Assembly: GCA_031265585.1 (NCBI GenBank)
Contig: JAISCL010000344.1
Coordinates: forward strand, 1 to 38,563
Source: Tannerella sp.
Lineage (GTDB): Bacteria > Bacteroidota > Bacteroidia > Bacteroidales > Tannerellaceae
Direction of reading: 5' to 3'
Length of the DNA stretch: 38,563 nt
The position numbers were made by a program, and so were the translations under genes. The notes beneath the pieces are model-generated. The model was given only the letters and a program-made list of their open reading frames with translations. It was not told the DNA's origin and made no database searches. This document shows positions 1 through 38,563 of this stretch, one piece after another (the stretch's first letter is position 1; every line of letters starts with the position of its first letter).

Positions 1-80
1 AATACTGAACATGACCGGGCTTTGCCCCTTGCCCTCACATCCCGCAAACATCTATTTACCTGAGTTTTGGATAAGAACAG

Positions 81-213
81 GTCAGGACTTGTATATCAAT
101 AGAAAACGGTTTTAAAACAGTTCCAAATGTCCGTCAGGACATTCATGGATGAAACCTCGACGAGGTTTTCGTTGTGATTTGAACCGTTTTTCTATTGATA
201 TGTGTGCCCTGAC
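81..213. repeat. Nested inverted repeat, three-way-junction fold
   Basis: Bases 93-111 pair with 182-201 (19 bp, one extra T on the right), and this stem extends outward through GTCAGG at 81-86 with CCTGAC at 208-213. Inside are two further perfect hairpins: AATGTCC/GGACATT (126-132 with 137-143) and AAACCTCG/CGAGGTTT (152-159 with 161-168). The element could be a structured RNA, a protein-binding palindrome or the remnant of a non-autonomous mobile element. It lies upstream of the metQ promoter and no gene was found in bases 1-362 apart from a doubtful upstream frame. Confidence 0.6.
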
Positions 214-250
214 GGGCAAGTATCTGTATGGAAATACCTTTTTTACGGTA

Positions 251-281
251 TTGCGAACGGTTTCTCCTGCCTCTATCTTTG
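251..281 (+). promoter_or_regulatory. Bacteroidota-type promoter of the metQ operon
   Basis: TTG at 251-253 is separated by 20 nt from TATCTTTG at 274-281, which fits the Bacteroidota sigma-ABfr consensus (TTG, 19-21 nt, TAnnTTTG). Transcription should begin a few bases after 281, giving a 5' untranslated region of about 75 nt before metQ. No classic SAM or cobalamin riboswitch core was recognised in that leader. Confidence 0.7.
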
Positions 282-315
282 CACAAAAAAAAGCGTCCTC
301 TTAAGACCGACTGCA

Positions 316-369
316 ATGATGGCTTACGGGGATGCTTATGCTAACATATTAAACTTAGAGTTATGCTAA
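316..369 (+). other. Possible 17-codon upstream frame overlapping metQ start
   Basis: An ATG at 316, directly followed by a second ATG, opens a 17-codon frame (starting Met-Met-Ala-Tyr-Gly) that ends in TAA at 367-369. It therefore overlaps the metQ start codon at 363 in another frame. Such an overlap could couple translation of metQ to the upstream frame. There is no clear Shine-Dalgarno sequence before it, so it may be fortuitous. Confidence 0.2.
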
Positions 370-1250
370 AAAGAAACCTGCTTATATTCGTTTTATTAAC
401 GGCATGGATTTTGCCGTCATGCACCCCGCGTCCCGACAGGCAGACCCGCCGGGACAACAGGATCATCCTGATCGGCGTTACGCAGAAACCGACGTATCCC
501 GACCTGATCAGGCACGCCATCCAGCCGCTGCTGGAAAAGAAAGGATATACCGTCAACTTCCTGCAACTCGACGACCAACATGTCTTCAACCAGACGCTGG
601 TCGACGGCTACGTAGACCTCAATATCGGGCAGCATGAATCCGCCCTGAATTTCGAAAAGGCCAACAACCCGGACTGGAAAATCTCGCCGCTGATCAGCGT
701 ACCGAGCGCTCACATGGGCCTCTTTTCGGACAGGTATCCTGTCGGGACGGTTGACGAACTCCGGCAGGCCGTACAGCCCGGAGACATCGTCGCCATGCCC
801 GACGATGCGACCAACCTGCCCAGGTCACTGATCTTCCTCGAAAACCTCGGCTTCCTTAAACTGAAAGACGGGATCGACAGGTTCGCCGCTACCGAACACG
901 ATATTGCCGGCAATCCCCGTAAACTCTCCTTCAAGATAGTGAAAGCCGAACAGATCCCGCGTATCCTGGACGGGATCGCCATCGGCGTTATCTACGGCGA
1001 CGATGCCGACCTGCTCGGCATACTCGACCGGGCAATCATTCGCGAAGTGGACGAAAGCGACCTCTTCCTCAATATCTTCGTCATACAGGACGCCGACCGC
1101 GACGAACCGTGGGTGAAGGATTTCCGGGACGCCGTCCTGTCCGAAGAATTTAAAAATACGGTCGAAAACCCGGCCTACAGATTTCATAAATACTACCGCC
1201 CCTCATGGTACCGGGAAAAGTGGGGGATTGCAAACGAATGGGGGAAATAA
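363..1250 (+). CDS. metQ: MetQ/NlpA-type substrate-binding lipoprotein, first copy
   Basis: This 295-residue protein is a lipid-anchored binding component of a D-/L-methionine-type ABC importer. It has a signal peptide ending in a lipobox (LPSC, Cys20) and the NlpA/MetQ fold signature throughout, starting with GVTQKPTYPD at 38-47. Family features kept include His91 in the ligand loop, Arg154 in DDATNLPRS and the NP at 184-185. The segment that in MetQ normally reads like Asn-Gly/Thr-Asn-Tyr-Ala is here GDDA (212-215), and the aromatic residues usually around the ligand-loop histidine are missing. The ligand may therefore be a methionine-like compound rather than methionine. It is the first gene of a metQ-metQ-metN-metI run downstream of a canonical promoter. 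Family assignment is firm from sequence; the ligand difference rests on remembered family residues. Confidence 0.9.
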   Translation: MLKRNLLIFVLLTAWILPSCTPRPDRQTRRDNRIILIGVTQKPTYPDLIRHAIQPLLEKKGYTVNFLQLDDQHVFNQTLVDGYVDLNIGQHESALNFEKANNPDWKISPLISVPSAHMGLFSDRYPVGTVDELRQAVQPGDIVAMPDDATNLPRSLIFLENLGFLKLKDGIDRFAATEHDIAGNPRKLSFKIVKAEQIPRILDGIAIGVIYGDDADLLGILDRAIIREVDESDLFLNIFVIQDADRDEPWVKDFRDAVLSEEFKNTVENPAYRFHKYYRPSWYREKWGIANEWGK

Positions 1251-1252
1251 GG

Positions 1253-2137
1253 ATGAATACAGCCGTAAAGATACTTCCGACCCTGTTCGCAGGCATCATG
1301 TTCTGTTCCTGCCTGTCGCGACCCTCAAACAGCGTGGACGACGCCGCGGACAGGAAAGTGATCCGCATTGCCGTCACGCAAAAACCCACCTATCCCGACA
1401 TGATCACGTATGCCATCCGGCCGATCCTGGAAAAGAAGGGATACGTTATCCAACAGAAGTCGATAGACGAAGCCCGGATGCTGGTCAACCTCCTTAACGA
1501 AGGTGAAGTAGACCTGATTATCGCCGGACACCGGGCCGCATACGATTATATCCGGAAACATACCGGCGTAGAAGTATCCACGCTCATTACCGTCCCCAGC
1601 GCCACGGAAGGCCTCTTTTCCGGGACGCTCAACGCACGCACCGTCGATGAATTAAAACAGCAGGCCGGCAGGAACGGCGTCGTTCTTCTGCCCGACGATC
1701 CCTCGAATTTACCGCGTTCGCTCATCTTCCTCGAAAAACTCGGCTTCCTCAAGCTCAGGGAAAACGTCCTCAAAAGCGAAGCTACGGAACGCGATATTGC
1801 CGGGAACCCCTACGGACTTGTCTTCCGCGGAATGAACGCCGCCCAGATCCCGCGTAACCTCGAAAGCGCAGCCTTTGCCGTCATCTTCGGCGACGACGCC
1901 GACCTGCTCGGCATACTCGACCGGGCGATTACCCGCGAAGTCTCCCCCGGCGAGGAATACCTCATCCTTTTCGGCATCAAACCCGGAAACGAAGACCGGC
2001 CCTGGGCAAAGGATTTCCGGGACGCCATCCTGTCCGAAGAGTTCAAAAATGTGATTGAAGACCCCCGGTACCGTTTCCACACGTATCAGCGGCCGGAATG
2101 GTATGTCGAAAAATGGGGAATACAAAACAAATACTGA
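1253..2137 (+). CDS. MetQ/NlpA-type substrate-binding lipoprotein, second copy
   Basis: This 294-residue protein is a tandem paralogue of the preceding MetQ. Both share VTQKPTYPD near the N-terminus and SEEFKN and EKWGI near the C-terminus, but the two have diverged clearly in the ligand loop (AGHRAAYDY here, with His93). Arg155 of SNLPRS is kept, and the usual Asn-rich segment is again GDDA (213-216). The start at 1253 was chosen because it gives a signal peptide with cysteines at 18 and 20 suited to lipidation, and a GGGGAAATAAGG stretch lies just upstream, overlapping the stop of the first copy. A longer frame from 1205 would have no signal at its N-terminus. Two binding proteins serving one MetNI suggest the importer takes two different ligands (inference). 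Confidence 0.87.
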   Translation: MNTAVKILPTLFAGIMFCSCLSRPSNSVDDAADRKVIRIAVTQKPTYPDMITYAIRPILEKKGYVIQQKSIDEARMLVNLLNEGEVDLIIAGHRAAYDYIRKHTGVEVSTLITVPSATEGLFSGTLNARTVDELKQQAGRNGVVLLPDDPSNLPRSLIFLEKLGFLKLRENVLKSEATERDIAGNPYGLVFRGMNAAQIPRNLESAAFAVIFGDDADLLGILDRAITREVSPGEEYLILFGIKPGNEDRPWAKDFRDAILSEEFKNVIEDPRYRFHTYQRPEWYVEKWGIQNKY

Positions 2138-2144
2138 GGAAGAT

Positions 2145-3191
2145 ATGTCCATGCAGCACGAAAACAGCATCAGCTTCCGGAACCTGTCGGTTACATTCAC
2201 TTTAAAAAGGAAGAAGGAGATAACAGCCGTAAAAGACGTCTCGTTCGACGTCCGCCGCGGCGAGATCTTCGGCATTGTCGGCACAAGCGGAGCCGGCAAA
2301 AGCACCCTGCTCCGAACCGTCAACCTCCTGCAGCGTCCGACCGGGGGACAGGTCTTTGTCAATGGCGAAGACGTCACATTCCTTCGGGGCGCCGCCCTGC
2401 AGCAACTGCGCACGAACATCGGCATGATATTCCAGCAATTCAACCTGATCAACGCCAAAACGGTCTATGACAACATCGCGTTCGTAATGAAAATTACCGG
2501 CAAAAGCAACGGTGAAATCCGCCGCCGGACGCAGGAAGTCCTCGAACTGGTCGGACTGTCGGACAGGGCGCAGGCCTATCCGTCGAAGTTAAGCGGAGGC
2601 GAAAAACAGCGCGTCGGCATTGCGCGCGCGCTGGCCAACAATCCCTCGATCCTCCTTTGCGACGAACCTACGTCCTCCCTCGACCTGGAAAATACAGACA
2701 TCATCCTCCAGCTCCTGAAAGAGATTAACTCTAAACTGAACATCACCACCCTTATCATTTCACACGAAATGCATGTAATAAAAAAGATATGCAACCGCGT
2801 TGCCGTCATGAACCGGGGCGAAGTCGTCGAACTCGGCGAAGCCTTCAACATCTTCACCTCCCCGGCAGGGGAATATACCAAACTCCTGGTCAGCCATACG
2901 CTCGACATGGAATTGCCGGAACCGGCGCTGCACAGAAACGCCCGAACCCTGAAGCTCTTTTACAGCGGCGACAAGGCCCACAACGCCGTCATCTCCGACG
3001 CCATACGGCAATTCGATGTGAACATAAATATCCTGCTCGGTAAAATCGAATATATCACCGGCAAACCGTTCGGCATACTGATCATTGAACTTTCCGGCGA
3101 ACAGGAAAACGTCGCCCGTGCGGAACAGTACATCAGGACACAAACCTGCAGGGTCGAAGAAGTAGAATACACAGTAACACTTGACAATTAA
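2145..3191 (+). CDS. metN: Methionine-type ABC importer ATPase MetN
   Basis: This 348-residue protein is the ATPase that powers the MetQ/MetI importer at the cytoplasmic face of the inner membrane. Walker A is GTSGAGKS (46-53), the ABC signature LSGGEKQR lies at 149-156 and Walker B ILLCDE at 169-174. The last roughly 75 residues, from LKLFYSGDKAHN onward, match the NIL domain, which in MetN binds methionine and inhibits transport when the cell is replete. The start at 2145 lies 7 nt after the second metQ stop; a second in-frame ATG follows at 2151. The order metQ-metQ-metN-metI differs from the common metN-metI-metQ. Length is typical for MetN. Confidence 0.95.
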   Translation: MSMQHENSISFRNLSVTFTLKRKKEITAVKDVSFDVRRGEIFGIVGTSGAGKSTLLRTVNLLQRPTGGQVFVNGEDVTFLRGAALQQLRTNIGMIFQQFNLINAKTVYDNIAFVMKITGKSNGEIRRRTQEVLELVGLSDRAQAYPSKLSGGEKQRVGIARALANNPSILLCDEPTSSLDLENTDIILQLLKEINSKLNITTLIISHEMHVIKKICNRVAVMNRGEVVELGEAFNIFTSPAGEYTKLLVSHTLDMELPEPALHRNARTLKLFYSGDKAHNAVISDAIRQFDVNINILLGKIEYITGKPFGILIIELSGEQENVARAEQYIRTQTCRVEEVEYTVTLDN

Positions 3192-3196
3192 TAACT

Positions 3197-3862
3197 ATGA
3201 ACAGCTTACCCCTTCCCGAATTATTCGGGTACTTGAAGACCGCATTCCTGGAAACATTCCTGATGTGCGGCATATCGCTTGTCATATCCGTACTGCTGGG
3301 ACTTGCGATCGGCATCCTGATCTACACGACACGGGAGCCGCTGTTTTGGGAAAACCGGATACTGCATACCGTCAGCGGCGTCTCAATAAACATCATCCGT
3401 TCGATACCCTTCATCATCCTGCTGGTCTTGCTGCTTCCGCTAACGAAGCTGATTGTCGGCACTTCGATCGGGCCTCTGGCGGCATGTGTCTCGCTGGTAT
3501 TCGCCTCTTTCGCCTATTTCGCACGGCTGGTAGAAAGTTCGCTGAGCAGTGTGGACAAGGGGATTATCGAGGCGTCGCGGGCTTTCGGCGCAAGCAATTT
3601 CGACATCATCAAAAGCGTCCTCCTGCCCGAAGCCCTGCCCGGTATCCTGAGAGGCGTCACAATACTGGCGATCGGACTGGTGGCAAATTCGGCGAATGCC
3701 GGCATGGTCGGCGGAGGAGGCATCGGAGACCTTGCGATCCGGTTCGGCTATTACCGCTATCAAACGGATGTGATGATTATTACGGTCGTCCTGCTGATCG
3801 TAATCGTCCAGATTATCCAGATGGCCGGCGACTGGATCGCCCTGAAAACGGAAAAGAGTTAG
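3197..3862 (+). CDS. metI: Methionine-type ABC importer permease MetI
   Basis: This 221-residue inner-membrane permease has about five hydrophobic segments and an EAA loop (EASRAFGASNFDIIKSVLLP) that contacts MetN. It starts 5 nt after the metN stop, so the two are almost certainly cotranscribed. Length and motif agree with MetI proteins. It completes the importer together with the two MetQ lipoproteins and MetN, and is the last gene before the first leader element. Confidence 0.95.
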   Translation: MNSLPLPELFGYLKTAFLETFLMCGISLVISVLLGLAIGILIYTTREPLFWENRILHTVSGVSINIIRSIPFIILLVLLLPLTKLIVGTSIGPLAACVSLVFASFAYFARLVESSLSSVDKGIIEASRAFGASNFDIIKSVLLPEALPGILRGVTILAIGLVANSANAGMVGGGGIGDLAIRFGYYRYQTDVMIITVVLLIVIVQIIQMAGDWIALKTEKS

Positions 3863-3871
3863 GAAAAATAA

Positions 3872-4046
3872 GATTGTTAAACTTTTAAACAGGAAATGAT
3901 ATGAAAATGATGAACTGAAACATTGAACAGGAGTCCCGGCGCCTGCAGCAAAAGATTTGCCGGTGGGATTAGATAAAAAAAGGGGATGCCCTGAGAATAG
4001 ACAACATTACAAAGGGCATCCCACACCAAAGTTTAAAAACTAAAAC
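3872..4046 (+). promoter_or_regulatory. Structured leader of first susC, attenuator-like, copy 1
   Basis: This stretch is almost identical to 10038-10216, upstream of the second susC. It holds a Shine-Dalgarno AGGA (3891-3894), a five-codon Met-rich frame (3901-3918), a hairpin with TCCC 3934-3937 pairing GGGA 3965-3968 plus inner pairs GCC/GGT and GCA/TGC, and a perfect 10-bp hairpin, GGGATGCCCT (3983-3992) with AGGGCATCCC (4013-4022). The GGGAT of the first hairpin could also pair with the ATCCC of the second, so the folds may compete. The second hairpin ends 24 nt before the susC ATG and is not followed by a T-run on this strand. No recognised riboswitch class fits. Confidence 0.6.
3901..3918 (+). 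CDS. Methionine-rich leader peptide, five codons (copy 1)
   Basis: ATG AAA ATG ATG AAC TGA encodes Met-Lys-Met-Met-Asn. It is preceded by AGGA with a 6-nt spacer, a good ribosome binding site. Three of five codons are methionine, followed by strong hairpins and then genes that fit methionine or organosulfur uptake. This is the layout of a leader-peptide attenuator. The same frame is preserved in copy 2, but the two leaders are recent duplicates, so that is weak independent support. Confidence 0.45.
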   Translation: MKMMN

Positions 4047-7000
4047 ATGACAAAGGTAAATATAAAATTTAAAATAGCAAAGAGAATTGTGAACAAGACA
4101 TTACTCTGTACACAGATATTCATTGTTTTGGGAATGATATTGACAGCAAATCATTCTTACGCACAACAGATTAAAGTGGAGGGTCTGATCCTGGACGCCG
4201 CCACGAATGAACCTGTTGCCGGCGCGACCGTTTCCATCGTTAACGGAGAAAACGGTACGGCAGCCGACATAAACGGTACGTTTTCCATAGACGTAAACGC
4301 TTTTCCTGCCACGATTTCGATCAGTTCCATAGGATACAGAACACTGGAAGTCGAATTTTACGAGTATTCCGAACCTGTTACCCTCTTTTTGCAGGAAAAT
4401 TTAAGCCTGCTCAACGAAGTTGTGGTAATCGGTTACGGAACACAGAAACGAAGGGAATTAACGGGCGTAATCGCTTCGGTACCGCAGACGGTGCTGAATC
4501 AGAGCGCCAGTTCGTTTGACAACACGTTGGGCGGATCGGTTCCCGGTATCCAGGTAACTCAAAGTTCCGGCCAGCCCGGCGCTACGTCGTCCGTTCGTAT
4601 TCGGGGAAGCAATTCGATCACCGGAGGCAATGAACCGCTGTATGTGATCGATGGATTTATTGTCTATAACGACAATAATTTCTCGACCACCGGCGAGGTA
4701 ACATCCAAGATACCGCGTGCCGATGCCGGCCTGAACGTCCTTTCAACCATCAATCCTTCGGATATTGAATCAATTGACATATTGAAAGATGCTTCTGCAA
4801 CCGCTATCTACGGCACACGGGGGGCAAACGGCGTCATCATCGTAACGACCAGAAAAGGCATAAAAGGCGCCAATCGCGTACAAATACGTTCATCGCTCGG
4901 ATGGCAGCAAGTTACAAAAAAACTTGATTTGCTCAACGGACCCGAATGGGCGTCACTGTATAACGACATACTTGAAAGTCAGAGTGGAAAGCCGTTTTTT
5001 GATGTCAACAGCGTTCAATCGTATGACTGGCAATCGGAGGCATTGCGTACAGGCGCCGTGCGCGATTTGCAGGCGTCTATCAGTGGCGGCGACGAGAAGA
5101 CGCGCTACTCCGTATCCGGGGGATATTCAACGAACGAAGGCATCGTACTCAATACCGATTTTACACGTTATTCATTTCGCATTAACCTCGACCGGGAAGT
5201 GTCGAAAAAATTCCGTTTCGGTGTGAACGCTATTGGCAGCGCCTCGACTCAGAACGGTCTGGCCCAGCTTAACGATAATGATAACCGTGTCAACACTTGG
5301 TTTACCGTACTGCGCACTCCGCCGGTGCTGCCTGTCTACGACGGTAACGGCTCATTCAATTATGTTAACCCATACGCGGAAGAAATCATTCGAGGCATCA
5401 CCCCCAACGCGATTGCCGACCTTGAAAACACGATCAGCGAAACAAAGACGGGACGGACACTTGGCAATTTCTACGGCGAGTTCACGTTCTTTCAGGGATT
5501 AACTGCAAAATTGAACATTGGCGCAGACTATCTAAGCACAAAACAAAATTTCTTCGCCCCGTTTACTACCTGGGGAGGGTTTAAAACCGATGGATTTGCC
5601 TCTGTTGGCGCCAAGTTTGCAACCGCATGGCAAGCGGAGTTTACCGTTAACTACGACAGGAAATTTGTCGGCGGACACACGGTTTCCGCTCTCGCAGGAT
5701 ACACTGTGCAGCGTACGGATGTCGCATCGGCACAGGCCATTGCATCCGGTTTTCTCAACGACAAGACGACGTTCAACAGTTTGCAAAGCGCCTCAATCTC
5801 CTCGCTGCCTTATTCCGATGAGATAAAAAGCATTATCCGCTCATATCTCGGACGCATCAATTATTCGTATCGCGACCGTTATCATCTGACTGCCACCTTG
5901 CGGGCCGACGGTTCTTCGCGTTTCGGAGCAAACAATCACTGGGCATATTTCCCTTCGGTAGGCATTTCATGGAACCTTAACGAAGAAGGATTTCTGCGTG
6001 AATACAAAAAACTCAGTAATTTCAAACTTCGAGTGAGCGCCGGCCTGGTCGGCAATCAGGAAATTGGCAACTACATGTACGAAAGTCGCTACACGCCTGC
6101 CAACTATTCTTTTGACGGTAAGATCGTCACCGGATTTGTACCTGCAAACATGGGCAATAAAGATTTGAAATGGGAAAAAACGGCACAATATAATGCCGGA
6201 ATTGATTTGGGCTTCTGGAATGACCACCTGTCGATCGCATTCGATTCATATTACAAGAAAACGACCGATTTGCTGCTTGATTTGCCTACACAAACGACAA
6301 CAGGTTTCGTGACGGTTCTCAAAAACATAGGAAGCGTTGAGAATAAAGGACTCGAATTAGGCATAACCGGCCGCATAGTCGACCGTAAAGGTTTGCAATG
6401 GACAAGTACTCTCAACTGGTCGCTCAACCGCAATAAAGTGACGAATCTCGGCGGCCTGCCCTCCTTTTTTCCCGAATTTCCCAATAACGGCTCGCTTATA
6501 AGCATCAATCCTGTTATCGTGAAGGAAGGCGAACCGATAGGAACGTTCTATGGATGGAAGTTCGACGGCATCGTGCAGGAAGGCGAGGATTTGTCGAAGA
6601 TACCGGTTCCCGGTTTCGGCAGTTTTGCCGGCGGGTCAGTGCATGTGGGCGACCCTAAGTACCGCGAGAAAGAAGGCTCAGTGGACGGCAAAGTGGACAA
6701 TGCCGACAAGGATGTGCTTGGCAGTATACAGCCCGATTTCATTTATGGTTTCAATAATACCGTCATTTGGCGGGCCTTTGATTTGTCGCTCTTTCTGCAA
6801 GGCAGTCAGGGAAACGAACTGTACAATGCACTCGCCAATAAGGCCGAACTGACTACGCTTGTCTATAACACGCCACACAAAATAGCCGATCGCTGGACCG
6901 GTTCCAATCCATCCAACGAAACGCCTCGCGCCATCAGCGCCAGTAACTTCTATATGGACAGCCGTTATATCGAGGATGCTTCATATCTCAAATTGAAGCT

Positions 7001-7229
7001 TCTCACACTGGGATATACCTTTCCATTGCAGGGCCTAACGAAGATTAAATCATCGGCGCGACTGTTTTTTACAGCACAGAACCTGTTTACTGTCACTAAT
7101 TATACAGGCTATGACCCCGAAGCGTCGCGCCATGGCGGCAATGAACAGACAGGCCTCTTGCAGGGCGTTGACTTTGGCGCCTATCCATCATCAAGAAGTT
7201 TTATTTTCGGAGTAGAAATTAATTTATAA
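4047..7229 (+). CDS. SusC-type TonB-dependent outer-membrane transporter, first copy
   Basis: This 1060-residue protein is an outer-membrane beta-barrel that imports large or scarce nutrients using TonB energy. It has a signal peptide cleaved near Ala39 (HSYA/QQ), a carboxypeptidase-regulatory-like domain (about 42-115), the SusC segment EVVVIGYGTQKR around 125-136, a plug domain with GQPGATSSVRIRG, and a C-terminal barrel ending in an aromatic-rich strand. No STN domain precedes the regulatory-like domain, so direct control by an anti-sigma partner is not expected. It pairs with the SusD gene 10 nt downstream. The N-terminal 130 residues are nearly identical to the second SusC, but the rest has diverged, implying a different ligand. 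The substrate is not visible from sequence; context points to a sulfur compound or peptide. Confidence 0.95.
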   Translation: MTKVNIKFKIAKRIVNKTLLCTQIFIVLGMILTANHSYAQQIKVEGLILDAATNEPVAGATVSIVNGENGTAADINGTFSIDVNAFPATISISSIGYRTLEVEFYEYSEPVTLFLQENLSLLNEVVVIGYGTQKRRELTGVIASVPQTVLNQSASSFDNTLGGSVPGIQVTQSSGQPGATSSVRIRGSNSITGGNEPLYVIDGFIVYNDNNFSTTGEVTSKIPRADAGLNVLSTINPSDIESIDILKDASATAIYGTRGANGVIIVTTRKGIKGANRVQIRSSLGWQQVTKKLDLLNGPEWASLYNDILESQSGKPFFDVNSVQSYDWQSEALRTGAVRDLQASISGGDEKTRYSVSGGYSTNEGIVLNTDFTRYSFRINLDREVSKKFRFGVNAIGSASTQNGLAQLNDNDNRVNTWFTVLRTPPVLPVYDGNGSFNYVNPYAEEIIRGITPNAIADLENTISETKTGRTLGNFYGEFTFFQGLTAKLNIGADYLSTKQNFFAPFTTWGGFKTDGFASVGAKFATAWQAEFTVNYDRKFVGGHTVSALAGYTVQRTDVASAQAIASGFLNDKTTFNSLQSASISSLPYSDEIKSIIRSYLGRINYSYRDRYHLTATLRADGSSRFGANNHWAYFPSVGISWNLNEEGFLREYKKLSNFKLRVSAGLVGNQEIGNYMYESRYTPANYSFDGKIVTGFVPANMGNKDLKWEKTAQYNAGIDLGFWNDHLSIAFDSYYKKTTDLLLDLPTQTTTGFVTVLKNIGSVENKGLELGITGRIVDRKGLQWTSTLNWSLNRNKVTNLGGLPSFFPEFPNNGSLISINPVIVKEGEPIGTFYGWKFDGIVQEGEDLSKIPVPGFGSFAGGSVHVGDPKYREKEGSVDGKVDNADKDVLGSIQPDFIYGFNNTVIWRAFDLSLFLQGSQGNELYNALANKAELTTLVYNTPHKIADRWTGSNPSNETPRAISASNFYMDSRYIEDASYLKLKLLTLGYTFPLQGLTKIKSSARLFFTAQNLFTVTNYTGYDPEASRHGGNEQTGLLQGVDFGAYPSSRSFIFGVEINL

Positions 7230-7239
7230 CTGACAATTT

Positions 7240-8757
7240 ATGAAAAAGAATACTATTTTATCGCTGATATTTCCCGCTTTGCTTTTTGTTGCCTGCGAGG
7301 ATTTGAATATTAGTCCTTCCGGTTCGATTGCCGGGAGCGACTATTACAATACGGAAGAAGATGCAACGGCGGCCGTGACAGGTGTTTACAACGTACTGAC
7401 ATACGAAAAGAACACGACAAGCTATTATGGCGACATGCTGCTCTATCTCATAGACCTTTCGACTGACTATATGCGGGCGGCAGCCAACAGTCAAAGCCCT
7501 GATACAAGGGCGCTCTCGTCGGTTACATTCGATGCGGGACAGCTGCATGTCAAAACGGTATGGGAGCAGTCCTACCGCGGCATCAGTCGCGCTAATCTGG
7601 CAATCGGCAATATTCCCCGCGTCAAGGGCGACGAGACCTTGAAAAACAGACTGATAAACGAAGCAAAGTTTCTTCGCGCGCTGTTCTATTTCAATCTTGT
7701 CCAGTTATACGGCGATGTACCTTTGATCACAAGCGGCGAGTACAAAACGGAAGATTTGAACCGCGCTCCCGTGGAAGACGTTTATTCTCAAATAATCAAA
7801 GACTTGACGGATGCGCAACAACTGCCTGAAATACAAGCCGAAAAAGGCAGGGCGACCACAGGCTCGGCAACGGCTCTGCTGGCGCGCGTTTACCTTGTCA
7901 GGGCAAGTATCGCCAACAGCGCCGATGACTACCGGAAAGCGGCACAATATGCACAGGAAGTAACCGGTAGCGGAGTATACCGTTTGATCGAAAACTACTA
8001 TGATCTTTGGGATCCGGCAAAGAAAAACGGGCCGGAGCACATTTTTTCCGCTCAGTTCACGCACGGACAGGCCGGTACAGGCGCCGGCAATTCTATTTCG
8101 CATTGTGTATTCAGCACCGGACTGACCAATAATGAACCGGTACTGCTGATTACCGACGTGGCACAATTCTATGATGTTTTCGATGATAGCGATCAGCGCA
8201 AAGACGTTTCGTACGCAAAGCGTTTGTTCGACGCATCGAAAGATTCGTATTTTGAATTTACGGTTCCCCGTTTTCGCAAGTATATTGATACAACGATCCT
8301 TGCTACAAGTACAAGTCAGGCTGCTATCAATGTGCCGGTCATCCGTTATGCCGATGTGCTTTTCACGCTGGCGGAGGCTACCAACGAGGTGGACGGGCCA
8401 AACAGTGTCGCTTACAGTGCGCTGAACCGGATACGACGCCGTGCATACCGCCAACCGCCTGACGCCGCTTCGCCTTATGATGTATTGCCGGGATTGACAA
8501 AGGAAGGTTTTCGTGATCTTCTCCGCGCCGAACGCTACAAGGAATTTGTAACGGAACAGACGCGCTGGTTCGACCTTGTGCGCTGGAAAATACTCGTCAA
8601 AACGGTCAAGAGTGTGCCCGGTAAAAATATTGATTTTAAGAACTACCGCTTCCCTGTCCCGCAGCGGGAGCGCGACATCAACCCCGAAGGTCTCTGGCAG
8701 AACTGGGGCTACGAAGATTCGAAAATACAAACAAACCCTTATCAAGGATATGAATAA
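7240..8757 (+). CDS. SusD/RagB-type nutrient-binding lipoprotein, first copy
   Basis: This 505-residue surface lipoprotein forms the lid of the preceding SusC transporter. The signal peptide ends in a lipobox with Cys19 (LLFVAC). SusD hallmarks include the early ISPSGS segment, the INEAKFLRALFYFNLVQLYG helix, and the C-terminal RAERYKEFVTEQTRWFDLVRW block ending in a PVPQRERDINP-type segment. It is about 45-50 percent identical by eye to the second SusD in this locus. Its final codons overlap the start of the M20 hydrolase by 8 nt, so the hydrolase is translated together with it. Confidence 0.95.
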   Translation: MKKNTILSLIFPALLFVACEDLNISPSGSIAGSDYYNTEEDATAAVTGVYNVLTYEKNTTSYYGDMLLYLIDLSTDYMRAAANSQSPDTRALSSVTFDAGQLHVKTVWEQSYRGISRANLAIGNIPRVKGDETLKNRLINEAKFLRALFYFNLVQLYGDVPLITSGEYKTEDLNRAPVEDVYSQIIKDLTDAQQLPEIQAEKGRATTGSATALLARVYLVRASIANSADDYRKAAQYAQEVTGSGVYRLIENYYDLWDPAKKNGPEHIFSAQFTHGQAGTGAGNSISHCVFSTGLTNNEPVLLITDVAQFYDVFDDSDQRKDVSYAKRLFDASKDSYFEFTVPRFRKYIDTTILATSTSQAAINVPVIRYADVLFTLAEATNEVDGPNSVAYSALNRIRRRAYRQPPDAASPYDVLPGLTKEGFRDLLRAERYKEFVTEQTRWFDLVRWKILVKTVKSVPGKNIDFKNYRFPVPQRERDINPEGLWQNWGYEDSKIQTNPYQGYE

Positions 8758-10015
8758 AATTATTTCCATACTGGTGATTATTTCGGTAAGTATTGCATCG
8801 CTTTCCGCCTCAGACAGGAAACCTTTTTACAAGGCTCTGATTTTAGAGAAAGTAAAAGAAATCGACCCTTATGTGCGAAGTATTCGCGGGTACGTCCATG
8901 AACATCCCGAAAAGTCGCTTCAGGAGTTCGAAACCTCGAAATTCCTCAAAGCTGAAGTCGAAAAACTCGGACTGAAAGTTTATCCATCGTCTCCAACCGG
9001 CTTTTATACCATACTTGAAACCGGGCGTCCGGGCAAGACGGTCGCTTTACGTACCGACATTGACGCACTGCCGGTGAAGGAGAATCCCTTCAATCTGAAA
9101 CAGACCAAACGGTGGATCTCAAAGAACGATGGCGTCGCGCACGTTTGCGGACACGATGGACATATCGCCGTTTTGCTTGGTACGCTGAAGATATTGAACG
9201 GTCTCAAAGACCGCCTGAAGGGCCGTATCATATTTATTTTTGAAGACGCGGAAGAGATTGCAGGCGGAGTGGATAATATGATCAAGGCCCTGTCGGAATA
9301 CAGGATTGACGCTATTTATGGCAATCATGTCAATGCGGCAATACCTGTGGGAGAATTATCAATTACCGAAGGACCCGTTATGGCGGGTGCGGCAGGTATC
9401 GGTTTCGATGTGATCGGACGGGGCGGACATGCCTCGCGACCCGATCAATCCATCAATCCGGTATATGCTGCCGCCCATATTCTGACGGGAATATCAGTCG
9501 CATGGAACAACCAGATTGACATTACCAAGACAGTTACTTTAGGCATCACGCAGATTCATGGCGGAGAGGCAAGTAATATCTTCCCCAATTCGGTTTTTAT
9601 TGGCGGCACGTTAAGGTTTTTTGACCGTACGGCCGGCGAACAGGCCGTCGAAGTGTTTAAACGCGTAGCTTCGTCCGTAGCCGAAGCTCATAATGCGCAG
9701 GTAAAGTTTTCCGAAGAAAGCAAAGTGAGTATGGAACCTGTTGTCAATGACAGTTCTCTGGCTTCCATTGCGCGTGAGGTTGCCGGAGAACTGTTCCCGG
9801 GACACATCCTATCGGGAGATCAGATGTACGGATGCGAGCCGTTTTCGAGGTATCGTTCCATTGCTCCCATACTCTACATCTTTATCGGCATCGCAAATGA
9901 CGAATTGGGAAGCGGAGCGGCGCATCACAACGACAAGTTTGATATCGACGAAGACGCCCTTCAATATGGCGTTGGCGCAATGGTCGGATTTGCAGTCAAA
10001 ATGACAGAACAATAA
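8750..10015 (+). CDS. Secreted M20 family metallo-amidohydrolase
   Basis: This 421-residue protein belongs to the M20D amidohydrolases (hippurate, IAA-amino-acid and N-acyl-amino-acid hydrolases), which remove an acyl group from an amino acid or similar amide using two metal ions. Visible are RTDIDALP (101-108), the metal site HVCGHDGH (131-138, with Cys133, His135, His138), the catalytic EE at 168-169, GNHV, and a late HH pair. An N-terminal hydrophobic signal (residues 1-20) points to the periplasm. The start at 8750 overlaps the susD stop, indicating translational coupling, so it probably processes the ligand delivered by this SusCD pair. An N-acylated sulfur amino acid such as N-acyl-methionine would fit the neighbourhood (inference). 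Confidence 0.9.
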   Translation: MNKIISILVIISVSIASLSASDRKPFYKALILEKVKEIDPYVRSIRGYVHEHPEKSLQEFETSKFLKAEVEKLGLKVYPSSPTGFYTILETGRPGKTVALRTDIDALPVKENPFNLKQTKRWISKNDGVAHVCGHDGHIAVLLGTLKILNGLKDRLKGRIIFIFEDAEEIAGGVDNMIKALSEYRIDAIYGNHVNAAIPVGELSITEGPVMAGAAGIGFDVIGRGGHASRPDQSINPVYAAAHILTGISVAWNNQIDITKTVTLGITQIHGGEASNIFPNSVFIGGTLRFFDRTAGEQAVEVFKRVASSVAEAHNAQVKFSEESKVSMEPVVNDSSLASIAREVAGELFPGHILSGDQMYGCEPFSRYRSIAPILYIFIGIANDELGSGAAHHNDKFDIDEDALQYGVGAMVGFAVKMTEQ

Positions 10016-10037
10016 TTTATAATTCAATTTTTATGGC

Positions 10038-10216
10038 GATTGTTAAACTTTTAAACAGGAAATGATATGAAAATGATGAACTGAAACATTGAACAGGAGT
10101 CCCGGCACCTGCAGCAAAAGATTTGCCGGTGGGATTACAGATAAAAAAAGGGGATGCCCTGAGAATAGACAACATTACAAAGGGCATCCCACACTAATAA
10201 ATTTAAAAACTAAAAC
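10038..10216 (+). promoter_or_regulatory. Structured leader of second susC, attenuator-like, copy 2
   Basis: This is the second copy of the leader at 3872-4046. It has the same parts: AGGA at 10057-10060, a five-codon Met-rich frame at 10067-10084, hairpin 1 (TCCC 10100-10103 with GGGA 10131-10134, ACC/GGT and GCA/TGC inside), and the perfect hairpin GGGATGCCCT (10151-10160) with AGGGCATCCC (10181-10190). Compared with copy 1, one base in hairpin 1 changes G to A opposite the same T, which keeps pairing (G-T to A-T). It lies directly after the amidohydrolase, so it could act on read-through transcripts as well as on an internal promoter. No clear TAnnTTTG element was found in it. Confidence 0.6.
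10067..10084 (+). CDS. Methionine-rich leader peptide, five codons (copy 2)
   Basis: This is the same frame as in copy 1: Met-Lys-Met-Met-Asn, with AGGA 6 nt before the ATG. It precedes the two hairpins of the second susC leader. A functional reading frame is inferred from the ribosome binding site, the codon content and the context of methionine import genes, not from independent conservation. Confidence 0.45.
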   Translation: MKMMN

Positions 10217-13200
10217 ATGACAAAGGTAAATATAAAATTTAAAACAGCAAAGAAAATCGTGAACAGGATATTCATTGTTTTGGGAATGATCTTTATATCA
10301 AATCATTCTTACGCGCAACAGGTTAAAGTGGAGGGTCTGATTCTGGACGCCGCCACGAATGAACCGGTTGCCGGTGCGAACGTGTTCCTCCTCAATGAGA
10401 AAAACGGTACTGTAGCCGACCTGAACGGGGCGTTTTCCGTAAACGTAAATGCTTTCCCCGCCACGATTTCGATTAGTTTCATAGGATACAGGACGCTTGA
10501 AATGGAAGTGTATGAGTATCCCGAACCTCTTACCGTCTTTTTGCAGGAAAACCTGAACCTGATCGACGAAGTTGTGGTAATCGGCTACGGAACACAGAAA
10601 CGGAAAGAGCTGACCGGCTCGGTTGTCTCTATTTCAGCCGAAACGTTGCAACAGCCGGTCACATCTTTCGACCAGATCTTAAGCGGAGCCGTGCCGGGCG
10701 TCGCCGTCAATCAGAACTCGGGACAGCCGGGCGCCTCGTCCACGATCCGGATCCGCGGCGGCAATTCGATCAACGGCGGTAACGAACCGCTTTTTGTGAT
10801 TGACGGTTTCATCGTTTACAACGATAACAATAACAGTAAAACAAACGTTGGACAGGACTTGTCTGCTATCGGCGGCATTGACGCCAATATCAACCTGCTG
10901 TCAACCATCAATCCCGCCGACATCGAATCCATAGAAATATTGAAAGATGCTTCGGCTACGGCCATCTACGGTACGCGCGGTGCAAACGGGGTGATCATCA
11001 TTACTACTAAAAAGGGGAAAAAAGGGTCAAACAACATCTCGTACCGGTCGGCGGCGGGATGGTCGGAAATTGCGAAAACCCCCAAACTGCTCAGCGGCCC
11101 CGAATGGTGGGCGTTTTACAGGGATTTCAATTCGGCAGGCGTGGTCGCACAGGTAGAGGCAAATGGCGGCTTCGACCCGAACAGCACCGCGGACTGGGTG
11201 GGCGAGGCCCTGCAAAAGGGTATCACGCAAGACCATCAACTGTCCATTAGCGGGGGAGACCACAAAGGCCGTTACGCCGTTTCGGGCAACTATACTTCGC
11301 AGTCCGGGATCCTTAGAAACACCGGATACGAACGTTACTCGCTTCGCGCCAACCTCGACCGGGAAGTGTTCCGGAATTTCCGTATCGGGCTGAATGTACT
11401 CGGCAGTTACGCCGTACAAAATTCACTGGGAACCTATAACCACGACAATGAGGTAAATTCGTGGGTATCCATCCTGAGATCTTCGCCCGTAGTGCCGGTC
11501 TACAACGCCGACGGTACGTTCAACCATTACAACCCGTTTGCCGATAATCCGGAAGAAAACGCGCTGTCCGACCTGCTGACCACCACCAGCGAAACCAAAG
11601 CAAACCGGGCGCTGGGTAACTTTTATGCCGAATATAAGATAGCGCCCGACCTGACAGCGAAAGTAAACCTGGGCGCCGACCTGCTCGGAAGCAATCAAAA
11701 TTACTACGCCCCGAAAGATGCGATCGGCGGACACAAATCAAACGGCTATGCTTTGAAAGGCAATAAAACAGCCCATTCGTGGCAATCGGAATTTACGCTG
11801 AACTACGACCGGACATACAACGAAATTCATCGCGCCGGCGCCCTGTTCGGATACACTTACCAGCGCTCGGATCTCGAATACGGCAACGCTATCGCGACCA
11901 ATTTCCAGAACGAAGCGACAAAGCACAACAGCCTGCAGAGCGGTACGCCTTCAACCCCGTATTCGGGGATTGAAACAAGCGTCCTGGTTTCGTACCTTGG
12001 CCGGGTGAATTACACGTTGCGTGATAAATACAATTTGACCCTTACGTTGCGTGCCGACGGCTCGTCGCGTTTCGGCCCGGATAACCACTGGGCTTATTTC
12101 CCTGCCGCCGGCCTGTCGTGGAATGTGAATAACGAATCATTCCTGAAAGCATACGGGACGTTAAGCAACCTCAAACTGCGTGTAAGCGCCGGCATCACCG
12201 GAAACCAGGAAATACCGGCATATCTTTACGAAAATACGCTTGTGCCGGAAACCTATTCGTATGGCGGCACGGTGGTCGTCGGATTTGCGCCGGGTATCAC
12301 AAAGCCCAATCCCGGTTTGAAATGGGAACGCACGACCCAGTACAACGCGGGGATTGACCTCGGGCTACGGAAAGACCGCATTACGGTGACATTCGACGCT
12401 TACTACAAGAAAACCACAGACCTGTTGCTGCTCCTGCCCGTCGAAAAAACGACAGGATACGAAAATACGTATGCCAATGCAGGTTCCGTTTCCAATAAAG
12501 GCATCGAGATCGGCCTGAACATCCACGCCTTCAAGTCCAAAAACTTTAACTGGCATACCGGACTGAACGGGTCGCGCAACGTAAACAAGGTACTTGACCT
12601 CGGAGGACTGGACGAAATACAGCCCATATTCCCGGCTGCAGGAGCGCTCTCAACCGTATATCCCACAATCGTCAGGCCGGGGCTTCCGCTGGGTACGTTT
12701 TATGGCTATCGCTTTGAAGGTGTGGTACAGCAGGGCGAAGACGTCTCGACGGTACCTGTCGCTTCATGGATCACCGACCCGGCCTTTCAGCCTCAACCCG
12801 GCTATCCGAAATATGCAAACCAGAACGACGATCATGTGATTACATCCGAAGACAAAGTGGTACTGGGTAACGCCCAGCCCGATTTCATTGCCGGCTTCAA
12901 CAACACGTTCGTCTTCAAGAGGTGGGACGCTTCATTCTATTTCCTGGCAAGTTACGGCAACGAACTGTACAATGCCCTCGAAAATAAACTGAACATACCC
13001 TACCATAACTACAACGCCTCGGCAGCCCTGAAAGACAGATGGACGACAGGTAATCCGTCGAACAGCGTCCCCAAGGCATACGAAGCAAGCACTTTCGTCA
13101 TGGACGACCGCTTTATTGAGGACGCCTCCTACCTGAGACTGAAAAATGTGACGGTCGGATATACCGTCCCGTTCCGCATCAGGGGATTGACCCAAAAACC

Positions 13201-13384
13201 GTCGTTGCGTATATTCTTTACGGCTCAAAACCTGTTCACGCTGACCGGATACAAAGGTTTCGACCCCGAAGCGTCACGTATCGGAAATACAAGCTACGAA
13301 CAGAGTTCGCTCTATCAGGGCGTCGATTACGGCGCATATCCTTCGACAAGAACATTCCTGTTCGGTATTAATTTAAACTTATAA
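10217..13384 (+). CDS. SusC-type TonB-dependent outer-membrane transporter, second copy
   Basis: This 1055-residue protein has the same architecture as the first copy: signal peptide cleaved near Ala33 (HSYA/QQ), carboxypeptidase-regulatory-like domain, EVVVIGYGTQKR segment, plug with GQPGASSTIRIRG, and a large barrel. Its signal region is six residues shorter than copy 1. By eye its body is richer in G and C at third positions than the first SusC, while leader and first 130 codons are almost the same in both. That mosaic pattern suggests gene conversion or copying of a 5' regulatory and export module onto a different transporter body. It pairs with the SusD 13 nt downstream. Confidence 0.95.
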   Translation: MTKVNIKFKTAKKIVNRIFIVLGMIFISNHSYAQQVKVEGLILDAATNEPVAGANVFLLNEKNGTVADLNGAFSVNVNAFPATISISFIGYRTLEMEVYEYPEPLTVFLQENLNLIDEVVVIGYGTQKRKELTGSVVSISAETLQQPVTSFDQILSGAVPGVAVNQNSGQPGASSTIRIRGGNSINGGNEPLFVIDGFIVYNDNNNSKTNVGQDLSAIGGIDANINLLSTINPADIESIEILKDASATAIYGTRGANGVIIITTKKGKKGSNNISYRSAAGWSEIAKTPKLLSGPEWWAFYRDFNSAGVVAQVEANGGFDPNSTADWVGEALQKGITQDHQLSISGGDHKGRYAVSGNYTSQSGILRNTGYERYSLRANLDREVFRNFRIGLNVLGSYAVQNSLGTYNHDNEVNSWVSILRSSPVVPVYNADGTFNHYNPFADNPEENALSDLLTTTSETKANRALGNFYAEYKIAPDLTAKVNLGADLLGSNQNYYAPKDAIGGHKSNGYALKGNKTAHSWQSEFTLNYDRTYNEIHRAGALFGYTYQRSDLEYGNAIATNFQNEATKHNSLQSGTPSTPYSGIETSVLVSYLGRVNYTLRDKYNLTLTLRADGSSRFGPDNHWAYFPAAGLSWNVNNESFLKAYGTLSNLKLRVSAGITGNQEIPAYLYENTLVPETYSYGGTVVVGFAPGITKPNPGLKWERTTQYNAGIDLGLRKDRITVTFDAYYKKTTDLLLLLPVEKTTGYENTYANAGSVSNKGIEIGLNIHAFKSKNFNWHTGLNGSRNVNKVLDLGGLDEIQPIFPAAGALSTVYPTIVRPGLPLGTFYGYRFEGVVQQGEDVSTVPVASWITDPAFQPQPGYPKYANQNDDHVITSEDKVVLGNAQPDFIAGFNNTFVFKRWDASFYFLASYGNELYNALENKLNIPYHNYNASAALKDRWTTGNPSNSVPKAYEASTFVMDDRFIEDASYLRLKNVTVGYTVPFRIRGLTQKPSLRIFFTAQNLFTLTGYKGFDPEASRIGNTSYEQSSLYQGVDYGAYPSTRTFLFGINLNL

Positions 13385-13397
13385 AAAGACAGATTAT

Positions 13398-14957
13398 ATG
13401 AAAAAGACAATAATAACAGTATGGATTGGATTCGGCATGATGGCCGCTTCCTGCACGGAGGAGCTTGATCAGCATCCGTCGGGACTGCTCACCGACAGCA
13501 ATTATTTTCAAACGGAAGACGATGCGGTTACGGCTGTGGACGGCGTGTACGCCATCCTGGTTCACAGCGACAAAAATACGCCCCTCTACGGAGACCAGAT
13601 TTTGTATCTCAGTGATTTGACCTCCGATTATATGAGAGCCGGTGCAAACTCCAACAGTCCCGAAACCCGTGCGATAAGTTCGGTCGGTTACGATGCCGGC
13701 AACTTTGAGATTCAATGTACCTGGGAGCAGATATACAAAGGCATTGCCCGCGCGAATATCGCCGTAGACAATATTCCCAACGTAAACGCTTCGGACGAAG
13801 TCCGGCAGCGCCTGATTAACGAAGCCAAATTCCTTCGCGCACTGCTCTATTTTAATGCCGTACAGTTTTGGGGTGACATCCCGCTTGTCAAGTCGAGCGA
13901 ATACAGCGCGGAAGACCTCAACCGTCATCCGGTCGAAGACGTTTACGATTTTATCATTCGGGATTTGGAAGACGCTTCGGCATTGCCCCCGGAACAAAGC
14001 GCGGCAGGCAGGGCGACAGGCGGTTCCGCCGACGCGCTGCTGGCCAGGGTTTACCTCGTTCATTCGAGCTTGTCCGGCGCCAATGCGGCTTCCGACTTGA
14101 ACAGCGCAGTACAGTACGCTTACAGGGTCATCAACAGCGGTCGATACGAACTGTTTGCCAACTTCTACGATGCGTTCGACCCGGCTAAAAAGAACGGCAA
14201 AGAACACATCTTTTCGGCACAGTTTGCCTACGGACAGGATAACGGTTTTTCGGGTAATTCGGCGCAGCATTGCACCTGGAGTACCGGGTTCAATCAGAAT
14301 GAGCCGGTATTAATTATCACGGATTTGGATTTGTTCTACAACTCTTATGCCGAAGGCGACCAGCGCAGGGACGGCAGTTACGCGAAACGGCTGTACAACC
14401 CCGCCGATAACAGCACCTTTGAGTTTGATTTGCCCCGTTTCCGCAAGCTTATCGACACGGTTTACGGCGCGAACTGGCTCGCTTCGGCAATCAACGTTCC
14501 CGTGATCCGCTACGCCGACGTGTATTTCACCCTGGCGGAAGCGCTCAACGAACTGGGCGGTCCCGACAGCGAACATAACGGCATTTCGGCTTACGACGCC
14601 CTCAACGAAATCCGCCGTCGCGCTTTCCGCGAGGGGAAATACAGCGCCGGCGCGGACAGTCCCGGAACCCCGCCGTATGCGCATGATTTGAGCGGACTGA
14701 CAAAAGAATCCTTTCGTGACGTCCTGCAGCAGGAGCGTTATTTCGAGTTTGTTCTCGAACAGACGCGCTGGTTCGACCTTGTACGCTGGAAAAAACTTGT
14801 AACGTCCGTCAGCCGTACAAAGCCGGCGGTTTCGGTGCGCAACTACCGTTTCCCGATACCCCATTCGGAGCGGCTGCTCAACCCCGAAGGCTTATGGCAA
14901 AATTACGGTTATGACGGCGCGACCGTTTCCAACCCGTATGACGAAAGTTATAAATAA
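13398..14957 (+). CDS. SusD/RagB-type nutrient-binding lipoprotein, second copy
   Basis: This 519-residue protein has a lipobox with Cys19 (MAASC) and the usual SusD blocks: LDQHPSG near the N-terminus, RLINEAKFLRALLYFNAVQF in the first third, a RYADVYFTLAEALNELGG segment and the C-terminal QERYFEFVLEQTRWFDLVRW. It partners the second SusC at the cell surface. A short GC-rich hairpin lies between its stop and the nitrogenase-like genes. No hydrolase follows it, unlike the first pair. Confidence 0.95.
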   Translation: MKKTIITVWIGFGMMAASCTEELDQHPSGLLTDSNYFQTEDDAVTAVDGVYAILVHSDKNTPLYGDQILYLSDLTSDYMRAGANSNSPETRAISSVGYDAGNFEIQCTWEQIYKGIARANIAVDNIPNVNASDEVRQRLINEAKFLRALLYFNAVQFWGDIPLVKSSEYSAEDLNRHPVEDVYDFIIRDLEDASALPPEQSAAGRATGGSADALLARVYLVHSSLSGANAASDLNSAVQYAYRVINSGRYELFANFYDAFDPAKKNGKEHIFSAQFAYGQDNGFSGNSAQHCTWSTGFNQNEPVLIITDLDLFYNSYAEGDQRRDGSYAKRLYNPADNSTFEFDLPRFRKLIDTVYGANWLASAINVPVIRYADVYFTLAEALNELGGPDSEHNGISAYDALNEIRRRAFREGKYSAGADSPGTPPYAHDLSGLTKESFRDVLQQERYFEFVLEQTRWFDLVRWKKLVTSVSRTKPAVSVRNYRFPIPHSERLLNPEGLWQNYGYDGATVSNPYDESYK

Positions 14958-14969
14958 TGGAATAAAAGA

Positions 14970-14998
14970 CAACCGGCGGATGCAGGCTTCGCCGGTTG
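14970..14998 (+). terminator. GC-rich hairpin between susD and nifD-like gene
   Basis: CAACCGGCG (14970-14978) pairs perfectly with CGCCGGTTG (14990-14998) around an 11-nt loop. The following bases alternate T and A and reach only a four-T run, so this is a weak or partial terminator, or an RNA-stabilising hairpin that sets different expression levels for the transport and reductase genes. No TAnnTTTG promoter element was found between 14958 and 15041. Confidence 0.45.
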
Positions 14999-15041
14999 TA
15001 TATATATGATTTTACAGTATTCATTTTTAACAGTAATAATT

Positions 15042-16517
15042 ATGGCAATAGATGTAAAGAGTAAATTATGCGGATCCCGTGAATCGCGGATCGGGTCAAT
15101 AACCGGTTATTCCGGAACGTTACAGGAGATCGGGCAGGAAATCACCTGCGACGGTTGTCCGGGTGAGCGGAAGAGGTGCTTCAGCCAGGCAGCGGGCTGT
15201 GCATCGGGTTGTGCGCTGGCGCAGGCTGCTGAAATCAATGACGTCGCCATTGTCCACCACGGGCCTTCGGGGTGTGCCGCCATTGCACAGGTCAAACCGG
15301 CTTTTGACCTGCTTGCGAATGCGATAGGCCGCGACAGGAGCAGTTTTGCCTATACCTGTACGGATATGACGGAAGCCGATACGGTGTTCGGAGCTACCGA
15401 AAACCTGAAAGAGGCCGTGATCGAAACTTATAACCGGTATCATCCCAAAGCGATTTTTGTCGGGGCATCGTGTGTGAGCGGCGTTATCGGCGAAGATCTG
15501 GAAGGCATTATCGAGGACGTAAGGGATGTCATCGGTATTCCTGTTGCTCCCATTCACTGCGAGGGATTCAAATCGCAGATCTGGGCATCGGGATTTGACG
15601 CAACCTATCATGCCATCCTGAAATACATCGTCAAACCGCCGCAGAAGAAAACCAACAAAGTCAATATCATCGGTTTCACGGCAGGTATGGCCTGGAACAC
15701 ACGCGACGACATCATACGCCTGCTTGATGTGCTCGGGCTTGAGCCGACATTTCTGCTGGCCGCCTCGACGGTCGGGGAACTGGAACACCTGTCGGAAGCG
15801 ACCGCATCCATCACCACCTGCAGCACCCTGTCCTCCTATCTCGGCATTGGCCTGGAGACGGCATACGGCGTCCCCTTCATACGTTCCCTGCAGCCGCACG
15901 GGATTACGGGATACGAAGACCTGGCCCGCCAACTGTCCAAAGTCGTCGGGAAGGAAGCGGAAATGGAAGCCTTCCTGCAGAAGGAAAGGAGCCTGTACCT
16001 GCCCGCAATCGAAAAGATAGGGGAGCAGTTGACGGGCAAACGCGCCATGATCGCAATGGGCCCGAATCTGGGAGCGAACATAGCCCGTGTATTGCAGGAG
16101 TTCGGCATGAAGATTGAGCACCTTACGGCCTGGCATTTCGACAAGCAATATGACGACGGCACCCGTCCGCAGGCGCTGCAATACCTGATTGACCATTCGC
16201 CGGAGAATTTCACTTATTCGGTGAATCACCTGCAGAACTTTGAATTTATGAACATCCTCCATACCATCAAACCCGACATTTTCGTCTCAAGACATCCCGA
16301 TTCGGCTATCTGGTCCATGAAGATAGGCGTCCCGGGCTACTGTGTCTACGACGAATACAACGTTTTCGGATACAAAGGCACGCTTCGCTTCGGAAAGACC
16401 CTGCTGGATCTGATCCTGAATCGCAGCTTCACCGAAAACCTGTCGAAACATGTCCGCCTGCCCTACACGGACTGGTGGATGCAGCAGAAACCGGATACTT
16501 TTTTACTGGCAAACTAA
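15042..16517 (+). CDS. Nitrogenase-like reductase, NifD-like (alpha) subunit
   Basis: This 491-residue protein belongs to the nitrogenase component 1 / protochlorophyllide reductase superfamily. P-cluster-type cysteines align with NifD by context and spacing: Cys53 (NifD Cys62), Cys78 in HHGPSGC (Cys88) and Cys144 in GASCVSGVIGEDLE (Cys154); the 78-to-144 interval equals NifD's 66. Cys260 in TASITTCST falls where NifD has cofactor ligand Cys275. Lys445 in FGYKG stands where NifD has His442, and the positions of NifD Gln191 and His195 are Trp181 and Phe185, so N2 reduction is unlikely. There are extra N-terminal cysteines (10, 36, 39, 46, 57). The start at 15042 is preferred over an in-frame ATG at 15006, which adds an unrelated hydrophobic stretch. 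A NifK-like gene follows after 14 nt. A methylthio-alkane-reductase-like function (MarD) is the favoured inference; a NifE-like scaffold is the alternative. Confidence 0.85.
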   Translation: MAIDVKSKLCGSRESRIGSITGYSGTLQEIGQEITCDGCPGERKRCFSQAAGCASGCALAQAAEINDVAIVHHGPSGCAAIAQVKPAFDLLANAIGRDRSSFAYTCTDMTEADTVFGATENLKEAVIETYNRYHPKAIFVGASCVSGVIGEDLEGIIEDVRDVIGIPVAPIHCEGFKSQIWASGFDATYHAILKYIVKPPQKKTNKVNIIGFTAGMAWNTRDDIIRLLDVLGLEPTFLLAASTVGELEHLSEATASITTCSTLSSYLGIGLETAYGVPFIRSLQPHGITGYEDLARQLSKVVGKEAEMEAFLQKERSLYLPAIEKIGEQLTGKRAMIAMGPNLGANIARVLQEFGMKIEHLTAWHFDKQYDDGTRPQALQYLIDHSPENFTYSVNHLQNFEFMNILHTIKPDIFVSRHPDSAIWSMKIGVPGYCVYDEYNVFGYKGTLRFGKTLLDLILNRSFTENLSKHVRLPYTDWWMQQKPDTFLLAN

Positions 16518-16531
16518 AAAAGAGAAATAAT

Positions 16532-17836
16532 ATGGTAAAAATTTTAGATGAACCGAGGTATGTATGTGCGCTCGGCGCTTCGCAGACAGTGCTGGCAATA
16601 CACCGGGCCGTGCCGGTCTTCCATTCGGGTTCCGGCTGCGCCGCCCGCGTATCGGGCGACGGATCGGGGACGGGCTACCTGGCAACCAATACGCTGCCCT
16701 GCTCCAATATAGGCGAGACGGAAGTCGTCTTCGGCGGCGAAAACAAATTGCGCGACATCATAAGCAATTCGCTGAGGGTGATCGATGGCGATCTGTTTGT
16801 CGTACTCTCCGGCTGTACGACCGAAATCGTAGGCGATGATATCGAACAGGTCGTGAGTGAATTTCAGGATGCCGGCAAACCGGTGATCGCCGTCAGCACG
16901 CCGGGATTTAAAGGCACGAATTATGAGGGACACGAGTGGGTGATGGACGCCATCATCCGGCAGTACCTGATCCGCTTGCCGAAAGGTGAAAAAATAAAAG
17001 GACTGGTAAACATCTGGGGCCCAGTACCCTCGCACGACCCGTACTGGCTCGGCGACTTTCGCGAACTCGAAAATCTCGTGCGCGAACTCGGACTGACGCC
17101 GAACGTCGTTTTCGGCGAACACCGGGGGATTGAAAACCTGAATAAGGTACCGCTGGCAGAGTTCAACCTGCTGGTATCGCCCTGGATCGGACTGGGTAAT
17201 ATGGAATTGCTGGAAAAGTCCTTCGGGACGCCCTGCCTCCACTACCCGACCCTGCCCGTCGGCGCTCACGAAAGCTCTGCCTTCCTGCGCGCCGTCGCCG
17301 CATTTGCCGGCCTCGATCCCGAACCGGTAGAAACGGTGATCGCCGAGCATGAAGAAGAATATTACTATTACATCGAACGTTCGGTAAGCGTCTTTTTTGA
17401 AAACCGTACGGCATCCAAGATGTTCTCGACCGTCACGACCTCCTCGCGCGCGCTTGCCATCGCCAAATTCCTGATTAACGACTTCGGACTGATGCCGAAC
17501 AAACAGTATCTTACCGAAAATGTGCCGCTCGAACATCAGGAACGGATCGCCGGCTATTTCCGGAACTTTAACTACGGGATCGAAGCCGAAGTGATATTTT
17601 CGACAGATGGCTACCTCATCCACCGGCAGATAGAAGAAGAATACTTTGCCGGCCCGCCCCTGATTGTCGGCAGCATCTTTGAAAAACAGGTGGTGAAGAA
17701 GCTTTCGGGCAACTTCGTCTGCGTCAGTACGCCTTTCCAGCAGAAAGTCGTGCTTCACAGTTCCTACGTCGGCTATCATGGCGGACTGAAGTTTCTGGAA
17801 GACCTGTATACGGGCGTTTACCAAACCTATAATTAG
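16532..17836 (+). CDS. Nitrogenase-like reductase, NifK-like (beta) subunit
   Basis: This 434-residue protein is the partner of the preceding NifD-like subunit. Cys12 (VCALGA), Cys36 (HSGSGC) and Cys95 (VLSGCTTEIVGDD) match NifK Cys70, Cys95 and Cys153 in sequence context and spacing (24 and 59 residues against 25 and 58). STPGFKGTNYEGH at 122-134 is the usual NifK/NifN/BchB loop. Because all three P-cluster cysteines are present, a NifN-like scaffold role is less likely. It lacks the N-terminal extension of true NifK (about 520 residues). The start at 16532 gives a protein that aligns from its first residues; the upstream in-frame extension overlaps the D gene. The next gene begins on the base after its stop codon. 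Confidence 0.85.
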   Translation: MVKILDEPRYVCALGASQTVLAIHRAVPVFHSGSGCAARVSGDGSGTGYLATNTLPCSNIGETEVVFGGENKLRDIISNSLRVIDGDLFVVLSGCTTEIVGDDIEQVVSEFQDAGKPVIAVSTPGFKGTNYEGHEWVMDAIIRQYLIRLPKGEKIKGLVNIWGPVPSHDPYWLGDFRELENLVRELGLTPNVVFGEHRGIENLNKVPLAEFNLLVSPWIGLGNMELLEKSFGTPCLHYPTLPVGAHESSAFLRAVAAFAGLDPEPVETVIAEHEEEYYYYIERSVSVFFENRTASKMFSTVTTSSRALAIAKFLINDFGLMPNKQYLTENVPLEHQERIAGYFRNFNYGIEAEVIFSTDGYLIHRQIEEEYFAGPPLIVGSIFEKQVVKKLSGNFVCVSTPFQQKVVLHSSYVGYHGGLKFLEDLYTGVYQTYN

Positions 17837-18190
17837 ATGTCCTCCTGTCGAATAGCCATAGCAAGCAGTGACGGGAACACCGTTGATCTGCACTTCGGGC
17901 AGGCGACAAGCCTCCTCATCTATGAAATCGGCGATGAAAAGGTCGATTTTATCGAAGAGCGGGAAGTCCGCCTGATCCCTGGTGAAGCGGCGCATGCGGA
18001 GGCAAACATGGAAATCTTTGCCGGTGCATTGCACGACTGTTCCGCCATTTTTGTGCGGCGGATCGGTCAACGCTCATTACGGTATCTGTTTGAACGGAAA
18101 ATCACGGCCTTTGAAGTGACTTTCTCTTTAAATCACATATTCAATACGCTTTTAAAAAACAGACAGCGGGGCAGAGTCCGCATCCTGTAA
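17837..18190 (+). CDS. NifX-like iron-cofactor-binding protein
   Basis: This 117-residue protein resembles the dinitrogenase iron-molybdenum cofactor binding domain (NifX, NafY and NifB C-terminus). The hallmark is an IAIASSDG strand followed by HFGQA (His19-Ala23) and a LLIYEI strand. Proteins of this family carry or store nitrogenase cofactor precursors. Its ATG immediately follows the TAG of the NifK-like gene, so the two are translationally linked. Its presence suggests that the D/K enzyme holds a NifB-type iron-sulfur cofactor rather than just a [4Fe-4S] cluster; this is inference. Confidence 0.75.
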   Translation: MSSCRIAIASSDGNTVDLHFGQATSLLIYEIGDEKVDFIEEREVRLIPGEAAHAEANMEIFAGALHDCSAIFVRRIGQRSLRYLFERKITAFEVTFSLNHIFNTLLKNRQRGRVRIL

Positions 18191-18215
18191 CAAACAAATA
18201 AACAAACAAAAAAAC

Positions 18216-19574
18216 ATGATATACGGTACTATACTCGAAACCATCGGCAACACGCCGGTCGTAGAACTTACACATACCGGGACGGGCGTTTGCCGCCTGT
18301 TCCTGAAACTTGAGAATCAGAATCCGGGCGGATCGATTAAAGACCGCGTCGGATTAACCATGATTGACGAAGCCGAGAAGCAGGGCCGGCTGAAGCCGGG
18401 AGATACGATTGTCGAAGCGACAGCCGGCAATACCGGACTGGGCCTGGCGCTGGCGGCCCAAATGAAAGGCTATCATCTGATGCTGGTGATTCCGGACAAA
18501 ATGAGCCGGGAAAAGATCAACCATTTACGGGCGATGGGCGTGGAAATCATCCTCACACGCTCCGATGTGACGAAAGGTCATCCGGAATATTACCAGGACC
18601 TGGCAAAACAGATCGCTTCCGAACGGCGCCTCTTTTTCGTGAATCAGTTTGAGAACCCGGCAAATCCCCTGGCGCACGAATCGACGACTGCGCCCGAAAT
18701 ATGGGAACAGATGGAACACCGAGTCGACGCCATCGTTGCCGGTGTCGGTTCATCGGGGACTATCACCGGGCTGACACGCTATTTCAGGAAAAAATCTCCG
18801 CAGACGGAATTTATCCTCGCAGATCCGGAAGGCTCCATACTGGCGGACTATATTAACGAAAACCGGCTGCGGACAGACGCCGGCTCATGGCTTGTCGAGG
18901 GCATCGGCGAAGATTTCATTCCGTCGCTCGCCGATTTCTCCCTGACAAAAAGAGCCTATACCGTCAGCGACCGGGAAAGCTTTACGGCTGTACGCAACCT
19001 GCTCCGGAACGAGGGTATCCTCGCCGGATCGTCTACCGGCACCCTGCTTGCCGCCGCCATACGCTACTGCCGAGAGCAAACGTCCCCTAAACGTGTGGTC
19101 ACTTTCGCCTGCGACAGCGGCAACAAATATCTTTCAAAAATGTACAACGATTACTGGCTCCTCGATCAGGAGCTTGCCGACAGGCCGCGCTTCGGCGATT
19201 TGCGCGATTTTATCTCACGCCGCTACGAAGATAATTCCATTATTTATGTTCATTCCGACGACACCACGAAAACGGTTTACGGTAAATTCAAGCTCTACGA
19301 CATCTCGCAGCTTCCCGTTATCGACGGGAATGAAGTCGTCGGTTTCGTAGACGAATCGGATCTTTTTATGGCCCTGTACACGCAGAATCACAACTGGCTG
19401 ACGCCGGTCGGAGAATTTATGTCCCGGCAACTGACAACGATCTCCCGTACAGCCGGACGCGACGAACTGGCAAAAATCCTCAACAGCGGCCTGGTCGCTA
19501 TCGTCGTTGATCCGGACGGACGTTTTGAAGGCCTGGTCACGAGGATAGATTTTATTAACCATTTAAAAAACTGA
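18216..19574 (+). CDS. Cystathionine beta-synthase with C-terminal CBS domains
   Basis: This 452-residue PLP enzyme joins homocysteine and serine into cystathionine, the first step of reverse transsulfuration. Lys42 in GGSIKDR binds PLP, TAGNTG lies at 69-74 and a GVGSSGT phosphate loop follows. About residues 335-452 form a pair of CBS domains, which cysteine synthases (CysK/CysM) lack, so the CBS assignment is preferred. No heme-binding N-terminal extension is present. It lies 25 nt after the NifX-like gene and 6 nt before the gamma-lyase, and is read as part of the same operon. A cysteine-synthase-like side activity cannot be excluded. Confidence 0.9.
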   Translation: MIYGTILETIGNTPVVELTHTGTGVCRLFLKLENQNPGGSIKDRVGLTMIDEAEKQGRLKPGDTIVEATAGNTGLGLALAAQMKGYHLMLVIPDKMSREKINHLRAMGVEIILTRSDVTKGHPEYYQDLAKQIASERRLFFVNQFENPANPLAHESTTAPEIWEQMEHRVDAIVAGVGSSGTITGLTRYFRKKSPQTEFILADPEGSILADYINENRLRTDAGSWLVEGIGEDFIPSLADFSLTKRAYTVSDRESFTAVRNLLRNEGILAGSSTGTLLAAAIRYCREQTSPKRVVTFACDSGNKYLSKMYNDYWLLDQELADRPRFGDLRDFISRRYEDNSIIYVHSDDTTKTVYGKFKLYDISQLPVIDGNEVVGFVDESDLFMALYTQNHNWLTPVGEFMSRQLTTISRTAGRDELAKILNSGLVAIVVDPDGRFEGLVTRIDFINHLKN

Positions 19575-19580
19575 CGGAAT

Positions 19581-20759
19581 ATGAGTTTAAACAGTCGATA
19601 CGAAGGCTTCTCGACAAAAGCCGTTCATGCGGGCGAAGAACCCGATTTCAGAGAGGGAGCGACCGGCGATGTGGTTGTTCCGATACATTTATCAACCACC
19701 TATGCCCGGCAGAAAGTGACAGTCCCCACCGCGGGATATGAATATGTACGGACACAAAATCCCACACGCAGGGCGCTGGAAATAAAACTCGCCTCCCTGG
19801 AAAATGCGAAATACGGACTGGCGTTCAGCTGCGGCCTGGCTGCAGAAACAACCGTTCTGCTCTCCTTGCTTTATCCCGGCGACCATCTGATCGCGTTCGA
19901 TGATTTATACGGAGGAACGAAGCGTCTGTTTGACAAAATATTCGGCCCGCTCGGTATGGATGTTTCATACGTGGACGCCTCCGATCCGGGCCGTGTGGAC
20001 GGGGCGGTTCGGCCTGCCACAAAATTAGTTTGGATTGAAACGCCGTCCAATCCGCTGCTAAAAATGTCCGATATTAAAGCGATTGCAACGATCACCCGCC
20101 GGCGGGGGTTAATCCTTGTCGTCGATAATACATTCCTTTCGCCTTATTTTCAGAAGCCGCTGGATTTGGGGGCCGACATTGCAGTGCACAGTTCCACGAA
20201 ATACCTCGGCGGGCACAGCGATGTACTCGGAGGCGCCGTGATGCTCAATAGCGACCGGCTTTACGAACGCCTTCAATATCATCAGAACGCCATTGGCGCC
20301 GTCCTCTCGCCTTTCGATTCCTACCTGACCCTGCGGGGGGTCAAAACCCTGGCGCTTCGCATGGAGCAGCACCGAAAGAATGCCCTGGACATAGCACATT
20401 ACCTGGAACAGCATCCGAAAGTCTCCAAAGTCATTTATCCCGGTTTGAAAAGTCATCCGCAATACAGGCTGGCGCGTTCACAGACAACCGGCGCCGGAGG
20501 AGTCCTTTCCTTCGAGATAAAAGGCGCCGTCGCCGATGCGGAGCATTTTTTGGAGAGCCTGAAAATAGTGGCTCTGGCAGAAAGTCTGGGCGGCGTGGAA
20601 TCGCTCATCGAATTGCCCTCGGTAATGACACACGCCTCAGTAGACAAAGAAGTGCGGGAAAAAATCGGAATCACCGACACCCTGATTCGCATGTCGGCAG
20701 GAGTGGAAGATGTAAAAGATTTAATTTCAGATCTGGAACAGGCCTTCAAACAACTGTAA
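19581..20759 (+). CDS. Cystathionine gamma-lyase-type PLP enzyme
   Basis: This 392-residue member of the Cys/Met metabolism PLP family cleaves cystathionine to cysteine, 2-oxobutyrate and ammonia. The PLP lysine is Lys207 in SSTKYLGGHSDV, and SLGGVESLIELP followed by MTHASV is the C-terminal signature typical of gamma-lyases. Together with the upstream beta-synthase it forms a complete reverse transsulfuration pair, turning methionine-derived homocysteine into cysteine. The family also includes cystathionine gamma-synthases and methionine gamma-lyases, which share much of this signature, so activity should be treated as likely rather than certain. It is the last + strand gene of the sulfur locus. 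Confidence 0.88.
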   Translation: MSLNSRYEGFSTKAVHAGEEPDFREGATGDVVVPIHLSTTYARQKVTVPTAGYEYVRTQNPTRRALEIKLASLENAKYGLAFSCGLAAETTVLLSLLYPGDHLIAFDDLYGGTKRLFDKIFGPLGMDVSYVDASDPGRVDGAVRPATKLVWIETPSNPLLKMSDIKAIATITRRRGLILVVDNTFLSPYFQKPLDLGADIAVHSSTKYLGGHSDVLGGAVMLNSDRLYERLQYHQNAIGAVLSPFDSYLTLRGVKTLALRMEQHRKNALDIAHYLEQHPKVSKVIYPGLKSHPQYRLARSQTTGAGGVLSFEIKGAVADAEHFLESLKIVALAESLGGVESLIELPSVMTHASVDKEVREKIGITDTLIRMSAGVEDVKDLISDLEQAFKQL

Positions 20760-20819
20760 ACGCTGCAAAGGTTTTAACATTTCATACCGTCAGCGGAAAC
20801 TGTGTGGCGTTGTAACGGG

Positions 20820-21803
20820 TTAAAATACGGCGGCTTCGAAAGTGATTTTATGGATCGCATGTATGCCCGGTTTTAAGATGCAGTTTTTAAATTCCGGATG
20901 ATTGGGGGCGTCGGGGAAAAACTGGGCCTCGAGGGCAATGCCGGTAAATGGCCGGTGCTTTCCGGAAAGGTAATCTCCCGTATAGACCTGTATGCCCGGC
21001 ATGGTGGAGGAAACGGTTACCCTGTTTCCGGAAGATGGATCCCTTAAGGAGGCCATTTGCTTTAATTCTCCGCCGGGATGGCAGCTGAAACAGGTGTTGT
21101 AGCCCTTCAGCGGTTCCTTTTTCAGGGACATCATGGCGGCGATTGTTTTGTATTCGCGAAAGTCGAAGGCGGAATTTTTTACCGGCAGGATCCTTCCGGT
21201 GGGGATAAATTCGTGGTCTGTTTCCAGATAACGGTCTGCAAAAACCTTTAATTCATGGTCGAGAATCTCCTTTTTATGGCCGGACAGGTTAAAATACGCA
21301 TGGCTGGTCGGGTTGAATACGGTTTCCCTGTCGGAAACGGCGCGGTACTCTATTTCCAGCGTGTTGTCATCGGAAAGGGCATACGTGACCGAAAAGGACA
21401 AATTTCCGGGAAAGCCGCCTTCCCCGTCCGGACTTTGACAGGACAGTACCAGCTTGCCGGCTTTCTCCTCCGCGCCGAACAGTTTGGTATGAAATCCGTT
21501 AAATCCCCCATGATTGGAGTTGTTTCCATCGTTTTTATCCAGCAGATGAGTTACGCCATTCAGTGAGAACCGTGCGTTTGAGATGCGGTTTGCATATCTT
21601 CCGACGGTGCTTCCCAGGTAGAACGTGTCGGTCAGGTAGTCTTCCCTGTTTTCACAGGAGAGGATGAGATTTACGGACATTCCGTCTCTGCCGGGAATGA
21701 CGAACGAAACCAGCGTAGCCCCGTAGTCGGCCACTTCCACGTAAGCGCCCCTGTTGTTCCGGAGGCGGTATACATGCATATTTTTTAAAGAAACAGAATC
21801 CAT
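20820..21803 (-). CDS. galM: Aldose 1-epimerase
   Basis: This 327-residue mutarotase interconverts alpha and beta anomers of hexoses. Signatures are YLGSTVGRYANRI, the SNHGGFNGF histidine, NPTSHAYFNLSGH and the catalytic glutamate in ALEAQFFPDAPNH. The start at 21803 was chosen over an upstream TTG. A further in-frame ATG at 21779 is possible and would leave a normal leader after the -7 element at 21811-21818. It converges with the gamma-lyase gene 60 nt away and has no evident link to the sulfur locus. Confidence 0.93.
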   Translation of the reverse strand: MDSVSLKNMHVYRLRNNRGAYVEVADYGATLVSFVIPGRDGMSVNLILSCENREDYLTDTFYLGSTVGRYANRISNARFSLNGVTHLLDKNDGNNSNHGGFNGFHTKLFGAEEKAGKLVLSCQSPDGEGGFPGNLSFSVTYALSDDNTLEIEYRAVSDRETVFNPTSHAYFNLSGHKKEILDHELKVFADRYLETDHEFIPTGRILPVKNSAFDFREYKTIAAMMSLKKEPLKGYNTCFSCHPGGELKQMASLRDPSSGNRVTVSSTMPGIQVYTGDYLSGKHRPFTGIALEAQFFPDAPNHPEFKNCILKPGIHAIHKITFEAAVF

Positions 21804-21810
21804 AGCAGCG

Positions 21811-21818
21811 CAAAAGTA
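21811..21818 (-). promoter_or_regulatory. Probable -7 element of galM
   Basis: The minus strand reads TACTTTTG, matching TAnnTTTG. No TTG was seen at the expected -33 distance. If used, transcription would start only a few bases before the ATG at 21803, which makes either a near-leaderless transcript or a start at 21779 likely. Confidence 0.4.
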
Positions 21819-21891
21819 CAAAAATTAGTTGAAGGACAGCTCCAGCACGTCTCCTTTTTTCAGGTGCGATGAGGAGCATTCCGAACTCGGG

Positions 21892-23772
21892 TTACGGTGT
21901 TAATTCCTGCTGCTGGACTTCATCCACGCCTTCTATCATATAGATGCAAGAAATAATCTCCTGCAGTTCGCGGGCGGAATGAACGGAAAAATCGATGATG
22001 CAGTCGACAATCTCGTCGACCGTCTCCGTCGTCAGTTCCCGGATGGACAGGTTTAGCTTTTCGGTAATGCTGTCGATCAGGTCATGAAGCAGATGGTAAC
22101 GGTCTACCGCTTTTACACGGATCCGTACGGGATAAAGGATCTCCATGTCTTCTTCAAAGTTTACGTCCACGATTGAATCGCCCTCCTGGGAGGCCAGCAT
22201 GATCGCTTCATAACAGTTGCGCTTGTGGATGGTGATCCCGCCGCCGTCCGGCGCCTGGAATCCGATCAGTTCATCGCCCGGCAGCGGACGGCAGTGCGGA
22301 CAGCGCCGGTAAGGAATCCGCTTCATCTTCCGCAGCTGTGACTGCAGGCAACGCTTCGCCTTATAGGTCAGCACATGATCCGGCCAGTCAGGTTTCGGAG
22401 AGACTTTTTCGTCGACGCCGATCTCTATGCAGTCACCCCGGTGCAGCACAGTCTTTACGGAAAAAAGCCGTCCGTTGATGCGGGCATACCGGGCATGCTC
22501 GCCAATCGAGCTATGGATTTCATACGCAAAGTCCAGCGCGGTTGCATGCCGGGGCAATATGACGCCGTCTCCTTTCGGGGTAAAGACGAGGATGTCGTCA
22601 TTATAAAAATGCGACACGACACTCTGGATATAGCCGGCTCCCTGGCTGTGGTATGCGATGTCCTGCAACACCGACCTGAAGCGGGCAATCCAGTTGTCAA
22701 TGGTACTGTCCGTGCGGCCGGCCACGCAGCCCAGCCTGGAATTGCGCATCATCCGCTCCGAAGATATATGAACCTCCTCCCATCCGCCCTGCTCGTTCAG
22801 CAGCTTTACATGAAAACTCTGGTAGCCGTTTTCCTTCGGCGAATCGATATAGTTCGATATGCTGCCCGGTTTCTCCTTCAGGACGTCCGTCAGCAACGAA
22901 TAGATCCGGAGGCTCCTGTTCTTTTCGGAAACGGAACCGTCATCCTCCGGGAAAATGACCCAGACCGTACGCTTGTTATCCAGGTGTCTGAAATCCACCC
23001 CGGTCTTTTTCATCTTGAGCCACAAGCGGTAGGGCGTCCTGTACCGGACTTCCAGCCGCGCAGGGATCCCTTTGTCCGACAGCAGGCGGCTGATTCTGCC
23101 CGTGAAGGCATCCAGCCGCCCGGCGTTTTCCGCCTCCTCCCTTTCCAGCGATTCTTCCAGCACGGCGTATTCCTGGGGACACCTGTAGCGGAAACTTAAA
23201 TTCTGCAGTTCCGTCTTGATGTCATACAGGCCGAGCCTGTTCGCCAGCGGCGCATAAAAATAATCCGTTTCACCGGCAATCTTCATCTGCTTGTTGGCAT
23301 GCAGGCTGCTCAGCGTGCGCATATTATGGAGACGGTCGACGAGCTTGATCAGTATGGCGCGTATATCGTACTGGACGGAATCGATCATCTGTTTAAAGTT
23401 ATCCAGTTGCTTGGACATCTCATAGTGTTCCTTCTTTTCCTTCGTCACGACACGCACCAGAAAAGCGACATCATCCCCGAACCGTTTCCGGATATCTTCC
23501 ACCGTATAACGCGTATCCTCCACCACGTCATGCAGGAAAGCCGCCATAATCGGATTCGCACCCAGCTGTAGCTCCTCGCCGATGATGCGGGCGACGGCGA
23601 CCGGGTGGATAATATACGGTTCGCCCGTCTTGCGCTTCTGCGGTTTATGCGCCCTGCGGGCCAGCCGGTAAGCCGCCTTAATCCGTTTCATATCCTCCGC
23701 CGTCATCCTGGGCGCTATCGCTTTGTAAAGGTGAGAGAGTTCCTTTCTGATAATTTTGTCAAATGTATCCAT
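21892..23772 (-). CDS. RelA/SpoT-family (p)ppGpp protein, hydrolase-type
   Basis: This 626-residue cytosolic protein has an N-terminal HD hydrolase domain (IHPVAVARIIGEELQLGANP, then AFLHDVVEDT), a synthetase-like domain, a TGS domain (VFTPKGDGVILPRHATALDF) and a C-terminal ACT-like region. The HDxxED motif of the (p)ppGpp hydrolase is intact. In the synthetase region NGYQSFH is recognisable, but the strand that normally carries the catalytic Asp and Arg reads HLDNKRTVWVIF, and the E-x-Q-x-R-T segment is EEVHISS. That suggests weak or absent synthesis, as in a SpoT-like hydrolase. It is somewhat shorter than bifunctional Rel (about 730-750). The start at 23772 (MDTFDK) is favoured over an upstream in-frame start at 23799. 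Confidence 0.88.
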   Translation of the reverse strand: MDTFDKIIRKELSHLYKAIAPRMTAEDMKRIKAAYRLARRAHKPQKRKTGEPYIIHPVAVARIIGEELQLGANPIMAAFLHDVVEDTRYTVEDIRKRFGDDVAFLVRVVTKEKKEHYEMSKQLDNFKQMIDSVQYDIRAILIKLVDRLHNMRTLSSLHANKQMKIAGETDYFYAPLANRLGLYDIKTELQNLSFRYRCPQEYAVLEESLEREEAENAGRLDAFTGRISRLLSDKGIPARLEVRYRTPYRLWLKMKKTGVDFRHLDNKRTVWVIFPEDDGSVSEKNRSLRIYSLLTDVLKEKPGSISNYIDSPKENGYQSFHVKLLNEQGGWEEVHISSERMMRNSRLGCVAGRTDSTIDNWIARFRSVLQDIAYHSQGAGYIQSVVSHFYNDDILVFTPKGDGVILPRHATALDFAYEIHSSIGEHARYARINGRLFSVKTVLHRGDCIEIGVDEKVSPKPDWPDHVLTYKAKRCLQSQLRKMKRIPYRRCPHCRPLPGDELIGFQAPDGGGITIHKRNCYEAIMLASQEGDSIVDVNFEEDMEILYPVRIRVKAVDRYHLLHDLIDSITEKLNLSIRELTTETVDEIVDCIIDFSVHSARELQEIISCIYMIEGVDEVQQQELTP

Positions 23773-23798
23773 CGTAACAGTTATTAAAAAACAGCTCA

Positions 23799-23806
23799 CA
23801 AAAATA
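23799..23806 (-). promoter_or_regulatory. Probable -7 element of the RelA/SpoT gene
   Basis: The minus strand reads TATTTTTG, fitting TAnnTTTG, about 27 nt before the chosen start at 23772. No TTG stands at the usual -33 spacing, so support is partial. It also argues against translation starting at 23799. Confidence 0.4.
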
Positions 23807-23899
23807 AGATCCTGCTTCCGGCGAAAAAACCCTACTTGTGGGTAATTTTATACCGTGTGCGGCGACATCCTCCTCTGCACCGTTTTTTCTCATTTTAAT

Positions 23900-23930
23900 T
23901 TGGATAACGTTCCGGTTATTCATAGCTTTG
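23900..23930 (+). promoter_or_regulatory. Canonical promoter of the BASS transporter
   Basis: TTG at 23900-23902, exactly 20 nt, then TAGCTTTG at 23923-23930 fits the Bacteroidota consensus. The transporter ATG lies at 23939, so the predicted RNA start falls within a few bases of the start codon, implying a leaderless or nearly leaderless mRNA. Confidence 0.65.
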
Positions 23931-23938
23931 CCGCCATT

Positions 23939-24895
23939 ATGCATGAATCATTAATAGCATTAGACCCGGTAAGAATAAATTTTTCGGAATCGGGGAATTT
24001 CGCCCTGAACCTGGCGCTGGCATTTATCATGTTCGGGGTCGCATTAAATATCCGCATCAATTCGTTCAAAACGCTGATACACGCGCCCAAGCCTCTTTTC
24101 ATCGGACTGTTCCTCCAGTTCATCCTGCTCCCGGTCATCACCTTTATCCTGGTGATTGTTTTAAATAAGGTGATCACTCCTGCGGTAGCGATGGGCATGA
24201 TCCTGGTCGCTGCATGTCCGGGAGGGAACATATCCAACTTTATGACCTCCCTGTCAAAAGGGAATACGGAACTGTCCGTCACCATGACCGCAATTTCCAC
24301 CGTACTTGCCATCTTCATGACCCCGTTCAACTTCAGCCTCTGGGGTGGGCTGTACGTAAACCTCCTGAACAGAATGGCCGGCAATATGCTACAGCCGCTG
24401 GAAATAGAGTATGCGCAAATGTTTGAAACCGTCATTCTGATTATTGGAATACCGGTTATTTTGGGCGTGTCATTTTCAAGATATTTCCCCAAGGCATCCC
24501 TGACGCTGAAAAAAATACTTCAGTTCCTGTCCATCCTGTTCTTCTTCGCACTGGTCGCCGTCATGTTTTCCAACAACTGGGAACTGTTTGTAAAACACAT
24601 CAAATACATCTTCCTCATTGTATTTATACACAATGCGGCCTTACTATTATCCGGTTACACTACTGCCACACTCTTTAAACAGCCGGACCGCAACCGCAGG
24701 GCTATAACCATCGAAACCGGCATCCAGAACTCCGGCCTGGGCCTCGTACTACTCTTGAATCCGGACATCTTCCCCCCCGAAACAGCCATCGGAGGGATGC
24801 TCTTTATCACCGCCTGGTGGGGAATATGGCACATCATCTCCGGCCTCGGCCTGTCCTTCTACTGGGCACGCAAACCTTTAACAGTTGAAAATTGA
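23939..24895 (+). CDS. Bile acid:sodium symporter (BASS) family transporter
   Basis: This 318-residue inner-membrane protein has about nine to ten hydrophobic segments. The family signatures are AACPGGNISNFMTSLSKGN, in the first crossing region, and TGIQNSGLGLVLLLNPD in the second, which together form the sodium and substrate sites of BASS proteins. Members move organic anions such as bile acids, pantoate or 2-keto acids; the substrate cannot be read here. The start at 23939 lies just after a canonical promoter; an in-frame GTG or TTG further upstream would begin before the predicted transcript. It is divergent from the RelA/SpoT gene. Confidence 0.9.
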   Translation: MHESLIALDPVRINFSESGNFALNLALAFIMFGVALNIRINSFKTLIHAPKPLFIGLFLQFILLPVITFILVIVLNKVITPAVAMGMILVAACPGGNISNFMTSLSKGNTELSVTMTAISTVLAIFMTPFNFSLWGGLYVNLLNRMAGNMLQPLEIEYAQMFETVILIIGIPVILGVSFSRYFPKASLTLKKILQFLSILFFFALVAVMFSNNWELFVKHIKYIFLIVFIHNAALLLSGYTTATLFKQPDRNRRAITIETGIQNSGLGLVLLLNPDIFPPETAIGGMLFITAWWGIWHIISGLGLSFYWARKPLTVEN

Positions 24896-24925
24896 AAGTT
24901 TTTTCTGCAAAACGAAGCATCCCGG

Positions 24926-24940
24926 CATCCCGTCGGGATG
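24926..24940. repeat. Short perfect palindrome after the BASS gene
   Basis: CATCCCG and CGGGATG flank a single T. It could be the hairpin of a transcription terminator for the transporter, but only mixed sequence follows, with no T-run. The rest of 24896-25000 shows no gene. Confidence 0.4.
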
Positions 24941-25000
24941 TTGAGTTATATTGTGCTAAACCTCCTGTTTTTCGTAATGGGACACCTCAAATAAATTACA

Positions 25001-25249
25001 ATGGAGACGAAATAAAAAGTAATAATAACAGTGTATCATCTGCATTTCAAAGATGAGTCGGTACTAAAACATAACTTTTATTTTGGCAGTATTTCGGCAA
25101 TTTACAAGGTATTTCCCAAACAACTGATAGGAATACAGGCATCAAGTTTATACAATTACAATTTTGACGAAAACACCAATCCAACGTATGAAAATACCAA
25201 CTGTATTATCCGCAAAGACGTTTTGATCTCAAAAAAGCAGGGGGAATAG
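25001..25249 (+). pseudogene. Small conserved-type gene with early in-frame stop
   Basis: ATG GAG ACG AAA at 25001 is followed by an in-frame TAA (25013-25015). The same frame then stays open to 25249, encoding a protein with NFYFGSISAIYKVFP, YENTNCIIRKDVLIS and a basic tail. Its shape resembles short hypothetical proteins common in Bacteroidota that I recall but cannot name. Either the gene was inactivated by a nonsense change at codon 5, or translation starts at the GTG at 25031, giving 72 residues. No function is assigned. Confidence 0.45.
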
Positions 25250-25271
25250 TGAATAATCTCCTAAAAATCAC

Positions 25272-25279
25272 TATCTTTG
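25272..25279 (+). promoter_or_regulatory. Probable -7 promoter element of the XRE/SPFH region
   Basis: TATCTTTG fits TAnnTTTG, but there is no TTG at -33. It would start a transcript covering the structured leader at 25380-25518 and the genes after it. Confidence 0.4.
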
Positions 25280-25379
25280 TCCCCGAATTGTTAAACAACA
25301 AAATATGCAAAAATAAAAACATAAAAAATTGATATAAAATAATTTGAACTTACAGCGATTATTCTCACTTTGTTGAAAT

Positions 25380-25518
25380 CTCGTAAATTTCCCCAGAGAA
25401 TATGCGCGAAGGTTCACGCTCAAAAGGCGTGGACTGTCGTGTTTATTTAGGGGAAAGGTATTTACGAGAGCCTGACAAAGTAAATAAGCGTTTATAACGA
25501 CAGTTTCACGCTTTTTTT
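25380..25518 (+). promoter_or_regulatory. Leader RNA with competing terminator and antiterminator folds
   Basis: Fold A: CTCGTAAA (25380-25387) pairs with TTTACGAG (25461-25468), TTTCCCC (25388-25394) with GGGGAAA (25450-25456), and CACGC (25415-25419) with GCGTG (25427-25431). Fold B: the same GCGTG pairs with CACGC at 25507-25511, CTGTCGT (25434-25440) with ACGACAG (25497-25503), and TTATTTA (25443-25449) with TAAATAA (25481-25487), followed directly by seven T (25512-25518), as in an intrinsic terminator. The two folds exclude each other. The small XRE-like gene starts immediately after the T-run, so fold B would also block its ribosome binding site. No known riboswitch core was recognised. 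Confidence 0.6.
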
Positions 25519-25776
25519 ATGGCAGGAAAAAAACATATAGAAATAGAAAAAATAGTGCGGCAACAACTTGAATCCGAGAGAAGAACGGTAAAGTGGTTAT
25601 GCAAAGAAATGAACTGGCAACGACCCAAATGGTATCGCTTTCAGCTTGACGGACTGATAGAAGTTCATGATTTGCAGCGTATCTCTGTCCTTCTGAACCA
25701 TAACTTTTTTCAATATTATTCCCTCCAATTTGAACATCTTACAGAAAAGTGTATCAAAATAGACACACAAGTGTAA
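25519..25776 (+). CDS. Small XRE-like helix-turn-helix protein
   Basis: This 85-residue basic protein is similar in layout to short Bacteroidota DNA-binding proteins: an N-terminal helix (KIVRQQLESERRTVKWL), a turn (CKEMNWQRPKWYRF) and the ending LQRISVLLNHNFFQYYSLQFE typical of that group. Only the HTH-like shape is clear, so the DNA target is unknown. It sits directly behind the leader at 25380-25518, which could be its own regulatory region, and 70 nt before the SPFH gene. It may be the regulator of the cluster (inference). Confidence 0.65.
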   Translation: MAGKKHIEIEKIVRQQLESERRTVKWLCKEMNWQRPKWYRFQLDGLIEVHDLQRISVLLNHNFFQYYSLQFEHLTEKCIKIDTQV

Positions 25777-25846
25777 CAAATAGAATACATGCTTATTTCT
25801 GACAATCAGGTTATTGACAGTACCTTTATGCCCTAAAATTTAGAAT

Positions 25847-26959
25847 ATGCCACTCATAGACGTAGTAAAATGTGAAGTAAACGACAAGGAATTTGTATAT
25901 AAATTCCCGTCTGACGACCTGAAGTTGGGAACGCAATTGGTTGTGTATCCCGCGCAAACGGCTTTCTTCTTGAAAGGAGGCCGAATTTTTGATGCTTTCG
26001 AGTCAGGGACGCATACCCTGAAATCGGAAAATATTCCGCTGCTTAATAAATTGATTAATCTGCCGTTTGGCTCTGAGTCGCCTTTCAAAGCAGAAGTGTG
26101 GTTTATCAATCAGATTTCAAAGTTGGATATAAAATGGGGAACGCCCACACCCATTCAGTTGGAAGACCCGCGTTATAATGTGATTGTTCCCGTAAGGGCT
26201 TTCGGGCAGTACGGCATTCGCATTAAAGAGCCGCGACAATTTCTCGAAATGCTGATTAGCAATATGACCTCGTTTACTGCCGAAAAAATTGAGCAATATT
26301 TCAAAGGCAAGGTTTTGCAGCAGTTGAGTGCGTTGATTGCACAGAATATTTCGCAAAAGAATATTTCCATTCTTGACATTAACGCCCACTTGATTTACAT
26401 GTCGGAATATTGTAACACGCAATTAAACAATACTTTCAACCGTTATGGCATTGAATTGATTGAATTTTCGTTTATCTCAATCAACGTGCCGCCTGACGAC
26501 CCAAGTATCGTCAAACTCAAAGAGGCAAAAGATATTGCGGCACGAATGAAAATCGCCGGCAGAGACGTGTATCAAATGGAACGCAGTTTTGATGTGATGG
26601 AACACGCTGCCAAAAACGAAGGTGGTGGGATGGTGAATCTCGGCGCTGGACTTGGTGCGGGTATGGGTGTAGGTGCGCAAATGGGCGCGATGTTCACACA
26701 AACGCTGAATACAGCCCCCGTTGCTCCGCCACCACCGCCAATTCAGCAAGAGCCGTCTTATTTTCTCTTCCTGAACAATCAGCAACAGGGAAGTTTCAAC
26801 TTTGCAACGGTTGTCAATCTTATTCAGCAAGGACAGGTAAAACCCGACACATTGGCGTGGAAAAACGGCATGCCAAATTGGATAAAAATATCTCAAATAC
26901 AGGAGTTTAATAATTATTTCAACGGACAAACACCTCCACCGATACCACCAATTTTATAA
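25847..26959 (+). CDS. SPFH-domain protein with C-terminal GYF_2 domain
   Basis: This 370-residue protein matches the SPFH/Band-7 group once annotated as virion core protein (YdjI-like). Residues up to about 235 form the SPFH part, followed by a helical segment, a glycine-rich stretch (about 262-285), a proline run and a GYF_2 domain (about 303-358, with SYFLFLNNQQQG, LIQQGQVKPDTLAWKNGMPNW). SPFH proteins form large oligomeric rings at membranes. No signal peptide is seen, so it is probably cytosolic or peripherally membrane-bound. The following zinc-ribbon membrane proteins are probable partners. Function is unknown. Confidence 0.85.
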   Translation: MPLIDVVKCEVNDKEFVYKFPSDDLKLGTQLVVYPAQTAFFLKGGRIFDAFESGTHTLKSENIPLLNKLINLPFGSESPFKAEVWFINQISKLDIKWGTPTPIQLEDPRYNVIVPVRAFGQYGIRIKEPRQFLEMLISNMTSFTAEKIEQYFKGKVLQQLSALIAQNISQKNISILDINAHLIYMSEYCNTQLNNTFNRYGIELIEFSFISINVPPDDPSIVKLKEAKDIAARMKIAGRDVYQMERSFDVMEHAAKNEGGGMVNLGAGLGAGMGVGAQMGAMFTQTLNTAPVAPPPPPIQQEPSYFLFLNNQQQGSFNFATVVNLIQQGQVKPDTLAWKNGMPNWIKISQIQEFNNYFNGQTPPPIPPIL

Positions 26960-26976
26960 AATAGAAAACAGAAAAT

Positions 26977-27321
26977 ATGAAGAATATAACATTAATTACA
27001 GGAATCATTTTGCTCGTAGCTAACTTGCTGTTTGGAAGTATTATAAGCGCATATTCAATGTTCAATATGTTATTGAACTGCGGAGTGATAACAGCAACAA
27101 CGGCTTTGCTTTTCGCTCTCAGCTCTATTACACTCAAAGACGGTTTCCGAATTTCGCTGACTTTTTTGTTCGGCATTCTCGGATTCGTGGAGTTCATTCT
27201 CGGTTTGCTTGCTCCTCAACAGTACAAAGACAACGGGTATCTGATTTTTATTGTGCTTGTTGTGGCTTTCGAGACGATAGTTTTGGGAGTAACGCATATT
27301 GTTTCAAAGAATGTTAAATAA
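26977..27321 (+). CDS. Small four-helix membrane protein
   Basis: This 114-residue protein is mostly hydrophobic with four predicted membrane helices (about 4-25, 28-50, 55-80 and 90-110) and no recognised domain. It follows the SPFH gene by 17 nt and precedes the zinc-ribbon TM2 gene by 17 nt, so it belongs to the same operon. No function is assigned. Confidence 0.7.
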   Translation: MKNITLITGIILLVANLLFGSIISAYSMFNMLLNCGVITATTALLFALSSITLKDGFRISLTFLFGILGFVEFILGLLAPQQYKDNGYLIFIVLVVAFETIVLGVTHIVSKNVK

Positions 27322-27338
27322 TTGGATTATAAAATAAT

Positions 27339-28553
27339 ATGCCTAATCAAAGTTTAATTTGCCCCAGTTGCGGGGCGACAACAACAAACACGCAAATATG
27401 TGATTTTTGCGGCAACAAAATCCCGGCAATCAGTATGACTGGTAATAACAGCGTTGTTAAAGTCAGTGAAGCGGATATGGCAAATGCCTATTTTTCAGCA
27501 TATAATTATGTTAAGGGCCGTCTAAAATCGCCTGCGTCAGCACAATTCCCTTCGTACAATTCAGGTTTTGTTTCCCACATTAGCGGAAACAATTTTGAAA
27601 TCAGCACCTATTATGATGCTCAAAACAGTTTCGGGGCAATGTTGCGTGGTACTTTCAAAACCATAATGTACAAAGATGGTAATAATTGGCTTTGTAACTA
27701 TTGCGAACTTGATGAAGAAGTTATACTTGACGAGCGGTTTTATTCAGCAATGTCAGTGATCGACAGCAATGGTTTTATATTTCCCGAATTAGACGCTTTC
27801 CTAAGAAGAAACGTTGAGAGGCAAAAAACAGGAAATACCGGTGATTGTATGACAAAGATTGGCTACGGTAGCGAAAATATGATGATTCAGGTAGTTCCGT
27901 CTAACCGGTATAATGCATTTTCGCATTCATCGCGCCCTTGTTTGTCAATTTGTCTTTATCTTAACAAGCGACCGGATTTAATGAACAAATTTCAAAAAAT
28001 GCCTGTATCCTTGTTCTTTTCGGTTGTTTCTATTATTGTTTACGATGGGCAATATGAATATGAGATAGAAGGAAGTGAATGCTATGCCATTGATTGTAGT
28101 GACGAGTACGAAAGAGCAGCAGAGTTAATTTCTTACATCCTTATTCAATTATATGGAGTAAGCAAACAGGAACAGATACTTTTGGCAAACGATTGGGAAC
28201 CCAATGAAAAAAAAGCAGCTACGGACAAACAATCGTGGCATGAATCAAATCGGAACAACTTTGGGACAGCGGATTTCTCGGTGGTAAAACAAAAGATAAA
28301 CAGTATAAGCGGAAATAAGTTGCAGCCAGTGTTCAATGCCTCGTTTCGTAATCCTACCAATATGCTGATATTAGCCATATTTAACTTGGAGAGATTTTGG
28401 CTTGGAAGTACGTTCATGGGCCTTTTAAAATTAGCGTTGTGGTGTTTTTGGGGACTTGGCTTCATTTGGTGGTTCATTGACCTGATTACCGTCAAGAAAA
28501 GAACGTATAAATACAATATTCAGAAGTTTTCAAAAATAGTTTCAAGTTTGTAA
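27339..28553 (+). CDS. Zinc-ribbon protein with TM2 membrane domain
   Basis: This 404-residue protein begins with a zinc ribbon (Cys8, Cys11, Cys21, Cys24). Its middle contains YVKGRLKSPASAQFPSYNSG and YYDAQNSFGAMLRGTFK, a small fold seen in many bacterial envelope proteins of unknown function. The C-terminal 60 residues form a TM2-like membrane hairpin (NLERFWLGSTFMGLLKLALW, then IWWFIDLITVKKRTYKYN). It shares its zinc ribbon with the next gene, 3 nt downstream. Together with SPFH and GYF_2 modules it makes a membrane-associated assembly plausible. Confidence 0.8.
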   Translation: MPNQSLICPSCGATTTNTQICDFCGNKIPAISMTGNNSVVKVSEADMANAYFSAYNYVKGRLKSPASAQFPSYNSGFVSHISGNNFEISTYYDAQNSFGAMLRGTFKTIMYKDGNNWLCNYCELDEEVILDERFYSAMSVIDSNGFIFPELDAFLRRNVERQKTGNTGDCMTKIGYGSENMMIQVVPSNRYNAFSHSSRPCLSICLYLNKRPDLMNKFQKMPVSLFFSVVSIIVYDGQYEYEIEGSECYAIDCSDEYERAAELISYILIQLYGVSKQEQILLANDWEPNEKKAATDKQSWHESNRNNFGTADFSVVKQKINSISGNKLQPVFNASFRNPTNMLILAIFNLERFWLGSTFMGLLKLALWCFWGLGFIWWFIDLITVKKRTYKYNIQKFSKIVSSL

Positions 28554-28556
28554 AAT

Positions 28557-29561
28557 ATGGAAAATCAATTTACGATTTGCCCCGGTTGCGGAGCGCAAAT
28601 CACTAATTCGCACAAGTGCGAGTTTTGCGGTATGAGTTTTGGTAATGACGAGCCAGACACAGATTCTCATTATTTCACCCCAGAACCCGAAGAAGAGGTA
28701 CTCGAACCCGTAAATCCCAAAGTTGACGCATATTTGAATAGCGCAAGGCAGGGAAAGCCCAAAACAGGCTTTATTCTCGGCTTAATCTCGCTGTTTACCG
28801 CATGGATTCCAATTTTTGGACTTCCCTTGCCGATAATCGGGCTTGTGAAGTCCAACAGTGAACTCAAAAACGGCAAAAACAGTTCGTCGTCTGCGGGAAA
28901 AATAATGTCCATTATCGGGATAATCATTGGAATTATAATGACAATCGTTGTGATTGTTGATATTGCCAATGATGAGAAAACTGCAGAAACGGATGCTACG
29001 GCGGTGGAAGACGTGGTTACAGAAGCCCCTGCGGAAGAAGCAGAGACTGTTGCAGAAGAAATTGAATATACTGCCAGTTCCTATTTTGCCACAACCAAAG
29101 CGTACTTTTATAACGATGTTTTTGAACACAGTATCACGAAAAAATATATGGTTGAAGGTGATATCATTCAAATTCAGAACACTCAAAATGGTTTTGGTTA
29201 TGGTATTTTTACTAATGAAAAAGGGGTAAAAACAAACGGATGGCTAAAAATGAGCGACCTGAAGTCGAATACCATTTGCGGAAATTGGGAATCTGAAAAA
29301 GAAGATGATTCCGGTTATCATTTTCCAGGTTTACGATTAGAAAAAGACGGCACAGCAACTTATCAGACTTCTGACGATGGAGTTTATTGCGGGACGTATG
29401 ATTTTAATGGCAATAACGTGATATTTACAGGCAAATTCTGTGGCGACAATGCTGACGGTACAGAACCAAGCGAAAAATTTACTTTCAATGTCAGAGGCAA
29501 TACTTTGGTTGATAAATATGGTAATGCTTTAATCAGAGAATCAATCACAGCAACCGAATAA
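28557..29561 (+). CDS. Zinc-ribbon membrane protein with DUF4190- and SH3-like parts
   Basis: This 334-residue protein has a zinc ribbon (Cys8, Cys11, Cys21, Cys24), a two-helix DUF4190-like membrane segment (about 70-135), an acidic linker (about 140-165), an SH3-like region (about 175-235) and a C-terminal beta-rich, lipocalin-like stretch (GNWESEKEDDSGYHFPG onward). It is the last gene of the SPFH cluster and is followed by a strong terminator. The SH3-like and C-terminal parts probably face the periplasm. No enzymatic motif was seen. Confidence 0.75.
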   Translation: MENQFTICPGCGAQITNSHKCEFCGMSFGNDEPDTDSHYFTPEPEEEVLEPVNPKVDAYLNSARQGKPKTGFILGLISLFTAWIPIFGLPLPIIGLVKSNSELKNGKNSSSSAGKIMSIIGIIIGIIMTIVVIVDIANDEKTAETDATAVEDVVTEAPAEEAETVAEEIEYTASSYFATTKAYFYNDVFEHSITKKYMVEGDIIQIQNTQNGFGYGIFTNEKGVKTNGWLKMSDLKSNTICGNWESEKEDDSGYHFPGLRLEKDGTATYQTSDDGVYCGTYDFNGNNVIFTGKFCGDNADGTEPSEKFTFNVRGNTLVDKYGNALIRESITATE

Positions 29562-29594
29562 ATAGCACAAGACTCCAATTTGAATAACAAAATC

Positions 29595-29632
29595 ACAGCA
29601 AAATCTAAAAAAAACGGATTTTGCTGTTTTTA
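29595..29632 (+). terminator. Intrinsic terminator of the SPFH cluster
   Basis: ACAGCAAAATC (29595-29605) pairs perfectly with GATTTTGCTGT (29617-29627), followed by a T-run at 29627-29631 and more T-rich sequence. Confidence 0.8.
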
Positions 29633-29701
29633 ATTTTATTTTTCAGGCACGTTAGTTAAAACTATGCAGCAAGGCTTTAGCTTCTATAAATCTAAAAAAA
29701 G

Positions 29702-29820
29702 CGTATCTTTCCTCTATAAATTCCCATGTTATAAATCCCAGCATTTTTTAGTAATTGATAATCAGATATATTACTTTCTACAAGCACAAATGAGAAGACA
29801 AAACGGACTCCTGCAACAGA
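29702..29820. repeat. Interspersed repeat, copy A
   Basis: This stretch matches 38442-38563 at roughly 80 percent by eye in the same orientation, with the shared blocks TATCTTTCCTCTATAAATTC, AGTAATTGATAATCAG and GACAAAACGGA. No intact gene is encoded in it. On the minus strand both copies read as similar short peptides with mostly conservative changes before frames break, so it may be the decayed end of a gene or mobile element. Confidence 0.65.
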
Positions 29821-29860
29821 TAAAATTGCCTGTTACTGAATATGTGCGCATAATTTGCAA

Positions 29861-29969
29861 AACGAAGAGGGTGTATCAAAAGTCTGAATTTATCAATTTC
29901 ACCCTTGCTACAGCAGCTGTGAATAGGGTAAAACTTTCTAAAATGGACTTTTGACACACCCTCTTCGTT
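29861..29969. mobile_element. MITE-like palindromic element
   Basis: Terminal arms of 24 bp (29861-29884 and 29946-29969) are inverted repeats with one mismatch and carry the core GAGGGTGT(A/G)TCAAAAGTC. Inside, TTTCACCCT and AGGGTAAAA form a second, imperfect arm pair. Size (109 bp), terminal inverted repeats and absence of a coding frame fit a miniature inverted-repeat transposable element; which transposase moves it is not visible. It sits just beyond the stop codon of the DUF1080 gene. Confidence 0.6.
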
Positions 29970-29988
29970 ATATTTGACTGCGCACTTA

Positions 29989-30711
29989 TTACAGTTTCCT
30001 GATTTTGATATTCCGGAACCAGCAGTCATAGCCGTGATCCTGCAGGCCTATATAGCCTTCTTTTGCCGGGCCTTCCTTGAAGCCGGGCCAGTCTTTGAAT
30101 TTACTCTTTGCTACCAGTTCGTACCATGCCGGCGTCCAAAGGGTGTATTCAACCACTTTTACACCATTCTGGATGTGGGTTGCCTTGCCGTCTTTCACAC
30201 GAATCACAATTGTATTCCATTCGCCGGCAGGCCTGGCGTTCTGAGGTAATGCCGGGAGCATGTCGTACAGGGAGCCGGCCAGATGGTTCGTCAGTTTATT
30301 GTCCGACGCATCCCAGTTATCGAGCACCTGTACTTCGGGGGCGGCATTATAAATCGGTTTGCCGGCCTCTTCCACCACATAATAGAAAATACCCGAATTG
30401 CCTTCCTTTTCGATCTTCCAGTCGATGGACAGTTCAAAATCCGAATACTTTTCGGTTTCAAACAGGATGTCGCCGCCCTGTCCGTGTCCTGCTTTTTCTC
30501 CCCGTTTCACTTTCATCGCCTCTTCACTGATTTCCCAGTTGGCGGCCATCTCCGTGGCGTTGCACTTACGCCAGCCATCAAAACTTTTCCCGTCAAACAG
30601 AAGCTGCCAGCCTTCACTCTTTTCCTTTTTCGTCAGTTTATTGTTCTGTGCAGACGCCGGCGCCGATGAAATCAGCGCCAAAAATACGATTGATAAAATT
30701 CCCCGTTTCAT
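29989..30711 (-). CDS. Secreted DUF1080 (3-keto-glycoside-hydrolase-like) protein
   Basis: This 240-residue protein has a signal peptide (cleavage near Ala21) and a DUF1080 jellyroll: WQLLFDGKSFDGWRK, then GDILFETEKYSDFELSIDWK, NSGIFYYV and a terminal DHGYDCWFRNIKIRKL. Members of this family are lectin- or glycosidase-like, and some act as 3-keto-disaccharide hydrolases. The start at 30711 is chosen for the signal peptide. It is a single gene with its own -7 element, and the MITE-like element lies directly after its stop. Confidence 0.88.
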   Translation of the reverse strand: MKRGILSIVFLALISSAPASAQNNKLTKKEKSEGWQLLFDGKSFDGWRKCNATEMAANWEISEEAMKVKRGEKAGHGQGGDILFETEKYSDFELSIDWKIEKEGNSGIFYYVVEEAGKPIYNAAPEVQVLDNWDASDNKLTNHLAGSLYDMLPALPQNARPAGEWNTIVIRVKDGKATHIQNGVKVVEYTLWTPAWYELVAKSKFKDWPGFKEGPAKEGYIGLQDHGYDCWFRNIKIRKL

Positions 30712-30741
30712 GATTATTTTTTTAAATGTTAAAACCGGGTG

Positions 30742-30749
30742 CAAACATA
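30742..30749 (-). promoter_or_regulatory. Probable -7 element of the DUF1080 gene
   Basis: The minus strand reads TATGTTTG, fitting TAnnTTTG, about 30 nt before the start codon. No TTG at the -33 position. Confidence 0.45.
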
Positions 30750-30799
30750 GTTAAAAATATCGGGATTTCGCATACGGCGATGGAAAAAAATCCTGTTTT

Positions 30800-32071
30800 T
30801 CAGTCTCTGCGCCTGCGGAAGCTACGATAGGAAACAGCGGTTGTAATCAGGAAGAAGGTTAGGGAAAGAAAGATATAAGGCAGGATCTCAATCAAACCGG
30901 CATCGCGGACAAACAGGTCGTTGAAGCCGTTAAGCCCCCAGTTTAACGGGGAAATATGGCTTATTAGCTGCATAAAACGCGGCATCAGGAAGGTGGGTAT
31001 CCAAACGCCCCCGACGGCAGCCAGCATAACGACAGAGACCGCCCCGAAAACACTGGCCTGCTGATTGGTCCGCGCAATGCTCCCGATGGCCAGTCCGTAA
31101 CCGATGGCGGCCAGCGACGAAGAAACGGACATGGCGAACAGGGCCGGCAAACTGTGCCCAAGTTTCAGCGCCGGCAGGCCAAGCAGGGGAATCAGATACA
31201 TCCCGGTCAGGATGATCAGCGCCAGCTGAAGCAAACAGACGCATAGATAAACGCTTACCTTACTTAACAGATACAGATGGAAGGAACAGGGCATGGTCAT
31301 CAGACGGTTAAAACATCCGATCTCACACTCGCGAATCATATTGCCGGCCAGCGATATGACAATGAAAAAAACGGCAAACATACTCCATGCAGGGACATTA
31401 TGCTGTGTGGAGTTCGGGATGATTTTCGCTTTTTCCGACTGTGCGTACGACTCACGGATCACAATCATGCCGGCCGTGTCAATGTTCAAATCTACCGGAA
31501 AAGGAACCATCCGGTTCACCTGCCGTGCAATTTCATTCAGTAAGAGTTTATTTTGTACGGTCAGGGCATTTTCACGCATCGCACGGATCAGCGAGACCCG
31601 GAAAGACTCCTTGGCCGTCGGGTCTACCAGCAATTTTATTTCAAGCGGAGGAGATCCGGCCCCGTCCGCGCCTTCGTCACCGCCGTTCCCGTTAAAGGCG
31701 CAGCTGATCTCCCGGCTGACATGTTCGCGCAAATGTGCGGTGGCATGTTCGGGAATGATAACGGCTATGAGATATTTACCCTGCGAAACAGCGCGCTCTA
31801 CCTCGTCCGGCGAAAGGTCTCCTCCGGTTGACACATCGAAAATAGAACTCGCCTGAAGTTGCCGACTGATCATATTGCCCAACGAATCGCGGTCACTGTT
31901 CAATAAATATAAGGGGATGCGCGTTTCGTTAACCGAGCGGAAGGTGCTGTCCTGGAGATAGGTCATTATCAAAACCAGCGCCCACGGCATCAGGAACAGC
32001 AGGACAACACCCCAGAAATCGCGGATGAGCAGTAGAAAATCTTTGTACAGTAAATTAATGAAATGCCGCAT
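30800..32071 (-). CDS. ABC-2 type exporter permease
   Basis: This 423-residue membrane protein has one N-terminal helix, a large extracytoplasmic region (about residues 45-230) and five to six C-terminal helices, the layout of ABC-2 (DrrB/YhhJ-like) exporters. Near the end it carries WIPTFLMPRFMQLISHISPLN, the usual segment before the last helices. It begins 5 nt after the ATPase gene, so the two form one exporter. In this operon it probably exports or flips the lipid made by the DarA/DarB pair (inference). Confidence 0.88.
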   Translation of the reverse strand: MRHFINLLYKDFLLLIRDFWGVVLLFLMPWALVLIMTYLQDSTFRSVNETRIPLYLLNSDRDSLGNMISRQLQASSIFDVSTGGDLSPDEVERAVSQGKYLIAVIIPEHATAHLREHVSREISCAFNGNGGDEGADGAGSPPLEIKLLVDPTAKESFRVSLIRAMRENALTVQNKLLLNEIARQVNRMVPFPVDLNIDTAGMIVIRESYAQSEKAKIIPNSTQHNVPAWSMFAVFFIVISLAGNMIRECEIGCFNRLMTMPCSFHLYLLSKVSVYLCVCLLQLALIILTGMYLIPLLGLPALKLGHSLPALFAMSVSSSLAAIGYGLAIGSIARTNQQASVFGAVSVVMLAAVGGVWIPTFLMPRFMQLISHISPLNWGLNGFNDLFVRDAGLIEILPYIFLSLTFFLITTAVSYRSFRRRRD

Positions 32072-32076
32072 CTGAT

Positions 32077-32811
32077 TCAGGTTAGTGTCTTTTTAATGAA
32101 CAGGTCTTCCAGCGAGGAGGCCGATTCCCGCTCCATCAGTTCACGGGGGACGCCTCTGCAGATCATATGCCCGTGATCCATCAATGCGACGTCGGTGCAT
32201 AACGTTTCCGCTTCTTTCATGTCATGTGAAGTATAAATTACGGTGATCCCGCCACGATGGAGATCCTGCAGGTTTTTAAGGATAACCTGACGGGAATGTA
32301 CGTCGACGCCGACGGTCGGCTCATCCAGGAACAGGAGGGAAGGCCTGTGCAACAATGCGGCGATCAGGTTGACCTGGCGCTTCATTCCGCCGGAAAGATA
32401 ACCGGTTTTCTTCGTGCGGTGAGGCATCAGTCCGAAATCACGCAGGTAGGTCTCCATCCGGCTTTTTAATGCTTCCGGTTGAAGCCGGTACATTCTGCCG
32501 AAGAACCGGAGATTTTCATCGACCGTCAGCTCCGGATATAAAGCGATGTCCTGGGGTACAACGCCGATCAGGGGTTTTATCTGCGGCATCCTCTCTTTTA
32601 CATCCAGGTCATGAATCAGTACCTGTCCGCTGTCATACGCACGCAGACCGCACAGGATGGAGATTGTGGTAGTCTTGCCCGCACCGTTGGGGCCAAGCAG
32701 ACCGAAAAAAGATCCTTTGCGGACAGTTAGCGACAGACCGTCAACCGAAGGATGGGAGGCTTCACGGTACGTTTTGTGCAGGTCAAGGATACGAACGGCG
32801 GGACTTTCCAT
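32077..32811 (-). CDS. ABC exporter ATP-binding protein
   Basis: This 244-residue ATPase has Walker A GPNGAGKT (40-47), signature YLSGGMKRQ (138-146), Walker B LLFLDEPTVGVD (159-170) and the H-loop His196. It resembles the DrrA/CcmA-type ATPases paired with ABC-2 permeases. Located between the BtrH-like gene (59 nt upstream) and its permease (5 nt downstream). Confidence 0.92.
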   Translation of the reverse strand: MESPAVRILDLHKTYREASHPSVDGLSLTVRKGSFFGLLGPNGAGKTTTISILCGLRAYDSGQVLIHDLDVKERMPQIKPLIGVVPQDIALYPELTVDENLRFFGRMYRLQPEALKSRMETYLRDFGLMPHRTKKTGYLSGGMKRQVNLIAALLHRPSLLFLDEPTVGVDVHSRQVILKNLQDLHRGGITVIYTSHDMKEAETLCTDVALMDHGHMICRGVPRELMERESASSLEDLFIKKTLT

Positions 32812-32870
32812 TAGCTGTCTTCAATTATATTAATGTATAGTAATCCTCATAATCCCGTAACTTTCAATTA

Positions 32871-33890
32871 TCAAATATGATCCCGCACCAGTTGCTCCAG
32901 TGTGGCAAAAAATGCCTGTTCCTGTGCGCCGATCGTTTTCAGGTGATCGCCTATAGTCCGATAATCGACGCCTTCCGACGAGCGGTTCTTGTAGATGCGG
33001 CCGGCTTCCGAGGCAAAAATACGCCACTGGTCGCCGATATCGGTCAAGCGTTGCGAAAAGTCGTTCAGTTCACGGATACCTGTGATCTGAGCAGCCTCCT
33101 GAAGAAATGCGGCGTAGAGGAAGCGAAAGCCGGCGCCTCCGGTTCCGATCTCCTCCATCATGCGGATCAGCTGCGCCAGATGAAGGGCTGCTTTCCGTTC
33201 GCCGTATATCCGGGGGAATTTCGGGATCTTATCTCCGAGGTGTTTGAATGCATTGACGCCGACATAGGGCACCGGGCCGGGCTGATGAATCATACGGTAG
33301 CAATTTTTCAGGATAGCCCGGTGCACCAGTCGGGGTATGTCGGGCGCCTTCTCAGGCAGCGATTTGATCCAGTATAATTTGCCGAACGGGGGATAGGTTC
33401 CTTTCGCAAAACGCGCCCGGAGAAGGTCGCGGGATGAGATCGTGACTTTTTGCGTGGCGATGGGGTCGCTGATCAGGTAATCATCGCCGTCCCTGCCTAT
33501 GACGCAAATGTTGTGGGCATTGAAATGAAACCGGTATTCCAGCGGCATGTAAGGGAGGTAGTACATGCCGACGACACATCCCGTGGGGATGCCCTGCGCC
33601 AGGAGGCTGTCCAGTTTTTGCCCGGCATGCTTTTTATTCAGGAAGACGGTCGAATGTATTTTGAAGTCAAGTAACCGCGTGACACGGTTGAAGATCACAC
33701 CGGGCAGCGGGCGGAACGAGGTGACGGGGAAACCGGCCAGTTTGATAAACGGTAAGTGGACAAAGTAAAGGGAGGCGGACAACCCGAAAATCAATGGCTC
33801 GGAATATTCATATCCGTAGAATCGCAGGAGATTGGCTGTCACTCCATCTTCGCAATGGGCCGCCGTCTTGTGTTCAAAAGCTATTTCCAT
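32871..33890 (-). CDS. BtrH-type acyl-thioester-processing-like protein
   Basis: This 339-residue protein carries a BtrH N-terminal domain: His12-Cys13 in AAHCEDGVTANLLRFYG followed by SEPLIFGLS, the place of the catalytic Cys, with NAHNICVIGRDGDDYLISDP supplying a probable His and Asp. The C-terminal part (RKAALHLAQLIRMMEEIGTG to about residue 330) matches the DUF4872 partner region. BtrH transfers an acyl group from a carrier protein in butirosin synthesis, so here it may move or release the acyl product of the DarA/DarB pathway; this is inference. Its first codons overlap the preceding small gene by 10 nt, indicating tight coupling. Confidence 0.8.
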   Translation of the reverse strand: MEIAFEHKTAAHCEDGVTANLLRFYGYEYSEPLIFGLSASLYFVHLPFIKLAGFPVTSFRPLPGVIFNRVTRLLDFKIHSTVFLNKKHAGQKLDSLLAQGIPTGCVVGMYYLPYMPLEYRFHFNAHNICVIGRDGDDYLISDPIATQKVTISSRDLLRARFAKGTYPPFGKLYWIKSLPEKAPDIPRLVHRAILKNCYRMIHQPGPVPYVGVNAFKHLGDKIPKFPRIYGERKAALHLAQLIRMMEEIGTGGAGFRFLYAAFLQEAAQITGIRELNDFSQRLTDIGDQWRIFASEAGRIYKNRSSEGVDYRTIGDHLKTIGAQEQAFFATLEQLVRDHI

Positions 33891-34291
33891 GCATCCTCCA
33901 CCCGTTTTAAATCTTCGGCCGTTATGCGTAGCGCATCCGCATATTTCTGCAATATTGTCTCATCGGCTTTCATAAATTCATCATATTTCAGATGCCTGCG
34001 GATCTTTCTTTTAGGGACGCCAGCGTAGGAGGCTAACATGGCGACATCCTGCAAAGCCATTTTCATGTGATAGGCAAGCGGACTGGCCTGCTGCGCCTGA
34101 ACCTGACAGCGAATCTCCTCGCACTGCTCGCGTATATCATCCCAGACGGCAGTCAGGGCGTCGTTCTTCACCTGCCATCCATCGCTGATCACGGGGGTAT
34201 ACTTGCCGTCTTCGTCTACGGCATACATCACATCGCGGATCACCCCGTCCTTAAAGAACTGCAAATCCTGGGGTACCTCTTCTTTTTTCAT
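33881..34291 (-). CDS. Small protein with C-terminal HTH-like helices
   Basis: This 136-residue protein is mostly helical in its second half. YAGVPKRKIRRHLKYDEFMK and KYADALRITAEDLKRVED resemble a small helix-turn-helix unit, while the N-terminal half (FFKDGVIRDVMYAVDEDGKY) is of unknown type. It may be a regulator or an adaptor for the BtrH-like protein, whose start it overlaps. The start at 34291 is preferred because the upstream in-frame start at 34321 would overlap the darB stop. No named family was recognised. Confidence 0.65.
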   Translation of the reverse strand: MKKEEVPQDLQFFKDGVIRDVMYAVDEDGKYTPVISDGWQVKNDALTAVWDDIREQCEEIRCQVQAQQASPLAYHMKMALQDVAMLASYAGVPKRKIRRHLKYDEFMKADETILQKYADALRITAEDLKRVEDAWK

Positions 34292-34314
34292 TTTCAATCT
34301 ATATTTTTTTTGCG

Positions 34315-35457
34315 TCAACAAACCGTTAGCAGGGCGTAGGCGTAAGAAAACCGGGCGCTTTCGGGTACCATGATCAGGATACGGTCGCCTTTTTTAGCCT
34401 GTCCCGAACGGTTCAGGGCTTCGAGCATGGCAAAGGGTGAAGCGGAAGCTACGTTGCCGATTTCCGGCAGATTGATGAACCATTTTTCTTTCGGGATATC
34501 ATATCCGTAGACGGCCAGCTGGCGTTCAATCTTTTCCCTGAAATACATGGAGGAGAGGTGGGGCATGAACCAGTCTGCGGAAGAAGGGTCGAAACGGCGC
34601 CTGGCAACGATGTCCTGCAGGAAGCGTCCACCCAGCTTTACGATATTTTCATCCAGCAGCCGGGTGTCCTGCTTGAGGGAGAAGAGGGAGCGGTCGAGCC
34701 ATTCCTGTTCGGGGAACTGCGCCCAGCCTGCAAGCGCTCCGTTTCCGTTTTTTTCACCGCCTGCATACATGCATGTTTCGGCCTCGTTTGCGAAGGAAGT
34801 CAGTTCGATCCATTCGATCCGGTAAGAGAGACCGTTTTCGGCCTGTTTATTTTGCAGCAAGAGCGCGACGCTTCCGTCCGAAAGCATCCAGCGCAGGAAC
34901 TCTTTTTCAAAGGCAAGTATCGGTTTATCCATTAAGCGGTTGATCTGTTCCGATTCCTTTTCGAAATAACGGGCGCGGATCCAGGCCGAGAGACGCTCGG
35001 AGGCTACGCATACGGCATTGCCGACCTCCCCGGCCAGGATGGAAAGGTAGGCATATTTCAAGGCCTGCATGCCGGTGCAGCAGGAGCCGGCGAAGGATAC
35101 GACTTCCGTATGCCGGTCGCCCTTCAGTTCGCCGTGCACCATTACGCCGTGGGAAGGCATGATCTGTTCGGGCGTTGCGGTTCCGCAGGACAGGAGGTCA
35201 ATGTCCCTGAGCGTCAACTGCCCGTCGAACAGGCCCTTCACGGCGCTGGCCGCCATTTCTACGTTCGTATGCGTCGTTCGGCCGTTTTTATCCAGCGCAT
35301 AATAGCGGGTTTTTATCCCGTTTTTTTCCAGAATCAGCCGTTTGGCGAGCAGTGACTTTTTATTGACCAGTCCGATATATTCTTCCATTTCATCGTTCCC
35401 AACGGGTTGATTGGGGAAGAATGTGGCAAACCGGTTTATATATACAGAATTATTCAT
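34315..35457 (-). CDS. darB: DarB-like ketosynthase of dialkylresorcinol type
   Basis: This 380-residue protein is a KAS III-like enzyme. Catalytic Cys127 lies in SFAGSCCTGMQALKYAY, His300 in FMPHLSS and Asn335 in EIGNVASAS, giving a Cys-His-Asn triad. It lies next to a DarA-type gene; in flexirubin/dialkylresorcinol loci DarB makes a 3-oxoacyl intermediate that DarA turns into the aromatic ring. The start at 35457 gives an N-terminus typical of the family, whereas an upstream in-frame start at 35493 would overlap darA. The nearest alternative is an ordinary FabH, but the neighbouring DarA and the absence of fatty-acid genes make DarB more likely. Confidence 0.8.
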   Translation of the reverse strand: MNNSVYINRFATFFPNQPVGNDEMEEYIGLVNKKSLLAKRLILEKNGIKTRYYALDKNGRTTHTNVEMAASAVKGLFDGQLTLRDIDLLSCGTATPEQIMPSHGVMVHGELKGDRHTEVVSFAGSCCTGMQALKYAYLSILAGEVGNAVCVASERLSAWIRARYFEKESEQINRLMDKPILAFEKEFLRWMLSDGSVALLLQNKQAENGLSYRIEWIELTSFANEAETCMYAGGEKNGNGALAGWAQFPEQEWLDRSLFSLKQDTRLLDENIVKLGGRFLQDIVARRRFDPSSADWFMPHLSSMYFREKIERQLAVYGYDIPKEKWFINLPEIGNVASASPFAMLEALNRSGQAKKGDRILIMVPESARFSYAYALLTVC

Positions 35458-35489
35458 AAAATTATATTTTATACGCGAGACGGTTCCCT

Positions 35490-36410
35490 TCATTCAAGTT
35501 CGTAGCACATTTCTCTCCGGGCCTTTCGCAGGGAGGCGCGGCGCAAGGGATAGGTCAGAAAGAAAAACAGCATGCCGAAAGGGGATACTGCATAGAGGAC
35601 AAAGAATAAATAGACGCAAAAAAGACGCAAACAGGGGATGCGTTTCGGGTCTTTATAAGGCCCTTTCTTCAGGATAAACCCAGCCCACTGTCCCCACAGG
35701 CGGTAGCCGTTTTTCTCTATAAAATAGACGGTCGGGAGGAATATGACGGCTTTTTCCTTCATCAGGTCTGCCTGCAGGGTAGAAAAATCGTCCCGTTCGA
35801 GGGCCTCCAGGATGATCTGCCCGAAAACAGGTGCACGGTTCATGTCTTCGGGAGATACGCCGGCAGCAGGCAACAGGCGGGTCGCTTTCTTTTTGTTGTG
35901 GAAAAGCCACCGGATAACAGTGATCACGCTGACCAGGTTCGGGGCCTTATCCTGTAACGAGATAAAACCGGCATAGCATCCGCCGGCCTGACGGATGTAG
36001 GCGCGCGTCCGGCGCTGCGTCATCACCCACATATTCCGGCAACCCATCGTCACAATGACCGTCCGCCCCTTCAGGTATTGTTTTATTTCCTCCGACTGGA
36101 AAAATGCGTGTACCGGCACGGACCATGACAAGTACCAGCTCTGCCCGGCAATCATTACGAGATCGGCATCCGCTACGTCACTCAGGTCTATCGGTTTCAG
36201 CCGGCACGGTATGCCTAACCGCGATTCGGGAAAAACCTGGAAAAAGTCCATCGCAGACCAGGGGAAAGGGTACGGCTCTTCAGGCACAATCGCCTTCCGC
36301 ACGACCTTGCATCCGGCTTGACTCAAAGGTTCGCACACCTTGTTTGCAATAGCCAGCGCCTGCCCCGTCTGAGTGTAATAAAAAAGCGCTATCTTATATC
36401 TTTTTTCCAT
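35490..36410 (-). CDS. darA: DarA-like dialkylresorcinol condensing enzyme
   Basis: This 306-residue protein has a flavodoxin-like N-terminus (ALFYYTQTGQALAIANK), EPYPFPWSAMDFFQVFPES, and a hydrophobic C-terminal tail (LFCVYLFFVLYAVSPFGMLF). That combination matches proteins annotated as dialkylresorcinol condensing enzyme in Bacteroidota. With darB downstream it would make a 1,3-dihydroxy aromatic ring carrying two alkyl chains. The start at 36410 was chosen for its likeness to family members; an alternative in-frame start lies at 36434. It is the first gene of the leftward operon, after the -7 element at 36456-36463. Confidence 0.75.
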   Translation of the reverse strand: MEKRYKIALFYYTQTGQALAIANKVCEPLSQAGCKVVRKAIVPEEPYPFPWSAMDFFQVFPESRLGIPCRLKPIDLSDVADADLVMIAGQSWYLSWSVPVHAFFQSEEIKQYLKGRTVIVTMGCRNMWVMTQRRTRAYIRQAGGCYAGFISLQDKAPNLVSVITVIRWLFHNKKKATRLLPAAGVSPEDMNRAPVFGQIILEALERDDFSTLQADLMKEKAVIFLPTVYFIEKNGYRLWGQWAGFILKKGPYKDPKRIPCLRLFCVYLFFVLYAVSPFGMLFFFLTYPLRRASLRKARREMCYELE

Positions 36411-36455
36411 AGCCACATTATTAAATTTCTCCATGAAGGTTGAAAAAAACAATCG

Positions 36456-36463
36456 CAAAGGTA
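36456..36463 (-). promoter_or_regulatory. Probable -7 element of the dar operon
   Basis: The minus strand reads TACCTTTG, fitting TAnnTTTG, 22-46 nt before the candidate start codons of darA. A convincing TTG at -33 was not found. Confidence 0.45.
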
Positions 36464-36640
36464 AGCATTTTTTCAATTTAAACGGCATGAATTTCACAAA
36501 AGGCGAGCTGCCTCCTCTTTTTAGGGGGAATAAAATTCCTCCCAGTGCGCAGAGAATCCGCCGGACACACCCTCCGGACAACGCCTCGCCCCCAGCAGGA
36601 GAAATAGCTATACTGCGTGCGGGCCATTTTTATGCATTAT

Positions 36641-36671
36641 AAAAAATAACCATCCCGGTTTTTATACCGGG
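36641..36671 (-). terminator. Intrinsic terminator of gnd
   Basis: On the minus strand CCCGGT (36671-36666) pairs with ACCGGG (36659-36654), followed a few bases later by a T-rich stretch (complement of A at 36641-36646). It lies 75 nt beyond the gnd stop and would separate gnd from the dar operon. The rest of 36421-36745 shows no gene. Confidence 0.55.
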
Positions 36672-36745
36672 GTGTCCTGATCTTATGAACCCGTCGCATA
36701 TTACGGTCGTGAGAGTTCAAAAATGAATAATAGCAGGTTTGGAAA

Positions 36746-38197
36746 TCAGACGATATAGGTTGATGCTGCAGTATCGCCGCCTTTTCCGGTCCAGTTGGTG
36801 TGGAAATATTCACCGCGCGGACGGTCAATGCGTTCGTACGTATGTGCGCCGAAATAGTCGCGCTGTGCCTGTAGCAGGTTGGCCGGCAGACGTTCCGTGC
36901 GATATCCGTCGAAGTAGGCTAACCCTGCACTCATAGAAGGAACCGGGATGCCGTTTGCGATCGCTGCTGTCACGACTTTTCTCCAACTGTCCTGTGCTGC
37001 CGTTACTTTTTCTTTGAAGAAAGGATCCAGCAGCAGGTTTGTCAGTTCCGGATTTTTATCAAATGCCTTTTTGATTTCTCCCAGGAATGCCGAACGGATG
37101 ATGCAGCCGCCTCTCCACATGAGGGCAATGCCTCCGTAGTTCGGATTCCAGTTGTATTCCTTTGCAGCTTCACGCATCAACAGATAGCCCTGTGCATAAG
37201 AAACAATTTTGGATGCATAAAGTGCATTTCTCAGGTCGTTGATGAATGCCGTCTTATCTCCGGTAAACGAGGGCTTGGGGCCGGAAAGTTCTTTTGATGC
37301 CAGGACGCGTTCGTCCTTTTGTGCAGACAGGCAGCGTGCAAATACCGATTCGGCGATCAGTGTCAACGGAATACCCAGATCCAGTGCAGTGACGCCTGTC
37401 CATTTACCGGTACCTTTCTGTCCTGCCGTATCCAGGATCCTGTCTACGACGGTTTCTCCTTCCCCGTTCCTGTAAGCCAGGATATCGCGCGTAATCTCAA
37501 TCAGGTAACTGTTCAGCTCGCCTTCGTTCCATTCCCTGAATACTTCGTGCATTTCCTGTGCCGGCATACCCAGCAGGTCTTTCATAATCTGGTATACTTC
37601 GCAGATCAACTGCATATCGCCATATTCGATACCGTTATGTACCATTTTCACAAAGTGTCCGGCGCCGTTTTCACCGACCCAGTCACAGCAGGGCTGGCCG
37701 TCCGCCCGGGCACAGATAGACTGGAAGACCGGTTTCACCAATTCCCATGCGGCCCCAGAACCTCCCGGCATCATGGACGGCCCGTTCAACGCTCCTTCTT
37801 CCCCGCCTGAAACGCCCGTACCGATGTAAAGCAATCCTTTGCTTTCCACATATTCCGTACGGCGGATGGTGTCCGGGAAGTGGGTATTACCGCCATCAAT
37901 GATCACATCTCCCGGTTCAAGGTGCGGAATGATTTGCCCGATAAAGTCATCGACCGCCCGGCCTGCTTTTACAAGTATCATCACTTTACGCGGACGTTTG
38001 ATCGATTTACATAATTCTTCGATTGAATGGGCGGCAATAAAATTTTTATCTTTTCCGCGTCCATTCACAAACTTGTCTACTTTCTCTACCGTCCGGTTAA
38101 ACACGGCCACCGTAAAGCCTTTACTTTCCATGTTCAAAACAAGGTTTTCGCCCATTACGGCCAAACCGATCAATCCAATGTCTGCTAAATTTTTCAT
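36746..38197 (-). CDS. gnd: 6-phosphogluconate dehydrogenase, decarboxylating
   Basis: This 483-residue cytosolic enzyme oxidises and decarboxylates 6-phosphogluconate to ribulose 5-phosphate, the oxidative pentose phosphate step that makes NADPH. It has the N-terminal Rossmann motif GLIGLAVMGENLVLNM, IDGGNTHFPDT, YIGTGVSGGEEGALNGPSMM, KMVHNGIEYGDMQ and the C-terminal RDYFGAHTYERIDRPRGEYF. Length is typical. Genes for glucose-6-phosphate dehydrogenase and 6-phosphogluconolactonase, often next to gnd in Bacteroidales, are not downstream here. A -7-like TACCTTTA lies on the minus strand upstream. Confidence 0.96.
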   Translation of the reverse strand: MKNLADIGLIGLAVMGENLVLNMESKGFTVAVFNRTVEKVDKFVNGRGKDKNFIAAHSIEELCKSIKRPRKVMILVKAGRAVDDFIGQIIPHLEPGDVIIDGGNTHFPDTIRRTEYVESKGLLYIGTGVSGGEEGALNGPSMMPGGSGAAWELVKPVFQSICARADGQPCCDWVGENGAGHFVKMVHNGIEYGDMQLICEVYQIMKDLLGMPAQEMHEVFREWNEGELNSYLIEITRDILAYRNGEGETVVDRILDTAGQKGTGKWTGVTALDLGIPLTLIAESVFARCLSAQKDERVLASKELSGPKPSFTGDKTAFINDLRNALYASKIVSYAQGYLLMREAAKEYNWNPNYGGIALMWRGGCIIRSAFLGEIKKAFDKNPELTNLLLDPFFKEKVTAAQDSWRKVVTAAIANGIPVPSMSAGLAYFDGYRTERLPANLLQAQRDYFGAHTYERIDRPRGEYFHTNWTGKGGDTAASTYIV

Positions 38198-38441
38198 TGT
38201 TATTTAATTAATTAAGGGTTGCTTAATGCGATATTACTGTCAGTTTATGTATCATTTGACGGCATAAAGGTACATATTTTTCTGAAAGAAAAAATAAATT
38301 CCACAAGAATGTTATCGCACACACCAACATAAATCAGCCAAAAACATCTTCCCGGTTCTCATAACACACACGGCTGATAAGTTAAATCCCGCAATGTGGG
38401 GTGATCGAACCGGGAAAAGGGGAGAAGGAATAATGATTTTT

Positions 38442-38563
38442 GTGTATCTTTCCTCTATAAATTCTCATAATATAAATCCCGGCAGTTCTTTTAGTAATTG
38501 ATAATCAGTCATATTACTCTCGACAGGCATAAAAGAGCAGACAAAACGGATTCCTGCGACAGA
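38442..38563. repeat. Interspersed repeat, copy B, cut by window end
   Basis: This is the second copy of the repeat at 29702-29820 in the same orientation; it reaches the last base and probably continues. Together with gnd upstream sequence it accounts for the gene-free stretch 38198-38563. Confidence 0.65.

Follow-up and report, generated by a model that had tools for sequence, protein, structure and literature searches.

Nitrogenase-like enzymes with known jobs are few. The closest described system to the locus analysed here is the methylthio-alkane reductase MarBHDK of Rhodospirillum rubrum (PDB 9FMG, 9D9U), in which MarDK itself is reported to cleave C-S bonds (PMC12552129). Also nitrogenase-like is IsrBHDK of Rhodobacter capsulatus, which serves sulfur assimilation and is accompanied by a radical SAM protein and an ABC importer; IsrD is reported to lack equivalents of NifD Cys62, Cys154, Cys275 and His442 (PMC11423573). 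In the Bacteroidales, uncharacterised nifE/nifN-like genes have been reported from Bacteroides reticulotermitis and Prevotella bryantii, two species of which one comes from a termite gut; the conserved cysteines are there, NifD His442 is not, and one of the two has a group IV NifH (Inoue 2015, PMC4356463). The accessible part of that paper describes no linkage of these genes with sulfur genes; our comparison with the present locus is by published description.

We analysed a 38,563-nucleotide stretch of a Tannerella sp. assembly, here called the window, in which nitrogenase-like D, K and X genes are followed by genes for a cystathionine beta-synthase-like (CBS) and a cystathionine gamma-lyase-like (CGL) protein. 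Phylogeny and alignment place D and K in a clade beside MarDK, here called Mar2, and outside nitrogenase, NifEN and isethionate reductase.

The gene run of the window

The plus-strand run already begins at position 363, with an importer resembling MetQ/MetN/MetI, two SusCD pairs and an M20 hydrolase ahead of the five genes of interest:

363..1250, + strand, NlpA/MetQ-like lipoprotein 1 (profile matches)
1205..2137, + strand, NlpA/MetQ-like lipoprotein 2 (profile matches)
2055..3191, + strand, MetN-like ABC ATPase carrying a NIL domain (2103 or 2145 may be the true start)
3197..3862, + strand, MetI-like ABC permease (PF00528; syntenic in L045)
4047..7229, + strand, SusC-like TonB-dependent receptor 1
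7240..8757, + strand, SusD-like lipoprotein 1
8750..10015, + strand, M20-family amidohydrolase (signal-peptide-like N terminus, by eye; absent from this place in L045)
10217..13384, + strand, SusC-like TonB-dependent receptor 2 (syntenic in L045)
13398..14957, + strand, SusD-like lipoprotein 2 (syntenic in L045)
15042..16517, + strand, Mar2 D subunit (NifD-like, 491 aa; Pfam PF00148, E 3.8e-74)
16532..17836, + strand, Mar2 K subunit (NifK-like, 434 aa; Pfam PF00148, E 2.7e-64)
17837..18190, + strand, Mar2 X, NifX-like small protein with HFG motif (117 aa; PF02579, 2.9e-14)
18216..19574, + strand, CBS-like protein (452 aa; PALP and two CBS-domain stretches)
19581..20759, + strand, CGL-like protein (392 aa; PF01053, 6.1e-151)

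When we recomputed the junctions from D to CGL, the gaps were 14, 0, 25 and 6 nt, identical to those given with the same gene order in the first-pass annotation; its word "fused" is wrong, as the D/K/X and CBS/CGL genes are merely adjacent. A further in-frame ATG precedes D at 15006, and the proteins of relatives begin at the MAID of 15042. All five genes are under purifying selection: when the window is compared with L045, a syntenic relative, dN/dS is about 0.04 (D), 0.05 (K), 0.13 (X), 0.07 (CBS) and 0.11 (CGL). Because of this selection, and because the gene set recurs elsewhere, the arrangement is more than chance.

SusCD pairs are common in Bacteroidota, and their linkage to Mar2 therefore says little. 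A repeated leader stands ahead of each SusC in the window. A role of the M20 hydrolase in a mercapturate-type pathway was considered and dropped as speculative, the gene not being at this place in L045; a protein on contig C86 of the assembly carries a HACGHN motif that suggested an M20 enzyme, but no Pfam family matched it at 1e-10. An Rfam search over 8 sources returned one tRNA only and no SAM riboswitch. A search with a Bacteroidota-type promoter motif gave only a -7-like box at 274, for which we make no promoter claim because nine such boxes lie on the plus strand of the window.

Kinship with methylthio-alkane reductase

Comparison with solved structures placed both subunits next to R. 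rubrum Mar (9fmg/9d9u): D scored 301.6 bits against MarD, with the next family at 122, and K scored 333.6 bits against MarK, with the next at 68.8. In a tree built from 47 rows of D and K, NfaDK (the group IV-A type associated with N2 fixation in Endomicrobium) not being among them, Mar2 formed its own clade in D (support 100/99) and in K (100/98), and Mar2 and Mar rows were joined at 100/98 in both halves. The Mar side without Mar2 had modest support in D (90/71) and was unresolved in K. Isr-like rows came next, NifD, NifE and VnfD stood apart, and a Nostoc component-1 protein encoded beside vnfDK fell weakly next to the Mar and Isr rows (95/39). The best-scoring NCBIfam name for D is nifE (155 bits, with the cut-off at 505); on the structure scores and the tree we rejected the NifE or NifDK identity that such names suggest. 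Only four PF00148 genes occur in the 91%-complete genome, the Mar2 pair and a true MarDK pair, and neither NifDK nor NifEN was found in it.

The cysteine patterns noted in the first pass proved to align with the cluster ligands of MarDK. Window D carries P-cluster Cys53, Cys78 and Cys144, cofactor Cys260, the pair Arg417-His418, and Trp181, Phe185 and His365; window K carries P-cluster Cys12, Cys36 and Cys95, counted from Met. Across the clade, C66, C91, C158, C270, W195, F199, H375, R428 and H429 (MarD numbering) are kept in 11 of 11 D proteins, and C32, C56 and C121 in 10 of 10 K proteins. Mar2 thus has all six P-cluster cysteines of Mar and, in every D, its proposed hallmark, Cys270 and His429 with Arg428. 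It also keeps the equivalents of NifD Cys62, Cys154 and Cys275. IsrD, unlike Mar2, is without most cluster ligands, and its pattern, in which one of three P-cluster cysteines remains and the cofactor cysteine is absent, is not seen in any Mar2 D.

Of the residues around the belt sulfur S2B of Mar (His194, Trp195, His375), Mar2 keeps two: Trp195 and His375 are present in all 11 D proteins, and His194 is replaced by Ile in all 11 (Ile180 in the window). Phe374 is likewise Trp throughout (Trp364 in the window), both changed positions lying at or beside the cluster, and C73 has become Ala, Gly or Asn. Loss of His194 extends to two Mar-side rows, Chlorohelix (Val) and Treponema saccharophilum set 1 (Thr). 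The column of the nitrogenase cofactor histidine (NifD 442) holds Tyr in nine Mar2 D proteins and Ala in two, and the NifD Gln191 and His195 columns hold Trp and Phe. Given the changes at His194, Phe374 and C73, Mar activity of Mar2 is not to be assumed; with H194I and F374W in every D, a substrate other than that of Mar is likely. Mar2 is further set off from R. rubrum Mar by low identity (32% in D, 39% in K), a separate X protein, linkage to CBS and CGL, and a true Mar in the same assembly.

Partner genes and distribution

Among solved structures, the window CBS is nearest to cystathionine beta-synthases (269.8 bits over residues 5-449, against 222 for cysteine synthase), and it has regulatory CBS domains; its NCBIfam cystathionine beta-synthase score of 394 lies under the cut-off of 510. 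The CGL scored 429 bits against cystathionine gamma-lyase structures, 397 against gamma-synthase and 367 against methionine gamma-lyase, and its best NCBIfam match was the gamma-synthase PRK07811, at 501 (cut-off 513). Among solved structures the two are best matched by the enzymes of reverse transsulfuration, but here they share their operon with a nitrogenase-like D/K/X set. Of the open-access titles and abstracts searched, none described such an operon; this agrees with the earlier remark that the gene set appears undescribed, although such a search cannot prove absence.

CBS adjoins H, B, D, K or X genes in five of nine Bacteroidota Mar2 genomes. The order varies (D-K-X-CBS-CGL; CBS-CGL-H-B-D-K-X; H-B-CBS) and the set stays together. 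In a genus sample, four of five Mar2 genomes had the window-type CBS and none of 36 others did, figures uncorrected for relatedness or joint transfer. The linkage noted in the first-pass annotation recurs in relatives, and, since D and K also group with MarDK and no NifDK or NifEN was found, neither of the two outcomes that it had named as refuting occurred. CBS/CGL is one of two Mar2 partners, the other being a MetY-like sulfhydrylase, which adjoins D/K in two loci (L096 and L051) instead of CBS/CGL and is also present within the T. saccharophilum locus. One genome (G453) has Mar2 and MetY without the window-type CBS; another (G458) has D-K-X without that CBS and no NifH match above 29 bits; in a third (G459) the Mar2-related parts are spread over three contigs. 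Elsewhere, Mar2 loci carry MetY, CysK, cysteine desulfurase or NMT1-type ABC genes. Absence of sulfite reductase did not explain Mar2 consistently: a gene of that family occurs in two of the five Mar2 genomes of the genus (G008 and G021, not the other three) and in 18 of 41 genomes overall.

We found no H or B gene on the window contig. In the assembly, H and a full B occur only in a true MarHDKB cluster on contig C86, whose D and K share 73% and 74% identity with R. rubrum MarDK over the aligned part and whose D is 32% identical to window D. Its H scores 508 bits against MarH, and six H proteins linked to Mar2 match it at 88-92% identity. Mar and Mar2 therefore probably share a single H and a single B in this genome. 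Base composition does not discriminate well enough to show that C86 and the window belong to one organism, since contigs of another species (G008) match the window equally well (0.960 versus 0.959). In relatives the partners lie closer. As in the Mar system, a MarH-type Fe protein and a NifB-like maturase (MarB type) are encoded next to D/K or X in G007, G021 and G460, with sulfur genes around; B adjoins D in G453, in G457 H-B come first in the same run of genes, and in G008 the neighbour of H-B is CBS. In the T. saccharophilum stretch two DKX sets are accompanied by a single H and a single B, and this H is not of MarH type but groups with NifH (on the 100/100 side).

Mar2 was found in some uncultured Bacteroidota and a Treponema; a genome scan with two short peptide patterns gave at least eight loci, a lower bound given those patterns. 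G453, proposed as a true Mar genome from its profile score, proved to be Mar2. In a class sample of 395 genomes, D matched at 1e-60 only in the window's own genome. A phylum sample, again of 395 genomes and partly overlapping with the first, gave 29 further genomes at 1e-40, all of one family, and the loci read from five of these (f106) were all Isr-like. An Isr-like set is also separately present in G002, outside Mar2 in the tree. Among IMG/VR viral contigs, 88 stretches fitted a search pattern and none encoded a relative. Sample codes suggested that the metagenome-assembled genomes stem from termite guts, for which a search gave no confirmation.

Proposed function and alternatives

We think it reasonably likely that the operon encodes a second, divergent enzyme of methylthio-alkane-reductase type, whose reductive C-S cleavage would feed homocysteine and cysteine synthesis. 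In such a system electrons from an ATP-driven Fe protein would reach, by way of the P-cluster, a cluster of [Fe8S9C] type that the NifB-like protein would build and X would carry; from what is known of NifX/NafY we take X to be a probable cofactor carrier. At this cluster an imported thioether would be cleaved, giving a thiol plus a hydrocarbon or some other reduced fragment. That thiol could become methionine or homocysteine through the MetY-like sulfhydrylase (encoded elsewhere in the genome, and beside D/K in relatives), and CBS and CGL would move sulfur from homocysteine to cysteine. The earlier proposal, an organosulfur system feeding cysteine synthesis, is thus partly supported, by the Mar kinship and the recurring CBS/CGL linkage; it is qualified by the second partner besides CBS and CGL and by the two residues at or beside the cluster that differ from Mar.

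Mar2 might instead be an ordinary duplicated methylthio-alkane reductase acting on the R. rubrum substrates dimethyl sulfide, ethyl methyl sulfide and methylthioethanol. The retained cluster ligands and Arg-His pair would fit, as would the MetY-like gene in L096, L051 and T. saccharophilum; but the genome already has a true MarDK from which Mar2 D is far diverged, His194 and Phe374 are changed in every Mar2 D, and the partner genes differ, which makes this improbable. It is quite unlikely, in our view, that D/K/X and CBS/CGL are neighbours through chance or shared transfer alone, with CBS and CGL serving housekeeping reverse transsulfuration and Mar2 doing something else. The genomes without window-type CBS (G453, G458), the unlinked genes of G459 and the uncorrected co-occurrence figures leave room for it; against it, the set stays together despite varying order, none of the 36 genus members lacking Mar2 yielded a CBS of the window type, and other Mar2 loci carry other sulfur genes.

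Nitrogen fixation by a group IV enzyme of NfaDK type, with the sulfur genes supplying cluster sulfide, would accord with the H, B and X genes of Mar2 relatives and with Endomicrobium proavitum, for which that role is predicted; it is described as incorporating N2 with NfaDK-type genes as its only nif-like genes and without NifEN (PMC9147875, citing other work). The residues in the NifD 442, Gln191 and His195 columns and the grouping with MarDK, in a tree without NfaD, make this very unlikely. We regard a sulfonate (isethionate-type) reductase or a NifEN-like assembly scaffold as extremely improbable. NMT1-type (sulfonate-like) ABC genes near some relatives and the nifE name of D point that way, but Mar2 keeps the three cysteine equivalents that are reported missing from IsrD (PMC11423573), the Isr-like set of G002 falls outside Mar2, D and K do not group with NifE/NifN, and no NifDK was found for a scaffold to serve.

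Within the preferred reading, a divergent C-S-cleaving enzyme, Mar2 could conceivably act on methionine, or another S-substituted homocysteine, from the MetQNI-like importer, yielding homocysteine and methane or another reduced fragment, with CBS and CGL leading on to cysteine. We hold this more specific version to be rather unlikely. It would be compatible with the more hydrophobic Ile and Trp at positions 194 and 374, with the methionine-type importer of the window and L045 and with CBS and CGL as partners. It would imply an S-adenosylmethionine-independent route from methionine to cysteine and a new way in which organisms release methane or other hydrocarbons.

If the broader proposal is true, a second deep-branching clade that has the full nitrogenase-type cluster ligands and a link to cysteine supply would make reductive C-S chemistry by large Fe-S clusters a wider sulfur-scavenging family, in which one Fe protein and one maturase may run two such enzymes in the same cell. 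It would also mean an extra anaerobic sulfur source where these bacteria live, and perhaps a source of methane or other hydrocarbons there. Mar2 is open to experiment because a named strain, Treponema saccharophilum JCM 32279, has a Mar2 set, which is carried on a plasmid of that species.

Identity of the window's D and K proteins

The window is the entire contig C186 of a 4.88 Mb assembly (383 contigs, 91.25% complete, 3.72% contaminated). The first-pass annotation had described a tightly spaced D-K-X-CBS-CGL run, with gaps of 14, 0, 25 and 6 nt, and we recovered the same five genes with identical gaps:

15042–20759, plus strand: D, K, X, cystathionine beta-synthase (CBS), cystathionine gamma-lyase (CGL)

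By Pfam and NCBIfam, D and K are nitrogenase component 1 proteins, both below every curated NCBIfam cut-off; X is a small NifX-type protein, CBS carries two CBS-domain stretches, and the last gene encodes a CGL-type enzyme. The plus-strand run begins 5' of D with a pair of NlpA/MetQ-like lipoproteins, then a MetN-like ATPase bearing a NIL domain and a MetI-like permease; two SusC-SusD pairs follow, and between them lies an M20 hydrolase whose start resembles a signal peptide. All five genes at 15042–20759 are under purifying selection (dN/dS 0.04–0.13).

In phmmer searches of solved structures, D scored 301.6 bits to Rhodospirillum rubrum MarD, of the methylthio-alkane reductase, versus 122 for the top-scoring nitrogenase alpha chain; K scored 333.6 bits to MarK versus 68.8 to the next. 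The first-pass annotation had proposed a D/K tree, and in ours (24 D and 23 K rows) the window-type proteins, here termed Mar2, formed a clade of 11 D (support 100/99) and 10 K (100/98). Mar2 joins Mar at 100/98 in both halves, and NifD, NifE and VnfD stand apart. The next branch is an isethionate reductase (Isr)-like protein of genome G002 (100/96 in D, 100/99 in K). Within this group, the Mar side (R. rubrum, contig C86, Treponema saccharophilum set 1, Chlorohelix) has modest support in D (90/71), and the Mar rows have no resolved grouping of their own in K. A Nostoc protein adjoining vnfDK sits beside the Mar/Isr rows with weak support (95/39). Placement is unsure for the long-branch rows, among them BchN, BchB, Sporomusa and NifN.

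We compared active-site residues in MarD numbering, with ligands and hallmark taken from PMC12552129. In the alignment, all 11 Mar2 D proteins retain C66, C91, C158, C270, W195, F199, H375, R428 and H429, and all 10 K proteins retain C32, C56 and C121. Every Mar2 D has H194 replaced by Ile and F374 by Trp, and C73 is replaced by Ala, Gly or Asn across the 11. His194 also varies on the Mar side (Val in Chlorohelix, Thr in T. saccharophilum set 1). The NifD cofactor-His column holds Tyr in nine Mar2 D proteins and Ala in two. This residue pattern leads us to expect that Mar2 holds a P-cluster and an [Fe8S9C]-type cluster inside an altered pocket. The G002 Isr-like protein lacks C66, C158, C270 and the Arg-His pair, absences that are also described for IsrD (PMC11423573).

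Recurrence of Mar2 and its linkage to sulfur genes

Mar2 occurs in nine Bacteroidota genomes (G000, G007, G008, G021, G453, G457–G460), a Treponema MAG and T. saccharophilum plasmid pTS2. At least eight named loci lie in MAGs whose titles give Tannerella (three), Prevotellaceae, Bacteroidales, Dysgonamonadaceae, Bacteroidota and Treponema; the sample codes of these MAGs are presumably those of termite-gut surveys.

Gene order at Bacteroidota Mar2 loci
Window and its syntenic relative L045: importer-SusC-SusD-D-K-X-CBS-CGL, with an extra SusCD and M20 in the window
G007: H-B-D-K-X-CBS-CGL
G021: CBS-CGL-H-B-D-K-X
G008: H-B-CBS running to a contig end; D-K-X on a separate contig
G460: CysK, encapsulin, cysteine desulfurase, H-B-X-D-K, MetY-like; CBS-CGL about 25 kb off
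G453: B-D-K-MetY
G459: H-B, D-K-X and CBS-CGL on three separate contigs
G458: D-K-X only

Across the nine Bacteroidota genomes, CBS is adjacent to the Mar2 genes in five, on the same contig in one, elsewhere in one and not found in two. Window-type CBS occurs in 4 of the 41 genomes of the genus sample (partial in G008), all four among its five Mar2 genomes (hypergeometric 5e-5, a figure that ignores relatedness and joint transfer). Such counts bear on chance linkage, under which D/K/X and CBS/CGL would be mere neighbours; we consider this quite improbable. In L051, positions 3378–6747 hold a Type 2A encapsulin and a cysteine desulfurase-like protein 5' of the Mar2 genes.

Neither H (Fe protein) nor B (NifB-like maturase) lies in the window's first 362 bases; in L045 both are directly upstream of the equivalent importer genes. 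The sole further PF00148 genes of the window's genome, on contig C86, are true MarDK (D 847 bits; 73% and 74% identity for D and K to R. rubrum over the aligned part). There, SusC-SusD is followed by one unknown and one hydrolase-like protein, an M14 peptidase and a MetY-like enzyme; next come H, D and K, and then B, which is NifB-like and carries an X domain. Nowhere else in the assembly is there a strong NifH (340 bits on C86, against 29 for the other match) or a full NifB. Base composition correlates at 0.959 between C86 and the window and at 0.960 between contigs of another species, G008, and the window; because it fits G008 equally well, the assignment of both contigs to one organism rests on binning. 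Against MarH, the C86 protein H reaches 508 bits; six H proteins linked to Mar2 in relatives share 88–92% identity with it and fall into one clade with it (92/95), pointing to a single H that can serve both Mar and Mar2.

A comparable arrangement is found on pTS2 of T. saccharophilum JCM 32279, which we take to be a rumen isolate. The stretch read runs MetY, CysK, radical SAM (B) protein, X, H, Mar2-type X-K-D, GNAT, NMT1-type ABC importer, Mar-type D-K-X. It thus has two D/K/X sets with a single H and a single B, as we infer for the window's genome. Its H is 53% identical to the C86 H and groups with NifH, apart from MarH-type proteins.

A putative route from thioether to cysteine

MarBHDK and IsrBHDK were the nitrogenase-like sulfur enzymes that our literature search showed to be already described. 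Inoue 2015 (PMC4356463) reports nif-like genes without known role in a termite-gut Bacteroides. Among open-access titles and abstract openings we found no description of nitrogenase-like genes linked to cystathionine or transsulfuration enzymes. Mar2 is real and recurrent. On present sequence comparisons it is best regarded as a new methylthio-alkane-reductase-type subfamily whose setting is cysteine supply; that it works like Mar has a fair probability.

Ligands, family relationships, gene linkage and purifying selection are seen directly in the sequences; from them we infer the clusters, activity and sulfur flow as follows. ATP-charged H would reduce Mar2 D/K, with electrons passing from the P-cluster to a cluster built by the NifB-like protein and brought by X. 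There, a thioether C-S bond would be cleaved to a thiol, whose sulfur would enter methionine or homocysteine. Homocysteine would then be converted to cysteine by CBS and CGL. The alternation of MetY and CBS-CGL among loci fits a thiol product routed differently by each locus. As a whole, a Mar-type C-S-cleaving enzyme whose thiol sulfur passes through homocysteine to cysteine is our best explanation, and probably the right one.

Other loci and window features

Nitrogenase sets also occur in same-genus genomes and a relative, the L043 D/K grouping with Vnf and those of L099 with Nif; Nif, Vnf/Anf-like, Mar, Mar2 and Isr-like enzymes are therefore all present among close relatives. Locus L042 (G002:C167), of the same genus, has Isr-like H-D-K with a radical SAM protein, NMT1-type ABC genes, gamma-glutamyltranspeptidase, amidohydrolase and SusCD. 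L141–L145, from one other family of the phylum, carry Isr-like H-D-K, in four of the five beside long ABC-ATPase-like genes (BLAST). Further features lie in the window:

3863–4046 and 10016–10216: near-identical leaders of ~180 bp preceding both SusC genes
30800–36581, minus strand: BtrH_N/DUF4872, a ketoacyl-synthase-III-like protein, two proteins without Pfam match
30800–32811: ABC transporter adjoining the BtrH_N/DUF4872 group

Each leader bears the hairpin GGGGATGCCCT/AGGGCATCCC; by eye, the L045 stem has two pairs altered on both arms yet still paired and two others broken. Against Rfam, the leaders had no match at gathering score and one weak CRISPR-repeat match below it. The region at 30800–36581 is perhaps a small natural-product cluster.
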